Assembly (NCBI GenBank): GCA_005779305.1
Contig: SXJR01000584.1
Coordinates: 1-53,047 of the forward strand
Source of the DNA: Myxococcales bacterium
GTDB lineage: Bacteria; Myxococcota_A; Polyangia; Haliangiales; Haliangiaceae
DNA length: 53,047 nt
Reading direction: 5' to 3'
Positions within the stretch are counted from its first letter, which is position 1; each line of letters opens with the position of its first letter. Shown piece after piece: positions 1 through 53,047 of this stretch. The notes under the pieces were generated by a model, which was given only the letters and a program-made list of their open reading frames with translations, was not told the origin of the DNA and made no database searches. The position numbers and the translations under genes are program-made.

Positions 1-1
1 C

Positions 2-493
2 GTCATCCGCAGCGAGCACATGATGGCGATGAAGGACGAGGCGATCCTCGCCACCAGCGGCCACGTCGACAGCGAGATCCAGGTCGCCTGGCTCGAGGGC
101 AACAAGGAGATCAAGGAAGAGAACATCAAGCCCCAGGTGGACCAGTTCATCTTCCCCAGCGGCAAGCGCATCACGCTCCTGGCCCGCGGCCGCCTGGTCA
201 ACCTGGGCTGCGCCACCGGTCACCCTTCGTTCGTGATGTCGAACTCGTTCTCCAACCAGACCATCGCTCAGATGGCGCTGTGGACCAACGCCACCGTCGG
301 CCAGGACGAGATGACCGGCATGAGCGTCGCGCCTGGTCCGGTCTCCGTGCTGCCCACGAAGCTGGACGAGACGGTGGCCCGCCTGCACCTTGCCAAGGTG
401 GGTGTGAAGCTGACCCAGCTCACCAAGGTCCAGGCCGAGTACCTGGGCGTGCCTCTCGACGGCCCGTTCAAGCCCGACCACTACCGCTACTGA
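2..493 (+). CDS. ahcY: Adenosylhomocysteinase, C-terminal part (5' truncated by window)
   Basis: This is the last 163 residues of S-adenosyl-L-homocysteine hydrolase, the cytosolic NAD-dependent enzyme that splits S-adenosylhomocysteine into adenosine and homocysteine in the activated methyl cycle. The reading frame is open from base 2 to the stop at 491-493. Family hallmarks visible are [12 protein letters not shown], the segment [20 protein letters not shown] near the NAD site, and the conserved C-terminus KPDHYRY, where the Lys and Tyr reach into the NAD pocket of the partner subunit in known structures. The N-terminal two thirds lie outside the window. Nothing suggests disruption. A short hairpin follows the stop. 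Confidence 0.97.
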
Positions 494-525
494 TCACCCG
501 GTCGGGGCCAGGCAACCCTCGAACT

Positions 526-543
526 CCCTGCGAGGTCGCAGGG
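526..543 (+). terminator. Possible hairpin after ahcY
   Basis: A 7-bp perfect GC-rich stem (526-532 with 537-543) has a 4-base loop, and lies inside a longer imperfect inverted repeat GCAACCCT / AGGGTTGC (512-519 and 540-547). It sits 33 bases after the ahcY stop. No clear T run follows, so it is only a weak candidate for an intrinsic terminator. Confidence 0.35.
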
Positions 544-612
544 TTGCTGACTCCTGCCACACGTCCCGTCGTTGACTTGTCCCCCCCTGGCCCGTAGCAT
601 TTCGGTGGACCC

Positions 613-2307
613 ATGAACGGACGAGGCCAGGGCGACGATTCGCCCGGCGACAGTGGCGCGCGCGCCGCCGTCTCCGCGCGACCGAAGGTGCGCAGCGAAC
701 CGGGCACCGTCGGAGAGTCGCATCTCATGGGCGCCGCCGACACCGCCGTCGCCATGGCGGCGTCGATGTCGGGGGACCACACCGAGCCCGAGGTGTCGGC
801 CTCGTCGGTGCTGGTCGCACCCAACCGCGACGACATCGTCGGCACCACGCTCCTTGGCCGCTACTCGATCACCCGCAAGATCGGCCAGGGCGGCATGGGC
901 GCGGTCTACGAGGCCCAGCACACGCTCATCGGCAAACGCGTCGCGGTCAAGGTCCTCCTCGACAAGTACGCCCGCAAGGAGCAGGTGGTGGCTCGCCTCG
1001 AGCAGGAGGCGCGGCTGGCCTCGTCGATCGGCCACGAGCACATCATCGACATCACGGACTTCGGCCACACCGAGGATGGCCGGACCTTCGTGGTCATGGA
1101 GTTCCTCGAGGGCGAGTCGCTGGCCGAGTTGCTCTCGCGCGAGGGCCCGCTGCCCGAGGCCCGCATCGTCGACATCGCCTTCCAGGTGGCGTCGGCGCTG
1201 GGCGCCGCCCACGCCAAGGGCATCGTCCACCGCGACGTGAAGCCCGAGAACGTCTTCCTCCTGAAGCGCAAGGAGCGCGACTTCGTCAAGGTGGTGGACT
1301 TCGGCATCTCCAAGTCGCTGCGCGCGTCGGACGCCGGCGAGGAGGACTCGCCCCGCCTGACCCAGACCGGCATGGTGCTGGGCACGCCGCTCTACATGTC
1401 GCCCGAGCAGGCCCGCGGCGACGAGGATCTCGATCACCGCATCGACGTCTACGCGCTCGGCGTGATCATGTACGAGCTCGCCACCGGGCGGGTGCCGTTC
1501 ACCGGCATCAACTACCTGTCGATCATCTCGCAGGTGCTCAACGACACCGCCAAGCCGCCGCGTTCGTACCGGCCCGAGCTGTCCGAGGAGATCGAGGCGG
1601 TGATCCTCAAGGCCCTGGAGAAGGATCGCGAGGCCCGCTACCAGTCCACGGCCGAGATGCTCGCCGATCTGAGCACGCTCGCCGACGATCCGACCCACTC
1701 GACCCAGCGCGCGCGCATCACCGGCCCGCGACGCCATCTGCCCAAGCGCAGCGGGCTGCGGCTCGTGGCCTGGGTCGCCGTGATCGCCGGCATCGTCGCC
1801 GCCGTGGCCCTGACCGTGACCACCACGATGAACAACGGGGACAAGACCAAGGGCACGACCGCGCCCGCGGTGGTCGTCGACGCCGGCGGCGGGCAGCCGG
1901 CCGCGATCGACGCCGGCCCCCCGCAGGTGACGCTGGTGACGGTGAAGGTCGAGACCGACCCGCCGGGCGCGCTCCTGTTCGAGGGCTCGCGGCCGCTAGG
2001 CAAGTCGCCCATCGAGCGGCCGTTCCCGCTCACCAGCGAGACCATCAAGCTGGTCGCCTCGCTCGATGGCTACGACGAGGCCGAGTGCAACATCCGCCCC
2101 GCCACCGACCAGGGCACCACCGTGCAGTGCGTGCTCAAGAAGGTGAAGAAGGGCCAGGAGCGCAAGATCATCAAGCGTCCTCCGCCCGGCGGCGACAAGG
2201 GCTCGGGCGGTGACAAGGGCTCGGGCGGCGACAAGGGCTCGGGCGGCGGCTCGGCCGGCGGCGACTGGGGCGGCAGCCCGTTCAATCCCGACGGAACGCC
2301 GAAGTGA
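613..2307 (+). CDS. Membrane-anchored Ser/Thr protein kinase with PEGA domain
   Basis: Hanks-type kinase of 564 residues. The kinase domain runs from about residue 80 to 350, with the P-loop GQGGMGAVY, VAVKVL lysine, HRDVKPEN catalytic loop, DFG and SPEQ, so it should be active. A single hydrophobic helix (about 380-405, WVAVIAGIVAAVAL) anchors it in the inner membrane. Outside it a PEGA-type beta domain follows (about 440-510, TVKVETDPPGALLF), usually a surface or cell-wall binding module. The tail is a Gly/Lys-rich low-complexity stretch made of three GDKGSG units. The first ATG gives a long polar N-terminus; an ATG at 727 is a possible alternative. The next gene overlaps or follows within 33 bases and also carries PEGA repeats, so the two may work together. 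The substrate is unknown. Confidence 0.9.
   Translation: MNGRGQGDDSPGDSGARAAVSARPKVRSEPGTVGESHLMGAADTAVAMAASMSGDHTEPEVSASSVLVAPNRDDIVGTTLLGRYSITRKIGQGGMGAVYEAQHTLIGKRVAVKVLLDKYARKEQVVARLEQEARLASSIGHEHIIDITDFGHTEDGRTFVVMEFLEGESLAELLSREGPLPEARIVDIAFQVASALGAAHAKGIVHRDVKPENVFLLKRKERDFVKVVDFGISKSLRASDAGEEDSPRLTQTGMVLGTPLYMSPEQARGDEDLDHRIDVYALGVIMYELATGRVPFTGINYLSIISQVLNDTAKPPRSYRPELSEEIEAVILKALEKDREARYQSTAEMLADLSTLADDPTHSTQRARITGPRRHLPKRSGLRLVAWVAVIAGIVAAVALTVTTTMNNGDKTKGTTAPAVVVDAGGGQPAAIDAGPPQVTLVTVKVETDPPGALLFEGSRPLGKSPIERPFPLTSETIKLVASLDGYDEAECNIRPATDQGTTVQCVLKKVKKGQERKIIKRPPPGGDKGSGGDKGSGGDKGSGGGSAGGDWGGSPFNPDGTPK
2191..2244 (+). repeat. Three tandem 18-bp repeats coding GDKGSG
   Basis: Three consecutive 18-bp units (2191-2208, 2209-2226, 2227-2244), differing only at one wobble position, encode GDKGSG three times in the extracytoplasmic tail of the kinase. 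The near-identity at DNA level points to recent slippage expansion, so copy number may vary between strains. Confidence 0.9.
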
Positions 2308-2339
2308 ACGTGGCGCGCGGGCTAGCACGCGTCTCAGCC

Positions 2340-4028
2340 ATGAGATGCGTCCTGGTCACGGCGGTCTTGCTCGCCGCCACCGCGGCCATCGCGCAGCCCT
2401 CGAAGCCACCCGGCCAGGGCGCCGACGACGACGCCGACACCGGCCACATCGGCGCCCGCCGCCTGCGCCTCGAGATCGACGACTGTCCGCCGCCGCCGGA
2501 TCTGCCGACGCCCAGGCTCGGCACCATGTTCAACGAGCGCTACGACCGCGGCTCGGTGCTGCACGTCCAGGGCGACTACGCCGGCGCCATCGCCGAGCTG
2601 GTGTCGGGCTACTGCCTGGTGCCGACCTTCGCCGGCAAGGTGCTCAAGGACATCGGTCAGTCGTACGAGCGCCTCGTCGAGTACGAGCGGGCCGTCGCTT
2701 ACTTCGAGCGCTACGTGCTGACCCTGTCGGGCCGCCCCGCCGACGACGCCTGGGCCAACGAGGAGCGGGCCAAGTTCTCGGCGCGCATCGAGGTGCTACG
2801 CCAGCTCAAGTCGACGGTGACGGTCGCCACCGAGCCGCGCGGCGCGACCGTCACCATCGCCAGCGACGCCGGTCCGGTCGCCACCGAGCGCGACGGCGAG
2901 CGCCTCAGCGCGGTCGCCGGCGCGTACACGCTGCTCGTCGAGAAGCCGGGCTACGAGACCATCCGCCAGCAGATCGCGCTGGGCATCGGCCAGCCCTACA
3001 GCTTCTCGTTCCGCCTCCAGCCGCGGCGCGGCACGCTGCGGGTGCAGACCGTGCCCGGCGACGCTCGCATCTACATCGACGACAAGTTCGAGGGCCTCGG
3101 CATCTACGGCGGCGCCGTCGACATCGGGCCCCACGAGGTCCGCGTCGAGGCCAAGGGGTTCATCAGCCGCAGCGAGTCGGTCGAGATCCTGGCCGACGAG
3201 ACCCGCCAGATCGGTGTCTCGCTCGATCGTCCGCCGTCGTCGGGCAAGACCCAGCTCCTCATCGCCGCTTCGCTGGCCGGCACGGTGATCGGGGCCGCCG
3301 CGGTCGGCGGCTCGACCGACGACGACGGGCTGGGCTTCCTGGGCGGGCTGGCTGGCCTCGCCATCGGCGGCGCCGGCACTCACTTCATCTACGACGAGGG
3401 CATCGACCTCGGCTCGAGCTCGTACATCATCACCAGCGGCATGATCGGCGCCGTCGAGGGCACCGGCATCGGCCTGCTCGCCACCGCCGACCCCGATGCC
3501 GGCTGGGTGGGCGCGCTGGTCGGCACCGGCGTCGGCGCCGGGTTCGCCGTCTTCACCGCCGATCGCTTCGCGTTCACTGCCGGCGACGCCGCCCTGCTCA
3601 ACTCGGGCGCGTCGTGGGGCCTGGTCTCGGGGCTGTGGTTCACCCAGGTCTTCAACGCCTCCGATCGCGTCGGCGCGGCCATGGTGCTGGGCGGCACCAA
3701 CCTGGGCGTGGTCGGCGGCGTCTTGCTCGGGCGATCGCTCGACTACAGCCGCAAACACGTGGCGCTGATCGATCTGGCCGGCCTCGCCGGCATCGCCACC
3801 GGGCTCGCCGTGCACTCGGGCTATGTCCAGAACGCCGAGGACCAGCCGGTCGAGCGCAACGAGCAACAGGCCCACTTCGCGCTCGCCGGCATGGCGCTCG
3901 GCCTCGGCGCCGGGGCGTTCCTGACCCGCAACCTCGACGCGCCCAAGCTGCCGCGCCTGCAGCCGCAGGTCGCGCCCGCGCCGGGCGGCGCCAGGGGGCT
4001 GGTGCTGTCGATCGGCGGCGAGCTGTGA
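2340..4028 (+). CDS. Exported TPR/PEGA-domain protein with glycine-rich C-terminal half
   Basis: About 562 residues. The start is placed at ATG 2340 because it gives a clean signal peptide (MRCVLVTAVLLAATAAIAQ); a GTG at 2304 would overlap the kinase stop but prefix a polar stretch. The mature part has a TPR-like helical segment (about 55-135, GSVLHVQGDYAGAIAEL and ERAVAYFERYV), then two PEGA repeats (about 150-300, TVTVATEPRGATVTI and TLRVQTVPGDARIYIDD). The second half is rich in Gly/Ala with alternating hydrophobic stretches, compatible with a membrane or outer-membrane insertion region. It lies directly behind a PEGA kinase. No enzymatic motif was seen. The role is probably envelope scaffolding or sensing, by inference. 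Confidence 0.8.
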   Translation: MRCVLVTAVLLAATAAIAQPSKPPGQGADDDADTGHIGARRLRLEIDDCPPPPDLPTPRLGTMFNERYDRGSVLHVQGDYAGAIAELVSGYCLVPTFAGKVLKDIGQSYERLVEYERAVAYFERYVLTLSGRPADDAWANEERAKFSARIEVLRQLKSTVTVATEPRGATVTIASDAGPVATERDGERLSAVAGAYTLLVEKPGYETIRQQIALGIGQPYSFSFRLQPRRGTLRVQTVPGDARIYIDDKFEGLGIYGGAVDIGPHEVRVEAKGFISRSESVEILADETRQIGVSLDRPPSSGKTQLLIAASLAGTVIGAAAVGGSTDDDGLGFLGGLAGLAIGGAGTHFIYDEGIDLGSSSYIITSGMIGAVEGTGIGLLATADPDAGWVGALVGTGVGAGFAVFTADRFAFTAGDAALLNSGASWGLVSGLWFTQVFNASDRVGAAMVLGGTNLGVVGGVLLGRSLDYSRKHVALIDLAGLAGIATGLAVHSGYVQNAEDQPVERNEQQAHFALAGMALGLGAGAFLTRNLDAPKLPRLQPQVAPAPGGARGLVLSIGGEL

Positions 4029-4064
4029 CGTACGCCCTCGGCCCGGCCGGGCTATAAGAACGCG

Positions 4065-6071
4065 ATGGCCACGCTGCAGTCCGCCTGTCCCCTCGACTGT
4101 CCTGACCTGTGCAGTCTCGAGGTCGAGGTCGTCGACGGGCGGGTCAAGCGGGTCGATGGCGGCACCCGCACGCCGATCACCGACGGGTTCATCTGCGCCA
4201 AGGTCCGCAACATCGCCGACCATCTGTACGGCGAGGATCGCGTCCGCCATCCCATGATCCGGGTCGGCGCCAAGGACGGCACCGCCCTGGGCCGCTTCCG
4301 CCGCGCCACCTGGGACGAGGCGCTCGACGTGATCGCCGAGCGCCTGCGCGAGGTCCGCGATCGCGCCGGCGGCGAAGCCATCCTGCCCTTCCACTACGGC
4401 GGCTCCAACGGCTGGCTCACCGAGGGCGCGCTGGCGACACGGTTCTTCCGACGGCTCGGCGCCAGCCGCTGCCTGCGCACGCTGTGCGCGCTCCCGTCGG
4501 GAATGGCCGCGCGCAGCCTGTACGGCGCCGTGCCGGGGACCGCGCTCGAGGACTACGCCGACAGCAAGCTGATCGTCCTGTGGGGCATGAACCCGTCGGC
4601 GACCGGCATCCACCTGGTGCCGATCATCGAGCGCGCCATCGAGGGCGGGGCCAAGCTGGTCGTCGTCGATCCGCGCCGTACGCCGCTGGCCCGCCGCGCC
4701 CACCTGCACCTCGCGGTCAGGCCGGGGACCGATCTGCCGGTCGCCCTGTCGGTGATCCGCGAGCTGTTCGCCAGCGGTCGTGCCGACGAGGGCTTCCTGG
4801 CCGAGCACACCCGCGGCGCCGACGAGCTGCGCCGCCGCGCCGAGCCGTGGACGATCGGCAAGGCCGCCGCCGAGGCCGGCCTCAGCGATCTCGATCTCGG
4901 CCGCTTCGTCGACCTGTACGCCGAGACGTCGCCGGCGGTGATCCGCGCCGGCTGGGGCATGGAGCGCAACCGCAACGGCGGCTCGGCGGTCGCCGCGGTG
5001 CTGGCGTTGCCGGCGGTGGCCGGCAAGTTCGGCGTGCGCGGTGGCGGCTACACCATGTCCAACGGTGAGGCCGGCTGGGGCGTGAGCGCCGAGGCCGGCA
5101 TCGCCACGCCCGAGCCGGCGACTCGCGCGGTGAACATGGTCGAGCTCGGCTCGGCGCTCACCGACGGTGCGCCGCGGGTCGAGGTGCTGTTCGTCTACAA
5201 CTGCAACCCGACCCAGACCGTGCCCGACCAGAACCGCGTGGTGCGCGGCCTGGCCCGCGACGATCTGTTCACCGTCGTCCACGAGCAGGTCTTCACCGAC
5301 ACCTGCCGCTGGGCCGATGTGGTGCTGCCGGCGACCGCGTTCCTCGAGCATCGCGAGATCCGCCGCGGCTACGGTTCGATGCGCCTCTACGACTCGGCCG
5401 CGGTGGCGACGCCGCCCGGCGAGGCGCGCAGCAACAACCAGGTCTTCGGCGCGCTGCTCGAGAAGCTGGGGCTGTGGCGCGACGGCGACGCCATGACCGA
5501 CGACGAGCTGGCGGCCGCGATCTTCTCCGGCGACGCCGGTGGCCGCCTGCGCGCGCAGCTCGACCAGCACGGCGTGGCCACGCCGCCCATCGAGCGGCCG
5601 CGGCTGTTCGTCGATCTCGCGCCGGCCACGCCCGATCGCAAGATCGACCTGGTGCCCGCCGCGCTCGACGCCGAGGCCCGCGGTGGTCTCTACCACTACG
5701 AGGCCGACCCCGGCACCGAGCGCCACCCGCTGGCGTTGATCTCGCCGGCGATCTCGCAGCAGATCAGCTCGACCTTCGGGCAACTGCGCAAGGGCGAGGC
5801 CGCGGCCGAGCTCGCCCCCGCCGACGCCCGCGCCCGCGGCATCTCCGACGGCGACGCGATCCGCATCTGGAACGAGCTCGGCGAGGTCGTGTGCCGCGCC
5901 AAGCTGAGCGCCCACGTGCGCGACGGCGTGGTGGTCCTGACCAAGGGCCTGTGGCGGTTCCATACCCGCAACGGCCAGTCGTCGAACGCCCTCATCCCGC
6001 CGACGACGACCGACTTCGCCGGTGGCGCCTGCTACAACGACGCGCGGGTCCAGGTCGAGCGCCACGCATGA
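4065..6071 (+). CDS. Molybdopterin-dependent oxidoreductase (formate dehydrogenase/nitrate reductase-like)
   Basis: A 668-residue member of the molybdopterin oxidoreductase superfamily. A [4Fe-4S] site is visible at the N-terminus: Cys8, Cys12, Cys16 and Cys44 (ACPLDCPDLCS and GFICAK). MGD-binding features follow, including the GMNPSATG loop, the VVVDPRRTPLA segment, and the C-terminal dinucleotide-binding domain (PADARARGISDGDAIRIWNE). No twin-arginine signal is present, so it is probably cytoplasmic. The length fits the single-subunit bacterial FDH-like or assimilatory-type enzymes. No partner Fe-S or membrane subunit is encoded beside it, so the electron acceptor and substrate are not determined. 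The Mo ligand cannot be assigned by eye. Confidence 0.9.
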   Translation: MATLQSACPLDCPDLCSLEVEVVDGRVKRVDGGTRTPITDGFICAKVRNIADHLYGEDRVRHPMIRVGAKDGTALGRFRRATWDEALDVIAERLREVRDRAGGEAILPFHYGGSNGWLTEGALATRFFRRLGASRCLRTLCALPSGMAARSLYGAVPGTALEDYADSKLIVLWGMNPSATGIHLVPIIERAIEGGAKLVVVDPRRTPLARRAHLHLAVRPGTDLPVALSVIRELFASGRADEGFLAEHTRGADELRRRAEPWTIGKAAAEAGLSDLDLGRFVDLYAETSPAVIRAGWGMERNRNGGSAVAAVLALPAVAGKFGVRGGGYTMSNGEAGWGVSAEAGIATPEPATRAVNMVELGSALTDGAPRVEVLFVYNCNPTQTVPDQNRVVRGLARDDLFTVVHEQVFTDTCRWADVVLPATAFLEHREIRRGYGSMRLYDSAAVATPPGEARSNNQVFGALLEKLGLWRDGDAMTDDELAAAIFSGDAGGRLRAQLDQHGVATPPIERPRLFVDLAPATPDRKIDLVPAALDAEARGGLYHYEADPGTERHPLALISPAISQQISSTFGQLRKGEAAAELAPADARARGISDGDAIRIWNELGEVVCRAKLSAHVRDGVVVLTKGLWRFHTRNGQSSNALIPPTTTDFAGGACYNDARVQVERHA

Positions 6072-6132
6072 GCTGCCACGCGAGGCGAGACGTTCGCGAT
6101 AAGCTCCACGCTCGTGGTCGGGCACCGCGTCA

Positions 6133-6678
6133 GTGGTGATCTCGCGCGTCTACACAGGTGGCGGCATGGCGGCCAACGGCTACGACCACGACTTCGTCGA
6201 GCTGTTCAACCGCGGCACCCAGGCGACTTCGCTCGTCGGCTGGACCCTGCAAGTTCGCGCGGTCGGCACCTCGACCTGGATCACGTGGCCGCTGTCGGGA
6301 TCGATCGCCGGCAACAGCTACGTCCTGGTGCGCCTCGGCCAGGCGGCGAACCCCGTCGACGGCAATGACCTGCCCACGCCGTACCTCACCGGGACCGCGG
6401 TCGACATCGAGAACGGCACCTCGGTGGCGCTGGTGTCGAGCACCTCGGCCATCGCTCCCGACACGTGCCCGACGGGACCCGTCGATCTGTTCGGCGCTTA
6501 CATCGCGCCGTGCAAGGAGGCCGCCGGCTTCTTCGGCGGCCCCGGCTACAACGAGGCCTTCGGCCGCGGCAACGTCTGCGTCGATACCAACGACAACGGC
6601 GCCGACTTCATGTCCGAGCCGATCAGCACCAGCAATCCGCCCCGCACCAGCTCGACTGCGCTACACACGTGTCCGTGA
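6133..6678 (+). CDS. Lamin-tail-domain (LTD) protein without visible signal peptide
   Basis: 181 residues from GTG 6133. The sequence VVISRVYTGGG, then HDFVELFNRG and SLVGWTLQ, is the classic start of the bacterial lamin tail domain, an Ig-like fold found on exported proteins. Normally a signal peptide precedes this segment. Here an in-frame stop (TAA at 6100) lies just upstream and the coding frame opens directly on the domain, so the export signal appears to be missing or the gene is 5' truncated. The four C-terminal Cys residues would fit disulphides in an exported protein. The downstream membrane-protein gene overlaps its stop, suggesting co-transcription. A functional gene with an unusual start or a decaying remnant are both possible. 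Confidence 0.7.
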   Translation: MVISRVYTGGGMAANGYDHDFVELFNRGTQATSLVGWTLQVRAVGTSTWITWPLSGSIAGNSYVLVRLGQAANPVDGNDLPTPYLTGTAVDIENGTSVALVSSTSAIAPDTCPTGPVDLFGAYIAPCKEAAGFFGGPGYNEAFGRGNVCVDTNDNGADFMSEPISTSNPPRTSSTALHTCP

Positions 6679-8255
6679 GCGCGTCTCCGCTCCGTCTTCG
6701 CCTCGCCATCCTCCTCTGCTTGACCGGCTGCTTCTTGCTGGTCGGCAGCCGCGAGCCGCCGTGGGCCGACGCGCGCATCATGTACGAGGTCGCCGAGAAC
6801 CTCGCCAACACCCAGCGGGTGTCGGTGAAGTCGGAGTGGCCGCCGATGAGCCACAAGGGCCCCGACGGCAAGGTCTACTCGCAGTACGCGTTCGGGCCCT
6901 CGATCGTGCACGTGCCCGGGGTCTGGCTGCGCAACGCCACGACCGATCGCGCTGACCCCGAGTCCAAGCTGGTCACGGTGGTGACCAGCCACCTGGCCTC
7001 GGCGTTCATGGGCGCGCTCACCTGCATGCTCTTCTTCGGGATGTGCCGGCGCCTCGGCGCCTCGGCCGCGGCCGCCAGCGCCGGCACGCTCGTGCTCGCG
7101 TTCTCGACGATGATCCTGGTCTACGCGCGCTCGCCGTACTCCGAGATCATGCAGGCGGCGAGTGTGCTCGGGTTCACGGGCGCGCTGCTGGCAGTGGTCG
7201 ACGCGCCGGTGCGGCGCAACGCCCTGGCGCTGGGCGCCTGGGCCGCGCTCGTCCTCAACACCAAGGCGGTGCTGGCGCTGGCCCTCCTCGGAGGCGGGGG
7301 CCACCTCCTGATCGCGCTGCGTCGCGATCGGGCCGCGCTGGTCCGGGTCGTGGCCTGGTCGCTGCTGAGCGCCGTGCCGGGCGTGATCGTCTTCCTGGTC
7401 TACAACTACGTCCGCTGGGGCGATCCGCTCGACACCGGCTACGGCGAGACCATCTCGCTGCTGCGCGCCTGGCCGTGGCACGGGCTGTGGGGCCTGTTCC
7501 TGTCGCCGGGCAAGAGCCTGTTCCTCTACTGCCCTCCGCTGGTGATCGGCGTGCTGGCGTCGGTACGCTTCGCGCGCGAGCACGGCGGCGCCGCTCGCGC
7601 CTTCGTGTTCGTCGGGCTGCCGCCGCTCCTGTTCTACGCCTGCATGTTGATCTGGTCGGGCGACTGGTGCTGGGGCCCGCGCTACCTCACCTACCTGGTG
7701 CCGCTCATGATGGTCCCGGCGGTGGTGTCGGGGTGGCCGGTGATCGCTCGCTCGCGTGCGCTGCGCGCGGCGGCGGCAGCGCTGGTGGCGTTCGGCTTCG
7801 TGGTCCAGGTCCTGGGCATCGCCTTCTACTGGGATCACTGGATCCGCATCGCGCTCAACGTGCGCCTGTCGTGGCTGGGCAACCCCGAGCGCAGCGGCAC
7901 GCCGACCAAGCTCAACGAGTTCGGCCTGTGCGACGCCTGCTTCGAGGACATGAGCGGCCACCACTGGCTGCCGCCCTTCGCCGCCATCCCCGGGCATGCG
8001 TGGATGCTCGTGAATCACGGCGAGGCGTATCGCGACGCGCAGCCGTCGGCGCCGTGGCGCCGCTACACGCGGCTCGACATGCCGCAGATCGAGCCGTTCT
8101 ACAAGGCGGCGCGGCTCGACTGGTGGGGCTTCCTCTGGATCCAGGGCCAGCCCAGCACCCGCCCGATCGGCATCGGCATCTTGATCCTGTTCCTGGCCAT
8201 GTCGGTCGGCGGCGGCGTCGGGTGGTGGCGGCGCGTGCGCGCGGCCACCGCGTGA
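6669..8255 (+). CDS. Polytopic membrane protein, glycosyltransferase family 39-like
   Basis: About 528 residues with roughly ten hydrophobic helices. The first is a signal-anchor (RLRLAILLCLTGCFLLVG) followed by a luminal-type loop with acidic and aromatic residues (SREPPWADARIMYEV), as in GT-C fold, lipid-phosphate-sugar dependent glycosyltransferases. The segment SQYAFGPSIVHVPG and the later GDWCWGPRYLTYLVP (near residues 325-340) are typical of ArnT/PMT-like family members in myxobacteria. The start is taken at GTG 6669, overlapping the lamin-tail stop; GTG 6675 is equally possible. The frame stays open upstream, but that part reads antisense-type arginine-rich protein and is rejected. Acceptor and donor are unknown. 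Confidence 0.75.
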   Translation: MSVSASPLRLRLAILLCLTGCFLLVGSREPPWADARIMYEVAENLANTQRVSVKSEWPPMSHKGPDGKVYSQYAFGPSIVHVPGVWLRNATTDRADPESKLVTVVTSHLASAFMGALTCMLFFGMCRRLGASAAAASAGTLVLAFSTMILVYARSPYSEIMQAASVLGFTGALLAVVDAPVRRNALALGAWAALVLNTKAVLALALLGGGGHLLIALRRDRAALVRVVAWSLLSAVPGVIVFLVYNYVRWGDPLDTGYGETISLLRAWPWHGLWGLFLSPGKSLFLYCPPLVIGVLASVRFAREHGGAARAFVFVGLPPLLFYACMLIWSGDWCWGPRYLTYLVPLMMVPAVVSGWPVIARSRALRAAAAALVAFGFVVQVLGIAFYWDHWIRIALNVRLSWLGNPERSGTPTKLNEFGLCDACFEDMSGHHWLPPFAAIPGHAWMLVNHGEAYRDAQPSAPWRRYTRLDMPQIEPFYKAARLDWWGFLWIQGQPSTRPIGIGILILFLAMSVGGGVGWWRRVRAATA

Positions 8256-8261
8256 GCGCGC

Positions 8262-8747
8262 TCAGCCGCCCGCGAGCAGCTCGTCACGCAGGCGGGTGAG
8301 GATCTGACCGAGCAGGTTCTGGCCTCGCCACGTCGACGGATCCTGCGCGCGCGGATCGGTGGCGGCGAGGCCGATACCCCAGATCCGATCGTAGGGGCTG
8401 GCCTCGACCAGCGTGGTGCCGGCGGTGGCCAGGAGCGTGGCGCGCAGCGCCTCGTCCTGCGTGAACTTGGCGCGGCTGCCCGCCATCACGATGGACTCGC
8501 GCTCGCGACGCCAGATCTTGTCGTCGAAGGGCGTGACCTTGCGGCCCAGCGCCTTGTGCTGACGCGGGTGATCCGCGGCCAGGATCTGCGCGGCCACGGC
8601 CGTGTCGCCGAAGAGCAGGGCCTTGCCGTGCATCATGTACTGCTCGGCGCAGGTGAAGACGTCACCGCCGACCTCGAAGCGGCAGCGGTGCCACTGCGAG
8701 AACGGCGAGGCCTCGGTGAAGAAGAACGTGTACACGATAGTGTTCAT
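8262..8747 (-). CDS. NADAR/YbiA-family N-glycosidase-like protein
   Basis: 161 residues from the ATG at 8747-8745. The family signature is clear: FFTEASPFSQWH near the N-terminus, TCAEQYMMHGKALLFGD with the conserved Glu and Met/His positions, then a region equivalent to the W-x(2)-R-R segment (IWRRERESIVMAGSRAKF) and the C-terminal RIWGIGL and GQNLLGQIL motifs. YbiA-like proteins hydrolyse the N-glycosidic bond of riboflavin-pathway intermediates; other NADAR proteins act on ADP-ribose derivatives. It is cytosolic. It converges with the membrane-protein gene, 6 bases apart. The upstream 90 bases contain no obvious promoter. The assignment to YbiA activity rather than another NADAR activity is inference. 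Confidence 0.92.
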   Translation of the reverse strand: MNTIVYTFFFTEASPFSQWHRCRFEVGGDVFTCAEQYMMHGKALLFGDTAVAAQILAADHPRQHKALGRKVTPFDDKIWRRERESIVMAGSRAKFTQDEALRATLLATAGTTLVEASPYDRIWGIGLAATDPRAQDPSTWRGQNLLGQILTRLRDELLAGG

Positions 8748-8836
8748 AATACACCAATGGACGCACGGGCGCCAGGGACGATCTGTCAGCAACCCAGGTT
8801 CGCGCCGCCCGTGAGGGTCGGCGCGATGATGCGCCC

Positions 8837-9766
8837 ATGCGTCGGACACCTGGTCGCCCGGTTCTCGTCCTCGCCCTCGCGCTCGCCACCGCTGCCTGCA
8901 CCGGCGACGCGCCGCCGACCGGCGGTGATCCCGATGCCGCCTTCGGCGATCCCGACGCTGCCACCGGCGAGCCCGACGGCGGCGGGACCACCGACGCGCC
9001 CGCCGGCCCGCAGCCCGGCGATGGCGTGGTGTGGACCACGTGGAACGACGTGCAGAGCCGGTCGAACCCGGCCTGGGGCGCCGACCTGACCGACATCGCC
9101 AACCACCTGCCGTCATCGTACGGCAACCAGTACTGGGACGCCGATCCCATCACCGCCGGACACGAGACCAGCCACGGCATCCACGCTCACCTGCGCGTGT
9201 ATGTCCACCAGGGCAGCGAACGGGTCAACGCCTTCTACGTGCTCGGTGACAAGGCCGCGTACGTGGTCGAGCCCGGCATCCGCAAGTCGGCGATCGCCGC
9301 CCACGTGCCGGCCAGCCTGCGCGGCTCGCGCTACGCGCTCTACATCACCGGCCAGGTGGCGTGGGACGACACCCCGCTCTACATCTGGGACGAGTGGAAC
9401 GCGTACGTCAATGGCGCCGAGGTCGGCGTCGACATGGCCACCAGCGGTCTGTGGACGCGCGGCTGGCGCGACGCGGTCATGGGCCCGATCGAGTTCAACG
9501 TCTACGCGCTGGCGACGGCCATGGCGGTCAAGGCCGGCGACCCGGCGTATTTCGCGAGCAACACCCAGTTCAAGGAGTTCCTGGCCTGGAACCTGCGCCG
9601 CTCGATGGAGCTCTTCCGCGCCGGCCGCGTCCTCCCCGACTTCGAGTGGGACACGCAAGACACGTACTACGACAAGCTCAAGACCAGCGCCGACGCCGAC
9701 GCCATGCGGCGCTTCGCGCGCGAGACCTACGGCGAGGCCTGGACGCTCGCCGTGCTCGGCTTCTAG
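8837..9766 (+). CDS. Lipoprotein with HExxH motif, putative zinc metallopeptidase
   Basis: 309 residues. A signal peptide ends in lipobox ATAAC (VLALALATAAC), then a low-complexity Asp/Pro/Gly linker (GDPDAA, GEPDGG), a style common to myxobacterial lipoproteins. The folded domain contains HETSHGIHAH at about residue 112, a match to the zincin HExxH signature, followed by an aromatic-rich region (YIWDEWNAYVNGAEVGVD) that could supply the third ligand (Glu or Asp). The remainder is mostly helical. No family could be named with confidence. The protein is predicted at the periplasmic or outer face of an envelope membrane. It stands alone between a convergent NADAR gene and the kinase gene. Peptidase function is inferred only from HETSH. 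Confidence 0.75.
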   Translation: MRRTPGRPVLVLALALATAACTGDAPPTGGDPDAAFGDPDAATGEPDGGGTTDAPAGPQPGDGVVWTTWNDVQSRSNPAWGADLTDIANHLPSSYGNQYWDADPITAGHETSHGIHAHLRVYVHQGSERVNAFYVLGDKAAYVVEPGIRKSAIAAHVPASLRGSRYALYITGQVAWDDTPLYIWDEWNAYVNGAEVGVDMATSGLWTRGWRDAVMGPIEFNVYALATAMAVKAGDPAYFASNTQFKEFLAWNLRRSMELFRAGRVLPDFEWDTQDTYYDKLKTSADADAMRRFARETYGEAWTLAVLGF

Positions 9767-9814
9767 CCCGCGTCTTTTGGCATATAGTCGGGGGTGGGCC
9801 GCGAGACGCCGTCG

Positions 9815-12800
9815 ATGACAGCACCCGACGCCGCCGTGGATGAGCGTGCCCCGCTCAGCGGGCGCCAGCTGGGCGACTTCGTGCTGCGCGAGCTCCTGGG
9901 CGAAGGGGGATTCGGTGCGGTCTACCGCGCCGACCAGCCGGTGCTGGGTCGCGAGGTGGTGGTGAAGGTGCTCAAGGCCCGGCGCACCGCCGAGCCCGCG
10001 CTGGCGTCGCGGTTCCTGCGCGAAGCGCAGCTCGCGTCGCGGCTCGATCATCCCTTCGCGGCCCATGTCTACGCCTTCGGAGCCGAACCCGACGGCGTGT
10101 TGTGGATCGCCATGGAGCTGGTTCGCGGCACCTCGCTGGCGGCGCTCATCGAGGCCCAGGGCGCCATTCCGCTGGACCGATTCGCGCCCCTTCTCGAGCG
10201 CATCTGCGACGTCGTCCACGCCGCCCACGAGCGCGGGATCGTGCACCGCGATCTGAAACCCGCCAACGTGATGGTGCTGGCTCGCGCCGGACGGCTCCTG
10301 CCCAAGCTGCTCGACTTCGGGATCGCCAAGGCGCACGAGGAGGGCGAGATCGGGACCGCCGACGAGCCCGCGTCGAGCGAGGCCGAGTCCCGCATGACGC
10401 GCGCCGGTGCCGTCCTCGGCTCGCCGCCGTACATGGCGCCCGAGCTGTGGCTCCGGGCCGCGGACGCCGACGCGCGCGCCGACGTCTACGCCCTGGGTGC
10501 GCTGACGTTCGAGGCGCTGACCGGGCGGCTGCCGTTCGAGGGCGGTACCGTTTCCGAGATCGCGCGAGGCCACGCGCGCGCGGCGGTGCCGTCGCTGCCG
10601 GCGGGGTTTCCGCCCGAGCTCGACGCGGTGCTCGCGCGCGCGATGGCCAAGCGACCCGAGGATCGCTACCAGACCGCGCTCGAGATGGCCGCGGCGTTCG
10701 AGGTGGCCGCGGGCACCGCCGGCGACGGCTCGACGCTGCCACAGCTCGACGAATCGCTGCGCGACGCGTTCATCCTCGGTGCACCTCAACCGCTGGCCGA
10801 GACCGTCGCGGCCCTCGAGGGCGCCCGCAACGTGCACCAGGCGGTCGAGGCGCTCTGGGACGTGGTCCACGCCGCGATCCGCTGGATCGGCGTCGTGGCG
10901 CTGGCATGTCGGACGCGCGCGGCACCGAGCGGCGACGCCGATCCCGCCGAGCTCGCCGAGCTCCTGGTCCGGCTGGGCAAGGGCCGGCTCGACCAGCGCG
11001 CCTGGACCGAGCTGGCGCGGGCGCTGACGGCGCCGTTCCAGGCCCACCGCGAAGCGTGTCCGATCCCCGAGCTGGTTCCCCTCTGTCACGGGCCGGCCGC
11101 GGCCGCGCTCGATCGCCTGCTGGCGCTGCGGACCCAGGTCGAGAGCGGCGCCGGTCGCAGCGAGGATCAACGACGCGAGCTGTACGCGCAGGGTCTGCGC
11201 GATCTCGGCGAGCTGCTGAGCGAGCTGGCGGCGCTCGACGCGTACGTGGTCGTCGTGCCCAGGGCGGGACGGAGCGAGCGCTGGAGCGGGCTGCGGCGCT
11301 CTCCGCGGACGCTGATGATCCGCCGCAGCCGCGTGCTGACCGATGGCCACCCGGTCCTCGTCGATCGGGGCGGGCGCCCGGTCGTGTCGTTGTGGCCGAT
11401 GGTGCAGGTGGCGCCGCCGGCGCCGGGCCAGGACGAGGAGCTGTTCTTCTTCGATGGCTGCGCGCCGCACGGAGGCCGCTTGCTCGCGATCCCACGCGGC
11501 TTCGAGCACCACGACGACGAGCTACGCACGTGGTTTCGCGAGCACTTCTTCGCCGCCGCCGAGGGCGGAGCGCCGCCGTCGACGCTCGAACGTGCGCCCT
11601 ACCGCGGCCTCGAGGCCTTCCGTCCCGAGGACGCGGCCGCGTTCTTCGGTCGCGAGCGCGAAGTCGACGCGCTCCTCAACCGGCTGCGCGTCGCGCCGCT
11701 CGTGGTCGTGGTCGGGCCCTCGGGCGTGGGCAAGAGCTCGTTCGTCCAGGCCGGCGTCATCCCCGCGCTCCCCGCCGACTGGCGCGCGCTCACCGTGCGG
11801 CCTGGCCCGGCGCCGCTCGCTGCCCTCCAGGCGCGCCTGGCCCGCGAGGGCGTGGCGGTCTCGGATCTCGAGCTCGCCGCCGATCCATCGTCCCTCGGCG
11901 CGCACGTGCGGGCCGTCGCCGAGCGCGACGCGACCACCATGGTCGTCGTGGTCGATCAGCTCGAGGAGATGTTCACGCAGTGCCGCGATCCCGTCGAGCA
12001 AGCGCGCTACGCCACCGCGATCGCGTCGCTGGCGCGCTCCGCCGAGGATCGGGTGCGGGTGGTCATCACCTTGCGCGACGATTTCCTGGTCCGGGCCGAG
12101 GAGCTACCCGCGCTGCGCGATCGGCTGGCCCAGGGAATGAAGGTCCTGACCACGCCGCTGGCCGATGATCTGCGCCGCATCCTCGTCGAGCCAGCACGCC
12201 TGGCCGGCTATGGCTTCGACAGCCGCGAGCTGCCCACCCGCATCATCACCGAGGTCGCCGGCCAGCCCGGTGCGCTGGCGCTGATCTCGTTCACCGCCGA
12301 CCAGCTGTGGCGCCGACGCGATCGCCACTTCAAGCAGCTGACCCGCGCGGCGTACGAGGAGGTCGGCGGGGTCGGCGGGGCCCTGGCCCGGCACGCCGAG
12401 GAGGTCATGACCGAGCTGTCGCCGGAGGAGGCTCGTCTCGTGCGCGAGGCGTTCCGCCACCTGGTCACCAGCGAAGGGACGCGCCAGGTGCTGTCACGGA
12501 TCGAGCTGGAACAGCTGCTGGGTGGCGGCGAGGGCCGCGCGGCCGCGGTGATCGAGCGTCTGATCGCGGCTCGCCTCCTCAACGCCTCGCAGATCGACGG
12601 AGAATCGGACCGCATCGAGATCATCCATGAAGCGCTGGTCGCGGCGTGGCCGCGGCTGGTCACCTGGCGCCGCGAGGACGCCGAGGGGGCGCGCCTGCGC
12701 GATGAGCTTCGCGCCGCCGCCCGCCAGTGGGACGCCCGCTCCCGACCGCGCAGCCTGCTGTGGCGCGACGAGGCGCTGGCCGAGTACCGGGTGTGGCGGT

Positions 12801-15151
12801 CGCGCCAGCCCGGCGGTCTCACCGAGGTCGAGGAGGCCTTCGCGGCGGCCAGCCTCGCCGAGGGGGCGCGCGCGCGTCGGGCGCGGACCACCGCGATCGC
12901 CTCGGTGTTCGCGTTGCTGGTGGCGGGTCTGGTCGTCGTGCTCGTGCTCAACGGCCGCATCGCCCGCCAGCGCCGCGGCGCCGAGATCGAGCGGGCCCGC
13001 GCCGAGGCCGAGCGGGCCAAGGCCGAGACCAACGCCCACACCGCCGGTGAACGGCTGGCGGCGCTCTACGCCGAGCAGGGGCGGCAGGCCATGCTGGCCG
13101 GTGACCCCATGCGTGGCTACCTGTACCTGCGCGAGGCGGGTGATCAGGGCGCCGACGACGCCGGTCTGCGCGCACTCCTGAGCCGTGCCGAGCGCCTGCT
13201 CGACCTGCAGCTCCGCTCGTTCGACGGCCACCGCGGCCGCGTCTACACGGTCGGGTTCAGCCCCGACGGCGGTACGCTGGCCTCGAGCGGCGACGACGGC
13301 ACCGCGCGCATCTGGGACGTCACCACCGGCGCCGAGCTGAGGACGCTGCCGGCGCACACCGCACCGGTGCGCGCGCTGGCGATGAGCCCCGATGGACGGC
13401 GCCTGGCGACCGCGAGCCTCGACGGCACGTCCGCGATCTGGGACCGCGCGACCGGCGCGCGGGTCGCGACCCTCGACGCCGGAGGGCCTGCGCTCTACGC
13501 GCTGGCCTACAGCGGAAGCGGCGAGCTGGTGGTGACGGCTGGCGCCGACGGCCAGGTCCGCACGTGGTCGGCCGACTCGGGTGCACCGGTCGCCCGGCTG
13601 CTCGGGCACGATGCGCGGGTCTGGTCGGCGCGTTTCCTGGCCTCGGGCGACCGCGTCGTCACCGCCAGCGACGACGCGACCGCGCGGGTGTGGGACGCGC
13701 GTAGCGGCCGGCTCCTGCGGGTGCTGGAAGGCCACGGCGGCGCCGTGCGTACGGCCGAGGCCTCGGCCGATGGCGCGCGCATCGTGACGTCGAGCTGGGA
13801 TCGGACCGCGCGGATCTGGGACACGACCAGCGGTCGCTCGCTGGCCACGCTCACCGGGCACGCCGCGCGGGTCCGCGCCGCCGAGTTCAGCCGCGACGGT
13901 CGCCGGGTGGTGACGGCGGGCGACGATCGAACCGCCAAGGTGTGGGACGCCGCGACGGGTGGGCTGCTGATCTCCCTCGATGGGCACGATGGCCCACTGG
14001 GGTCGGCCAGGTTCATGGACGCCGCCGGCGAGCGGGTGGTGACCACCAGCGGCGACGGCACGGCGCGGATCTGGGATGCGCGCAGCGGCCAGCAGATCGT
14101 GTCGCTGGTCGGCCATCTCGACAGCGTGATCGATGCCGCCATCAGCCCCGACCGGACGCGCATCGCGACCGCCAGCTTCGACGCCCGGGTGATGCTGTGG
14201 GATGCGACGGCCGAGGATGTCCGGCTGGTGATCGCCGGGCACGACGGGGCACGGGCGGCCGCGTACTTCGACGGCGGGGCGCGGATCGTGAGCGTCGGGG
14301 AGGACGCCACCCTCCGCATCTGGGACGGGCGCACCGGCGCGGCGCTCGACCGGATCACGGCCAGCCAGCCGCTTCGCGCCGTGGACGCGTCGCCCTCCCG
14401 ATCGGAGGCCATCGTCTCCACTGACGATGCGATCGAGATCTGGGAGCTCGGCGCGAAACCCGCGAGGCGGGCCCGGTTCGCGGGCGCGGCGGTCGCGGCT
14501 TACGACGACGCTGGCGCCATCGTCGTCGTCCCTCAGCCGAGCTCCGTCCAGCTCGTCGATGCCGCCACCGGCACGCCGCTGCGAACGCTCGCGGTCGGAT
14601 CGGTGACCTGCGCCGCCATCCGTCGGGACCGAGGGATGATCGTGCTCGTCCACGGCAACCAGGCCGAGATCTGGGACCTGGTCACTGGCCAGCGCCGGTT
14701 CGTCCTGGAAGGGCACACCCTGCCGATCACGGCGTGCGACCTCAGCCCAGACGGGAGTCGGGTGTTGACCGCGAGCCTCGACAAGACGGCGTCGATCTGG
14801 GATCCGGGCAGCGGCGCGTTGCTCGCCACGCTCGAAGGCCACACCGATGGACTCACCGACGCGGCCTTCAGCCCGGATGGTTCGCTGGTGGCCACCGGAA
14901 GCATGGATACGACCGTCTCACTGTGGTCCGTTCGCGGGGGCCAGCGTCTGCTGTCGCTCGAGCGGCACGCCGGGCTCATCGCCAGCGTGTCGTGGAGCGC
15001 GGACGGACGCGCGCTCCTCACCGCGAGCGGCGATGGGACGTCGCTGGTTTGGCAGCCCTGGGGCGATCCGGCCCGTACAACGACGGCCCGTCCGTGTCGC
15101 TTCGCGCTCCGCCTCGAGAACGGACGGCCGGTCCGCGCGACCTGTCCGTGA
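9815..15151 (+). CDS. Giant Ser/Thr kinase - nSTAND NTPase - WD40 signalling protein
   Basis: 1778 residues from ATG 9815; GTG 9794 is an in-frame alternative. Order of domains: a Hanks kinase (about 20-290) with GEGGFGAVY, VVVKVLK, HRDLKPAN, DFGIAK and APELW; a linker domain; an nSTAND module starting PYRGLEAFRPEDAAAFFGRE with Walker A GPSGVGKSS (about residue 634) and Walker B VVVVDQLEEMF; a transmembrane helix (about 1026-1046, ASVFALLVAGLVVVLVL); then about 15 WD40-type repeats to the C-terminus, several with GH...D and IWD ends, enough for two propellers. Repeats 9 to 12 have lost the GH/WD signatures. Such proteins are conflict or stress sensors in complex bacteria; the ligand is unknown. 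The gene converges on the lanC-like gene 11 bases away. Confidence 0.92.
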   Translation: MTAPDAAVDERAPLSGRQLGDFVLRELLGEGGFGAVYRADQPVLGREVVVKVLKARRTAEPALASRFLREAQLASRLDHPFAAHVYAFGAEPDGVLWIAMELVRGTSLAALIEAQGAIPLDRFAPLLERICDVVHAAHERGIVHRDLKPANVMVLARAGRLLPKLLDFGIAKAHEEGEIGTADEPASSEAESRMTRAGAVLGSPPYMAPELWLRAADADARADVYALGALTFEALTGRLPFEGGTVSEIARGHARAAVPSLPAGFPPELDAVLARAMAKRPEDRYQTALEMAAAFEVAAGTAGDGSTLPQLDESLRDAFILGAPQPLAETVAALEGARNVHQAVEALWDVVHAAIRWIGVVALACRTRAAPSGDADPAELAELLVRLGKGRLDQRAWTELARALTAPFQAHREACPIPELVPLCHGPAAAALDRLLALRTQVESGAGRSEDQRRELYAQGLRDLGELLSELAALDAYVVVVPRAGRSERWSGLRRSPRTLMIRRSRVLTDGHPVLVDRGGRPVVSLWPMVQVAPPAPGQDEELFFFDGCAPHGGRLLAIPRGFEHHDDELRTWFREHFFAAAEGGAPPSTLERAPYRGLEAFRPEDAAAFFGREREVDALLNRLRVAPLVVVVGPSGVGKSSFVQAGVIPALPADWRALTVRPGPAPLAALQARLAREGVAVSDLELAADPSSLGAHVRAVAERDATTMVVVVDQLEEMFTQCRDPVEQARYATAIASLARSAEDRVRVVITLRDDFLVRAEELPALRDRLAQGMKVLTTPLADDLRRILVEPARLAGYGFDSRELPTRIITEVAGQPGALALISFTADQLWRRRDRHFKQLTRAAYEEVGGVGGALARHAEEVMTELSPEEARLVREAFRHLVTSEGTRQVLSRIELEQLLGGGEGRAAAVIERLIAARLLNASQIDGESDRIEIIHEALVAAWPRLVTWRREDAEGARLRDELRAAARQWDARSRPRSLLWRDEALAEYRVWRSRQPGGLTEVEEAFAAASLAEGARARRARTTAIASVFALLVAGLVVVLVLNGRIARQRRGAEIERARAEAERAKAETNAHTAGERLAALYAEQGRQAMLAGDPMRGYLYLREAGDQGADDAGLRALLSRAERLLDLQLRSFDGHRGRVYTVGFSPDGGTLASSGDDGTARIWDVTTGAELRTLPAHTAPVRALAMSPDGRRLATASLDGTSAIWDRATGARVATLDAGGPALYALAYSGSGELVVTAGADGQVRTWSADSGAPVARLLGHDARVWSARFLASGDRVVTASDDATARVWDARSGRLLRVLEGHGGAVRTAEASADGARIVTSSWDRTARIWDTTSGRSLATLTGHAARVRAAEFSRDGRRVVTAGDDRTAKVWDAATGGLLISLDGHDGPLGSARFMDAAGERVVTTSGDGTARIWDARSGQQIVSLVGHLDSVIDAAISPDRTRIATASFDARVMLWDATAEDVRLVIAGHDGARAAAYFDGGARIVSVGEDATLRIWDGRTGAALDRITASQPLRAVDASPSRSEAIVSTDDAIEIWELGAKPARRARFAGAAVAAYDDAGAIVVVPQPSSVQLVDAATGTPLRTLAVGSVTCAAIRRDRGMIVLVHGNQAEIWDLVTGQRRFVLEGHTLPITACDLSPDGSRVLTASLDKTASIWDPGSGALLATLEGHTDGLTDAAFSPDGSLVATGSMDTTVSLWSVRGGQRLLSLERHAGLIASVSWSADGRALLTASGDGTSLVWQPWGDPARTTTARPCRFALRLENGRPVRATCP

Positions 15152-15162
15152 GCGATCGCCCG

Positions 15163-16221
15163 TCACGAGAGCGCGAACGCGCGATCCCATGCGGGTTCAC
15201 GATCCGAGGTCGCGGCCAGCAACGCCAGCGCGACCCCGGCCGCGCCGTGCACGACGCCCACCTCGTCGTGCCAGTCCAGCTCCTTCCCCGTCGCCGCGAT
15301 CCACGCTCGATAGCCGCCGATGCCGCGGTCGGTCCGGAGCTCGAGCGCGCGGGCGAACCAGTGTCGGGCGGCGTCGGCGCAGCTCGGGTCGCCGGTCGCC
15401 TGGTAGATCCGGTTGAACAGGTGCCCGAGGCCGGCAGCGCCGTGGCAGAAGCTGGCGTCGCGGACCACCTCCGCGTGGCGATGTCGACCGGCGGCGTCGC
15501 GCGCGATCGCGACCGCGGTCTGTTCGAGGGTCAGGTCTCCCAGCGTTCGTGCCATCGCGAGCAGCGCCGCGCCGAACCCGATGTCGGCATGGCACCAGCC
15601 GAACACCGGAACCCGCGCGAGCTCCGGCAAGCGGACGAGGGCTCGTTCGAGCGCGGTCATCGTGACCTGGCGTGCACGCGCGCCCGCGCCGGCATGGATC
15701 ATCGCTGACGCGATGCCGGCGATCCCGTGGGCCACGCCGAGCAGGCTGCGCGGTCCCGCCCAGGTGTCCAGGCGAGCGGCCAGCGCTTCGACGATGCGGA
15801 GCGCGGTCTCGCTTGCCCCGGGCCGGGGCAAGCGTTCGCGGACGTGGACGAGCAGACCCGCGAGCCCGTTCATCAGATCGAGCTCGCCCCAGTCCCCGAG
15901 CGACGCGGTGATCGCCTGGTCGAGCTCATCGTCGTCGGGATCGAGCAGGCCGAGGTGAGTGCCGACCCAGCCCACGCCGACGAACCCGCGGTGCAGCGAC
16001 GGCGGTGTCGCGGCGGCGGCGGTGGCGGCGAGCGCGCGGTCGAAATGACGTTCGGCCTCCGGGCCACCAGGATCCAGGTAGCCGAACAACAGCGCCACGC
16101 CGCTGGACCCGCGGCCCAGCGAGGCGTCGGGCGCCTCGCGATCGAGCGCGCGCGCGATCTCCTCGATCGTCGAGGTGGCTCGCGCGCGCAGGTCACCGTC
16201 GAGCAGCGGGGCCCAGGCCAT
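15163..16221 (-). CDS. lanC: LanC-like lanthionine cyclase (second copy, beside precursors)
   Basis: 352 residues. Lanthipeptide cyclases add Cys thiols to dehydroalanine or dehydrobutyrine, using a zinc ion. Motifs visible: GVAHGIAG (family GxxHG), GWCHADIG (Cys at about 210, the zinc ligand; canonical is WCYG, so Tyr is replaced by His), and FCHGAAG (Cys259-His260, remaining zinc ligands). All three metal ligands are therefore kept. The N-terminus APLLDGDLRARA resembles that of the other cyclase at 23294-24523, supporting this start. The gene lies 54 bases after the 59-residue precursor gene and is probably transcribed with it from the sigma54-type promoter at 16689-16704. It may serve the two adjacent precursors specifically. 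Confidence 0.92.
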   Translation of the reverse strand: MAWAPLLDGDLRARATSTIEEIARALDREAPDASLGRGSSGVALLFGYLDPGGPEAERHFDRALAATAAAATPPSLHRGFVGVGWVGTHLGLLDPDDDELDQAITASLGDWGELDLMNGLAGLLVHVRERLPRPGASETALRIVEALAARLDTWAGPRSLLGVAHGIAGIASAMIHAGAGARARQVTMTALERALVRLPELARVPVFGWCHADIGFGAALLAMARTLGDLTLEQTAVAIARDAAGRHRHAEVVRDASFCHGAAGLGHLFNRIYQATGDPSCADAARHWFARALELRTDRGIGGYRAWIAATGKELDWHDEVGVVHGAAGVALALLAATSDREPAWDRAFALS

Positions 16222-16275
16222 GCAGCCGCATCATCTACCAGCCGCCGCCATGGCGCGAGCGAGCCGAGGACGAGG

Positions 16276-16455
16276 TCAGAACGACGTCATCATGCAACAG
16301 CAGTCGGTCCGCAGGACCGTTGGCCAGCCCTCATCGTCCTCCGCGTGGCCACCGACGACGCGAGCGAGGTCGGCCGCCGGCACGCTTCGCGGCGTCATCT
16401 GGCGGAGCGATTCGCGGTTGAGCAGGAGCTTGCGGTTCTTCTGGTTGGGCTTCAT
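16276..16455 (-). CDS. lanA: Lanthipeptide precursor peptide with CCC core (59 aa)
   Basis: A 59-residue peptide, shorter than usual gene-finding cut-offs. Leader: MKPNQKNRKLLLNRESLR, then QMTPRSVPAADLARVVGG, nearly identical in layout to the neighbouring 60-residue precursor. A double-Gly site after residue 36 fits cleavage by a C39 peptidase. The predicted core of 23 residues begins with an acidic stretch (HAEDDEG) and ends RTDCCCMMTSF: three adjacent Cys, with Thr at core positions 10 and 14 available upstream as dehydration sites. It starts 26 bases after the stop of the first precursor and precedes the lanC-like gene by 54 bases. The leader repeat and the neighbourhood make this a real gene; the ring pattern is unknown. 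Confidence 0.9.
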   Translation of the reverse strand: MKPNQKNRKLLLNRESLRQMTPRSVPAADLARVVGGHAEDDEGWPTVLRTDCCCMMTSF

Positions 16456-16481
16456 GGAGCGATCCGTTCTCGAGTGTGACG

Positions 16482-16664
16482 TCAGTCTTCGGACATCAGG
16501 GGGCAGCAGTTGCGATACGTGCAGAAGTCGCTGGGCCGCGCCTCTTCCTCACTCTGGCCACCGACGACACGTGCGAGGTCGGCCGGTGGCACCTGGCGTG
16601 GCGTCATCTGGCGGAGTGTTTCTCGATGGAGCTGGAGCTTCCGGATCGGCCTGATCGGTTTCAT
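16482..16664 (-). CDS. lanA: Lanthipeptide precursor peptide (60 aa)
   Basis: 60 residues. Leader MKPIRPIRKLQLHRETLR followed by QMTPRQVPPADLARVVGG; the K-L-x-L-x-R-E-x-L-R pattern is the kind bound by class I LanB enzymes. Cleavage is expected after Gly36. The 24-residue core QSEEEARPSDF... has Ser at 2, 9 and 22, Thr at 13 and Cys at 12, 17 and 18, so two or three thioether rings are possible. A purine-rich ribosome site (AGGGGGA) lies just before the ATG, and a sigma54-like -24/-12 element ends about 25 bases upstream of the ATG. It is the first gene of a short unit with the second precursor and a LanC. It is followed by a paralogous precursor, showing duplication and core divergence. Confidence 0.92.
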   Translation of the reverse strand: MKPIRPIRKLQLHRETLRQMTPRQVPPADLARVVGGQSEEEARPSDFCTYRNCCPLMSED

Positions 16665-16688
16665 GAGGTCCCCCTGCTCGGGTGAGTC

Positions 16689-16704
16689 TGCACCTCCTGA
16701 GCCA
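16689..16704 (-). promoter_or_regulatory. Sigma54-type -24/-12 promoter for precursor pair
   Basis: On the minus strand the element reads TGGCTCAGGAGGTGCA. It keeps the GG and GC pairs 10 bases apart and matches 9 of 12 fixed positions of TGGCACGnnnnTTGCW. The predicted start, about 12 bases past the GC, leaves a short leader containing the ribosome site before ATG 16664. The upstream 110 bases are locally AT-richer than the rest of the window and hold two palindromes, as expected for activator-bound promoters. Confidence 0.7.
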
Positions 16705-16728
16705 CCCGATTTTCGTGATCAAGACTAC

Positions 16729-16744
16729 AGTTATTGCAGTAACT
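16729..16744. promoter_or_regulatory. Palindrome upstream of precursor promoter
   Basis: AGTTATTGCAGTAACT is an inverted repeat with five-base arms AGTTA/TAACT around TTGCAG. It lies 25-40 bases upstream of the -24 element in an AT-rich gap. It may be an operator; nothing else is known. Confidence 0.45.
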
Positions 16745-16798
16745 CGATGGGCGACGCGGTCAGTCAACAATCTGGGATCACCGAGAATTCACAATAGA

Positions 16799-16815
16799 TG
16801 CACAACTGTTGCGCA
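16799..16815. promoter_or_regulatory. Candidate activator site (dyad) upstream of precursor promoter
   Basis: TGCACAACTGTTGCGCA is a 17-bp dyad with 8-base arms and one mismatch, about 95-110 bases upstream of the -24 element and 12 bases beyond the stop of the sigma54 activator gene. Position and symmetry are those of an upstream activating sequence for a Fis-type HTH dimer. The half-site TGCGCAAC recurs near the 30472 promoter. Confidence 0.5.
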
Positions 16816-16826
16816 AGCTGTTCACA

Positions 16827-18650
16827 TCAAGGGATCCGCTTCCGGGGACGGGGCAGGTTGTGGACGTCGAGCTTGCTCAGCAATGTCCGGCGGGAGATGC
16901 CCAGGAGCTTGGCGGCCTGACTCTGGTTTCCGGCCGTCCGACGCATCGCATCGATGATGCGTTTCCGTTCCGCGGTCCGGGCCTCGCGCGCGAAGTCGAG
17001 GTCGACGATGTCGGCGTCCTGGGCGACCGATCCCACTGCCGGGGGCGGCGTGGCCGGCGGTGCGATCGGCGCGGCGAACGGTGTGGAGGTCATGCGTCCC
17101 GCCCGCATCTTCTCGAGCGGCAGGTGCTCGGGCCGGATGATCGTCCCACCGCACAGCAGCACGCTGCGTTCCATCATGTTGCGCAGCTCGCGGATGTTAC
17201 CCGGCCAGTGGTACTGCCGGAGCAACGCGAGCGACTCGCGGCTCAGCTCGGGTGGTGCCGTGCCGCCCGGGCTGACCGTCGCGATGAACAGCCGGGCCAG
17301 CTCCTCGATCTCTCCGACCCGCTCGCGCAGGGGCGGGATCACCAGCGAGATCCCGTTCAACCGGAAGTAGAGATCCTGACGGAACCTCCCCCGCTCGGAC
17401 TCGGATTCGAGATCGCGATGGGTCGCGGCGATGAACCGCACGTCGATGGCGCGGGCCTTGAGCCCACCGACCCGCAGCACCATGCGCTCTTCGAGCACGC
17501 GCAGCAGCTTCACCTGGATGCCCATCGGCAGCTCGCCGATCTCGTCCAGGAACACGGTGCCCTTGTCGGCGGTCTCGAGCAGGCCGGGCTTGGTCATCAC
17601 CGCTCCGGTGAACGCGCCGCGCTCGTGTCCGAACAGCTCGCTCTCGAGCAAGGACTCGGACAGCGCGGCACAGTTCAAGCGGAGGAAGGGATGGGCGCGG
17701 CGCGGCGAGAGCCGGTGGATGGTCTCGGCCATGACCTCCTTGCCGACGCCGGTCTCGCCCATGATGAGGACGCTGATGTTGCCGACAGCGATCCGCTCGG
17801 CCAGCTTGTGAAGGCTCTGCATGGCGCCTTCGGGCGCCAGGCTGGACGCGCTCCTCGCCGCCCGTTCGCCGCGTGCGCGGACAGTGGCCCGGCCGATCAG
17901 CGAGTCGGGATCGCGCCCATCTCCCGGGTAGGTCGCGATCCCGGCGTGGACGACGCAGCCTTCCTCGGCGAGCCGCGCCACCATGCGCCGCGTGACGGCG
18001 GCGGCCTCGTCGGCGCCGGTCTGGCCGAGCAGGACCTCGTAGTGCCCGGGCGCGTACGATCCGACGACATCGACCGAGCGCAGCAGCTCGAGCATCACCG
18101 ACTCCACCATGGAGTCGGCCACGCCCGGGTTCGCCCTCATGTGCAGGACGGCGAACTCGCTGCCGGTCGATTCGCCACGCGAGCACTCCTCGTCGAGGCG
18201 GGCCTCGAAGTACTCGTGGCTCCAGGTGCGACGCCATCGCACCGGCTGGACGGCCTGCTGGATGATGACCAGGGTTGCCCCGACCTCGACGACCTCACCG
18301 GGCGAGATCGTCACGGTTTCGCCGGGCGCGAGCCTCACGTTGCGGACGCGGGTACCGTTCGCGCTTCCGAGATCCTCGATCGTGATCTCGCCGCCGATCG
18401 TGAGCCGGGCGTGCCGCCGGGAGACCGAGGCGTGGTCGACGAAGATCTCGTTCGCCGGAGACCGCCCCAGCGTCACGCTGCCCTGGGGTGGGAGCGGATG
18501 GGTCGACGACAGCTGGTCTCCGATCACCAGCACGCACAGGCGGGGGCTGATCTCGAGCGCGCCGTTCCCGCGCACGGTCGGGTGGCCTCCCGGACTGCGC
18601 GGCTCGCCGCGGCCGCCGTCGGTCACGTGGGGTTCCCGGGCAGGAGCCAC
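16827..18650 (-). CDS. Sigma54 activator: FHA - degenerate GGDEF - AAA+ - Fis HTH
   Basis: 607 residues. An FHA domain (about 58-110, [20 protein letters not shown] and SANGTRV) should bind phospho-Thr. A middle domain (about 150-255) aligns by eye with GGDEF domains ([18 protein letters not shown]) but reads PGHYE where GGDEF belongs, so it is catalytically dead. The AAA+ domain follows with Walker A GETGVGKE (about 297), GAFTGA sigma54-contact loop, Walker [10 protein letters not shown] and R-finger region, then a Fis-type helix-turn-helix ([16 protein letters not shown]). The start overlaps the upstream kinase gene by 28 bases, suggesting coupled translation and a kinase-FHA partnership. 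It is the natural activator of the nearby sigma54-type promoters. A paralogue with the same layout lies at 38793. Confidence 0.95.
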
Positions 18651-19996
18651 CAGCCCCGCGGATCGTGCCGGAGCGCGAAGCGCGGCTGCAACAGCTGTGC
18701 AGTACGGGCCTCGACCGAGATCCCAGCAACGCGTTCACCGTCGGCGAACAGCTCGACCAGATCGGCGTGGGCGATGGTCGCCGCCGCCCGATCGATGAGC
18801 TCGTCGATCGCCAGCGCCCCGGTGATGACGGTCAGCACCGCGGCGGGGAGCGCGGCCTGGACGGCCAGGGCGCAGCGGGCGGCCCGTTCGGCGAGCTCCG
18901 AGGCGGCGGCGCGCGGGAAGGCGATCACGACCGAGCCATCGTCGAACAGCTCGGGGCGCCCGCCGAACGGGCGCACCAGGTCGTCGAGCTCGGCCTCGCG
19001 TCGGCCGACCTCGGCCGGCGTGACCGTGCGCCGGTTGCTCACGTCGGCGGCGCGGCTACCGACCGCCATGACGAGTCCGAGGTGGTCGTGACTCTCGGGT
19101 GCGGCGGCGGCCGGCGGACGTAGCATCGCGGTCGGAGGTGGCTCCGACCGCGAACGTTTGACGGCGCCGGCCGCGACGGGGCCGAGCTCGACCAGCGCCG
19201 CCCGCGCCGCCTCGGTGTCGGGGAGGCGCAGCGTCGGGGCCTTGGCCAGCATGCGTTCGACCACCGCCTCGAGCCCCGCCGGCACGCGTGGCTCGAGCAC
19301 ACGCAGGCGCGGCGGGTCGGCGAACAAGATCTTGGATTGCACCGCGATCTGGTTCTCGCCAGCGAACGCGGGGAAGCCCGTGAGGCACTCGTAGAGGATG
19401 CAGCCCAGCGCGAACACGTCGGCCGAGGGCAGCACCGCGCGCTCGCCCCGGACCTGCTCCGGTGCCATGTAGCCCGGGGTTCCGACGGTCACGCCGGTCT
19501 GCGTGATGCGGTGGGTCTCGCGGGCGCGGCGGGCGAGGCCGAAGTCGATCACGCGGACGTCGGCGAGGCCCGTGGCCGGGATCAGCAGGTTCTCCGGCTT
19601 GAGATCGCGGTGGATCACGCCGTGGGCGTGGAGCGGCGCCAGGATCTCGCACACCGAAACGATCAGCGCGACCGCCTGACCCATGTCGAGGCCGTCGCGC
19701 TCGAGGCGCTGACCCAGCGTCTGACCGTCCAGCCACTCCATGACCAGGAAGGGCTCGCCCTCGACGGTGGTCCCGTGGTCGATGTAACGGACGACCCCCG
19801 GCAGCTCGAGCTCGGCCAGGATCGACGCTTCGCGTCCGAACCGCTCGATATCGTCGGGAGCGAGGGCGTTGAGCAGCTTCACCGCCACGGGGTGATCGGA
19901 CTCGAGATCCCACGCCTTCCACACCGCCCCCATCCCGCCCCGCGACGACTCCTCCTCCAGGACATAGCGGTCAATGATGGCGTCCCCTTGCCGCAC
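18623..19996 (-). CDS. Ser/Thr kinase with C-terminal degenerate nucleotide-cyclase-like domain
   Basis: 457 residues if it starts at GTG 19996 ([16 protein letters not shown]); GTG 20062, overlapping the LanB end, is an alternative. The kinase domain (1-270) has SRGGMGAVW (first P-loop Gly replaced by Ser), [24 protein letters not shown] and APEQV. From about 305 on, the sequence follows the class III adenylate/guanylate cyclase pattern ([24 protein letters not shown], then [11 protein letters not shown]) but the metal-binding and transition-state residues are not recognisable, so it is likely a sensory remnant. Kinase/cyclase fusions are known beside TOMM peptide clusters. It is cytosolic, with no transmembrane helix. 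It follows lanB at 49 bases and overlaps the FHA activator, which it may phosphorylate or recruit. Confidence 0.88.
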
Positions 19997-20045
19997 TTTG
20001 CCGACGATATCCCGTCGGCGACCGTCCCGTCCACGGTCGGGGGGC

Positions 20046-23000
20046 TCAGGAAGCCGGGGCACTCCCGCGGGTGCGCGCGAGCGCACCCTGGTAGTGACGG
20101 CGGAGCACGTCGTACAGCACAAGCTCCTGTGATCTCGCCTCGATCGATGTGATGCGGTTGACGTGCATGTGGACAAAGCTGAGTGCGAGCTCGCCACGCG
20201 ACGACGTCAGCTGCGCCTCGGCTGCGTGCAGCGCGCGTGCGATCGGTCGCAGCGTCTCGCTCCGTCGCTCGATCGCCACCAGGCCTGGACCGAGCGGGTG
20301 CTCCGGGTCGGCGGCGTCGGCGGTGAGCACGGCCTCGACGTCGGCGCGCACCCGCCGGAAGGTCTCGCCGAGTCGGCGCTGGAAGGCGGTGTCGACGTTG
20401 AACTCGGCCGCGAAGTTGTCGCGTGCGCGGGTCAAGAGCGCGAGCCGCTCGCCGGTCGCGAAGCCGAGGTCAGCGAGGAGGCGATCGATCCCGCGCAGCG
20501 TCAGCCGCCAGATCGCGTCGGCTCGCTCCGCGCCTTCGGCGGCGCGCACGATGTCGAGGACGCAATCACTGTCGGCGCAGAAGAGCTGCTCGGCGAGCTC
20601 GATCCCCGCGGGACCTCCGTAGCGCTCCAGCTCTCGCTCGTAGGTGTCCACCTGGACGCGCCAGATCAGCCCGCGTTCGAGCTGCGGCGCGACCAGCGCC
20701 TGCAGGCGCGGCAGGACCTCGCGCATCAGCGTGGCCGGATCGCCCTCGAACCGCAGGCGCAGGTGCCAGTCCGGGTCGCCGTAGCGGATGAAGAACCACC
20801 GCTCGATCAAGCGGTCGGCGCGCAGCCCGTCCACGGCTGGAGCCACGACGTCGCGGAGGAGCTGATCGATCGCGGCGACCCCGGCGTAGAGCTTCACGTA
20901 CAGCCAGCGCGATCCGGGTGGCAGGCGCCGCATCGACGCGGCTCGATCGCTGTTCGCGTCCGACGAACGGGGTGGCGCGGCGCGGAGCGCGATCTCCTCC
21001 GCGGTCGCGACGCGGGCGAAGGGGACGACGAGCTCGTGCACGAAGCCGCCGGCCGGGCCGCGCGCGACCAGCTGATCGGGTGCCGGGAAGAGCTCGTGGA
21101 TGACCGCCGACCGGCGGTTCTTGATCAGGTGGACGAGGCTGGTCACCGACAGCGGGTTGTCGAGATCCACGGGCAGCTCGTTGTCGGCATCGGTGACGAC
21201 GATCCACCGTGGCAGTCGCAGCCGATCACGGAGCGCCGCGACGGCGGCCTGCTCGCGTTCGTCGATGGCCCGCCGGGCCGCCGCCGTCGTCGCCGCCTTG
21301 GCTCCGCGCGCGGCGGCCGCGAGCGGCGCCAGGTCGAGCTCCGACAGGAGCCAGCGCACCCGGCTGAGGACCAGCTGGCCGTGCCGCACTCGAGGCAGGA
21401 ACGGCGCCTCGGCCAGCGCACCCCAGCTCCAGCCAACGCCGCTGCCGTACTGCTGGCCCAGCGCGCACAGGAAGCGATAGACGTTGAGACTGCGGGCGGT
21501 GTAGTTGTGCGCGCTGGTCAGCCGCGGGATGAGCTGCCGATCGAGGCGGCGCGATCGCACGACCACGAGCTCGCCGGCGATCGAGACCATGAGATCGCTC
21601 ACCGGCAGCTGGCGGTCGCGCGCCGCGCCGCTCGTCCCCAGGTACGGGATCTCGTACTCGCGAAGGACCGGACGCAACAGGATGTTGCCGACCCGGCCTT
21701 CCGGCAGGTGCACGATCTCGGCGAACGACGCCTCCGGGCGCAGCGCCTGCTCGGCCTGGATGCTGGCGGCGGCGATGGCGGTGACCTCGCTCGACCCGTG
21801 GCAGAACCGTCCGAGCAGCCGCGCGCCGGGGCCGGCATCAATGCCGACGACCTTGAGGAGGAAGCGGCCCTCGTCGACGGCGTCGGCGGACTCCGCGGCC
21901 AGTGCGCAGTGGATCGAGAACGTGTCGGGGAGCTTCGCGGGCGGACGCTCGAGGCACTCGAGGTCGTGATCGCTCAGCGCGATCTCGAGGGCGCCCTCGC
22001 GGACGGCCCGGGTGACGAGGCCGAGCAGGTGACTGTCGCGCCGGTTCCATGGGACGCGTCGATCGGCGGCACGCCCGGGGAAGGCCAGGGCGGCCAGCAG
22101 GGGCGCTGCGGCGCCGGCCGACGCCGGGGCGCCGAAGCCGATGCCGGTCTCCTCGTCGAGGACCTCGAGCAGCGGCACTTCGCGGGTCTCGTAGCGCGCG
22201 GCGAACGCCTGCCGGAACTTCGACCAGGTCTCGTCGTCGCCGCTGGAGCCGCCGACGGTCGCGAGCAAGGACACCGACTCGACCAGCGCGGCGACCACCT
22301 TCGGTCCCAGGCTCGCCGCCGGCGCCGGCCTGAAGAGATCGACCTGGAACATCCTGGCCAGCTCGGCACGGGCCGGGATGCCGCCGGCGAGACTGGCGGC
22401 GATGTCCCGGTAGGGGTCGGTCGGTGCGCCGGGCGGCGTCGCATCGATGGCGCGGATCCGGGCCTGGGCTTCGCCGAGGACCGCGGCGAAGGCGCGCCCC
22501 GCGGGGAGGCCCTGCAGCACCTCGATCACGTGCTCGGTCGGCTGGCGTCCGGTCACCGCCGGCGCCAGCGCGGGCACCAGGATCTGCGCATCCACCAGCT
22601 CGGCGAGGTACGCGTCGGCCTCCTCACCGGAGATCTCGGGATCGCTGCAGAGGACCTCGCCGAGCTCGCCGAGCGTGGCGCCGGTGTGCGCGCGGGCCAG
22701 GATCTGGTCGAGATAGTCGGTCGGATCGACCGCGACGAGGTGGTAGGAGCGGCCGCCGCCGTCGAGCCGGGCCTCGGCGTAGTGGTACCGGTTCGCGGCG
22801 CGGTACAGGCTGCTGTTGGGAAGGAACGGCAACTCGCGGCGCAGCGCCGGATCCGACGCCAGCGCGGCGCATGCCGCGAAGAGGTAGTCGTTATCGAGCC
22901 GCGTGTGGCGCCGGAGGGTGTGGGCAGCGCCGATCTCCAGGCGCGTGGTCGCGCCCAGCTCTCCGGTGGAGACGCCCGAGAACAACCCGAACGGCGTCGC

Positions 23001-23297
23001 GCGTCCGGCCATCCGCGCCACGTAGCGCACCAGCGCGCGCTCCCCGCCTTGTCCGTCCGGCGCGGCGGGCGCGACGCGCGAGGCGTCGATCTGCGCGTCG
23101 AGCTCGGGGGACGCCACGAAGACCGCCTCGCGCACCAGCGGATCCTCGAGGAGACCGACCAGATCGCGGCGCACGTCGCTCGCAGGCCGCGGGCGATCAC
23201 CGCCCAGGTTGGCCAGCGTGGCGAACGGCATCACCGGCGTGCGGAAGATGAAGCCGCCGGTGGGACGGAGCCTGGGCTGCGGCGCGCGTCCGCTCAT
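20046..23297 (-). CDS. lanB: Class I lanthipeptide dehydratase LanB (full length)
   Basis: 1083 residues from ATG 23297. LanB enzymes glutamylate Ser/Thr of the precursor using Glu-tRNA and then eliminate glutamate, giving dehydroamino acids. The N-terminal part opens with FIFRTPVMPFATL and contains the hallmark GRATPFGLFSG (about residue 97-107). The C-terminal elimination domain (SpaB_C type, from about residue 790) shows GSRWLYVKLYAG and RWFFIRYGDPDWHLRLRF. Both halves are present in one chain, unlike the split enzymes of thiopeptide clusters, and length is close to NisB/SpaB. The start overlaps the lanC stop by 4 bases. It is the only dehydratase found here, so it presumably serves all three lanthipeptide precursors. 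Confidence 0.96.
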   Translation of the reverse strand: MSGRAPQPRLRPTGGFIFRTPVMPFATLANLGGDRPRPASDVRRDLVGLLEDPLVREAVFVASPELDAQIDASRVAPAAPDGQGGERALVRYVARMAGRATPFGLFSGVSTGELGATTRLEIGAAHTLRRHTRLDNDYLFAACAALASDPALRRELPFLPNSSLYRAANRYHYAEARLDGGGRSYHLVAVDPTDYLDQILARAHTGATLGELGEVLCSDPEISGEEADAYLAELVDAQILVPALAPAVTGRQPTEHVIEVLQGLPAGRAFAAVLGEAQARIRAIDATPPGAPTDPYRDIAASLAGGIPARAELARMFQVDLFRPAPAASLGPKVVAALVESVSLLATVGGSSGDDETWSKFRQAFAARYETREVPLLEVLDEETGIGFGAPASAGAAAPLLAALAFPGRAADRRVPWNRRDSHLLGLVTRAVREGALEIALSDHDLECLERPPAKLPDTFSIHCALAAESADAVDEGRFLLKVVGIDAGPGARLLGRFCHGSSEVTAIAAASIQAEQALRPEASFAEIVHLPEGRVGNILLRPVLREYEIPYLGTSGAARDRQLPVSDLMVSIAGELVVVRSRRLDRQLIPRLTSAHNYTARSLNVYRFLCALGQQYGSGVGWSWGALAEAPFLPRVRHGQLVLSRVRWLLSELDLAPLAAAARGAKAATTAAARRAIDEREQAAVAALRDRLRLPRWIVVTDADNELPVDLDNPLSVTSLVHLIKNRRSAVIHELFPAPDQLVARGPAGGFVHELVVPFARVATAEEIALRAAPPRSSDANSDRAASMRRLPPGSRWLYVKLYAGVAAIDQLLRDVVAPAVDGLRADRLIERWFFIRYGDPDWHLRLRFEGDPATLMREVLPRLQALVAPQLERGLIWRVQVDTYERELERYGGPAGIELAEQLFCADSDCVLDIVRAAEGAERADAIWRLTLRGIDRLLADLGFATGERLALLTRARDNFAAEFNVDTAFQRRLGETFRRVRADVEAVLTADAADPEHPLGPGLVAIERRSETLRPIARALHAAEAQLTSSRGELALSFVHMHVNRITSIEARSQELVLYDVLRRHYQGALARTRGSAPAS

Positions 23298-24523
23298 GGG
23301 GGCTCCGCTGCCGTCGGGATGTCGCACGCCAGCAGGCGATCCCAGGCGGGGTCGCGGCCCAGGGCGGCGAGCAGCGCCAGTCCGATGCCAGCCGCACCCT
23401 CCAGGAAGTCGCCGTCGTCGCGCGGGATCGGACTCCCGTCGGCGGCGGTCGCGATCACCCGGAAGCCGCCGACCCCGGCCCCCGGCGTTCGCATCGCCAG
23501 CGCGCGCGCGAACCAGTCGCGCGCCGCGGCGCCGAAGCGCTCGTCGTCGCTGGCCTGGTAGAAGCGGTTGTAGATGTGACCGAGGCCGGCCGCGCCGTGG
23601 CAGAGGCCCGCATCCTCCACGCCGCACAGGTGGACGGGCCGCCCGACGCAAGCGAGCGCCATGTCGACGACGGTGTCGAGCGGATCGCCCAGCCGTCGCC
23701 TCGCCGACCACAGCGCCGCGAGCACACCGGCATCGCCGTAGCACCATGCGGTACGCGTCGGTCTGGGCGCGAACCCGGGCGCGACCCAGGCCGGGAACTG
23801 TCCGCGCGGCTCGGACGACAGGTGTTGCTGCATGATCCAGCGGTCGGCTGCGCGCGCGATCGCGCTCGCGCGCGGATGGGGATCCGGCGCGGACGCGGCA
23901 CGCCCCATCAGCGCGATCACGCCGGGCACGCCGTGGGCGAGACCACAGTTCTCGTAGCCGTTCGGGAACTGCGCACGCTGGTGGTGCGGCACGTGGTCCA
24001 CCGGCGTGTGCCACGACATGACGCCGCCGCGCCTCGATCCCAGCTCGTCGAGGACGTCGATCACGGCGTGCAGTCCGCGGCGCGCGCCGGGGCGCGGGGC
24101 CCGCTCGAGGAAGTAAACGCCGAGGCCGACGAGCCCGCTGATCAGGTCGTAGTGACCGGTCCACGATCCCCGATCCGCCACCATCGCCGTCAGCTGCTCG
24201 TCGACGTCGAGCAGGAACTCCTCGCAGTCGTCGCCGGTGAGGTGGTGGATCGTCCAGGCCGCGCCGACGATGCCGTCGTAGAGCGACGCGCTGGGGAGAC
24301 CGGCGGCGACATGGTCCTCGACCCGGCCGAGCGCTGCGTCGTAGCGGTCGCGGTTCTCGTCGTCGTCGAGCGCGGCCGCGGCGTGGGCGCAGAACAGCGC
24401 CTGGTCGATCGGGTTGCGACCGACGCGCGGCCGCGTCGCGAGGTCGTCGCCGATGGCCCGTACCGCCGCCCACGCCGCCTCGGCGAGCTCGCCGTCGAGG
24501 AGCGGACGCCAGCTCGCCGTCAC
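23294..24523 (-). CDS. lanC: Lanthionine cyclase LanC (operon copy)
   Basis: 409 residues. Zinc-dependent cyclase of the class I pathway. Canonical motifs are all there: GLAHGVPG, AWCYGDAG (Cys at about 261) and LCHGAAG (Cys-His at about 308-309); these give the two Cys and one His zinc ligands. It is longer than the other LanC at 15163-16221 and keeps the usual WCYG. The start codon overlaps the stop of the HlyD lipoprotein gene (ATGA) and its stop overlaps the lanB start, so HlyD, LanC and LanB are translationally coupled. It presumably partners LanB directly at the membrane with the exporter. Confidence 0.95.
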   Translation of the reverse strand: MTASWRPLLDGELAEAAWAAVRAIGDDLATRPRVGRNPIDQALFCAHAAAALDDDENRDRYDAALGRVEDHVAAGLPSASLYDGIVGAAWTIHHLTGDDCEEFLLDVDEQLTAMVADRGSWTGHYDLISGLVGLGVYFLERAPRPGARRGLHAVIDVLDELGSRRGGVMSWHTPVDHVPHHQRAQFPNGYENCGLAHGVPGVIALMGRAASAPDPHPRASAIARAADRWIMQQHLSSEPRGQFPAWVAPGFAPRPTRTAWCYGDAGVLAALWSARRRLGDPLDTVVDMALACVGRPVHLCGVEDAGLCHGAAGLGHIYNRFYQASDDERFGAAARDWFARALAMRTPGAGVGGFRVIATAADGSPIPRDDGDFLEGAAGIGLALLAALGRDPAWDRLLACDIPTAAEPP

Positions 24524-25401
24524 CGCAGCCTCACGGTGACCGCCAGCCCGGGCCGCAGCGGGGCCAGCCCGCTCGCCACGGCGGTCAGCTCGCCCTCGAC
24601 GATGACCATGCGCGACGCCGAGTCGACCACCGGCGACAGGTAACGCACGATCGCGGTGCGCGGCGTCGGCTGGGTCTCGATCTGGACGTCGACCTCGGTG
24701 CCGACCGCGAGCCGGTCGACGCGTTCGGGCGGCACGGCGAAGCGCAGGCGGACCTCGCCGTCCCCGACCACCCGCACGATGGGCGCGCCGGCGCTGACGT
24801 TGGCCCCCGCGTCGCGGTAGCGGATCGCGACGGTGCCGGCGAACGGGGTGCGGATCGCCGTCTCGACGTGCCGGCTCTGGGCGGCGGCGAGCCGCGTCCG
24901 CTGCTCGGCCAGCGTGCTGCGCGCGCGATCGGCCACCGCCTTGGCCTTCTGCAGCGCCAGCTCGGCGGCCTCGAGGTTGTTGCGCGGGCTGGTTCCAGCC
25001 GCGACCGCCGCTCGCTCGCCGTCGACGAGCCAGGTCGCCTCGGCCACGCCGACGTCGGCTTCACGGCTCGCGGCCTCGACCGCACGCAGCGCGGCCTCCG
25101 CGGCGCGCACCTCCTCGGCGAGCAAGGCCGAGTCCATCTCGGCGATCAGCGCTCCCGCCGCGACCCGCTCGCCGACGCGCACGTGGACCTGGGCAACGCG
25201 GCCGGCGATGCGCGGGGCGATGTCGACCGCCTCGCCCGCGATCAGCACGCCGACGAAGCCGGCCTGCGAGTCGGCCGTCCCGGCGTCCAGCGCCGCCGGG
25301 GCGGCGTCGCGTGGACGATCGCGCTCGACGCGAACCGACGGTTCGCCCGTGCACGCCGCGAGCACGAGCCCCGCCGCGACCCAGCGCGCGCGCGCCTTCA
25401 C
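24520..25401 (-). CDS. HlyD-family periplasmic adaptor lipoprotein
   Basis: 293 residues from GTG 25401, overlapping the exporter stop (GTGA). A short signal ends in lipobox LVLAAC (WVAAGLVLAAC), so the mature protein is lipid-anchored. Then come the barrel-sandwich half (VDIAPRIAGRVAQVHVRVGE), a helical hairpin (about 110-180, coiled-coil-like EVRAAEAALRAVEAA) and the second half (TPFAGTVAIRYRDAGANV, then PPERVDRLAVGTEVDVQI). Such membrane-fusion proteins bridge an inner-membrane ABC exporter and an outer-membrane channel. No TolC is encoded on the minus strand; the nearest is the TolC-like gene at 35143. The operon thus has two adaptor-type proteins, this one and the GAF-HlyD fusion. Confidence 0.92.
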   Translation of the reverse strand: MKARARWVAAGLVLAACTGEPSVRVERDRPRDAAPAALDAGTADSQAGFVGVLIAGEAVDIAPRIAGRVAQVHVRVGERVAAGALIAEMDSALLAEEVRAAEAALRAVEAASREADVGVAEATWLVDGERAAVAAGTSPRNNLEAAELALQKAKAVADRARSTLAEQRTRLAAAQSRHVETAIRTPFAGTVAIRYRDAGANVSAGAPIVRVVGDGEVRLRFAVPPERVDRLAVGTEVDVQIETQPTPRTAIVRYLSPVVDSASRMVIVEGELTAVASGLAPLRPGLAVTVRLR

Positions 25402-27629
25402 GGGCCGGCCTCGCTCGCGGCGGCGGCGGCGGTCTGATCGGCCACCAGGTCGGCGTAGACCCCGGCCCGCTGGATGAGCTCGGGGTGGGTCCCGGTCTCG
25501 GCGATCCGGCCCTGGTCCATGACCACGATCTGATCGGCGTGGATGACCGTGCTGAGGCGGTGCGCGATCACGATGCGGGTGCAGCGCAGGCCGCGCAGGT
25601 TGGCCATCACCGCGCGCTCGGTGGTGGCGTCGAGCGAGCTGGTTGCCTCGTCGAGCACGACCACGGCCGGATCGAGGAGCAACGCCCGCGCCAGCGCCAC
25701 CCGTTGCCGCTGACCGCCCGACAGCGTGCCCCCGCCGTCGGACACGACGGTCTCGTAGCCCATGGACATGGCGACGATGTCGTCGTGCACGTGGGCGCGG
25801 CGCGCCGCCAGCGTCACCGTCTCGTGGCGAGCCGCGGGATCGGCGAGGGCGATGTTGTCCCGGATCGAGCCGGCGAACAGGAACGGCTGTTGCGGCACCA
25901 TGCCGAGCTGGCGGCGCAAGAGCCCGCCGTCGAGCTCGTTGAGGTCGTAGCCGTCGTAGAGGATCCGGCCCTCGGTCGGTCGGTGCAGCCCGACGAGCAG
26001 CGCGGCCAGCGTCGACTTGCCGGATCCCGAGCGACCGACGATCGCGACCGTCGACCCCGGCTCGACGCGCAGATCGACCGAGCGCACCACCAGGGGCTCG
26101 ATCTCGCCGTACCGGAACGAGACGCCGCGCAGGTCGATCGCGCCGCTGAGTCGCGGCGGCCGCACGGTCTGCTCGGGGCGTTGCTGCGGCTCGCTGGCCA
26201 GCACCTCCTCGATCCGTTCGACGTGACTGGCCATCACCTGCAGCCGCAACGCGGTCGTGATCAACCCCGAGAGCGGCAGCAGGAAGCCCGCGGCGAGAGC
26301 GGTGGTGGCGAGCATGGTGCCCAGCCGCATCGAGCCGTCGAGCACGAGCATGGCCCCGACCCCGAGCAGGACCAGCGGGGCGGCCACCTGCATCAGCGAC
26401 GTGGCCGTGTCGACCACCGCGGTCAACCGGCTGCGCTGCAGCGAGACGTTGACCTCGTCGACGTAGAGATTCGACCATCGGCCGAAGGCGCGCGACTCGG
26501 CGCCGGCGATCTTGAGGGTCTCGACGCCGGCGATCATCTGGGCCAGGTACGAGTGGGCCCGGGCCTGGCTCTCCAGATCCTGCGAGGCCAGCTCGCGGTG
26601 CCGGCGCCGCACCAGCAGCACCACCGCGACCTGCACGGCCGCGACCGCCACCGTGGTCGCGGCCAGCGCCGGGCTCAGCAGCACGATCACGAGCAGGTAG
26701 AGGATCGCCAGCGCGCCGTCGAGCAGCGACGACAGCGCGGTGGAGGTCAGCATCTCGCGGATGAGCGTGTTGGACTGGACGCGCAGCAGCAGATCGCCTG
26801 CCGACCGGCGGGTGAAGAACGCATAGGGCAGCGACAGCAGGTGCGCGACGAAGCCAAAGGTCATCTGCACGTCGACCTGCGTCCGCAGCTGGATGAGCAG
26901 ATGGGCGCGGATCAGCGACGAGAGCCCGTGGAAGAGGAGGAGCCCGCCGGTGCCCACGCCGACCACGAGCAGCACGCTGTGGTCTCCGTCGGGTACGACC
27001 CGGTCGACCACCATCGCGGTGAGCACGGGGACGGCGAGCGCGAACAGCCGCAACATCATCGACGTGACCAGCACGCGCACCAGCACGGCCCGGTGCGCGA
27101 ACAGCCGCCCGAGGTACGTCCAGACCTTGCTGCGACCGGGTGCGGTCACGGTCAGCCGGTCGGTCGGCTCGAAGACCAGCGCGATCCCCGTGAAGTGCTT
27201 GCGGAAGCGATCGAGCGGCACGCTGCGCCGTCCGTGCGCGGGGTCGATCACCTCGACGTTGTCGCCGCGCAGCCGATCGAACACGACGAAGTGATTGAAG
27301 TCCCAGTGCAGGATGCTGGCGCGCGGCAGGTGGCGAAGCCCCTCGATCTCGAGACGCACGCCGCGGCCGCGCAGCCCCAGCTGCTCGGCGCCGTGGATCA
27401 GGGCCAGGGCGTTGGTGCCGCGCGTCGTCCCGGTCGCGAGCCGGCAGCGGTCGAGCCCGGTGGTCTGGCCGTGGAAGCCGAGGACCATGGCCAGACAGGC
27501 CGCGCCGCAGTCGGCGGCCTCGAGCTGCGGGACGACCGGGATCGGACCACCACGACGGGCGCCGATGCGGCGCAGCGCGCCCAGCGCCTGATCCGCGACC
27601 TCGCCAGCGCTGCCGATCTCGCTCACCAC
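25398..27629 (-). CDS. lanT: C39-peptidase ABC exporter for lanthipeptides (LanT-like)
   Basis: 743 residues. Domains: an N-terminal C39 cysteine peptidase with QLEAADCGAACL (catalytic Cys41), HWDFNHFVVF (catalytic His) and DPAHGRR (Asp); six transmembrane helices (about 170-440); an ABC ATPase with Walker A GRSGSGKST (about residue 528), LSGGQRQR signature and Walker B VVVLDEATSSLD. These bifunctional exporters cut double-Gly leaders while secreting the cargo, which fits the VVGG and VNGG sites of the three minus-strand precursors. Start GTG 27629 or 27626 overlaps the upstream gene stop. It is a paralogue of the plus-strand exporter at 31658, but the two differ enough to suggest separate cargo. 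Confidence 0.95.
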   Translation of the reverse strand: MVSEIGSAGEVADQALGALRRIGARRGGPIPVVPQLEAADCGAACLAMVLGFHGQTTGLDRCRLATGTTRGTNALALIHGAEQLGLRGRGVRLEIEGLRHLPRASILHWDFNHFVVFDRLRGDNVEVIDPAHGRRSVPLDRFRKHFTGIALVFEPTDRLTVTAPGRSKVWTYLGRLFAHRAVLVRVLVTSMMLRLFALAVPVLTAMVVDRVVPDGDHSVLLVVGVGTGGLLLFHGLSSLIRAHLLIQLRTQVDVQMTFGFVAHLLSLPYAFFTRRSAGDLLLRVQSNTLIREMLTSTALSSLLDGALAILYLLVIVLLSPALAATTVAVAAVQVAVVLLVRRRHRELASQDLESQARAHSYLAQMIAGVETLKIAGAESRAFGRWSNLYVDEVNVSLQRSRLTAVVDTATSLMQVAAPLVLLGVGAMLVLDGSMRLGTMLATTALAAGFLLPLSGLITTALRLQVMASHVERIEEVLASEPQQRPEQTVRPPRLSGAIDLRGVSFRYGEIEPLVVRSVDLRVEPGSTVAIVGRSGSGKSTLAALLVGLHRPTEGRILYDGYDLNELDGGLLRRQLGMVPQQPFLFAGSIRDNIALADPAARHETVTLAARRAHVHDDIVAMSMGYETVVSDGGGTLSGGQRQRVALARALLLDPAVVVLDEATSSLDATTERAVMANLRGLRCTRIVIAHRLSTVIHADQIVVMDQGRIAETGTHPELIQRAGVYADLVADQTAAAAASEAGP

Positions 27630-29422
27630 AACCCCCGCAGGCCGGGCACGAGCGCGTAGATGATGCGCTCGCGCCGGACCCGCACGTCGGCGGTGCCTCG
27701 CATGCCGTCGTGGAGCTGGTAGGTCCGGCCGTCCAGGTCGAACTCGTCGTCGGGCAGGTCACCACGCACCAGCACGACCGGGCCGGTCAGCCGCAGGCCG
27801 TCCGCGACCTCTGGCCCGAGCACGCGCCGTGCCTCGCCCGGCGCGATCACGTCGAGCGAGATGCTCTCGATGAAGACGGTGTGATAGGCGTAGCGGTAGC
27901 CCTGGACCTCGAAGCGCACCGGCATTCCGGTCGCGAGCTGTGGGCGCAGGCTGCCGGGCAAGAGTGCGACCAGCTCGAGCCCCTGCGAGCCGTCGGCGAT
28001 GGTGGCGACGATGTCGCCGGGCTCGACCCGCAGACCGGCCCGCACCCGCAAGTCGGCGATGGTGCCCGCGGCGGGTGCGCGCACCACGCGGCTGTCGAGC
28101 GCGAGCTGGGCCCGATCGAGCTCGAGCCGCAACGCTCGCACGGCGGCGTCGGCGGCGGCGTCGGCCGGATCGGTCATGTGGTTGCGGAGCTGGGTCTCGA
28201 ACTCGCGCGCGATCCGCTCGACGTTGCCGCGCTGCTCGGCGTCGTCGAGTCGAGCGATCACGTCGCCGCGGGCCACCGTGTCGCCGGGCCGGGCGACGAC
28301 CGCGCCGACGATGCCGGCCGACAGGGCGCTGACATCGGCGCGGTTCGAGGCGCGCACGATCGCCGGGCCGCTGGAGTAGGTGGAGATGGTCCCGATCGAG
28401 ACGTAGGCGACGCTCGCGGCGAGCAGCGCGAGCAGAGCCCAGTAGGTCCAGCCCAGCCACGATGGGGTCACGCGGATGACATCGCCCCACGGTGGCAGCG
28501 ACTGCGCGTCCATCGCCTCGCGCCGGAACAGGCCGTCGTCGGCGGGCTCGAGCATGGCCTTGGCTTCGAGCTGGGCGGCGAGCTGGCTGAGGAACGGACC
28601 GCTCAGCGCGGCGAACGCGGCCGCGATCGCCGTGTCGGTGTCGGTGAACGCGTCGCGCCGCCAGGTCCTGGCGGCGACCAGGACGGCGTGGACCTGGCCG
28701 TCGTTGCCGTGGACCGGCGCGATCAGCAAACGATCGCGAGGATCTCCGTCGGGCGCATCGAGCGCGTCCAGGTGGCGCGGATCGTCGCGCAGCGTGTCGA
28801 CCCGGACCGTCTGACCGGTGAGGGCGGCGAACCCGACCACCCCGGCGATCGCGCGGCGCGACTCGTCGTCGTCGGCGGCCGCGGCCGACTGACTCTCGTC
28901 GGTCCAGAGCGTGCCGTCGCTGCCGTCGAAGAACAGGCAGGTGACGCGATCGGCGGCGACCAGCTCGGTGAACGCGCTGGTCGCGGCCTGCTCGAGGCCG
29001 GCGAGATCGTGCGCGGCCGCCAGCCGGCGTGACAGCGCGAACGCCCGCTGGGTCTGCTGGGCCTGATACGTGTCGGCCGGCGGCTGGGCCGAGGTCGTGG
29101 TCGGGCCGACCGCCGGGCGGCGGAACACCAGCGAACGCACGAGCAGCCCGAGATCGCCATCGCCGATCTCGGGCCGGACGACGTGGGCGACACCGGGCGC
29201 CATGGTCGCCGGCGTCGGATCGCCGAAAACGACCACCAGGGTCCGGCCGCCGGGCGGTGAGGGCACGGAGGCCAGGGCGGCGGCGGTGGTGACCACCACC
29301 GACCCGGCTGTGATCGCGGCGCCCGCCGTGGCCTCCTCGACGGCGACGTCAGGCGCCAGCACGCGGACGAGGCGCTGGCGCTGCTCGACCGGGAGCCCCA
29401 CGACGTAGGCCGTGCCGGTCAC
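27623..29422 (-). CDS. GAF-domain - HlyD fusion protein, lanthipeptide exporter adaptor
   Basis: 599 residues from GTG 29422. Three parts: residues 1-100 look like a degenerate receiver-type fold (AYVVGLPVEQRQRLVRVL, TLVVVFGDPTP); about 125-310 is a GAF domain (ALSRRLAAAHDLAGLEQA, RLLIAPVHGNDGQVHAVLVAA); a transmembrane helix (about 328-350, WALLALLAASVAYVSIG) leads into an HlyD-type periplasmic part (about 355-599) with VVARPGDTVARGDVIARLDD and RAPAAGTIADLRVRAG hairpin ends. So a cytosolic small-molecule sensing module is joined to an export adaptor. It overlaps the C39 exporter gene start, placing it in the same complex. It could gate export in response to a ligand; that is inference. The gene is 69 bases after the Cys-rich lipoprotein gene. 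Confidence 0.85.
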   Translation of the reverse strand: MTGTAYVVGLPVEQRQRLVRVLAPDVAVEEATAGAAITAGSVVVTTAAALASVPSPPGGRTLVVVFGDPTPATMAPGVAHVVRPEIGDGDLGLLVRSLVFRRPAVGPTTTSAQPPADTYQAQQTQRAFALSRRLAAAHDLAGLEQAATSAFTELVAADRVTCLFFDGSDGTLWTDESQSAAAADDDESRRAIAGVVGFAALTGQTVRVDTLRDDPRHLDALDAPDGDPRDRLLIAPVHGNDGQVHAVLVAARTWRRDAFTDTDTAIAAAFAALSGPFLSQLAAQLEAKAMLEPADDGLFRREAMDAQSLPPWGDVIRVTPSWLGWTYWALLALLAASVAYVSIGTISTYSSGPAIVRASNRADVSALSAGIVGAVVARPGDTVARGDVIARLDDAEQRGNVERIAREFETQLRNHMTDPADAAADAAVRALRLELDRAQLALDSRVVRAPAAGTIADLRVRAGLRVEPGDIVATIADGSQGLELVALLPGSLRPQLATGMPVRFEVQGYRYAYHTVFIESISLDVIAPGEARRVLGPEVADGLRLTGPVVLVRGDLPDDEFDLDGRTYQLHDGMRGTADVRVRRERIIYALVPGLRGLW

Positions 29423-29491
29423 GCGCGTTTGCTCCGCGCTTCCCCTGGTCGCATCGCGTTCACATCGTAGCGCATGTGTGGCGCGCTGCCG

Positions 29492-30262
29492 TCAGCGACC
29501 GCCGCCGCAATCTCCCCCCGAGCAGCCGCGGGTGCACGACCAGCCACACCACCAACGATCACACGCGGCGCACGCCTCGTCGTGGTGGCAGCAGATGTCG
29601 TACCAGGAGCAACCGAGGTCGCAGGCCAGCTCGGCGCTGCCGTCGGCTGGGAGCTCGGCGCCGCCGCCACGCTCGCCCGCGGCCTTGGCGCGGACGCCCA
29701 TCAGCTCCGGTCGGTGCACCAGGTTGGTGTGGACGGGACCCTCACCATCGAGACAGGCGTCATCGGCCGTACTGTCGAGCGCGTCGCCGACCACCAGGCG
29801 GGCCAGGACCTCCTCGTGCCACGGCAGCGCCATCCGCAGCGAGCTGTCGCCGAGGTCTTCGGTCAGGGTGTAGAGCGACGCCAGCGCTTGCTCGTACACG
29901 GGCATGAGCTGGAGCCACCGCTTGGGATCGCCGTCGCGGTGGGTCTTGCTCCACGCCTCGTCGCGGGCCCGCGGTCCCAGCTGATCGGAGACGTCGGTCG
30001 CCGCCGCCAGCGGGATCTCGAGACGGGTCACGATGTGCCCGCGATCGGTGATCGTCGAGCGCACCATGCCCGACGCGTCCGTCCAGGCCCGGAGCTCGAG
30101 GCGATCGACGCCGTCGTCCCACACCGCGGCGACGCCGCGACCCGGGTCGGCGTACGCGACCACGAGCGAACCCTCAGCGACCGGTCCGGTCTCGTTCGCG
30201 GCGCAGCCGAGGATCGACACGGCCGAGATGATCGAGATGAATGAGAGGTTGATCGTGTTCAC
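29492..30262 (-). CDS. Lipoprotein with cysteine-rich C-terminal tail, lanthipeptide operon
   Basis: 256 residues. The start is GTG 30262, set by an AAAGGAG ribosome site 7 bases upstream; a longer frame to 30355 would run through the precursor gene. The signal ends in lipobox ILGC (ISAVSILGC). The middle has no recognised domain (MVRSTITDRGHIVTRLEIPL; RWLQLMPVYEQALASLY). The last about 45 residues hold 12 Cys (ACDLGCSWYDICCHHDEAC, then CAACDRWWCGWSC), likely disulphide-bonded outside the cytoplasm. The C-x-x-H-D spacing in CCHHD faintly recalls phospholipase A2 active sites, not enough for a call. It is 13 bases downstream of a precursor gene, the classic place for an immunity protein, which is the working guess. 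Confidence 0.8.
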   Translation of the reverse strand: MNTINLSFISIISAVSILGCAANETGPVAEGSLVVAYADPGRGVAAVWDDGVDRLELRAWTDASGMVRSTITDRGHIVTRLEIPLAAATDVSDQLGPRARDEAWSKTHRDGDPKRWLQLMPVYEQALASLYTLTEDLGDSSLRMALPWHEEVLARLVVGDALDSTADDACLDGEGPVHTNLVHRPELMGVRAKAAGERGGGAELPADGSAELACDLGCSWYDICCHHDEACAACDRWWCGWSCTRGCSGGDCGGGR

Positions 30263-30275
30263 GAGGGCTCTCCTT

Positions 30276-30446
30276 TCAGGGGGCGCAGTACAGGAACGAC
30301 GCGAAGGGATCGGGCTCGCACCCGCACGGCACGCCGCACGACGAGTGGTAGCCATTGCCGCCGTTGACCTGACTCAGCGAGGGCTCGTTGAGCTGGCGCA
30401 GCGCGACCTTGTTCAGCTTCAGCTTCCGTTGATCTTGACGCTTCAT
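30276..30446 (-). CDS. lanA: Lanthipeptide precursor peptide (56 aa), first gene of main operon
   Basis: 56 residues from ATG 30446 with a perfect AGGAGG ribosome site 7 bases upstream. Leader MKRQDQRKLKLNKVALRQ, then LNEPSLSQVNGG: the K-L-x-L-x-K/R-x-x-L-R block matches the two precursors near 16500 although the first residues differ. Cleavage is expected after Gly30. The 26-residue core NGYHSSCGVPCGCEP... FLYCAP has four Cys (7, 11, 13, 24) and three Ser (5, 6, 20), no Thr; with fewer Ser than Cys, at most three lanthionines form and at least one Cys must stay free or go into a disulphide. It heads the long minus-strand operon behind a sigma54-type promoter. Confidence 0.93.
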   Translation of the reverse strand: MKRQDQRKLKLNKVALRQLNEPSLSQVNGGNGYHSSCGVPCGCEPDPFASFLYCAP

Positions 30447-30471
30447 GGGAATCCTCCTGCTTCCGCCATCG

Positions 30472-30487
30472 TGCAAGCAGCGGGCCG
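30472..30487 (-). promoter_or_regulatory. Sigma54-type promoter for the main lanthipeptide operon
   Basis: Minus strand CGGCCCGCTGCTTGCA matches 10 of 12 fixed positions of TGGCACGnnnnTTGCW, with a complete TTGCA -12 box. The start predicted about 12 bases beyond leaves a roughly 15-base leader that includes the AGGAGG site before ATG 30446. Confidence 0.75.
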
Positions 30488-30532
30488 TGCGCCCGCACCG
30501 TCAGCGATTGTCATGATCCTGACGGGGGCCGG

Positions 30533-30560
30533 CGGTGTGCGCGGGAAGTTGCGCACACCG
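30533..30560. promoter_or_regulatory. Perfect 10-bp inverted repeat, candidate activator site
   Basis: Arms CGGTGTGCGC (30533-30542) and GCGCACACCG (30551-30560) are perfect complements with an 8-base spacer, 46-73 bases upstream of the -24 element at 30487. It contains TGCGCAAC on the minus strand, shared with the dyad at 16799-16815. It could be a protein site or, if transcribed, a hairpin. Confidence 0.6.
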
Positions 30561-30600
30561 CGCGAACCGTCGCGCATCGTCGCGCTTCGTCGCGCATCGT
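30561..30600. repeat. Four tandem 10-bp units (CGCGnnnCGT)
   Basis: CGCGAACCGT, CGCGCATCGT, CGCGCTTCGT and CGCGCATCGT follow each other without gaps, directly abutting the inverted repeat. The 10-bp period places each unit on the same face of the helix, as in arrays bound cooperatively by a regulator. Confidence 0.7.
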
Positions 30601-30628
30601 CACGGCCTCGCCGCCTCTCGTCTGCCGG

Positions 30629-30657
30629 CGGTAACGCGATCGAACGCGCGAAGCGAG
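30629..30657 (+). repeat. 29-bp direct repeat, copy 1
   Basis: Identical over 29 bases to 30909-30937, exactly 280 bp apart. The core contains ACGCGATCGAACGCGCG with CGCG elements spaced 10 bases, like the tandem decamers nearby. Confidence 0.85.
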
Positions 30658-30866
30658 TGTGCCGGCGGCGGGCATGCCGACCAGCTGAGCGGCGGCGCTT
30701 GCAGGCCGCCGGCGCTGTTCGTGGGCGCCGTCGCCGCGGCGGTGAGCAACTCGCCGCGCTCGACAACGACCCTCGCGCTGCGCCAGGTCTTGCGCAATCC
30801 GCGCGCCATGTCGCACGCATCGAGAACACGGCTGCGCTCTGCCTCGCAAGGCGAGCCACGCCTTCC

Positions 30867-30882
30867 AGGCACGACGATTGCT
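30867..30882 (+). promoter_or_regulatory. Sigma54-type promoter for the three double-Gly peptides
   Basis: AGGCACGACGATTGCT matches 11 of 12 fixed positions of the -24/-12 consensus. The predicted start near 30893 gives a 5' leader of about 95 bases that includes copy 2 of the 29-bp repeat before the first peptide gene. Confidence 0.8.
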
Positions 30883-30908
30883 GGATGGGGCCGCAGGTCC
30901 GCCGCCGA

Positions 30909-30937
30909 CGGTAACGCGATCGAACGCGCGAAGCGAG
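30909..30937 (+). repeat. 29-bp direct repeat, copy 2 (in peptide mRNA leader)
   Basis: Second identical copy of the 30629 repeat, lying downstream of the plus-strand sigma54-type promoter, so inside the predicted transcript. It may act as a regulator site at DNA level or in the RNA. Confidence 0.85.
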
Positions 30938-30988
30938 CGCGTGTCGCCGGCAGCTACTCCATCAACGCTTCAACAAGGAGAACGATCG

Positions 30989-31153
30989 ATGAACGTGAAC
31001 TCACAACTGATCGACGTCGACTGCGACGAACTCGCACTCATCGCCGGCGGCGCAGGCTGCGACGACCTCAGCGGAATCAAGTGGGCGGCATGTGTCGCCG
31101 CCAAGGCCGTCGTCGACTTCGTCGAGGGATTCGTCGAGTACTTCGCCGGCTGA
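30989..31153 (+). CDS. Double-glycine-leader secreted peptide 1 (54 aa)
   Basis: 54 residues with AAGGAG 8 bases before the ATG. Leader MNVNSQLIDVDCDELALIAGG ends in the double-Gly site (Gly20-Gly21) recognised by C39 exporters, with the usual acidic/hydrophobic pattern D-E-L-x-L-I. The mature part AGCDDLSGIKWAACVAAK then AVVDFVEGFVEYFAG has two Cys and an amphipathic Ala/Val-rich helix, as in small unmodified bacteriocins or microcins. First of three tandem peptide genes ahead of a C39 ABC exporter. No modification enzyme is encoded on this strand. An antimicrobial or signalling role is inference. Confidence 0.88.
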   Translation: MNVNSQLIDVDCDELALIAGGAGCDDLSGIKWAACVAAKAVVDFVEGFVEYFAG

Positions 31154-31168
31154 CCAAAGGAGACCACC

Positions 31169-31333
31169 ATGAACGACGTAGACATCAACGAGCTCGAGGA
31201 AGTGACCGGCGGCGGGTGTGACACCAGCGCGGAGTGCGCCGGCCGCCTCGCCGCCCAGATCGTCGGATGCACCGCCTGGTTCTTGGGCGGCTGGATCCTG
31301 GACATGGACGGCAGCGTGCTCTGCCACGACTGA
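31169..31333 (+). CDS. Double-glycine-leader secreted peptide 2 (54 aa)
   Basis: 54 residues with AAAGGAG 6 bases before the ATG. Short leader MNDVDINELEEVTGG with double-Gly at 14-15, then a mature peptide starting GCDTSAECAGRLAAQ and ending MDGSVLCHD, with four Cys that could make two disulphides, and a central hydrophobic helix (QIVGCTAWFLGGWIL). The gene begins 15 bases after peptide 1. Leader style matches peptides 1 and 3 while the mature parts differ, as in multi-peptide bacteriocins. Confidence 0.88.
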   Translation: MNDVDINELEEVTGGGCDTSAECAGRLAAQIVGCTAWFLGGWILDMDGSVLCHD

Positions 31334-31362
31334 CCACGACCAATCACACAAAGGAGATCGCG

Positions 31363-31536
31363 ATGACAAATTTCTCGCTACAGAGTGTTTCCCAGGACGA
31401 GTTGCTGGAGATCGGCGGCGGCTGCACGCCTCCGCTGACGTTCTGGTGCGCGGTCGGCGCAGCGGCGATCGCGTCGCTGGCCGATGACATCATCGACGGC
31501 GTCGTCGAAGGCGTCAGAGCGGCTCTCGCCGACTGA
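31363..31536 (+). CDS. Double-glycine-leader secreted peptide 3 (57 aa)
   Basis: 57 residues with AAAGGAG 6 bases before the ATG. Leader MTNFSLQSVSQDELLEIGG ends at the double-Gly site (18-19); the mature part GCTPPLTFWCAVGAAAI followed by ASLADDIIDGVVEGVRAALAD has two Cys and an amphipathic helix with an acidic patch, similar in character to peptide 1. A strong terminator follows 18 bases downstream, so the three peptides form their own transcript, which would allow far more peptide than exporter to be made. Confidence 0.88.
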   Translation: MTNFSLQSVSQDELLEIGGGCTPPLTFWCAVGAAAIASLADDIIDGVVEGVRAALAD

Positions 31537-31554
31537 GCGGAGCCGGCCGGGGGG

Positions 31555-31604
31555 GCGTGGGCAGGGACGTGATGACGTCCCTGCCCACGCCTCGTCGTCT
31601 TTTC
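31555..31604 (+). terminator. Strong intrinsic terminator after the peptide genes
   Basis: A 16-bp perfect stem (31555-31570 with 31575-31590) with loop GATG is followed by a T-rich tail (TCTTTT at 31598-31603). It separates the peptide transcript from the exporter genes, which have their own promoter at 31630. Confidence 0.85.
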
Positions 31605-31629
31605 GGAGCGCGCCGGGAGACGGCGCGCC

Positions 31630-31645
31630 TGGCACATCGGTTGCT
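31630..31645 (+). promoter_or_regulatory. Sigma54-type promoter for the plus-strand exporter operon
   Basis: TGGCACATCGGTTGCT matches 11 of 12 fixed positions, with perfect TGGCAC and TTGCT boxes. The start is predicted near 31656, only about 2 bases before ATG 31658, so the exporter mRNA would be almost leaderless. It is located just after the peptide terminator. Confidence 0.8.
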
Positions 31646-31657
31646 CTGTTCGTTTGC

Positions 31658-33868
31658 ATGTTCCTGCGTCGATTCGCGTGTGTCCGTCAGGCCGATCAGA
31701 GCGATTGTGGGCCTGCTGCGCTCGCCACCGTCGCGTTGCACCACGGCCTTCGGGTCGGCCGCGAGCGATTGCGGGACGTGGCGGGGACCGATCGTATCGG
31801 CACCAACCTCGGCGGAATGGCAAAGGCGGCCGAGCGGCTCGGGTTCCTCGCGCGCGCGGTCAAGGGCCCCTACGAGGCGCTCTCCAGCGTGCCGCTGCCC
31901 GCTATCGCCCACGTCCGGACCGAGGCGGGGCTAGGTCACTTCGTCGTCGTCCACCGCGTGACCAGGCGCGGCGTCACGGTCGCCGATCCCGGGCACGGGA
32001 TCCGGACCCTGACCAGGGACCAGTTCGCCTTGCGCTGGACCGGGTACCTGTTGATCCTGACGCCGAACGCCGACCTGAGCGCCGGCGCCGCCCATGCGTC
32101 ACAGGGGCCGACCCTCCGGTTCCTGCGCCTGGTGTCTGCGCAGCGCGGGGTGCTTCTCGAGGCCTTCATCTGTGCGTTGCTGATGACGGTGCTGGCACTG
32201 GGAACGTCGTACTTCGTACAGCATCTCGTCGACTTCGTGTTGGTCCGGCGTGACGGGCGACTGCTCGACGCGTTCGGCATGGGGATGGTGCTCATCGTCG
32301 TCTTCCGCACGCTGTTCGGTACGCTGCGCCAGTACCTGCTGGCCCACGTGGGGCGCCGCGCCGGCCTGCAACTGATCGCCGACTACACACGCCACATCCT
32401 CCACCTGCCGATGCGTTTCTTCGAGATGCGACGGGTGGGTGAGATCATGTCGCGCGTGCAGGACGCGGCCAAGGTGCGCGACGCCATCAGCGGGGTGACA
32501 CTCACCGTGCTGGTCGACGGCACGCTGGTGCTGATCTCGCTGTCCGTCTTGTGGACCTACGATTCACAGCTCGCCGCGGTGGCGACCGTCACCGTCCCGG
32601 CGATGCTGCTGGCAACGGCACTCCACCACCCGGCGATCCGCCGTCGCTCACGCCAGGCCATGGAGCACGGCGCCGATCTGACCGCTCACCTCGCCGAGGA
32701 TGTCTCCGGCGTCGAGACCATCAAGGCGCTCGGGATGGAGGAGCGACGCGGCGAGGAGGGGGAGTCGAAGCTCATCAAGGTGGTGCAAGCTGCGTTCGGC
32801 ACGCAGCTGCTCGGGATCTCGAGCGGTACGCTGGCCATGGCCACGACCGGGCTGGCGAGCGTCGCCGTACTCTGGTACGGGGGGCACCGCGTGATCGACG
32901 GCGCGCTGACGATCGGTCAGCTCATGTTCTTCTACAGCCTGCTCGGCAACCTGCTCGCACCGCTCGAGAGACTGGGTTCCGTGAACATGCAACTACAGGA
33001 CGCGCTGGTCGCCGTCGATCGTCTCTACCAGGTCCTGGATCTCGACGTCGAACAAGATCGCGAGACCAAACGGTGTCCGTTCACGGGGATCCGCGACGCG
33101 ATCGTCTTGCGCGATGTCTCGTTCCAGTACGGTTCGCGGGCGCCGGTGCTCAAGCACGTCGACCTGCGCATCCCGGCAGGCGCCAAGGTCGCCCTGGTCG
33201 GCGAGAGCGGCTCGGGCAAGACGACCATCCTCAAGCTCCTGTTGCAGTTCTACGCGCCGACCGAAGGTCAGGTGCTGATCGATGGCGTCGATATCCGAGA
33301 CCTCGACGTGGTCTCGCTGCGCAGTCGCATCGGCCTGGTGTCGCAGGATCCGTTCGTGTTCACGGGCACCGTGCGTGACAACATCGCCATGGGCCGGCCA
33401 GAGGCGACGCTGGACGAGGTCGTCGCCGCGGCGCGCGCGGCCGGCCTCGAGGAGACCATCGCGCGACTGCCGATGCGTTTCGACACCGTGATCGGCGAAC
33501 GGGGGGCGAACCTGTCAGGCGGGCAGCGGCAGCGGCTCGCGATCGCCCGCGCTCTGCTGGCACGGCCCGAACTGCTCATCTTCGACGAAGCCACCAGTCA
33601 TCTCGACACCGCGACCGAGCGCGCGATCCAGGACAGCCTCGAGGTCGCGCTGGCCGGCAAGACGGTGGTCACCGTCGCCCACCGGCTGAGCACCGTTCGC
33701 GACGCCGATATCATCTACGTTCTCGAGAACGGCCAGGTCGTCGAGCATGGCACGAGCCACGAGCTGCTGCTTCTCGGTGGGCGCTACGCCAGGTTGTGGC
33801 AGGCGCAGAGCCTGCATGTGCCGGAGCTGCCGCGCCCTCGCAGCGTGATGGCGGTGAACCATGCGTGA
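31658..33868 (+). CDS. C39-peptidase ABC exporter for the double-Gly peptides
   Basis: 736 residues from ATG 31658; the frame is open upstream, but the peptidase motif so near the start (VRQADQSDCGPAAL, catalytic Cys17) supports this ATG. His is in GLGHFVVVH and Asp in VADPGHG. Six transmembrane helices lie at about 150-430. The ATPase has Walker A GESGSGKTT (about 516), LSGGQRQR and Walker B LLIFDEATSHLD. It cleaves double-Gly leaders and exports the mature peptides; the cargo is most likely peptides 1-3 just upstream. No ribosome site is seen ahead of the ATG, in line with a leaderless transcript from 31656. Its end overlaps the HlyD start. Confidence 0.95.
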   Translation: MFLRRFACVRQADQSDCGPAALATVALHHGLRVGRERLRDVAGTDRIGTNLGGMAKAAERLGFLARAVKGPYEALSSVPLPAIAHVRTEAGLGHFVVVHRVTRRGVTVADPGHGIRTLTRDQFALRWTGYLLILTPNADLSAGAAHASQGPTLRFLRLVSAQRGVLLEAFICALLMTVLALGTSYFVQHLVDFVLVRRDGRLLDAFGMGMVLIVVFRTLFGTLRQYLLAHVGRRAGLQLIADYTRHILHLPMRFFEMRRVGEIMSRVQDAAKVRDAISGVTLTVLVDGTLVLISLSVLWTYDSQLAAVATVTVPAMLLATALHHPAIRRRSRQAMEHGADLTAHLAEDVSGVETIKALGMEERRGEEGESKLIKVVQAAFGTQLLGISSGTLAMATTGLASVAVLWYGGHRVIDGALTIGQLMFFYSLLGNLLAPLERLGSVNMQLQDALVAVDRLYQVLDLDVEQDRETKRCPFTGIRDAIVLRDVSFQYGSRAPVLKHVDLRIPAGAKVALVGESGSGKTTILKLLLQFYAPTEGQVLIDGVDIRDLDVVSLRSRIGLVSQDPFVFTGTVRDNIAMGRPEATLDEVVAAARAAGLEETIARLPMRFDTVIGERGANLSGGQRQRLAIARALLARPELLIFDEATSHLDTATERAIQDSLEVALAGKTVVTVAHRLSTVRDADIIYVLENGQVVEHGTSHELLLLGGRYARLWQAQSLHVPELPRPRSVMAVNHA

Positions 33869-35132
33869 CGCTTCGATTCTCGATCTCTCCCAGTGCACTG
33901 AGTTCCGCCAGACGCTGATGGCGCGGCCGCCGCGCATCGTCCATGGCGCAGCGCTCCTGACCGCCAGCGTCGTTGCTGTCGCCGTCGCGTGGTTGGCGGT
34001 CACGCCCGCCGAGCTGGTGGTCCGCGCGCCGGCGCGGGTCCGTCCGGCGTCGGGCGTGCTCCGAGCCTTCGGCGGCTCCAGTGGGGAAGAGGTTGTCGCG
34101 GCCACGGCCGGGCGCGTCGCCGAGGTCCTGTTCCAGCCCGGCCAGACGGTGCGCAAGGGCGACGTGTTGATCCGGCTCGACGCGTCTCGTCTCGACAACG
34201 AGATCGCCGGCCTGGAGCAGACCATCGGCGTGCTCGACGACGAACTCGCCGGGATGGAGCGATTGGCGCAGCTCTCGGAGCGGCAGTTCGCCGCCGCCCA
34301 GGAGCGCGCGGGCGCCGAGCTCGCCGACGCCGTTGGCACCGTGCGTGAGGATCGCGGCCGCCGCGCGTCGCAGGCCCGCGCGGCGCTGGCCGAGCTACGC
34401 AGCGCACAAGACGAGCATGAACGGATCAGCGGCCTCGTCGCGGGCGGCGCGGCTTCGCGCAGCGAGCTCCAGGCCGCCGAGTTGCGGCTCAGCCAGGTAC
34501 GCGAGGCGGTCGCCACGGCGCAGCTGCCGGTTGGCGCGGGCCGGGTCGCCGTGCTGCACCGGGTGCGCGACCTGGCAGCGCACGATCACGCGGTGACCCT
34601 CCAGCAGCTTGGTCTGGAACAGCTGCGAACCCGTGGTGCGCTGGTCACTGCCCGCCAGCGGCTCGCGGGCCTCCTGCTCGACAAGGAGCAGACGCTGGTG
34701 CGCGCGCACCTCGACGGCATCGTCACCGCCGGCGCCATCCGGGTCGGCGACATGATCACGCCCGGCAAGGCGACGTGTGCAATCGCCCCACTCGAGGGCC
34801 TCCGCATCGACGCCGCCGTCAACGCCTCCGACGTGGCTCAGATCCGGATCGGGATGGCGGTGCGAATCCAGCTCGACGCGTTCTCGGTGCGGCGCCACGG
34901 AAGCCTGGACGGTGAGGTCGAGGAGATCTCCCCGGATGCCGACGTGGTCACGTTGCCGGGTGGAGGGCAAGCGACCTACTACCTTGTGCGCGTCGCGCTG
35001 GGCGGCGCGCGGGGTAGCGGCTTCGGCCCGCTCAAGCTGGGCATGACGGGGCAAGTCGAGATCGTGACCGGTCGGAAGCGGTTGCTCGAGGTGCTGGTGG
35101 GTGACCTGCAGAGGGCGATCAGCCTCAACTGA
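33861..35132 (+). CDS. HlyD-family membrane fusion protein
   Basis: 423 residues. The N-terminal cytosolic segment is followed by one transmembrane helix (about 28-48, GAALLTASVVAVAVAWLAV), the biotinyl-lipoyl-like half (VVAATAGRVAEVLFQPGQ), a long alpha-hairpin (about 110-260, many heptad Leu/Ala), and the return half with RAHLDGIVTAGAIRVGD and a beta-barrel end (GMAVRIQLDAFSV, PLKLGMTGQVEI). It acts as the periplasmic adaptor between the C39 exporter and the TolC-like channel of this operon. ATG 33861 overlaps the exporter stop by 8 bases, so the two are coupled. Confidence 0.93.
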   Translation: MRDASILDLSQCTEFRQTLMARPPRIVHGAALLTASVVAVAVAWLAVTPAELVVRAPARVRPASGVLRAFGGSSGEEVVAATAGRVAEVLFQPGQTVRKGDVLIRLDASRLDNEIAGLEQTIGVLDDELAGMERLAQLSERQFAAAQERAGAELADAVGTVREDRGRRASQARAALAELRSAQDEHERISGLVAGGAASRSELQAAELRLSQVREAVATAQLPVGAGRVAVLHRVRDLAAHDHAVTLQQLGLEQLRTRGALVTARQRLAGLLLDKEQTLVRAHLDGIVTAGAIRVGDMITPGKATCAIAPLEGLRIDAAVNASDVAQIRIGMAVRIQLDAFSVRRHGSLDGEVEEISPDADVVTLPGGGQATYYLVRVALGGARGSGFGPLKLGMTGQVEIVTGRKRLLEVLVGDLQRAISLN

Positions 35133-35142
35133 AGGAGCACTG

Positions 35143-36654
35143 ATGCGCACCATCGTGATGACATGCATGCTGATCTCTCTGGCGGCGGTCCGAGCCGCTG
35201 ACGCGGACGGGCCGCGAGCCGCGGGCGAGACGTTCTCGTTGCGAGAGGTGCTGCTGACCGCCGTGCGACAGAATCCGGAGCTTGCCGGCTTCTCCATGGA
35301 CGTGACCATCGCGCGCGCCGGGATCGTCGAGGCGACCGGGTCATTCGACACCACGCTCGACGCCCGGGTCACTGCAGGCACCAGCCGCAAGGACCCGACC
35401 CCGGGCGCGATCTACGAACAGCTCGAGAAGGACGGCGTCGCGGTCAGCGTCGGCGGCACGAGCCGTCTGCGGGCCGGTGGTTCAGTGTCGCTGCGCCTCG
35501 AGGCGGGGACCAACCGCACCATGAACCGGTTGTCGCAGGCGGGCCGCGACCTCGACGAGCATAGCCGCCTCTATCAGCCGACGCTCCGCCTCAGCGCCGT
35601 GCAACCGCTGCTGAAGGGGATGGGATGGGCTGCGCGGGCCCCGCTGGAGCGCGCGCGGGTCGCGACGGATGTGGCGATGCTGGCGCGTGAGGTCGCGGCG
35701 GCGACGGTGTTGCGTGACGTCGTCATCGCGTACTGGGAGCTGGTGTTTGCCCATCGCGAGCTCGAGATCCGCCGGTCGTCGCTCCAGCTAGCCAGAGAGC
35801 AACTGCGCATCGTGAAGCTCGGCATCGAGCTCGGCAAGCACCCGCCGGACGCGTTTGCGGAAGTGGAGGTCGAGGTCGGCCTGCGCGAAGAGGACGTGCT
35901 GATCGCGGAGAACGGCGTCGCCGAGCGATCCCTCGACCTCCGTCGGCTCGCCGGCCTCGAGGTAGGGCCCGGGCGGATCCTGGTCGATCCCAGCGACCAG
36001 CCGGCGGATGTCCACCCGGAGCGAGATCTCGAGGAAGCTGTCGAGCTGGCCCTGGCGCAAAGCCCCGCGCTCCAAGAGGTGCGTGGACGGCGGCGCAGCG
36101 CGGCGCTCGAGCTCCGCGCCCGTGAAGACGCGACGCGGCCCCAGCTCGACCTGCAGCTCGATGTCGCCGCGGCAGGCAGCGACCGCGAGCCGACCGACGC
36201 GGTCGGCCGCATGGCCGGGTTTGGTGGGCTCGATGCCAAGGTCGGCCTGCTCCTGACGGTGCCCCTGGCAGGCGACGGAGCTCGGGGCGCACGCGACGTG
36301 GCTCGCGGCCAGGTGCTCAAGGCGCGAATGACCGAGGCCGACGTGAGCGCGCAGGTCACGCTGGCGGTCGTGCGCGCCGTGAACGAAGTCCGGCTTGCCC
36401 GCAAGCGCGCCCTGGTGCTCGCAACGTCGGCCGAGCTCGGTCGCGTCAACCTGAGCCACGAGAACCAGCGGTACGAGCTGGGGGCCAGCACCAGCTTCGA
36501 GGTGCTCAAGCGGCAACGCGAGCTGGCCGAGATCCAGCTGCGCCAGGCGCGCGCGTCGATCGACCACCTCGTTGCCTTGGCACGTCTGGAGGCCCTCACC
36601 GGGGAGCTCATCGGGTCGTGGGGAATCGCCACCGCTGGCGAGAGCAGGAGATGA
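35143..36654 (+). CDS. TolC-family outer membrane efflux channel
   Basis: 503 residues from ATG 35143 with AAGGAG upstream. The signal peptide MRTIVMTCMLISLAAVRA precedes FSLREVLLTAVRQNPELAGF, the usual TolC first repeat. Two repeats of helix-rich sequence with Arg/Ala/Glu coiled coils follow (VIAYWELVFAHRELEIRRSS; NEVRLARKRALVLATSA) and the family ending YELGASTSFEVLKRQRELAE. Outer-membrane trimeric exit duct for type I secretion. It completes an ABC-HlyD-TolC set for peptides 1-3 and may also serve the lanthipeptide exporter, which lacks its own TolC. Confidence 0.92.
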   Translation: MRTIVMTCMLISLAAVRAADADGPRAAGETFSLREVLLTAVRQNPELAGFSMDVTIARAGIVEATGSFDTTLDARVTAGTSRKDPTPGAIYEQLEKDGVAVSVGGTSRLRAGGSVSLRLEAGTNRTMNRLSQAGRDLDEHSRLYQPTLRLSAVQPLLKGMGWAARAPLERARVATDVAMLAREVAAATVLRDVVIAYWELVFAHRELEIRRSSLQLAREQLRIVKLGIELGKHPPDAFAEVEVEVGLREEDVLIAENGVAERSLDLRRLAGLEVGPGRILVDPSDQPADVHPERDLEEAVELALAQSPALQEVRGRRRSAALELRAREDATRPQLDLQLDVAAAGSDREPTDAVGRMAGFGGLDAKVGLLLTVPLAGDGARGARDVARGQVLKARMTEADVSAQVTLAVVRAVNEVRLARKRALVLATSAELGRVNLSHENQRYELGASTSFEVLKRQRELAEIQLRQARASIDHLVALARLEALTGELIGSWGIATAGESRR

Positions 36655-36656
36655 TG

Positions 36657-37406
36657 ATGTCGCGATCCATCCTTCACATCGCGGTGCTGGTATCGGTCGG
36701 CGTGAGTGGGCTGGTTCGCGCGGGGGTCGCAGAGACGTACGGCGCCGGCGGAGCGACCGTCGGCGAGCGTGGGGCGGGGCTGGCCGGAGCCTTCGAGTCG
36801 CAGAATGGCGCATTGCTGCTGGCGGTTCGCGCCGAGTACGGTGCCGGACTGGGTGAGATGGGCGACGCGGCGGGACTCGAAGGCTTCGAGGGCACCGCCC
36901 TGTTTGGGCTGGGGCCAGCGCTCGGGCCAGCATCGGTGAACGCCGCGACCGTGTGGGACGAGCGATGCGTCGCCAAGGTGGCAGCGGTCGAGCGCGAGGA
37001 CGGTTGTTGGCTCTCCGCCACCGCCCTGATCTCCCGTGACCCGCCGGTCCGCATCTCGCGTCGGTGGGCGCTCCTCGGCGGCGCGCGCGCGGGGACCGGC
37101 GGTTTCTCCGACACGGTCCGGCTGAGCGGGGTGGTTTCCGGTCGCTGGCACCTCGGCGGTGCGAGCCGATCGTTCGGTCGGCAATTCGTCGAGTTCGGGG
37201 TCGCCAAGGTCGTTGCCGGGCGGGATCGGCCGCATCTCAAGCACACACCGCTGGTTCCTGGATGGTACGCGCGGGTTCAGCTCCAGCGCGGCCTGCTGTT
37301 CACCGCGGAGGTCGGGGTCACCGGCCTCGCCTACCGCGATCGCCAGGGTGGCTTGCTGCCCGAACTCTATGGCCGAGTCTCGGTCATGCTCGCATGGGGG
37401 ACCTGA
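36657..37406 (+). CDS. Exported protein of unknown function, peptide operon
   Basis: 249 residues. The start could be any of three ATGs at 36651, 36654 or 36657; 36657 has the best spacing from GCAGGAG. The signal peptide is MSRSILHIAVLVSVGVSG... VRA. The mature part is Gly-rich with alternating hydrophobic residues (AGLAGAFESQNGALLLAVRAE; GARAGTGGFSDTVRL; ARVQLQRGLLFTAEVGV), suggesting an eight-or-more-stranded beta-barrel ending in an aromatic/hydrophobic strand (VSVMLAWGT). Not recognised as a known family. Directly linked to tolC (overlapping starts), so a role in export or self-protection at the outer membrane is possible. Confidence 0.7.
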   Translation: MSRSILHIAVLVSVGVSGLVRAGVAETYGAGGATVGERGAGLAGAFESQNGALLLAVRAEYGAGLGEMGDAAGLEGFEGTALFGLGPALGPASVNAATVWDERCVAKVAAVEREDGCWLSATALISRDPPVRISRRWALLGGARAGTGGFSDTVRLSGVVSGRWHLGGASRSFGRQFVEFGVAKVVAGRDRPHLKHTPLVPGWYARVQLQRGLLFTAEVGVTGLAYRDRQGGLLPELYGRVSVMLAWGT

Positions 37407-37407
37407 G

Positions 37408-38094
37408 ATGCGCCCACCGATTCATGCGCTCGTCGCCCTCGTCGCCGCCGGCGCCTGCGTCGACGAACACGACGTCGACGTGTACGTCGTACTTCCCGCG
37501 CTCCCCGACGTCTGCGCGCTGGCGGGCGTCGGCCGGGTCGAACTCGCGATCGAGGGGCCCGGCCCCGAGTCGTTCTCGATCCGCTCCGAGATCTGCGAGG
37601 TACTCGAGGGCCCGTACTCGGGCTTCACGGACACGGCCGACGGCCCCTTGCGCTTCTCGCGCCTGGAGGCCGGCTTCTTCTTTGTCACGATTGTCTTGAC
37701 CGACGACGACGGCACGCAACGCGGCGACCGTTCGCTTCCGTTCGACTCCCGCGAGAGCGACCTGTTTGTCCCACTGGATCGCGTCGACCTCTGGGGGTGG
37801 CAGACGACGAGCGCGACGGTCCATCTGCCGGCCTGCGATCTCGATCCCACGCTGGCAGCGGTTCACCTCGAGCTCACGCCTGCCCTGGCGTATCGCCCCC
37901 TGCACGACGTGGTCGTGCCGTGCGCGCGCCCAGGTCCGACTCGGGCGACGTTCGACGTGCCGCTCGGACCGATCGCGATCCTGGCCGAGGGCACGCTCGA
38001 CGATGGCACACCGTGCTACGCCGGCGCGCTCGACGGGTTCTTCGACGAAGTCAGCCGAGAGGCAGATCTAGCTCTGCAGAAGGTATGTCCATGA
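37408..38094 (+). CDS. Exported lipoprotein-like protein of unknown function
   Basis: 228 residues, ATG 37408 directly after the previous stop. The N-terminus MRPPIHALVALVAAGAC is a short signal with a loose lipobox (AGAC). The mature part has a beta-rich look (VDVYVVLPALPDVC; RVELAIEGPG; FFVTIVLTDDDGTQRGDR) and six Cys in all, fitting an extracytoplasmic Ig- or carboxypeptidase-regulatory-like fold. No known family was recognised. It is the second of three exported proteins between the channel and the sigma54 activator and is a candidate immunity or accessory factor. Confidence 0.65.
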   Translation: MRPPIHALVALVAAGACVDEHDVDVYVVLPALPDVCALAGVGRVELAIEGPGPESFSIRSEICEVLEGPYSGFTDTADGPLRFSRLEAGFFFVTIVLTDDDGTQRGDRSLPFDSRESDLFVPLDRVDLWGWQTTSATVHLPACDLDPTLAAVHLELTPALAYRPLHDVVVPCARPGPTRATFDVPLGPIAILAEGTLDDGTPCYAGALDGFFDEVSREADLALQKVCP

Positions 38095-38666
38095 AGCGCG
38101 CCCTCCTCTTGTTGACCTCTCTCTCTCTCTCCGGGTGCGAGCTCGACCAGGCATCCGAGGCGCTCGGGCCCTGCGAGGCCATCGTGACCGAGTCCCCGCT
38201 CGAACCGGGACTCCATCGCGAGCCGGGCACAGCGATCGAGTGGAGCTCCAATCCGCCAGTGACCGGGGAGCATTACGTGATCTGGGCGCGGTGGGGTCTC
38301 ACGTATCAGGACCCGCCGCTCGAGCGGGGGTACTGGCTACACAACGCTGAGCACGGCGGCATCGTGTTCTTGTTCAACTGCCCCGACGGTTGTCCCGATG
38401 AGGTGGCTCGATTGGAGGAGCTCGCGCGTGAGCTCCCTGTCGACCCGCGGTGTGAGGAACCGATCCACAACCGAACGCTTGTCACCGCCGACCCGCTGCT
38501 CCCTCCCGACGTCCGCATCGCCGCCGTGGCCTGGGGCGTCAGCTACGCCGCGACCTGCATCGACGAGGTCACCCTGCGCCAGTTTGCGACGGACCACTAC
38601 GGTCGCGCACCAGAGAACTTCTGCGCGCAGAGCAGCTACCCGCCGTCGCCCCCGACCTCGCGGTGA
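38091..38666 (+). CDS. DUF3105-family lipoprotein
   Basis: 191 residues; ATG 38091 overlaps the previous stop. Lipobox LSGC (LLTSLSLSGC). The central block NPPVTGEHYVIWARWG then WLHNAEHGGIVFLFNC matches the DUF3105 signature (PPTSG-H ... HN-EHG), with conserved His that may bind a metal. DUF3105 proteins are common in actinobacteria and myxobacteria, often near disulphide or membrane genes, and have no known function. Cysteines in the C-terminal half (CPDGC, CEE, TC, FC) may form disulphides. It ends the export operon; the FHA activator starts 126 bases later. Confidence 0.88.
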   Translation: MKRALLLLTSLSLSGCELDQASEALGPCEAIVTESPLEPGLHREPGTAIEWSSNPPVTGEHYVIWARWGLTYQDPPLERGYWLHNAEHGGIVFLFNCPDGCPDEVARLEELARELPVDPRCEEPIHNRTLVTADPLLPPDVRIAAVAWGVSYAATCIDEVTLRQFATDHYGRAPENFCAQSSYPPSPPTSR

Positions 38667-38792
38667 GGGAGCCCACGCCTCGAACGTCGATCCCCCTCGC
38701 GGGGCGGGCGTGGGCGTGCGCGCGCTGGACACAACCGCCTTCCGTGCCGGTGCCTGAGGTATCGTGGTCGACGCACCCGCCGGCTCCTCAAC

Positions 38793-40562
38793 GTGCCCAG
38801 GTCCAGCAAGTCGCAGAAGGCGAACAACCCGACCCAGCGCGCCGCGCGCGCCGCGCCGCCGCCGCAGCTCGGCCGGCTGTGGGTCGTGGCGATCTCCGAC
38901 GGCGCCTTCGTCTCGCATCCGTTGCCCGACGCGGGCGACATCGTGATCGGCCGCAACCCCAGCTGTGACGTGCGCGTCGACGATCCCTCGATCAGCCGGC
39001 GCCACGCGATCCTCCACCTCGGCGCGTCGTTGACGATCGAGGATGTCGGTTCGGCCAACGGCACCCGGCTGGGCCAGCGCGTGCTGGAGCCGCACCGACC
39101 GGTCGCGCTGGGGGTCGGCGAGGTGGTCGACATCGGCAGCGCCATGATCATCGTCCAGGAGCGCTCTCAGCCGCTGCGATCACGGCGCGTGTGGAGCCAC
39201 GATCACTTCGAGGGCCGGGTCGCCGGCGAGTGCCTGCGCGCCGCCCGGCGGGGGACGTCGTTCGCGCTGCTCGCGCTGCGCGTCGAAGCGATCGCGATGG
39301 CCTCCGTCGAGGACTTGCTGGCCGGGGTCCTTGGTCCCGAGGATCTGGTCGGCGAATACGCCGCCGGCGAGATCGAGGTGCTCCTGGTTGACGCCGACGA
39401 GGCCGCCGCCACCAAGGTGCTGGCGCGGCTGTCGCCGGGAATGCGCGCCCGCGCTCGGCTGGCGATGTACCCGCGCGACGGTCGTGACGTCGACCAGCTC
39501 GTCGCCGAGGCCTGGGCCGAACCGCGGGCCGGGAGCGCGGCGCCGCCGGTGGTGCTCGACGACTCCGCCATGCAGCAGCTCCACCGCCTCGTCGATCGCA
39601 TCGCCGCCGGCAACATCAGCGTGCTGATCCTCGGCGAGACCGGCGTGGGCAAGGAGGTCCTCGCCGAGACCATCCACCGGCGCTCGCCGCGCGCGGCCCA
39701 GCCATTCGTCAGACTCAACTGTGCGGCGCTGACCGAGACCTTGCTCGAGAGCGAGCTGTTCGGCCACGAGCGCGGCGCATTCACCGGCGCGGTGCAGGCC
39801 AAGCCGGGGTTGCTGGAGACCGCCGACGGCGGCACCGTGTTCCTCGACGAGCTCGGCGAGATGCCGATGTCGACCCAGGTCAAGCTCCTGCGCGTGATCG
39901 AGGCCCGGCAGGTGCAGCGCGTCGGTGCGCTGAAGGCGCGACCGATCGACGTCCGCTTCCTGGCCGCGACCAACCGCGACCTGGAGGCCGAGATCGCCCG
40001 CGGTGGGTTCCGCGCCGATCTCTACTTCCGCCTCAACGGCATCGCCCTCTCGATCCCGCCGCTGCGCCAGCGGGTCTCGGAGATCGAAGGCCTGGCCCGG
40101 GTGTTCATCGCCCAGTTCGCCGAGCAGACCGGGCGCCCACCACCGGCGCTGTCGCGGCCGGCGCTGGCCCTGATGCACCAGTACAGCTGGCCGGGGAACA
40201 TCCGCGAGCTGCGCAACGTCGCCGAGCGCGCGGTCCTCTTGTGCGCGTCGGACGCGATCGGCCCCGAGCACCTACCGCTCGAGAAGATGCGCGCCACCTA
40301 CGCCGCCCCGGCGCCCGCCGCAGTCCCCGGCGCGGCGAGGTCGTCCCCGATCGCCGCCGGGCCGCCAGCCGACCCCGGCGCGCCCACCCGGGACAGTATC
40401 CGGCGCGAGATGGCCGACCTCGAGCGCCAGCGTCTCATCGACGCGCTCGCCCAGCACGCCGGCAACCAGACCGCGACCGCCAAGGCCCTCGGCATCTCGC
40501 GCCGGACCCTGGTCAGTCGCCTCCGCGAGTACAAGATCCCTCGTCCCCAGCGGCCTGGCTGA
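38793..40562 (+). CDS. Sigma54 activator: FHA - degenerate GGDEF - AAA+ - Fis HTH (paralogue)
   Basis: 589 residues from GTG 38793. FHA domain (about 50-105, IGRNPSCDVRVDDPSISRRH and SANGTRL), middle domain with AGEIE in place of GGDEF (VGEYAAGEIEVLLVDADE, ARLAMYPRDGRD), AAA+ with Walker A GETGVGKE (about 281), GAFTGA loop (about 328), Walker B TVFLDELGE, and Fis HTH ([16 protein letters not shown]). It is the clear paralogue of the 16827-18650 activator, with the same unusual middle domain, and sits at the end of the double-Gly peptide locus as the other sits in the lanthipeptide locus. It likely drives the 30867 and 31630 promoters. No kinase is adjacent. Confidence 0.95.
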   Translation: MPRSSKSQKANNPTQRAARAAPPPQLGRLWVVAISDGAFVSHPLPDAGDIVIGRNPSCDVRVDDPSISRRHAILHLGASLTIEDVGSANGTRLGQRVLEPHRPVALGVGEVVDIGSAMIIVQERSQPLRSRRVWSHDHFEGRVAGECLRAARRGTSFALLALRVEAIAMASVEDLLAGVLGPEDLVGEYAAGEIEVLLVDADEAAATKVLARLSPGMRARARLAMYPRDGRDVDQLVAEAWAEPRAGSAAPPVVLDDSAMQQLHRLVDRIAAGNISVLILGETGVGKEVLAETIHRRSPRAAQPFVRLNCAALTETLLESELFGHERGAFTGAVQAKPGLLETADGGTVFLDELGEMPMSTQVKLLRVIEARQVQRVGALKARPIDVRFLAATNRDLEAEIARGGFRADLYFRLNGIALSIPPLRQRVSEIEGLARVFIAQFAEQTGRPPPALSRPALALMHQYSWPGNIRELRNVAERAVLLCASDAIGPEHLPLEKMRATYAAPAPAAVPGAARSSPIAAGPPADPGAPTRDSIRREMADLERQRLIDALAQHAGNQTATAKALGISRRTLVSRLREYKIPRPQRPG

Positions 40563-40582
40563 TGGGCTGGCTGATGGGCTGA
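40559..40582 (+). repeat. Small tandem 12-bp duplication at gene end
   Basis: Two copies of CTGATGGGCTG(G/A) overlap the stop codon of the activator gene and fill the gap to the convergent lipoprotein gene. Likely slippage. Confidence 0.7.
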
Positions 40583-40583
40583 C

Positions 40584-41873
40584 TCACCAGTCGAGGTCGA
40601 GGGCGACCGCTTCGAACTGACGATCGGCGGTGACCACGACCGCCGTCTGGGCCACGGGCGCGGCGCGCTGGTAGACCGGCGCGGTCGGGTAGATGGCCTG
40701 GATCAATCCGCCGGCGACGGTGACGTCGAGGCGCGGCACGAGCGCCAGCGGCTGGCCGGCCACGGTGGCGGTTCGGGCGGCGGTGCGGACGCTGGCGTTG
40801 CCGGCGTCGGGGCCGCTCACCAGCGCGACCGTCGACGGCGTGATCAGCCAGCGGGCACGGAAGGTCGCGGGCAAGGACAGCGCCACGGCGCCGAACGCGC
40901 CGCCCGCGGGACGGTGGTAGTAGAGCGACGTGCCGGCGGTACTGCGGGCCAGGAGGTGCGCGTCGCCGGTCGACGGATCGATCCACAGATCGCTGGTGGT
41001 CATCACGGTGTCGCCGCTCGGCGGCGCGAGCGCGTTGGTCCAGGTCACCGGCGCGTCGATGGCGAGGCGGGCCGCGCCCACCAGCGTCGAGAAGGTCCAG
41101 TTCGGGGCCAGCCCCGACACCACCTGGCAGAAGAAGGTGGCGCCGTCGCCGGTGGGCGCGAAGGCGACGTGGGCGTAGGCGCAGTCGTTGTAGCCGGCGA
41201 TGGCGCCGGTGCGCGGCCCGTTCCAGCCGCCGCCGTAGTCGACCAGGAACGAGAAGCTGCCGCCGCCGCCGTCGACGACGTTGGTCCACCACACCACGCG
41301 CCAGCCCGCCGGCGTGATCGCGGCGCCGACGTAGTTGGCCATCGGTCCGGTGTCGATCGGGATCGCGGCGCAGGCGCTGGTCGCGTCGTGGCGGCACTCG
41401 ATCACGCGGCGGGCGCCGCTGTCGATGCCGAAGGTCCAGGCGGTGGCGCCGTCGGCGATGGTGGCGGTGTTCTGCTGCACCGTGCCGGGCAGCGCCACCG
41501 TGCGCACCGCGGTCCACGCCGCGCCGTCCTTGCGGAGGACGGCGAGCCGGCGGTCGACGTTGACGTTGCAGTCGCCGGCAACGGCCTGATCGCAGTGGTC
41601 GTCGATCCAGTGCAGGGCCCGGGTCTCGCCGGCGCCGAGCTCGACCAGGTGGCCGAGGTGCGGGCCCCAGCCGCCGAACATCGCCCCGGGCACGTAGCGG
41701 TGATCGTCGAAGATCGGGGTCAGGGTCGCGCTCGCCACGTGAGCGTCGGCGTCGTCGTCCGCGTCGGCGTCGTCGCCCGCCCCGGCGTCGTCGTCGTCCG
41801 CGCCGTCCGGATCGCCGGCAGCGCCGTCGCCGCAGGCGGCCAGCATCACGAGCGTCACGGCAAGGAGCCGCAT
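40584..41873 (-). CDS. Lipoprotein of unknown function (429 aa)
   Basis: The start is ATG 41873, which gives MRLLAVTLVMLAAC with a good lipobox. An acidic linker follows (GDPDGADDDDAG), then about 370 residues of beta-rich sequence with repeated W/Y-containing strands (AMFGGWGPHLGHLVELGAG; ATIADGATAWTFGID; GGWNGPRTGAIAGYNDCAYA) that resembles a beta-propeller. Three Cys pairs are plausible (CDQAVAGDC, CRHDATSAC). No family assigned. It converges on the sigma54 activator gene and appears to be a single-gene unit. Confidence 0.75.
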   Translation of the reverse strand: MRLLAVTLVMLAACGDGAAGDPDGADDDDAGAGDDADADDDADAHVASATLTPIFDDHRYVPGAMFGGWGPHLGHLVELGAGETRALHWIDDHCDQAVAGDCNVNVDRRLAVLRKDGAAWTAVRTVALPGTVQQNTATIADGATAWTFGIDSGARRVIECRHDATSACAAIPIDTGPMANYVGAAITPAGWRVVWWTNVVDGGGGSFSFLVDYGGGWNGPRTGAIAGYNDCAYAHVAFAPTGDGATFFCQVVSGLAPNWTFSTLVGAARLAIDAPVTWTNALAPPSGDTVMTTSDLWIDPSTGDAHLLARSTAGTSLYYHRPAGGAFGAVALSLPATFRARWLITPSTVALVSGPDAGNASVRTAARTATVAGQPLALVPRLDVTVAGGLIQAIYPTAPVYQRAAPVAQTAVVVTADRQFEAVALDLDW

Positions 41874-41995
41874 GGCGTGAGGATATGCGAGCGCCGTGCC
41901 GCGCCGTCTCGCCGTCGCCACGCCGACTTGCCGCCGCGCTGCCTGCGGCCCGGGGAGTGCCCGCCCGGGTCAGCCGACCCCGTCGGGCCAGCGCC

Positions 41996-42295
41996 TCACT
42001 CCAGCCGGATCATGGGGCCCGGGTGGGAGCCGACCGCGCACTCGACGTCGACGGTGAGCGGGACCCAGATGCTGACCGTCACGATCGCCGCCAGCAGGCC
42101 GAGGATCCCGAGGCGGGTCTCGACGACCGCGGGCTCGCAGTCGGCGGTCTTCTGGCTGCCGATCAGGCCGCCGATGAAGGTGTGTGACCACTTGATGACG
42201 TGGACACCGCCGGGCGGACGGTTGGTGGTGACGCGGGTGCGGAAGCACCCGGTGGACAGCGCCAGCAGGAGCGCGACGACGACGACCTTCGACAT
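41996..42295 (-). CDS. Bor/Iss-like outer membrane lipoprotein
   Basis: 99 residues. Signal with lipobox STGC (VVVALLLALSTGC). The mature part follows the lambda Bor/Iss family layout: an N-terminal basic stretch, HTFIGGLIGSQKTADCE (matching Bor HHFFVSGIGQKKTVD), then LGILGLLAAIVTVSIWVPL matching the Bor hydrophobic GLLGFITLGIYTPL, and the closing VECA. Bor and Iss are surface lipoproteins linked to serum resistance in enterobacteria; in free-living bacteria the role is unknown. It lies alone, 122 bases from the neighbouring lipoprotein gene. The family call rests on pattern similarity by eye. Confidence 0.75.
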   Translation of the reverse strand: MSKVVVVALLLALSTGCFRTRVTTNRPPGGVHVIKWSHTFIGGLIGSQKTADCEPAVVETRLGILGLLAAIVTVSIWVPLTVDVECAVGSHPGPMIRLE

Positions 42296-42491
42296 GGCCG
42301 GATCCTACCCGCAGTTCACCAGCGGTAGTCCCGGGCAGGAGCCGCGGCGCGACCGCCGTCAGCCGCTTGCGCCTGGCCTCCACCTGCCAGCAGCCGACGA
42401 TCCCCAGGGGCAGGTGGCCCTTTCCGTCGTCCTACCACCCAGCATCACCGCCACCGCCGGCGGGTATCGCATTCCTACCGCGAGTCGCGTT

Positions 42492-42854
42492 TCAGACGCC
42501 GTAGCAGTGGAAGGCGCCGGGCAGGTCCGCGGCGCAGGGCGCGGCCTGGCAGGTGGAGATGCCGCCCGGATCGCAGTAGGCCTGGTCGCACGTCGTCGAG
42601 CACACCGGCTGTTCGCAGCCGGTGACCACGGGCTCGCACGTCACCATCAGGGTGCCGCAGGTGCCGCCGAGGAGCTGCACGCAGATGGTGCCGGCGCCGC
42701 ACGCCGCGCAGGGATTGATCGAGTCGGGCATGGTGTCGGTGACGCAGCTGCAGTCGCGCGGCGGCGCGTCGATGGGGGCCGTGTTCTCGTCATCGGCGTT
42801 ACAGCCGGCGAGGCTGGCGATCACGACCGCGGCGAGCATGAAGATCCGCTTCAT
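42492..42854 (-). CDS. Cysteine-rich small lipoprotein
   Basis: 120 residues from ATG 42854 (MKRIFMLAAVVIASLAGC, lipobox LAGC). The mature part has 16 Cys in about 100 residues (CSC, CAAC, CGTL, CEQPVCSTTCDQAYC, CQAAPC), spaced like disulphide-rich domains in myxobacterial surface proteins. No known fold was identified. A longer frame reaches 43001 but overlaps the divergent ATP-grasp gene and lacks a signal at its start. The 196 bases between it and the Bor-like gene hold no gene. Confidence 0.75.
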   Translation of the reverse strand: MKRIFMLAAVVIASLAGCNADDENTAPIDAPPRDCSCVTDTMPDSINPCAACGAGTICVQLLGGTCGTLMVTCEPVVTGCEQPVCSTTCDQAYCDPGGISTCQAAPCAADLPGAFHCYGV

Positions 42855-42993
42855 GGCGGTCCGTGCTGCATGGCACGTGCCTGCCCAAGTCGCCGACGAC
42901 GTGATCGCGTGCCACATCGTGCCGCGCCAACCGTGACCGACCCCGGGCATCGATGTCATGGTCGGGGACCGTCCCTGGTTCGGAACCGAGCGC

Positions 42994-44025
42994 ATGCGCA
43001 TCGCCGTCGTCTATGACACTCCCTACGTCGACTGGTCGCCGGAGCAACACGCGGCCCAGATGGCCAAGGACCTGGCCAACGCGCGCAAGGTCGAGCCCGA
43101 GATGGAGTGGCAGGTCGCGAAGGCGCTTCAGACCAACGGCCACGACGTGCTGGTGCTGGGCGTCCACGACGACCTGCGCGACATGAGCGTCCGCCTCGCC
43201 GAGTGGAAACCCGACCTGGTGTTCAACGCGTCCGAGGCCTACCTCGACAACTCCGAGCTCGACTACCTCATCCCGGCCCTGCTCGAGTCCGAAGGCTATC
43301 GCTACACCGGCGCGCCGCCGATCGCGCTCCTGGTCACGCGCAACAAGGCGATGAGCAAGAAGGTCCTCGCCTACCACGGCGTCAAGGTCCCGGGCTCCCG
43401 GACCTACCGGGTCGGAGAGAGCCCGGCCGAGGAGATCACGCTGCGCTTCCCGTTGATCGTGAAGCCGATGGCCGGCGACGCGTCCGAGGGCATCTCCCAG
43501 GCCTCGATCGTCCACGATCGCTCCCAGCTCGTCGATCGCGTCGCCTTCGTCCACGAGCGGTTCGCTCAGCCCGCGATGGCCGAGGAGTACATCGAGGGCC
43601 GCGAGCTCTACGCGACCATGCTCGGCAACGGCGACCGGGCCCAGCTCCTGCCGATCGTCGAGATGATCTTCGAAGCTGCCGGCTCGCGGCCCGAGGACCG
43701 CATCGCCACCCAGAGCGCCAAGTGGGACCTGGGCTACCGCAAGCGTCGCGGCATCAAGAACGTCTTTGCCCGCCGGATGTCGAAGGTCGCGTCGGAGCGG
43801 CTGGCTCGGACCTGCTACGCGGCCTACCGCGCGCTGTGGCTGCGCGACTACGCCCGCTTCGACGTCCGCCTCGACAAGGACGGCGAGATCTGGTTCATCG
43901 AGGCCAACGCCAACCCGTTCCTGAGCTACGGCCACGACTCGGCCGAGGCCGCGCACAAGGCCGGTCTGGTCTACAATGCGTTCATCCAGCGGATCGTCGA
44001 CGAAGCGATGGCGCGCGATGCCTGA
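42994..44025 (+). CDS. ATP-grasp enzyme, D-Ala-D-Ala ligase-like
   Basis: 343 residues; ATG 42994 (MRIAVVYDTP) fits the family start better than GTG 42958. The N-terminal Rossmann-like part has VLVLGVHDDL and DLVFNASEAYLDN; the ATP-grasp core shows FPLIVKPMAGDASEGI, EEYIEGRELYATMLG and the metal-binding IWFIEANANPFLSYG. This matches D-alanine-D-alanine ligase family members outside the peptidoglycan ddl genes, which make diverse peptide bonds. The next gene, a zinc-ribbon metallopeptidase, overlaps its stop, so the two are probably made together. The substrate is unknown; a dipeptide or peptide-ligation activity is inference. Confidence 0.88.
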   Translation: MRIAVVYDTPYVDWSPEQHAAQMAKDLANARKVEPEMEWQVAKALQTNGHDVLVLGVHDDLRDMSVRLAEWKPDLVFNASEAYLDNSELDYLIPALLESEGYRYTGAPPIALLVTRNKAMSKKVLAYHGVKVPGSRTYRVGESPAEEITLRFPLIVKPMAGDASEGISQASIVHDRSQLVDRVAFVHERFAQPAMAEEYIEGRELYATMLGNGDRAQLLPIVEMIFEAAGSRPEDRIATQSAKWDLGYRKRRGIKNVFARRMSKVASERLARTCYAAYRALWLRDYARFDVRLDKDGEIWFIEANANPFLSYGHDSAEAAHKAGLVYNAFIQRIVDEAMARDA

Positions 44026-45007
44026 TCGACCCCGACCGGAGCCGCGTTGCGTTTGCGGCTACGAGCTCCGCCGCTACTGGGCGTTCTGCCCGTCGTGCTC
44101 GCGCCCACAGATGTGGCGCGACGAGCAGAAGCTGACCGGCGCCGAGTGCGCGAGGTGCGGCTGGGTGGTTTCTGACCGGGCCAGCTTCTGCCCGTGGTGC
44201 GGTCGCGACTTCTACGAGCCCGGGGTCTCGAGCGAGCTGCCGCTCATCGCACCGAAGGGATTCAAGTTCGACGCCAAGTGTGATCACGGTTGTGGCGGCG
44301 GCGTGCAGTACCCGATGACGTACTGTCCATGGTGCGGCAAGCAACAGAGCTGGAACGAGGAGCGCATCTTCGAGGGCACGTGCCCGCGCTGCGAGCGCGG
44401 CGTCGACGACTGGATGGACACGTGTCCGTGGTGCGGCGAGGACGCCACCGGCCGCGATCTGATTGCCCCCGCGCTGCGCGAGGTGCGGCGCTTGCTCAAG
44501 GTCACCGGCATCGCCAACTGGGGCTATCGCATCCTCCTGCGTCCCGGTGTCTCCGGCGTCGATCCCAGGTACCCCAAGGTCGTCGAGCTCGAGCAGCGCT
44601 ACGTGATCGAACCCCGGCGGCGCGACGAGATCCCATGGACGATGCTGGTCGGGCTCATCGCCCACGAGCTCGGCCACAGCTTCCTCTTCCACAACTGGGC
44701 ATGGACCCGGACCTTGCGCTTCCAGCGCACCTTCGGCTCCGTCGACAAGGCCTATCGGGCCATGGACGACACCTGGGTCTACTTCCAGCGACGGCACGTC
44801 GCCATCGCGCCGCCGGACCACGTCAGCGCCTACGCCGCCAAGCACCCGCAGGAAGACTTCGCCGAGACCTTCCGCTTCTACGTCACCCGCCGCCGGCGCT
44901 TGCGCGAGCTGTTCGCCGAGCTCGGTCGCAAGCGCAAGGGCGTCAAGGTCTTCGAGAAGTTCCTGCTCATCCACGACTACGTGCGGTCACTGCGCGGCTG
45001 GACCTGA
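44018..45007 (+). CDS. Zinc-ribbon and HExxH metallopeptidase-like protein
   Basis: 329 residues from ATG 44018, which overlaps the previous stop by 8 bases. The first 140 residues hold four zinc-ribbon knuckle pairs (RCVCGYELRRYWAFCPSC, ECARCGWVV...CPWCG, CDHGC...CPWCG, CPRCERG...CPWCG). The second half has a zincin signature AHELGHSFLF (HExxH at about 216) and a downstream EDFAETFRFYV whose Glu may be the third ligand, as in family members annotated putative zinc-binding metallopeptidase. It has no signal peptide, so is cytosolic. Fusion of zinc ribbons to a peptidase suggests recruitment to a partner. The 3' end overlaps the convergent gene by 21 bases. Confidence 0.88.
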   Translation: MPDRPRPEPRCVCGYELRRYWAFCPSCSRPQMWRDEQKLTGAECARCGWVVSDRASFCPWCGRDFYEPGVSSELPLIAPKGFKFDAKCDHGCGGGVQYPMTYCPWCGKQQSWNEERIFEGTCPRCERGVDDWMDTCPWCGEDATGRDLIAPALREVRRLLKVTGIANWGYRILLRPGVSGVDPRYPKVVELEQRYVIEPRRRDEIPWTMLVGLIAHELGHSFLFHNWAWTRTLRFQRTFGSVDKAYRAMDDTWVYFQRRHVAIAPPDHVSAYAAKHPQEDFAETFRFYVTRRRRLRELFAELGRKRKGVKVFEKFLLIHDYVRSLRGWT

Positions 45008-45562
45008 GGCCGCCTCGATCTCGCCCCAGACCGCGCGCAGGCCGAGGCGGTCGATCCAGGCGTCCAGCAGCGACCGATCGATGTCGCTCCCGGAGATGTC
45101 CAGCATCCCCAGGATGTCGCGGACGTGCTTGCTCGAGCGACCCTCGCGATAGTAGGCCAGCTTGCGGAGGATGACGTACTCGATCGGCGCGACGGCCACC
45201 TCGAGATCGTCGACGACGATCGTCCGGCGGTGATCCATCCCCCAGGCGTGCAGCTCGTCGCAAGCCAGGTAGATGTCGGCCTTGAACCCGGTCTCGTGAT
45301 CGATCACGTTGCAGTGACCGCCCGCCTCACGACCCACCTCGACGGCGAGCACTTCGAACGGCGGGCAGTAGAATTCGTCATCGGGGAACGCATCGACGAA
45401 GGCCCGGACGTCACGCAACGTCAGGGCCACGACGATGTCCACGTCGTGAGTCATGCGCGGCTCCCCATAGAGGATCCCGGCGGTGCTGCCGGTCACCATG
45501 TAAGGCACGCCGAGCCGCTGGAGCCGCCGGATGAAGGGCGCGATGAGGCTAGGTTCGGACAC
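44987..45562 (-). CDS. Nucleotidyltransferase-fold protein
   Basis: 191 residues. The signature TGSTAGILYGEPRMTHDVDIV (G-S ... D-x-D) is that of the minimal nucleotidyltransferase superfamily, with the DVD pair likely binding Mg. Other conserved pieces: DDEFYCPPFE, HETGFKADIYL and a C-terminal helical region VAPIEYVILRKLAYYREG. Such proteins are often paired with a small upstream gene, as here, where the 65-69 residue protein gene overlaps its start. Some relatives act in toxin-antitoxin modules (MNT, AbiEii), others are orphan. The function is not known. Confidence 0.85.
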   Translation of the reverse strand: MSEPSLIAPFIRRLQRLGVPYMVTGSTAGILYGEPRMTHDVDIVVALTLRDVRAFVDAFPDDEFYCPPFEVLAVEVGREAGGHCNVIDHETGFKADIYLACDELHAWGMDHRRTIVVDDLEVAVAPIEYVILRKLAYYREGRSSKHVRDILGMLDISGSDIDRSLLDAWIDRLGLRAVWGEIEAASGPAAQ

Positions 45563-45743
45563 GGAGGAAGATCTCGCGAACGTGTCGCTGGACCCGCTCC
45601 TCCGTCCAGTCGGGATGAAGCGCGCGCTCGTGCGCCGCGCGCAGGCGCCGCGCCATCCAGTACAGCCGGTCGGCCTGGTGCCACCGCTCCGCCGGCGACA
45701 TCGCGCGATAGAGCGCGATCTGTTCGGGCGACGGCCGATCCAT
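45549..45743 (-). CDS. Small helical protein, partner of the nucleotidyltransferase gene
   Basis: 64 residues from ATG 45743, or 69 from GTG 45758; AAGGAG is only 2 bases before the ATG, so the GTG start may be used. Sequence: MDRPSPEQIALYRAMSPAER, then ADRLYWMARRLRAAHERA, and HPDWTEERVQRHVREIF. This family (short alpha-helical, SPEQIALYR...MSPAER...HPDWSEEEV) recurs immediately upstream of nucleotidyltransferase genes in myxobacteria and planctomycetes. It overlaps the partner start by 14 bases. No function assigned. Confidence 0.8.
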   Translation of the reverse strand: MDRPSPEQIALYRAMSPAERWHQADRLYWMARRLRAAHERALHPDWTEERVQRHVREIFLRVRT

Positions 45744-45803
45744 GACTCCTTGTAGCACGCAGCCGTGACGCCCCGCGATCAGCCGACAACCCCGCGCCAG
45801 TCG

Positions 45804-46906
45804 CTACGCAGCCGGACCTAGTGCGGCCGGCAGCTCGGCGAGGAGCAGGTCGTTCTCGGCCGGCGTGCCCGGTGTGATGCGCAGGCAGCCGGCGAGCGGC
45901 CCGGGGCGATCGAAGTTGCGCACCATGATGCCGCGCGCGGCCAGGGCCCGGTAGAGCGCCGCGGCGCGGCCGTCGCCGGCGCGGCCGATGCGGACCAGCA
46001 GGAGGTTGGCCTCGCTGGGGAAGACCTTGATCTCGGGGAAGGCGCGCAGCGCCACGGCCAGGCGCTCGCGCTCGCCGAGCAGCTCGCGGGCGCGCTCGGT
46101 GAACCAGGCCTTGTGGTGGCGCAGGATCCACACCGCGGCGCGCTGGTTGAGCGAGCCGAGGTTGTACGGCATGCGCAGCTTCTCGAGCTCGTGCACGATC
46201 GCCGGCGCCGCGACCACGAAGCCGACCCGCAGGCTGGCCATGCCGATCTTCGACAGCGTGCGCATGATGACCAGGTTGGGCAGCTCGGCCAGGCGCGGCA
46301 GGAGCGTGCGCCCGCCGTACTGGATGTAGGCCTCGTCGGAGACGAAGATGGTGTCGGGGTGGCGCGCCGCCAGCTCGGCGACCTTCTCCGGCGCCCACAG
46401 CGTGCCGGTCGGGTTGTTGGGCAGGGCGAAGAAGGCCAGGTTGGGGCGGCGGCCGGCGAGGGCGTCGTCGACCAGCTCGAAGTCGAGCTCCATCTCGTCG
46501 TCGAGGGTGATCTCGATCGGCTCGAGGCCGTGGCCGAGCGCGGCCAGCCGGTAGACCACGAACGTCGGATCGGGGTAGAGCACGCCGGCCCGGGTGGCGC
46601 CCTTGCGCGGCTCGGCGAAGGCCGCGCACAGGAGCGCGATCAGCTCGTCGGAGCCGTTGCCGAACACCAGCGCGCCGGGCGCGACGCCGAGATCGGCGGC
46701 GATCAGCGCGCGCAGCTCGACCGGATCGGCCTCGGGATAGCGATTGAGCTCGACCTCGGCCAGCTCGCGACCGAGCGCGGCGGCGGCCTCGGGCGGCAGC
46801 GCGTAGGGCAGCTCGTTGGCGTCGAGCTTGGCGCGGATGCCCTCGGGACGCGGCACGTGATAGGCGACCAGCGGGCGGATGCCGCGGGTGACCAGATCGG
46901 AGATGC

Positions 46907-46910
<4 letters not shown>
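45804..46910 (-). CDS. hisC: Histidinol-phosphate aminotransferase
   Basis: 368 residues. PLP-dependent class I/II aminotransferase that converts imidazole-acetol phosphate to histidinol phosphate in histidine synthesis. Motifs: [12 protein letters not shown] near the start, [19 protein letters not shown] (binds PLP), [12 protein letters not shown] (Asp to PLP nitrogen), and the PLP-lysine segment [14 protein letters not shown]. Cytosolic. ATG 46910 overlaps the hisD stop by 4 bases. No other his gene is in the window, so this is a split histidine locus. Confidence 0.96.
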
Positions 46911-48184
<1,274 letters not shown>

Positions 48185-48287
48185 CGGCGGAGGATGGCCG
48201 AGGTTGGCTCTCGGAACCAGTACCCAGCGGAACCCCCGATGCTCGACGCCGATTCAGGGCCTGGGAGGCCGCGGGGGAGCCGCCCGT

Positions 48288-49352
48288 TCAGCGGGTCACG
48301 GTCGCGTGCTGGCTGACCACGGGCCTGCTGCGTGGGCGGCACACGCCGGAGGTGGCGCCCTGGAACGGGTACACACACTCCGGGCTGCCCGAGCAGCAGT
48401 GCTCGGCGCTGTACGAGACCGGGTTCCAGCTGTAGCGGCAGGTGCCGCCCGGCGGCACGCACACCGGTGGCGGCGGCGGCGGCGGCTGAGGCGGCTGCTG
48501 CGGCTGACAGGTGCCGGTGGTGGCGCCGACCGCGACCACGCACGCGGGCGCGCTCGCGCAGCAGTGATCGGGGGTGATCCAGGTCGGGTCGTAGTTCGCG
48601 CGGCAGGCGTTCCCCTGCCGCCGGCACTCCGGCACCGGGCCGGGGCAGCCCTGCTCGCGGGTGGGCTCGTCGTGACCGTAGCGCTGCTCGGCGGCGGCCT
48701 GATCGGCCAGGCCACGGATGCACTGGCTCTCGATGCACCATCGCGCCGACACCTGATTGACCCCGGACTCGGCGCACGTGACCCGGCCGTCGTGGTTGGC
48801 GTCGTCGCCGTGGTTGCCGGTCGCCGAACCGCAGTAGGTGACGTTGCCGGCGGGGCCGGCGTCGCCCTCGCCGAACTTGACGAACTGGCCGCGGACCATG
48901 AGGTCGTGGGTGGCCGGCTGGCAGTTGTCGCCGACGGTGCCGCCGTGGAGATCGCCGGTGGCCGCGGTCGCGCCGCCGTCCTTGCGCTTGCGGTACACGG
49001 TGTGGACCTCGCAGTTGGCGCCGTCGCACAACCCGCCGCCGGTGTGCTCGGGTGGGCAGTGCATGTGCTGGTGGCACGCGACCCAGTCGGTGCCGGCCGG
49101 ATCGCAGGTCTCGGCCGGTGCGGTCATGATCGCGCCGGGCCCGGACAGAACCGGCGGCGACTGGGTCTGTGACGGGCCGGGTGGGCAGATCGGCGGCAGG
49201 GTCGGCGCCGCCGGGGCGTCGGGCCCGGGATCGTCGGGATGGGGGTCAGGTGTCGCGCTGGCCAGGCCGGCGCCCGACGTCGGGGGTTCGACGAAGCAGG
49301 CGCTGAGGGCGAACGAGACCGCGACGACGGTGAACATCAGGGAGCGCGACAT
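48288..49352 (-). CDS. Cysteine-rich lipoprotein (354 aa)
   Basis: Start ATG 49352 gives the signal MSRSLMFTVVAVSFALSAC with lipobox LSAC, then a Pro/Asp linker (DPHPDDPGPDAPAAPTLPP). The body contains over 20 Cys, including a repeat: DPTWITPDHCCASAPACV and NPVSYSAEHCCSGSPECV, each ending GTCQP or GVCRP, i.e. two copies of a short Cys module joined by a polyproline stretch. An earlier region has EF-hand-like HDDANHDGRVTCAE (D-x-N-x-D-G), possibly calcium binding. Probably a surface adhesin-like protein; family unknown. Confidence 0.75.
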   Translation of the reverse strand: MSRSLMFTVVAVSFALSACFVEPPTSGAGLASATPDPHPDDPGPDAPAAPTLPPICPPGPSQTQSPPVLSGPGAIMTAPAETCDPAGTDWVACHQHMHCPPEHTGGGLCDGANCEVHTVYRKRKDGGATAATGDLHGGTVGDNCQPATHDLMVRGQFVKFGEGDAGPAGNVTYCGSATGNHGDDANHDGRVTCAESGVNQVSARWCIESQCIRGLADQAAAEQRYGHDEPTREQGCPGPVPECRRQGNACRANYDPTWITPDHCCASAPACVVAVGATTGTCQPQQPPQPPPPPPPVCVPPGGTCRYSWNPVSYSAEHCCSGSPECVYPFQGATSGVCRPRSRPVVSQHATVTR

Positions 49353-49378
49353 GCGCCGCCACGTTTGCAACCGATGGG

Positions 49379-49396
49379 CCGCGCGCAAGCGCGCGG
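49379..49396. repeat. Perfect GC palindrome in intergenic gap
   Basis: CCGCGCGCAAGCGCGCGG has 8-bp arms around AA, in the 186-bp gap between the lipoprotein start and the kinase end. A short GC-rich hairpin; function unknown. Confidence 0.55.
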
Positions 49397-49538
49397 ATCG
49401 GCGAGGCGGCGGTCATCGTCTGCGTGCCCGGCCATGCAGCCTGCGGGCGGCCGCCTGCGGGGGCCGTGGCCTGGCGTTGCCGGCGAAGGGTTGTGCGCAG
49501 TACCTCGAGCTCGTCCCGGCCGTTCCTCGGCCTCGCGG

Positions 49539-52232
49539 TCAGCGCGCGCCGCCGGCCTTGCGCACGATCTCCCGGTACTCGTCGAGGCCGGCTGCCCACT
49601 CGGCCGGCAGCTCGCCGATCTTCAGGCGCGCCTCGAGATCCGTCATGGCCGCGCTCATCATCTCCACGCCCTCGGCTCGCCGCGCCGGGATGGCGGCCAG
49701 CGCCCGGCCGCGCATGAAGCGGCTGTTGGTGAGCACGCGCTGGAGCACCTTGTTGTCGGGATCGGCGGCGAGCAGCTGTTCCTGGATCACGACCCGCGCT
49801 TGATACTCGTCGGCGGCGCGTTCGGCGTGACCCTGGGCGAGGAGCACGTCGCCCAGGTACTCGTGGGCGACGCCGAGATCGCGGCGCAGGGCCTGGTTGT
49901 CGGGCGCGATCTCGCTGGCCTGGCGCGAGACCGCGACGGCGCGGGTCTGGGTCGCGATCGCGGCCGCGGTCTCGCCCAGCGCGAGCTGCATGTAGCCGAC
50001 ACGGGTGAGGGCGTTCGACAGATCCGACAGCCGCTCGACATTGCCGGCCTGGAGCGCGACCAGGCGCTCGGCGACGGCGCGGGCGGCGTCGAACTGGCGC
50101 AGGGCCGTGCGCGCATCGCGGGCTGACTCGGCGACGTCGCCGGTGCGCAACAACGCGACGAGCAGCTGGCGTGCCCAGTCGGCGTTGTCGGGATCGCGGG
50201 CGACCAGGGGTTCGATGGCCTCGACGGCGGCGGCGGCGGCGCGCGCCGCGGCGGCGGTGTCGTTGCGGTTGAGCGCGAGCATGTAGATCTTGTCCCAGCT
50301 GATCGACAGCCCGGCTTGCACGTCGAGCGCGCCGGGGTCGGCGGCGATCATCGCGCGCCGGGCGGCCAGGCCGGCCTCGGCGACGACGAGGGCGCCGGCG
50401 TCATCGCCGCTCAGCCGGCGCACGTCGACGAGGCGATCGTAGATCTTGGTGGCCTCGAGGGCGCCGGCGCGATCGGTGGGCGCGGCGGCGGCGGCGGCCT
50501 CGGCGCGCTCGAGGCCGCGCTCGAGGATGCCGCGGGCGCCGGCCAGATCGCCCTTGCTGGTGGCGATCACGCCTAGCCGGCGCAGGGCGATGGCGAGCGC
50601 GACGTCGCCAGCGGCGCCGCGGCCGATGATCTCGGTGAGCGCGTCGCGGGCCGCCGCCAGCTCGCGGGTCGCGCCGTCGAGATCGCCCTGCTGCATGAAG
50701 GTCACGGCCAGCTCGTTGCGGGTGCGGGCTTGCTCGATGATCGCCGCCGGGTCACCGGCCGCGACCTGGGCGGCGCGCAGGTCGATCGCGCGCTGGAAGG
50801 CGCGGTGGGCGCCGGCGAGGTCGCCGGTCGAGTCGAGGACCACGCCGAGCAGGTGGAGCGCGGTGGCTCGCCCGGCCAGGGCGGCGGCGTCGAGGCCGCC
50901 GTGGGCCAGGTCGATGCGTGCGTAGTACTCGTCGACGCGGGCGGCGACGCCGTTGAGCAGCGACACCCGGCCCACGCGCTCGAGCTGGGGTTGCAGATCG
51001 CCGAGCATGAAGCCGACCAGGGCCTCCGACGCCGCGCCCTGGGCCTCGGCCTGAGCGCGTCGCTCTTCGGCCTTGTGGCGGGCAGCGGCGGCAACTTGCT
51101 CGGCGCGATGGGCGGCGTCGCGCTCGGCGAGCACGCGCGACACGCTCACCGTCGCCACCGCCGCGATCGCCACCAGCGCCACCGAGCCGGCGGCGACCGC
51201 GGCGCGGTGCTTGCGCAGCCAGCGCCGGACCAGCATCGCCGCCGAGTAATGATGGACCGCGACGAGCTGGCCGGTCAGGTAGCGGCGCAGATCCTCGGCC
51301 AGCTCGCGGGCGGTCGCATATCGATCGCCGGGCTCGCGGCTCATCGCGGTCTCGACGATGGTCGCCAGCTCGCGGGGCGCGTCGGGCGCCGCGGTCGCGA
51401 TCGGCGCACCCGGGCCCTGCCGGACCTGGGCCAGCAGCTCGTCGGAGCTGTTGGCGCGATAGGGCGGCTTGCCGGTGAGCAGGTGGTAGAGGAGCGCACC
51501 GATCGCGTAGACGTCGGCGCGTTCGTCGACCGACTCGCCGGCCGCCTGCTCGGGCGGCATGTACGCCGGGGTCCCGATCACCGAGCCGTGACGGGTCTCA
51601 TGGCCAGAGCTGCTGGTGCCGTCCGCCGACGAGGACGGGTCGTCGCCGTCCAGGCCGAGGTCCTTGGCCAGGCCCCAGTCGATCACCACCGTCTCGCCGA
51701 ACGCGCCGACCAGCACGTTGTGCGGCTTGAGATCGCGGTGGATGATCCGGTTGGCGTGGGCGTAGGCCAGGGCGTCGGCGACGGCGAGCGCGTGGGGCAG
51801 GAGTGCGAGTCGCTGGGGCAAGGTGGTGGCGCGCTCGATCACGTCGTCGAGCGGCTTGCCCTCCACCAGCTTCATGGCGAAGAACGGATGGCCGCTGGGC
51901 CAGCGCCCGGCCTCGTGCAGGCCGACGATCGCCGGATGCTGGAGACGAGCAGTGATGCGGATCTCGCGCTCGAAGCGGGCGGCCAGCTCCGGGGCCTGCA
52001 CCAGCAGCTCCTTGATCGCGACCTGCCGGCCTAGCCGGCGATCGGTGGCGCGGAAGATCTTGCCCATGCCGCCCTTGGCGATCACCTCGGCGAAGACGTA
52101 ATGGGTACGGTCGACGACGGGCAGCCCGTCGAGGTTGTCCTGGAACGCGCGGGCATGGCCAGGCGCGGTCGCGTCGCTGGCCTCGGCGGTCACGGTCGCG
52201 CCCAGCGCGCTGATCGGCTCGTCGCCTGCCAT
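49539..52232 (-). CDS. Membrane Ser/Thr kinase with TPR-type C-terminal domain
   Basis: 897 residues from ATG 52232. The kinase domain (about 45-330) has AKGGMGKIF (first P-loop Gly replaced by Ala), VAIKELL, HRDLKPHN, IDWGLAK (Trp instead of Phe in DFG, seen in a subset of bacterial kinases) and MPPEQAAG. One transmembrane helix (about 342-365, AVAAGSVALVAIAAVATVSV) is followed by a coiled coil (AEQVAAAARHKAEERRAQAEA) and a large helical-repeat domain resembling TPRs (TALHLLGVVLDSTGDLAGAHR; ELAVTFMQQGDLDGATREL). It resembles myxobacterial Pkn-type kinases with TPR sensors. Divergent from an FHA sigma54 activator gene at 52270, 37 bases away, so kinase and FHA protein may form a pair. Confidence 0.92.
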   Translation of the reverse strand: MAGDEPISALGATVTAEASDATAPGHARAFQDNLDGLPVVDRTHYVFAEVIAKGGMGKIFRATDRRLGRQVAIKELLVQAPELAARFEREIRITARLQHPAIVGLHEAGRWPSGHPFFAMKLVEGKPLDDVIERATTLPQRLALLPHALAVADALAYAHANRIIHRDLKPHNVLVGAFGETVVIDWGLAKDLGLDGDDPSSSADGTSSSGHETRHGSVIGTPAYMPPEQAAGESVDERADVYAIGALLYHLLTGKPPYRANSSDELLAQVRQGPGAPIATAAPDAPRELATIVETAMSREPGDRYATARELAEDLRRYLTGQLVAVHHYSAAMLVRRWLRKHRAAVAAGSVALVAIAAVATVSVSRVLAERDAAHRAEQVAAAARHKAEERRAQAEAQGAASEALVGFMLGDLQPQLERVGRVSLLNGVAARVDEYYARIDLAHGGLDAAALAGRATALHLLGVVLDSTGDLAGAHRAFQRAIDLRAAQVAAGDPAAIIEQARTRNELAVTFMQQGDLDGATRELAAARDALTEIIGRGAAGDVALAIALRRLGVIATSKGDLAGARGILERGLERAEAAAAAAPTDRAGALEATKIYDRLVDVRRLSGDDAGALVVAEAGLAARRAMIAADPGALDVQAGLSISWDKIYMLALNRNDTAAAARAAAAAVEAIEPLVARDPDNADWARQLLVALLRTGDVAESARDARTALRQFDAARAVAERLVALQAGNVERLSDLSNALTRVGYMQLALGETAAAIATQTRAVAVSRQASEIAPDNQALRRDLGVAHEYLGDVLLAQGHAERAADEYQARVVIQEQLLAADPDNKVLQRVLTNSRFMRGRALAAIPARRAEGVEMMSAAMTDLEARLKIGELPAEWAAGLDEYREIVRKAGGAR

Positions 52233-52269
52233 TGCTGGCGAGTCTAGCGCGATCGTAGGATGCGTTGGC

Positions 52270-53047
52270 ATGCGCTCGGGACGTGGCGAGACCCTGTCGA
52301 TCGTCGACGGTGGCGGCGAGGTGACGCCGACTCGGGGCGAGCCACATCTGTTCCTGGTGATCCAGTCGGCGCGGCCGGCGGCGCCGCCGGCGCGGGTGCG
52401 GCTCGGCGGACTCGACGAGCTGGTCATCACCCGCGGCAGCCAGCGCCGGATCGAGGACGGCGCCGGCGGGCGCCGGCTTCAGCTCGTGGTCGCCGATGCT
52501 CGCATGTCGTCGAACCACGCGACGTTCCGCCGCGGCGAGGACGGCTGGCGCGTCGTCGACGGCACGTCGAAGAACGGCACCCGGGTCGAGGGCGCTCGGG
52601 TCGATGACGCGCTCCTGCGCGACGGTGATCAGATCGAGATCGGGCAGACCCATTTCGTGTATCGCGAGGCGTTGCCGACCCGCGCCGACGCGCCGGTGGT
52701 CCTCGACGGCGGCGAGCTGGCGTCGTCGCCCGGCATGGCCACGATGTTGCCGGCGCTCGCCGAGCGCTTCGCCGAGCTGTCGCTGCTGGCCGCGTCCAAG
52801 ACGTCGCTGGTGATCCGCGGCGCCAGCGGCACCGGCAAGGAGCTGCTCGCGCGGGTCATGCACCAGCGCTCGCGGCGGGGCGGCCCGTTCGTCGCGGTCA
52901 ACTGCGCGGCGTTGCCCGAGGGCCTGATCGAGAGCGAGCTGTTCGGCCATGTGCGCGGCGCGTTCTCCGGCGCCGCCCGCGCCCATGACGGGCTCATCAC
53001 GACGTCGGCGGGCGGCACCTTGTTCCACGACGAGATCGGCGACCTGC
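52270..53047 (+). CDS. FHA sigma54 activator, N-terminal part (cut by window end)
   Basis: 259 residues visible, continuing past the window. FHA domain at about 30-135 (SSNHATFRRGEDGWRVVDGTSKNGTR in two parts: MSSNHATFRR and GTSKNGTRV). The AAA+ sigma54-interaction domain begins about residue 155, with Walker A GASGTGKE and FVAVNCAALPEGLIESELFG. The sigma54-contact loop reads GAFSGA rather than GAFTGA, and Walker B begins GTLFHDEIG. Unlike the two activators in the peptide loci there is no GGDEF-like middle domain. ATG 52270 is divergent from the kinase gene at 52232. Its target is unknown. Confidence 0.9.
   Translation, partial: MRSGRGETLSIVDGGGEVTPTRGEPHLFLVIQSARPAAPPARVRLGGLDELVITRGSQRRIEDGAGGRRLQLVVADARMSSNHATFRRGEDGWRVVDGTSKNGTRVEGARVDDALLRDGDQIEIGQTHFVYREALPTRADAPVVLDGGELASSPGMATMLPALAERFAELSLLAASKTSLVIRGASGTGKELLARVMHQRSRRGGPFVAVNCAALPEGLIESELFGHVRGAFSGAARAHDGLITTSAGGTLFHDEIGDL

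Follow-up and report, generated by a model that had tools for sequence, protein, structure and literature searches.

A probable sigma54 promoter abutting the start codon of a peptide exporter gene in a Myxococcales bacterium

Two sigma54-like sites in a peptide export locus

Two matches to the sigma54 promoter consensus lie near genes for double-glycine peptides and a peptidase-C39 exporter in a Myxococcales bacterium, raising the question of whether peptide synthesis and export are switched on together. A sequence-only reading of this stretch of DNA (53,047 nt in all; hereafter the window) had proposed that they are, with an enhancer-binding protein (EBP) acting at both sites. The two 16-mers lie where that reading had placed them, among the following features.

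30867-30882, + strand: site 1, AGGCACGACGATTGCT, unconfirmed promoter with a 10/11 core
30989-31153, + strand: double-glycine peptide 1, 54 aa, Shine-Dalgarno present
31169-31333, + strand: double-glycine peptide 2, 54 aa, Shine-Dalgarno present
31363-31536, + strand: double-glycine peptide 3, 57 aa, Shine-Dalgarno present
31552-31593, + strand: strong hairpin between peptide 3 and the exporter gene, 17-nt perfect arms
31630-31645, + strand: site 2, probable sigma54 promoter core TGGCACATCGGTTGCT; transcription start predicted at ~31656-31658 from standard -24/-12 geometry
31658-33868, + strand: peptidase-C39 ABC exporter, 736 aa (Pfam Peptidase_C39, ABC_membrane, ABC_tran; TIGR01193)
33861-35132, + strand: HlyD-type membrane fusion protein
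35143-36654, + strand: outer-membrane efflux protein (TolC/OEP type), start uncertain
36618-38094, + strand: two small cluster genes, hypA and hypB, starts uncertain, with homologues in a relative's cluster
38793-40562, + strand: FHA-AAA+-Fis EBP, candidate exporter activator (Pfam FHA, Sigma54_activat, HTH_8)

Each site had been credited with 11 of 12 consensus positions. Scored against TGGCAC-N5-TTGCW, site 2 matches all 11 specified positions and site 1 matches 10; the earlier figure is true of both when the G following TGGCAC is included. No perfect core exists in the window besides site 2, which has GG at -24 and GC at -12 at the fixed spacing. The single mismatch of site 1 is T to A at -26, and it is one of two 10/11 sites in the window with invariant GG and GC. 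Both sites had also been described as standing right before genes, two of them for peptides; there are three peptide genes (ATG at 30989, 31169 and 31363), and the description suits site 2, with the exporter ATG 28 nt downstream, but not site 1, which lies 122 nt from the ATG of the first peptide, a gene with its own Shine-Dalgarno sequence.

The exporter scores 525.6 bits against TIGR01193 (curated cut-off 523.85), with C39, transmembrane and ATPase domains present, and its start at 31658 agrees with the ATG of the exporter in a same-family relative. An in-frame start further upstream (the open reading frame opens at 31484) was rejected because homologues begin at the equivalent of 31658; it is also disfavoured since the added N-terminal part would cross the hairpin. 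It is the position of site 2, more than its sequence, that is of interest. The exporter ATG is at offset 28 from the first base of the site, exactly 12 nt past TTGCT, and the leader, CTGTTCGTTTGC, has neither an SD-like tetramer nor a Shine-Dalgarno sequence. Standard sigma54 numbering assigns -12 to the C of the GC box and so puts +1 at offset 26; a start codon at such a distance thus lies about 3 nt or less from the transcription start, with no room for a Shine-Dalgarno sequence. Since its ATG coincides with the predicted start of a sigma54 transcript and no Shine-Dalgarno sequence precedes it, the exporter mRNA is expected to be leaderless.

Spacing of sigma54-type sites and start codons in the genome and the class

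The sequence-only reading had called for a genome-wide count of equally good matches, reasoning that many of them at random places would speak against promoters. We carried out pattern searches of the host genome, an 8.08-Mb draft in 611 contigs, and found 54 sites matching NGGCACN5TTGCW, compared with 8 for the reversed pattern; a first-order Markov model predicts 19 genome-wide and 0.13 per window. Matches of this quality are thus not random here, and most of the 54 directly precede genes. The genome encodes one RpoN (PF04552, E 1.5e-63) and has 101 matches to the sigma54-activation domain PF00158, many of which are truncated at contig ends. Together with the excess of sites, these genes indicate that the genome has a set of genuine sigma54 promoters.

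We then extracted the sequence surrounding each of the 54 sites and measured offsets from the start of the 16-mer. An ATG is found at offset 28 in 13 cases and at offset 29 in 15, with no more than 3 at any other offset; counting ATG or GTG with an open frame, 30 of the 54 sites have a start codon at offset 28 or one base further. The leaders differ accordingly: an SD-like tetramer occurs in 7 of these 30, compared with 11 of 13 where the start codon is at offset 34 or more. When up to one mismatch was allowed and an intact ATG demanded, 56 sites with a spacing of 12 were counted among the matches listed (13 perfect and 43 with one mismatch), against 3 at a control spacing of 20 (none perfect, 3 with one mismatch). 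By extrapolation, adding spacing 13 would likely raise the number of such genes in this genome to roughly a hundred or more. On these pattern counts, sigma54 promoters in the genome most often take this form, in which a predicted promoter abuts the ATG.

A crude test detected a hydrophobic or lipobox N-terminus in 21 of the 30 products encoded at leaderless offsets. Other products in the group are an ECF sigma factor, SpoIIE, PilZ, a Ser/Thr kinase and VWA proteins. Two leaderless-offset genes (L024 and L025, on host-genome contigs C142 and C148) encode products that start with MERARR, one of which has an eCIS core domain, which suggests that a locus related to contractile injection is under sigma54 control. 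Heptamer enrichment revealed no clear enhancer motif in the 150 nt upstream of the sites, and a search of part of this genome's DNA for leaderless TANNNT promoters found at most a faint excess at gaps of 6-9. Within the window, three further sites lie at the leaderless offset.

41886-41901, - strand: sigma54-like core, 9/11, before a predicted lipoprotein gene (ATG 41873)
42867-42882, - strand: sigma54-like core, 9/11, before a predicted lipoprotein gene (ATG 42854)
49366-49381, - strand: sigma54-like core, 9/11, before a predicted lipoprotein gene (ATG 49352, offset 29)

All four window sites that score at least 9/11 and have an ATG at offset 27-30 precede plausible genes, namely the exporter gene and three genes for proteins with lipoprotein signal peptides.

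The same spacing recurs across the class. Summed over 59 genomes of the class, GGCACN5TTGCT followed by ATG after 12-13 nt was found 256 times, against 34 for a control spacing of 20-21. A histogram of spacings at 150 listed places in the class, drawn from the matches listed for part of the 39 genomes searched and excluding the host genome, peaks at 12-14, with 33 of the 150 at 12-13 (binomial p about 5e-10). In nine genomes of other phyla, reached through named loci, the peak is absent and the spacing of 12-13 occurs in 1 of 63. We consider it likely that this lineage systematically fuses sigma54 promoters to the start codon, probably in a regulon of at least 100 genes that is rich in secreted proteins and lipoproteins and is expressed as activator-gated leaderless mRNAs.

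We also found the exporter cluster in a same-family genome (L067; the contig is also that of L086 and L095), where it comprises an FHA-type EBP, OEP, hypB, hypA, the exporter, HlyD and a second EBP. There the exporter gene is preceded by CGGTACGTCGAGTGCA and the divergent hypA by GGGCGCGTGGGTTGCA, both at offset 28. These two sigma54-like sites score 8/11 and 9/11 and depart from the consensus in the -24 or -12 box. Since matches that good or better with GG and GC occupy 19 of 32,000 positions in the relative's 16-kb stretch, chance is an unlikely explanation for two of them at the exact offset. No sigma54 site was found at the leaderless offset in the Planctomycetes homologues L064-L066 or the distant C39 exporters L092-L094; hence, the promoter appears to belong to the lineage and not to the exporter family. 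The closest homologues of the exporter outside the family are those from Planctomycetota (L064, L065 and L066, 56-61% identity), of which the one in L065 adjoins double-glycine peptides, and horizontal transfer is possible.

These data bear on the possibility that both matches in the window are products of chance, over-read in a GC-rich region. The genome-wide chance expectation is not zero, ranging from 8 to 28 with the null used. Against this, the perfect core of site 2, its offset, its flanks and the relative's sites all agree; scored with flanks trained on the genome, site 2 reaches 5.98, ranking 37 of 54, a value attained by 0.8% of null sites. We regard chance as a highly improbable explanation, and site 2 as very probably a real sigma54 promoter on the strength of its sequence and context. 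With high confidence, we read it as a leaderless-type RpoN promoter whose transcript would start at the ATG or within ~2 nt of it, the FHA-domain EBP being its most likely activator.

Site 1, the hairpin and transcription of the peptide genes

If both sites were sigma54 promoters through which one EBP turns on the peptides and the exporter, transcription of the peptide genes would start at ~30893, with a leader of ~96 nt. In favour of this, the 10/11 core of site 1 is correctly oriented and lies in intergenic DNA, and 0.0006 such cores are expected by chance on one strand of the 540-nt region upstream of the peptide genes (first-order Markov model). The cluster encodes an FHA-type EBP, and site 1 is flanked by the two copies of a repeat.

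30610-30657, + strand: 48-nt direct repeat, copy 1, candidate activator site
30890-30937, + strand: 48-nt direct repeat, copy 2, between site 1 and peptide 1

The copies are 85% identical, with 28 nt exact, and there is no third copy in the genome. The repeat contains a near-palindrome, CGCGATCGAACGCG, and as such is a candidate activator-binding site. Several observations count against joint control, however. Site 1 is atypical for the genome, with A at -26 and A before TTGC; its flanks score -2.77, the second lowest of the 54, and 55% of null sites score as well or better. No start codon was found within 61 nt of it, which is true of only four of the 54 genome sites; beyond offset 31 the search accepted only ATG, and one locus (L061, GTG at 35) may have been missed for this reason. 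Site 1 thus fails to combine a genome-typical core and flanks with a nearby start codon. Nor did we find a comparable peptide locus in the same-family relative, or any homologous peptide locus bearing such a site. The codon at the leaderless offset of site 1 (30883-30897) is AGG, not ATG, which is probably a coincidence and possibly the trace of a decayed gene start.

Site 1 is therefore the weaker candidate, and we hold its role as a sigma54 promoter to be doubtful; joint control of both transcripts by one EBP seems to us similarly unlikely. As a hypothesis, the joint switch-on put forward by the sequence-only reading is half supported: sigma54 control is borne out for the exporter by a perfect core, typical flanks, the dominant offset and the relative's offset, but not for the peptides, given the atypical flanks and the lack of a near start. 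The peptide genes may have another promoter, and no sigma70-type promoters were found within 29400-34000.

The exporter might alternatively be expressed mainly by read-through from the peptide operon, with site 2 a real but minor or conditional booster. The peptide and exporter genes point the same way, with about 120 nt between them, and the T-run of the intervening hairpin is short and offset, such that termination may be partial. That hairpin is nonetheless extremely stable (19 pairs, -53.2 kcal/mol, z -6.7), which makes co-transcription doubtful; the exporter ATG has no Shine-Dalgarno sequence to serve a read-through transcript, and its distance from site 2 is typical of the genome. On balance, predominant read-through is improbable. 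The hairpin is consistent with a terminator, in which case the exporter would rely on its own promoter. Alternatively, it could be an enhancer site, as it forms a perfect palindrome (31554-31591) and sits 39-76 bp upstream of the -24 element of site 2.

The candidate activator and relation to known systems

The activator of the exporter gene is probably the FHA-domain EBP (38793-40562) of the same cluster, judging from gene content: an FHA-type EBP is encoded in the exporter cluster of both the host genome and the same-family relative, a kinase gene adjoins it in the latter, and genes for sigma54 activators and kinases accompany related exporters in L092 and L095. A second protein of this type lies in the window, in an operon divergent from the peptide genes.

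16827-30446, - strand: divergent class I lanthipeptide operon
16827-18650, - strand: second FHA-AAA+-Fis protein, ending the operon (FHA, sigma54-activation AAA+, Fis-type HTH)
18623-20197, - strand: Ser/Thr kinase, adjoining the FHA-EBP
20046-24473, - strand: LanB dehydratase
30276-30446, - strand: class I lanthipeptide precursor (NF038153, over cut-off)
30472-30487, - strand: possible sigma54 core CGGCCCGCTGCTTGCA, 9/11, before the lanthipeptide gene

This operon also carries an HlyD protein with a GAF domain and a C39 exporter. The CGGCCCGCTGCTTGCA core is 41 nt from the lanthipeptide ATG, and a Shine-Dalgarno sequence is present.

What the DNA shows directly is the motif at a fixed spacing, enriched in the genome and found again in relatives, together with genes for RpoN and EBPs; where exporter transcription starts, which protein activates it, the signal from a kinase and translation without a leader are inferred from these. 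RNA polymerase-sigma54 would bind TGGCAC-N5-TTGCT at 31630 and be opened there by an EBP. The FHA-domain protein of the cluster is the most likely candidate, and its sensor domain would react to phosphorylation by a Ser/Thr kinase. Transcription would begin at the exporter ATG (31658) or no more than about 2 nt from it, yielding a C39 exporter mRNA with no 5' leader or Shine-Dalgarno sequence that would be translated by leaderless initiation. A cluster-specific pathway from kinase to FHA-EBP to sigma54 may be the simplest reading.

Site 2 resembles canonical sigma54 (-24/-12) promoters in its GG and GC boxes, with 10 nt from the second G of GG to the G of GC, and in its correct orientation before a gene in a genome that encodes RpoN and many EBPs. 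Canonical promoters, in contrast, are usually followed by a leader with a ribosome-binding site, whereas at site 2 the start codon is the predicted transcription start. This leaderless geometry, which had no place in the sequence-only reading, is the real novelty. Leaderless mRNAs transcribed from sigma70-type promoters are well known. A short fixed distance between promoter and ATG and the lack of a Shine-Dalgarno sequence are shared with the -10-adjacent promoters of Deinococcus-Thermus (PMC12340547) and the extended -10 promoters of Bradyrhizobium (PMC4842269, which notes that promoters specific to leaderless genes had not been described), but those are sigma70-type -10 elements, whereas the exporter has an activator-requiring sigma54 -24/-12 pair. 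Myxococcota are rich in EBPs (PMC12316311), and natural-product genes of Myxococcus xanthus are under sigma54 control through Nla28 (PMC7910581). The Nla28-regulated clusters resemble the exporter cluster in having EBP-dependent sigma54 promoters at secondary-metabolite genes and differ from it in being of the polyketide/NRPS type (PMC7910581). Leaderless transcripts are mentioned in neither PMC7910581 nor PMC12316311, and we found no description of leaderless sigma54 promoters in this group in a search mostly of the open-access literature. Like other TIGR01193 bacteriocin export systems, the cluster has a C39-ABC fusion beside double-glycine peptides and HlyD; unlike them, it has its own FHA-domain EBP and an OEP gene.

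Sigma54 promoters are the most tightly controlled type of bacterial promoter. If the geometry described here holds, class-wide sigma54 promoters at the ATG would tie this control to non-canonical translation, adding a second layer in that the ribosome must also accept leaderless messages. Sigma54 targets and their start codons could then be mined from genome sequence alone, and the assignment of EBPs to targets would become testable for peptide-export clusters with their own FHA-type activator.
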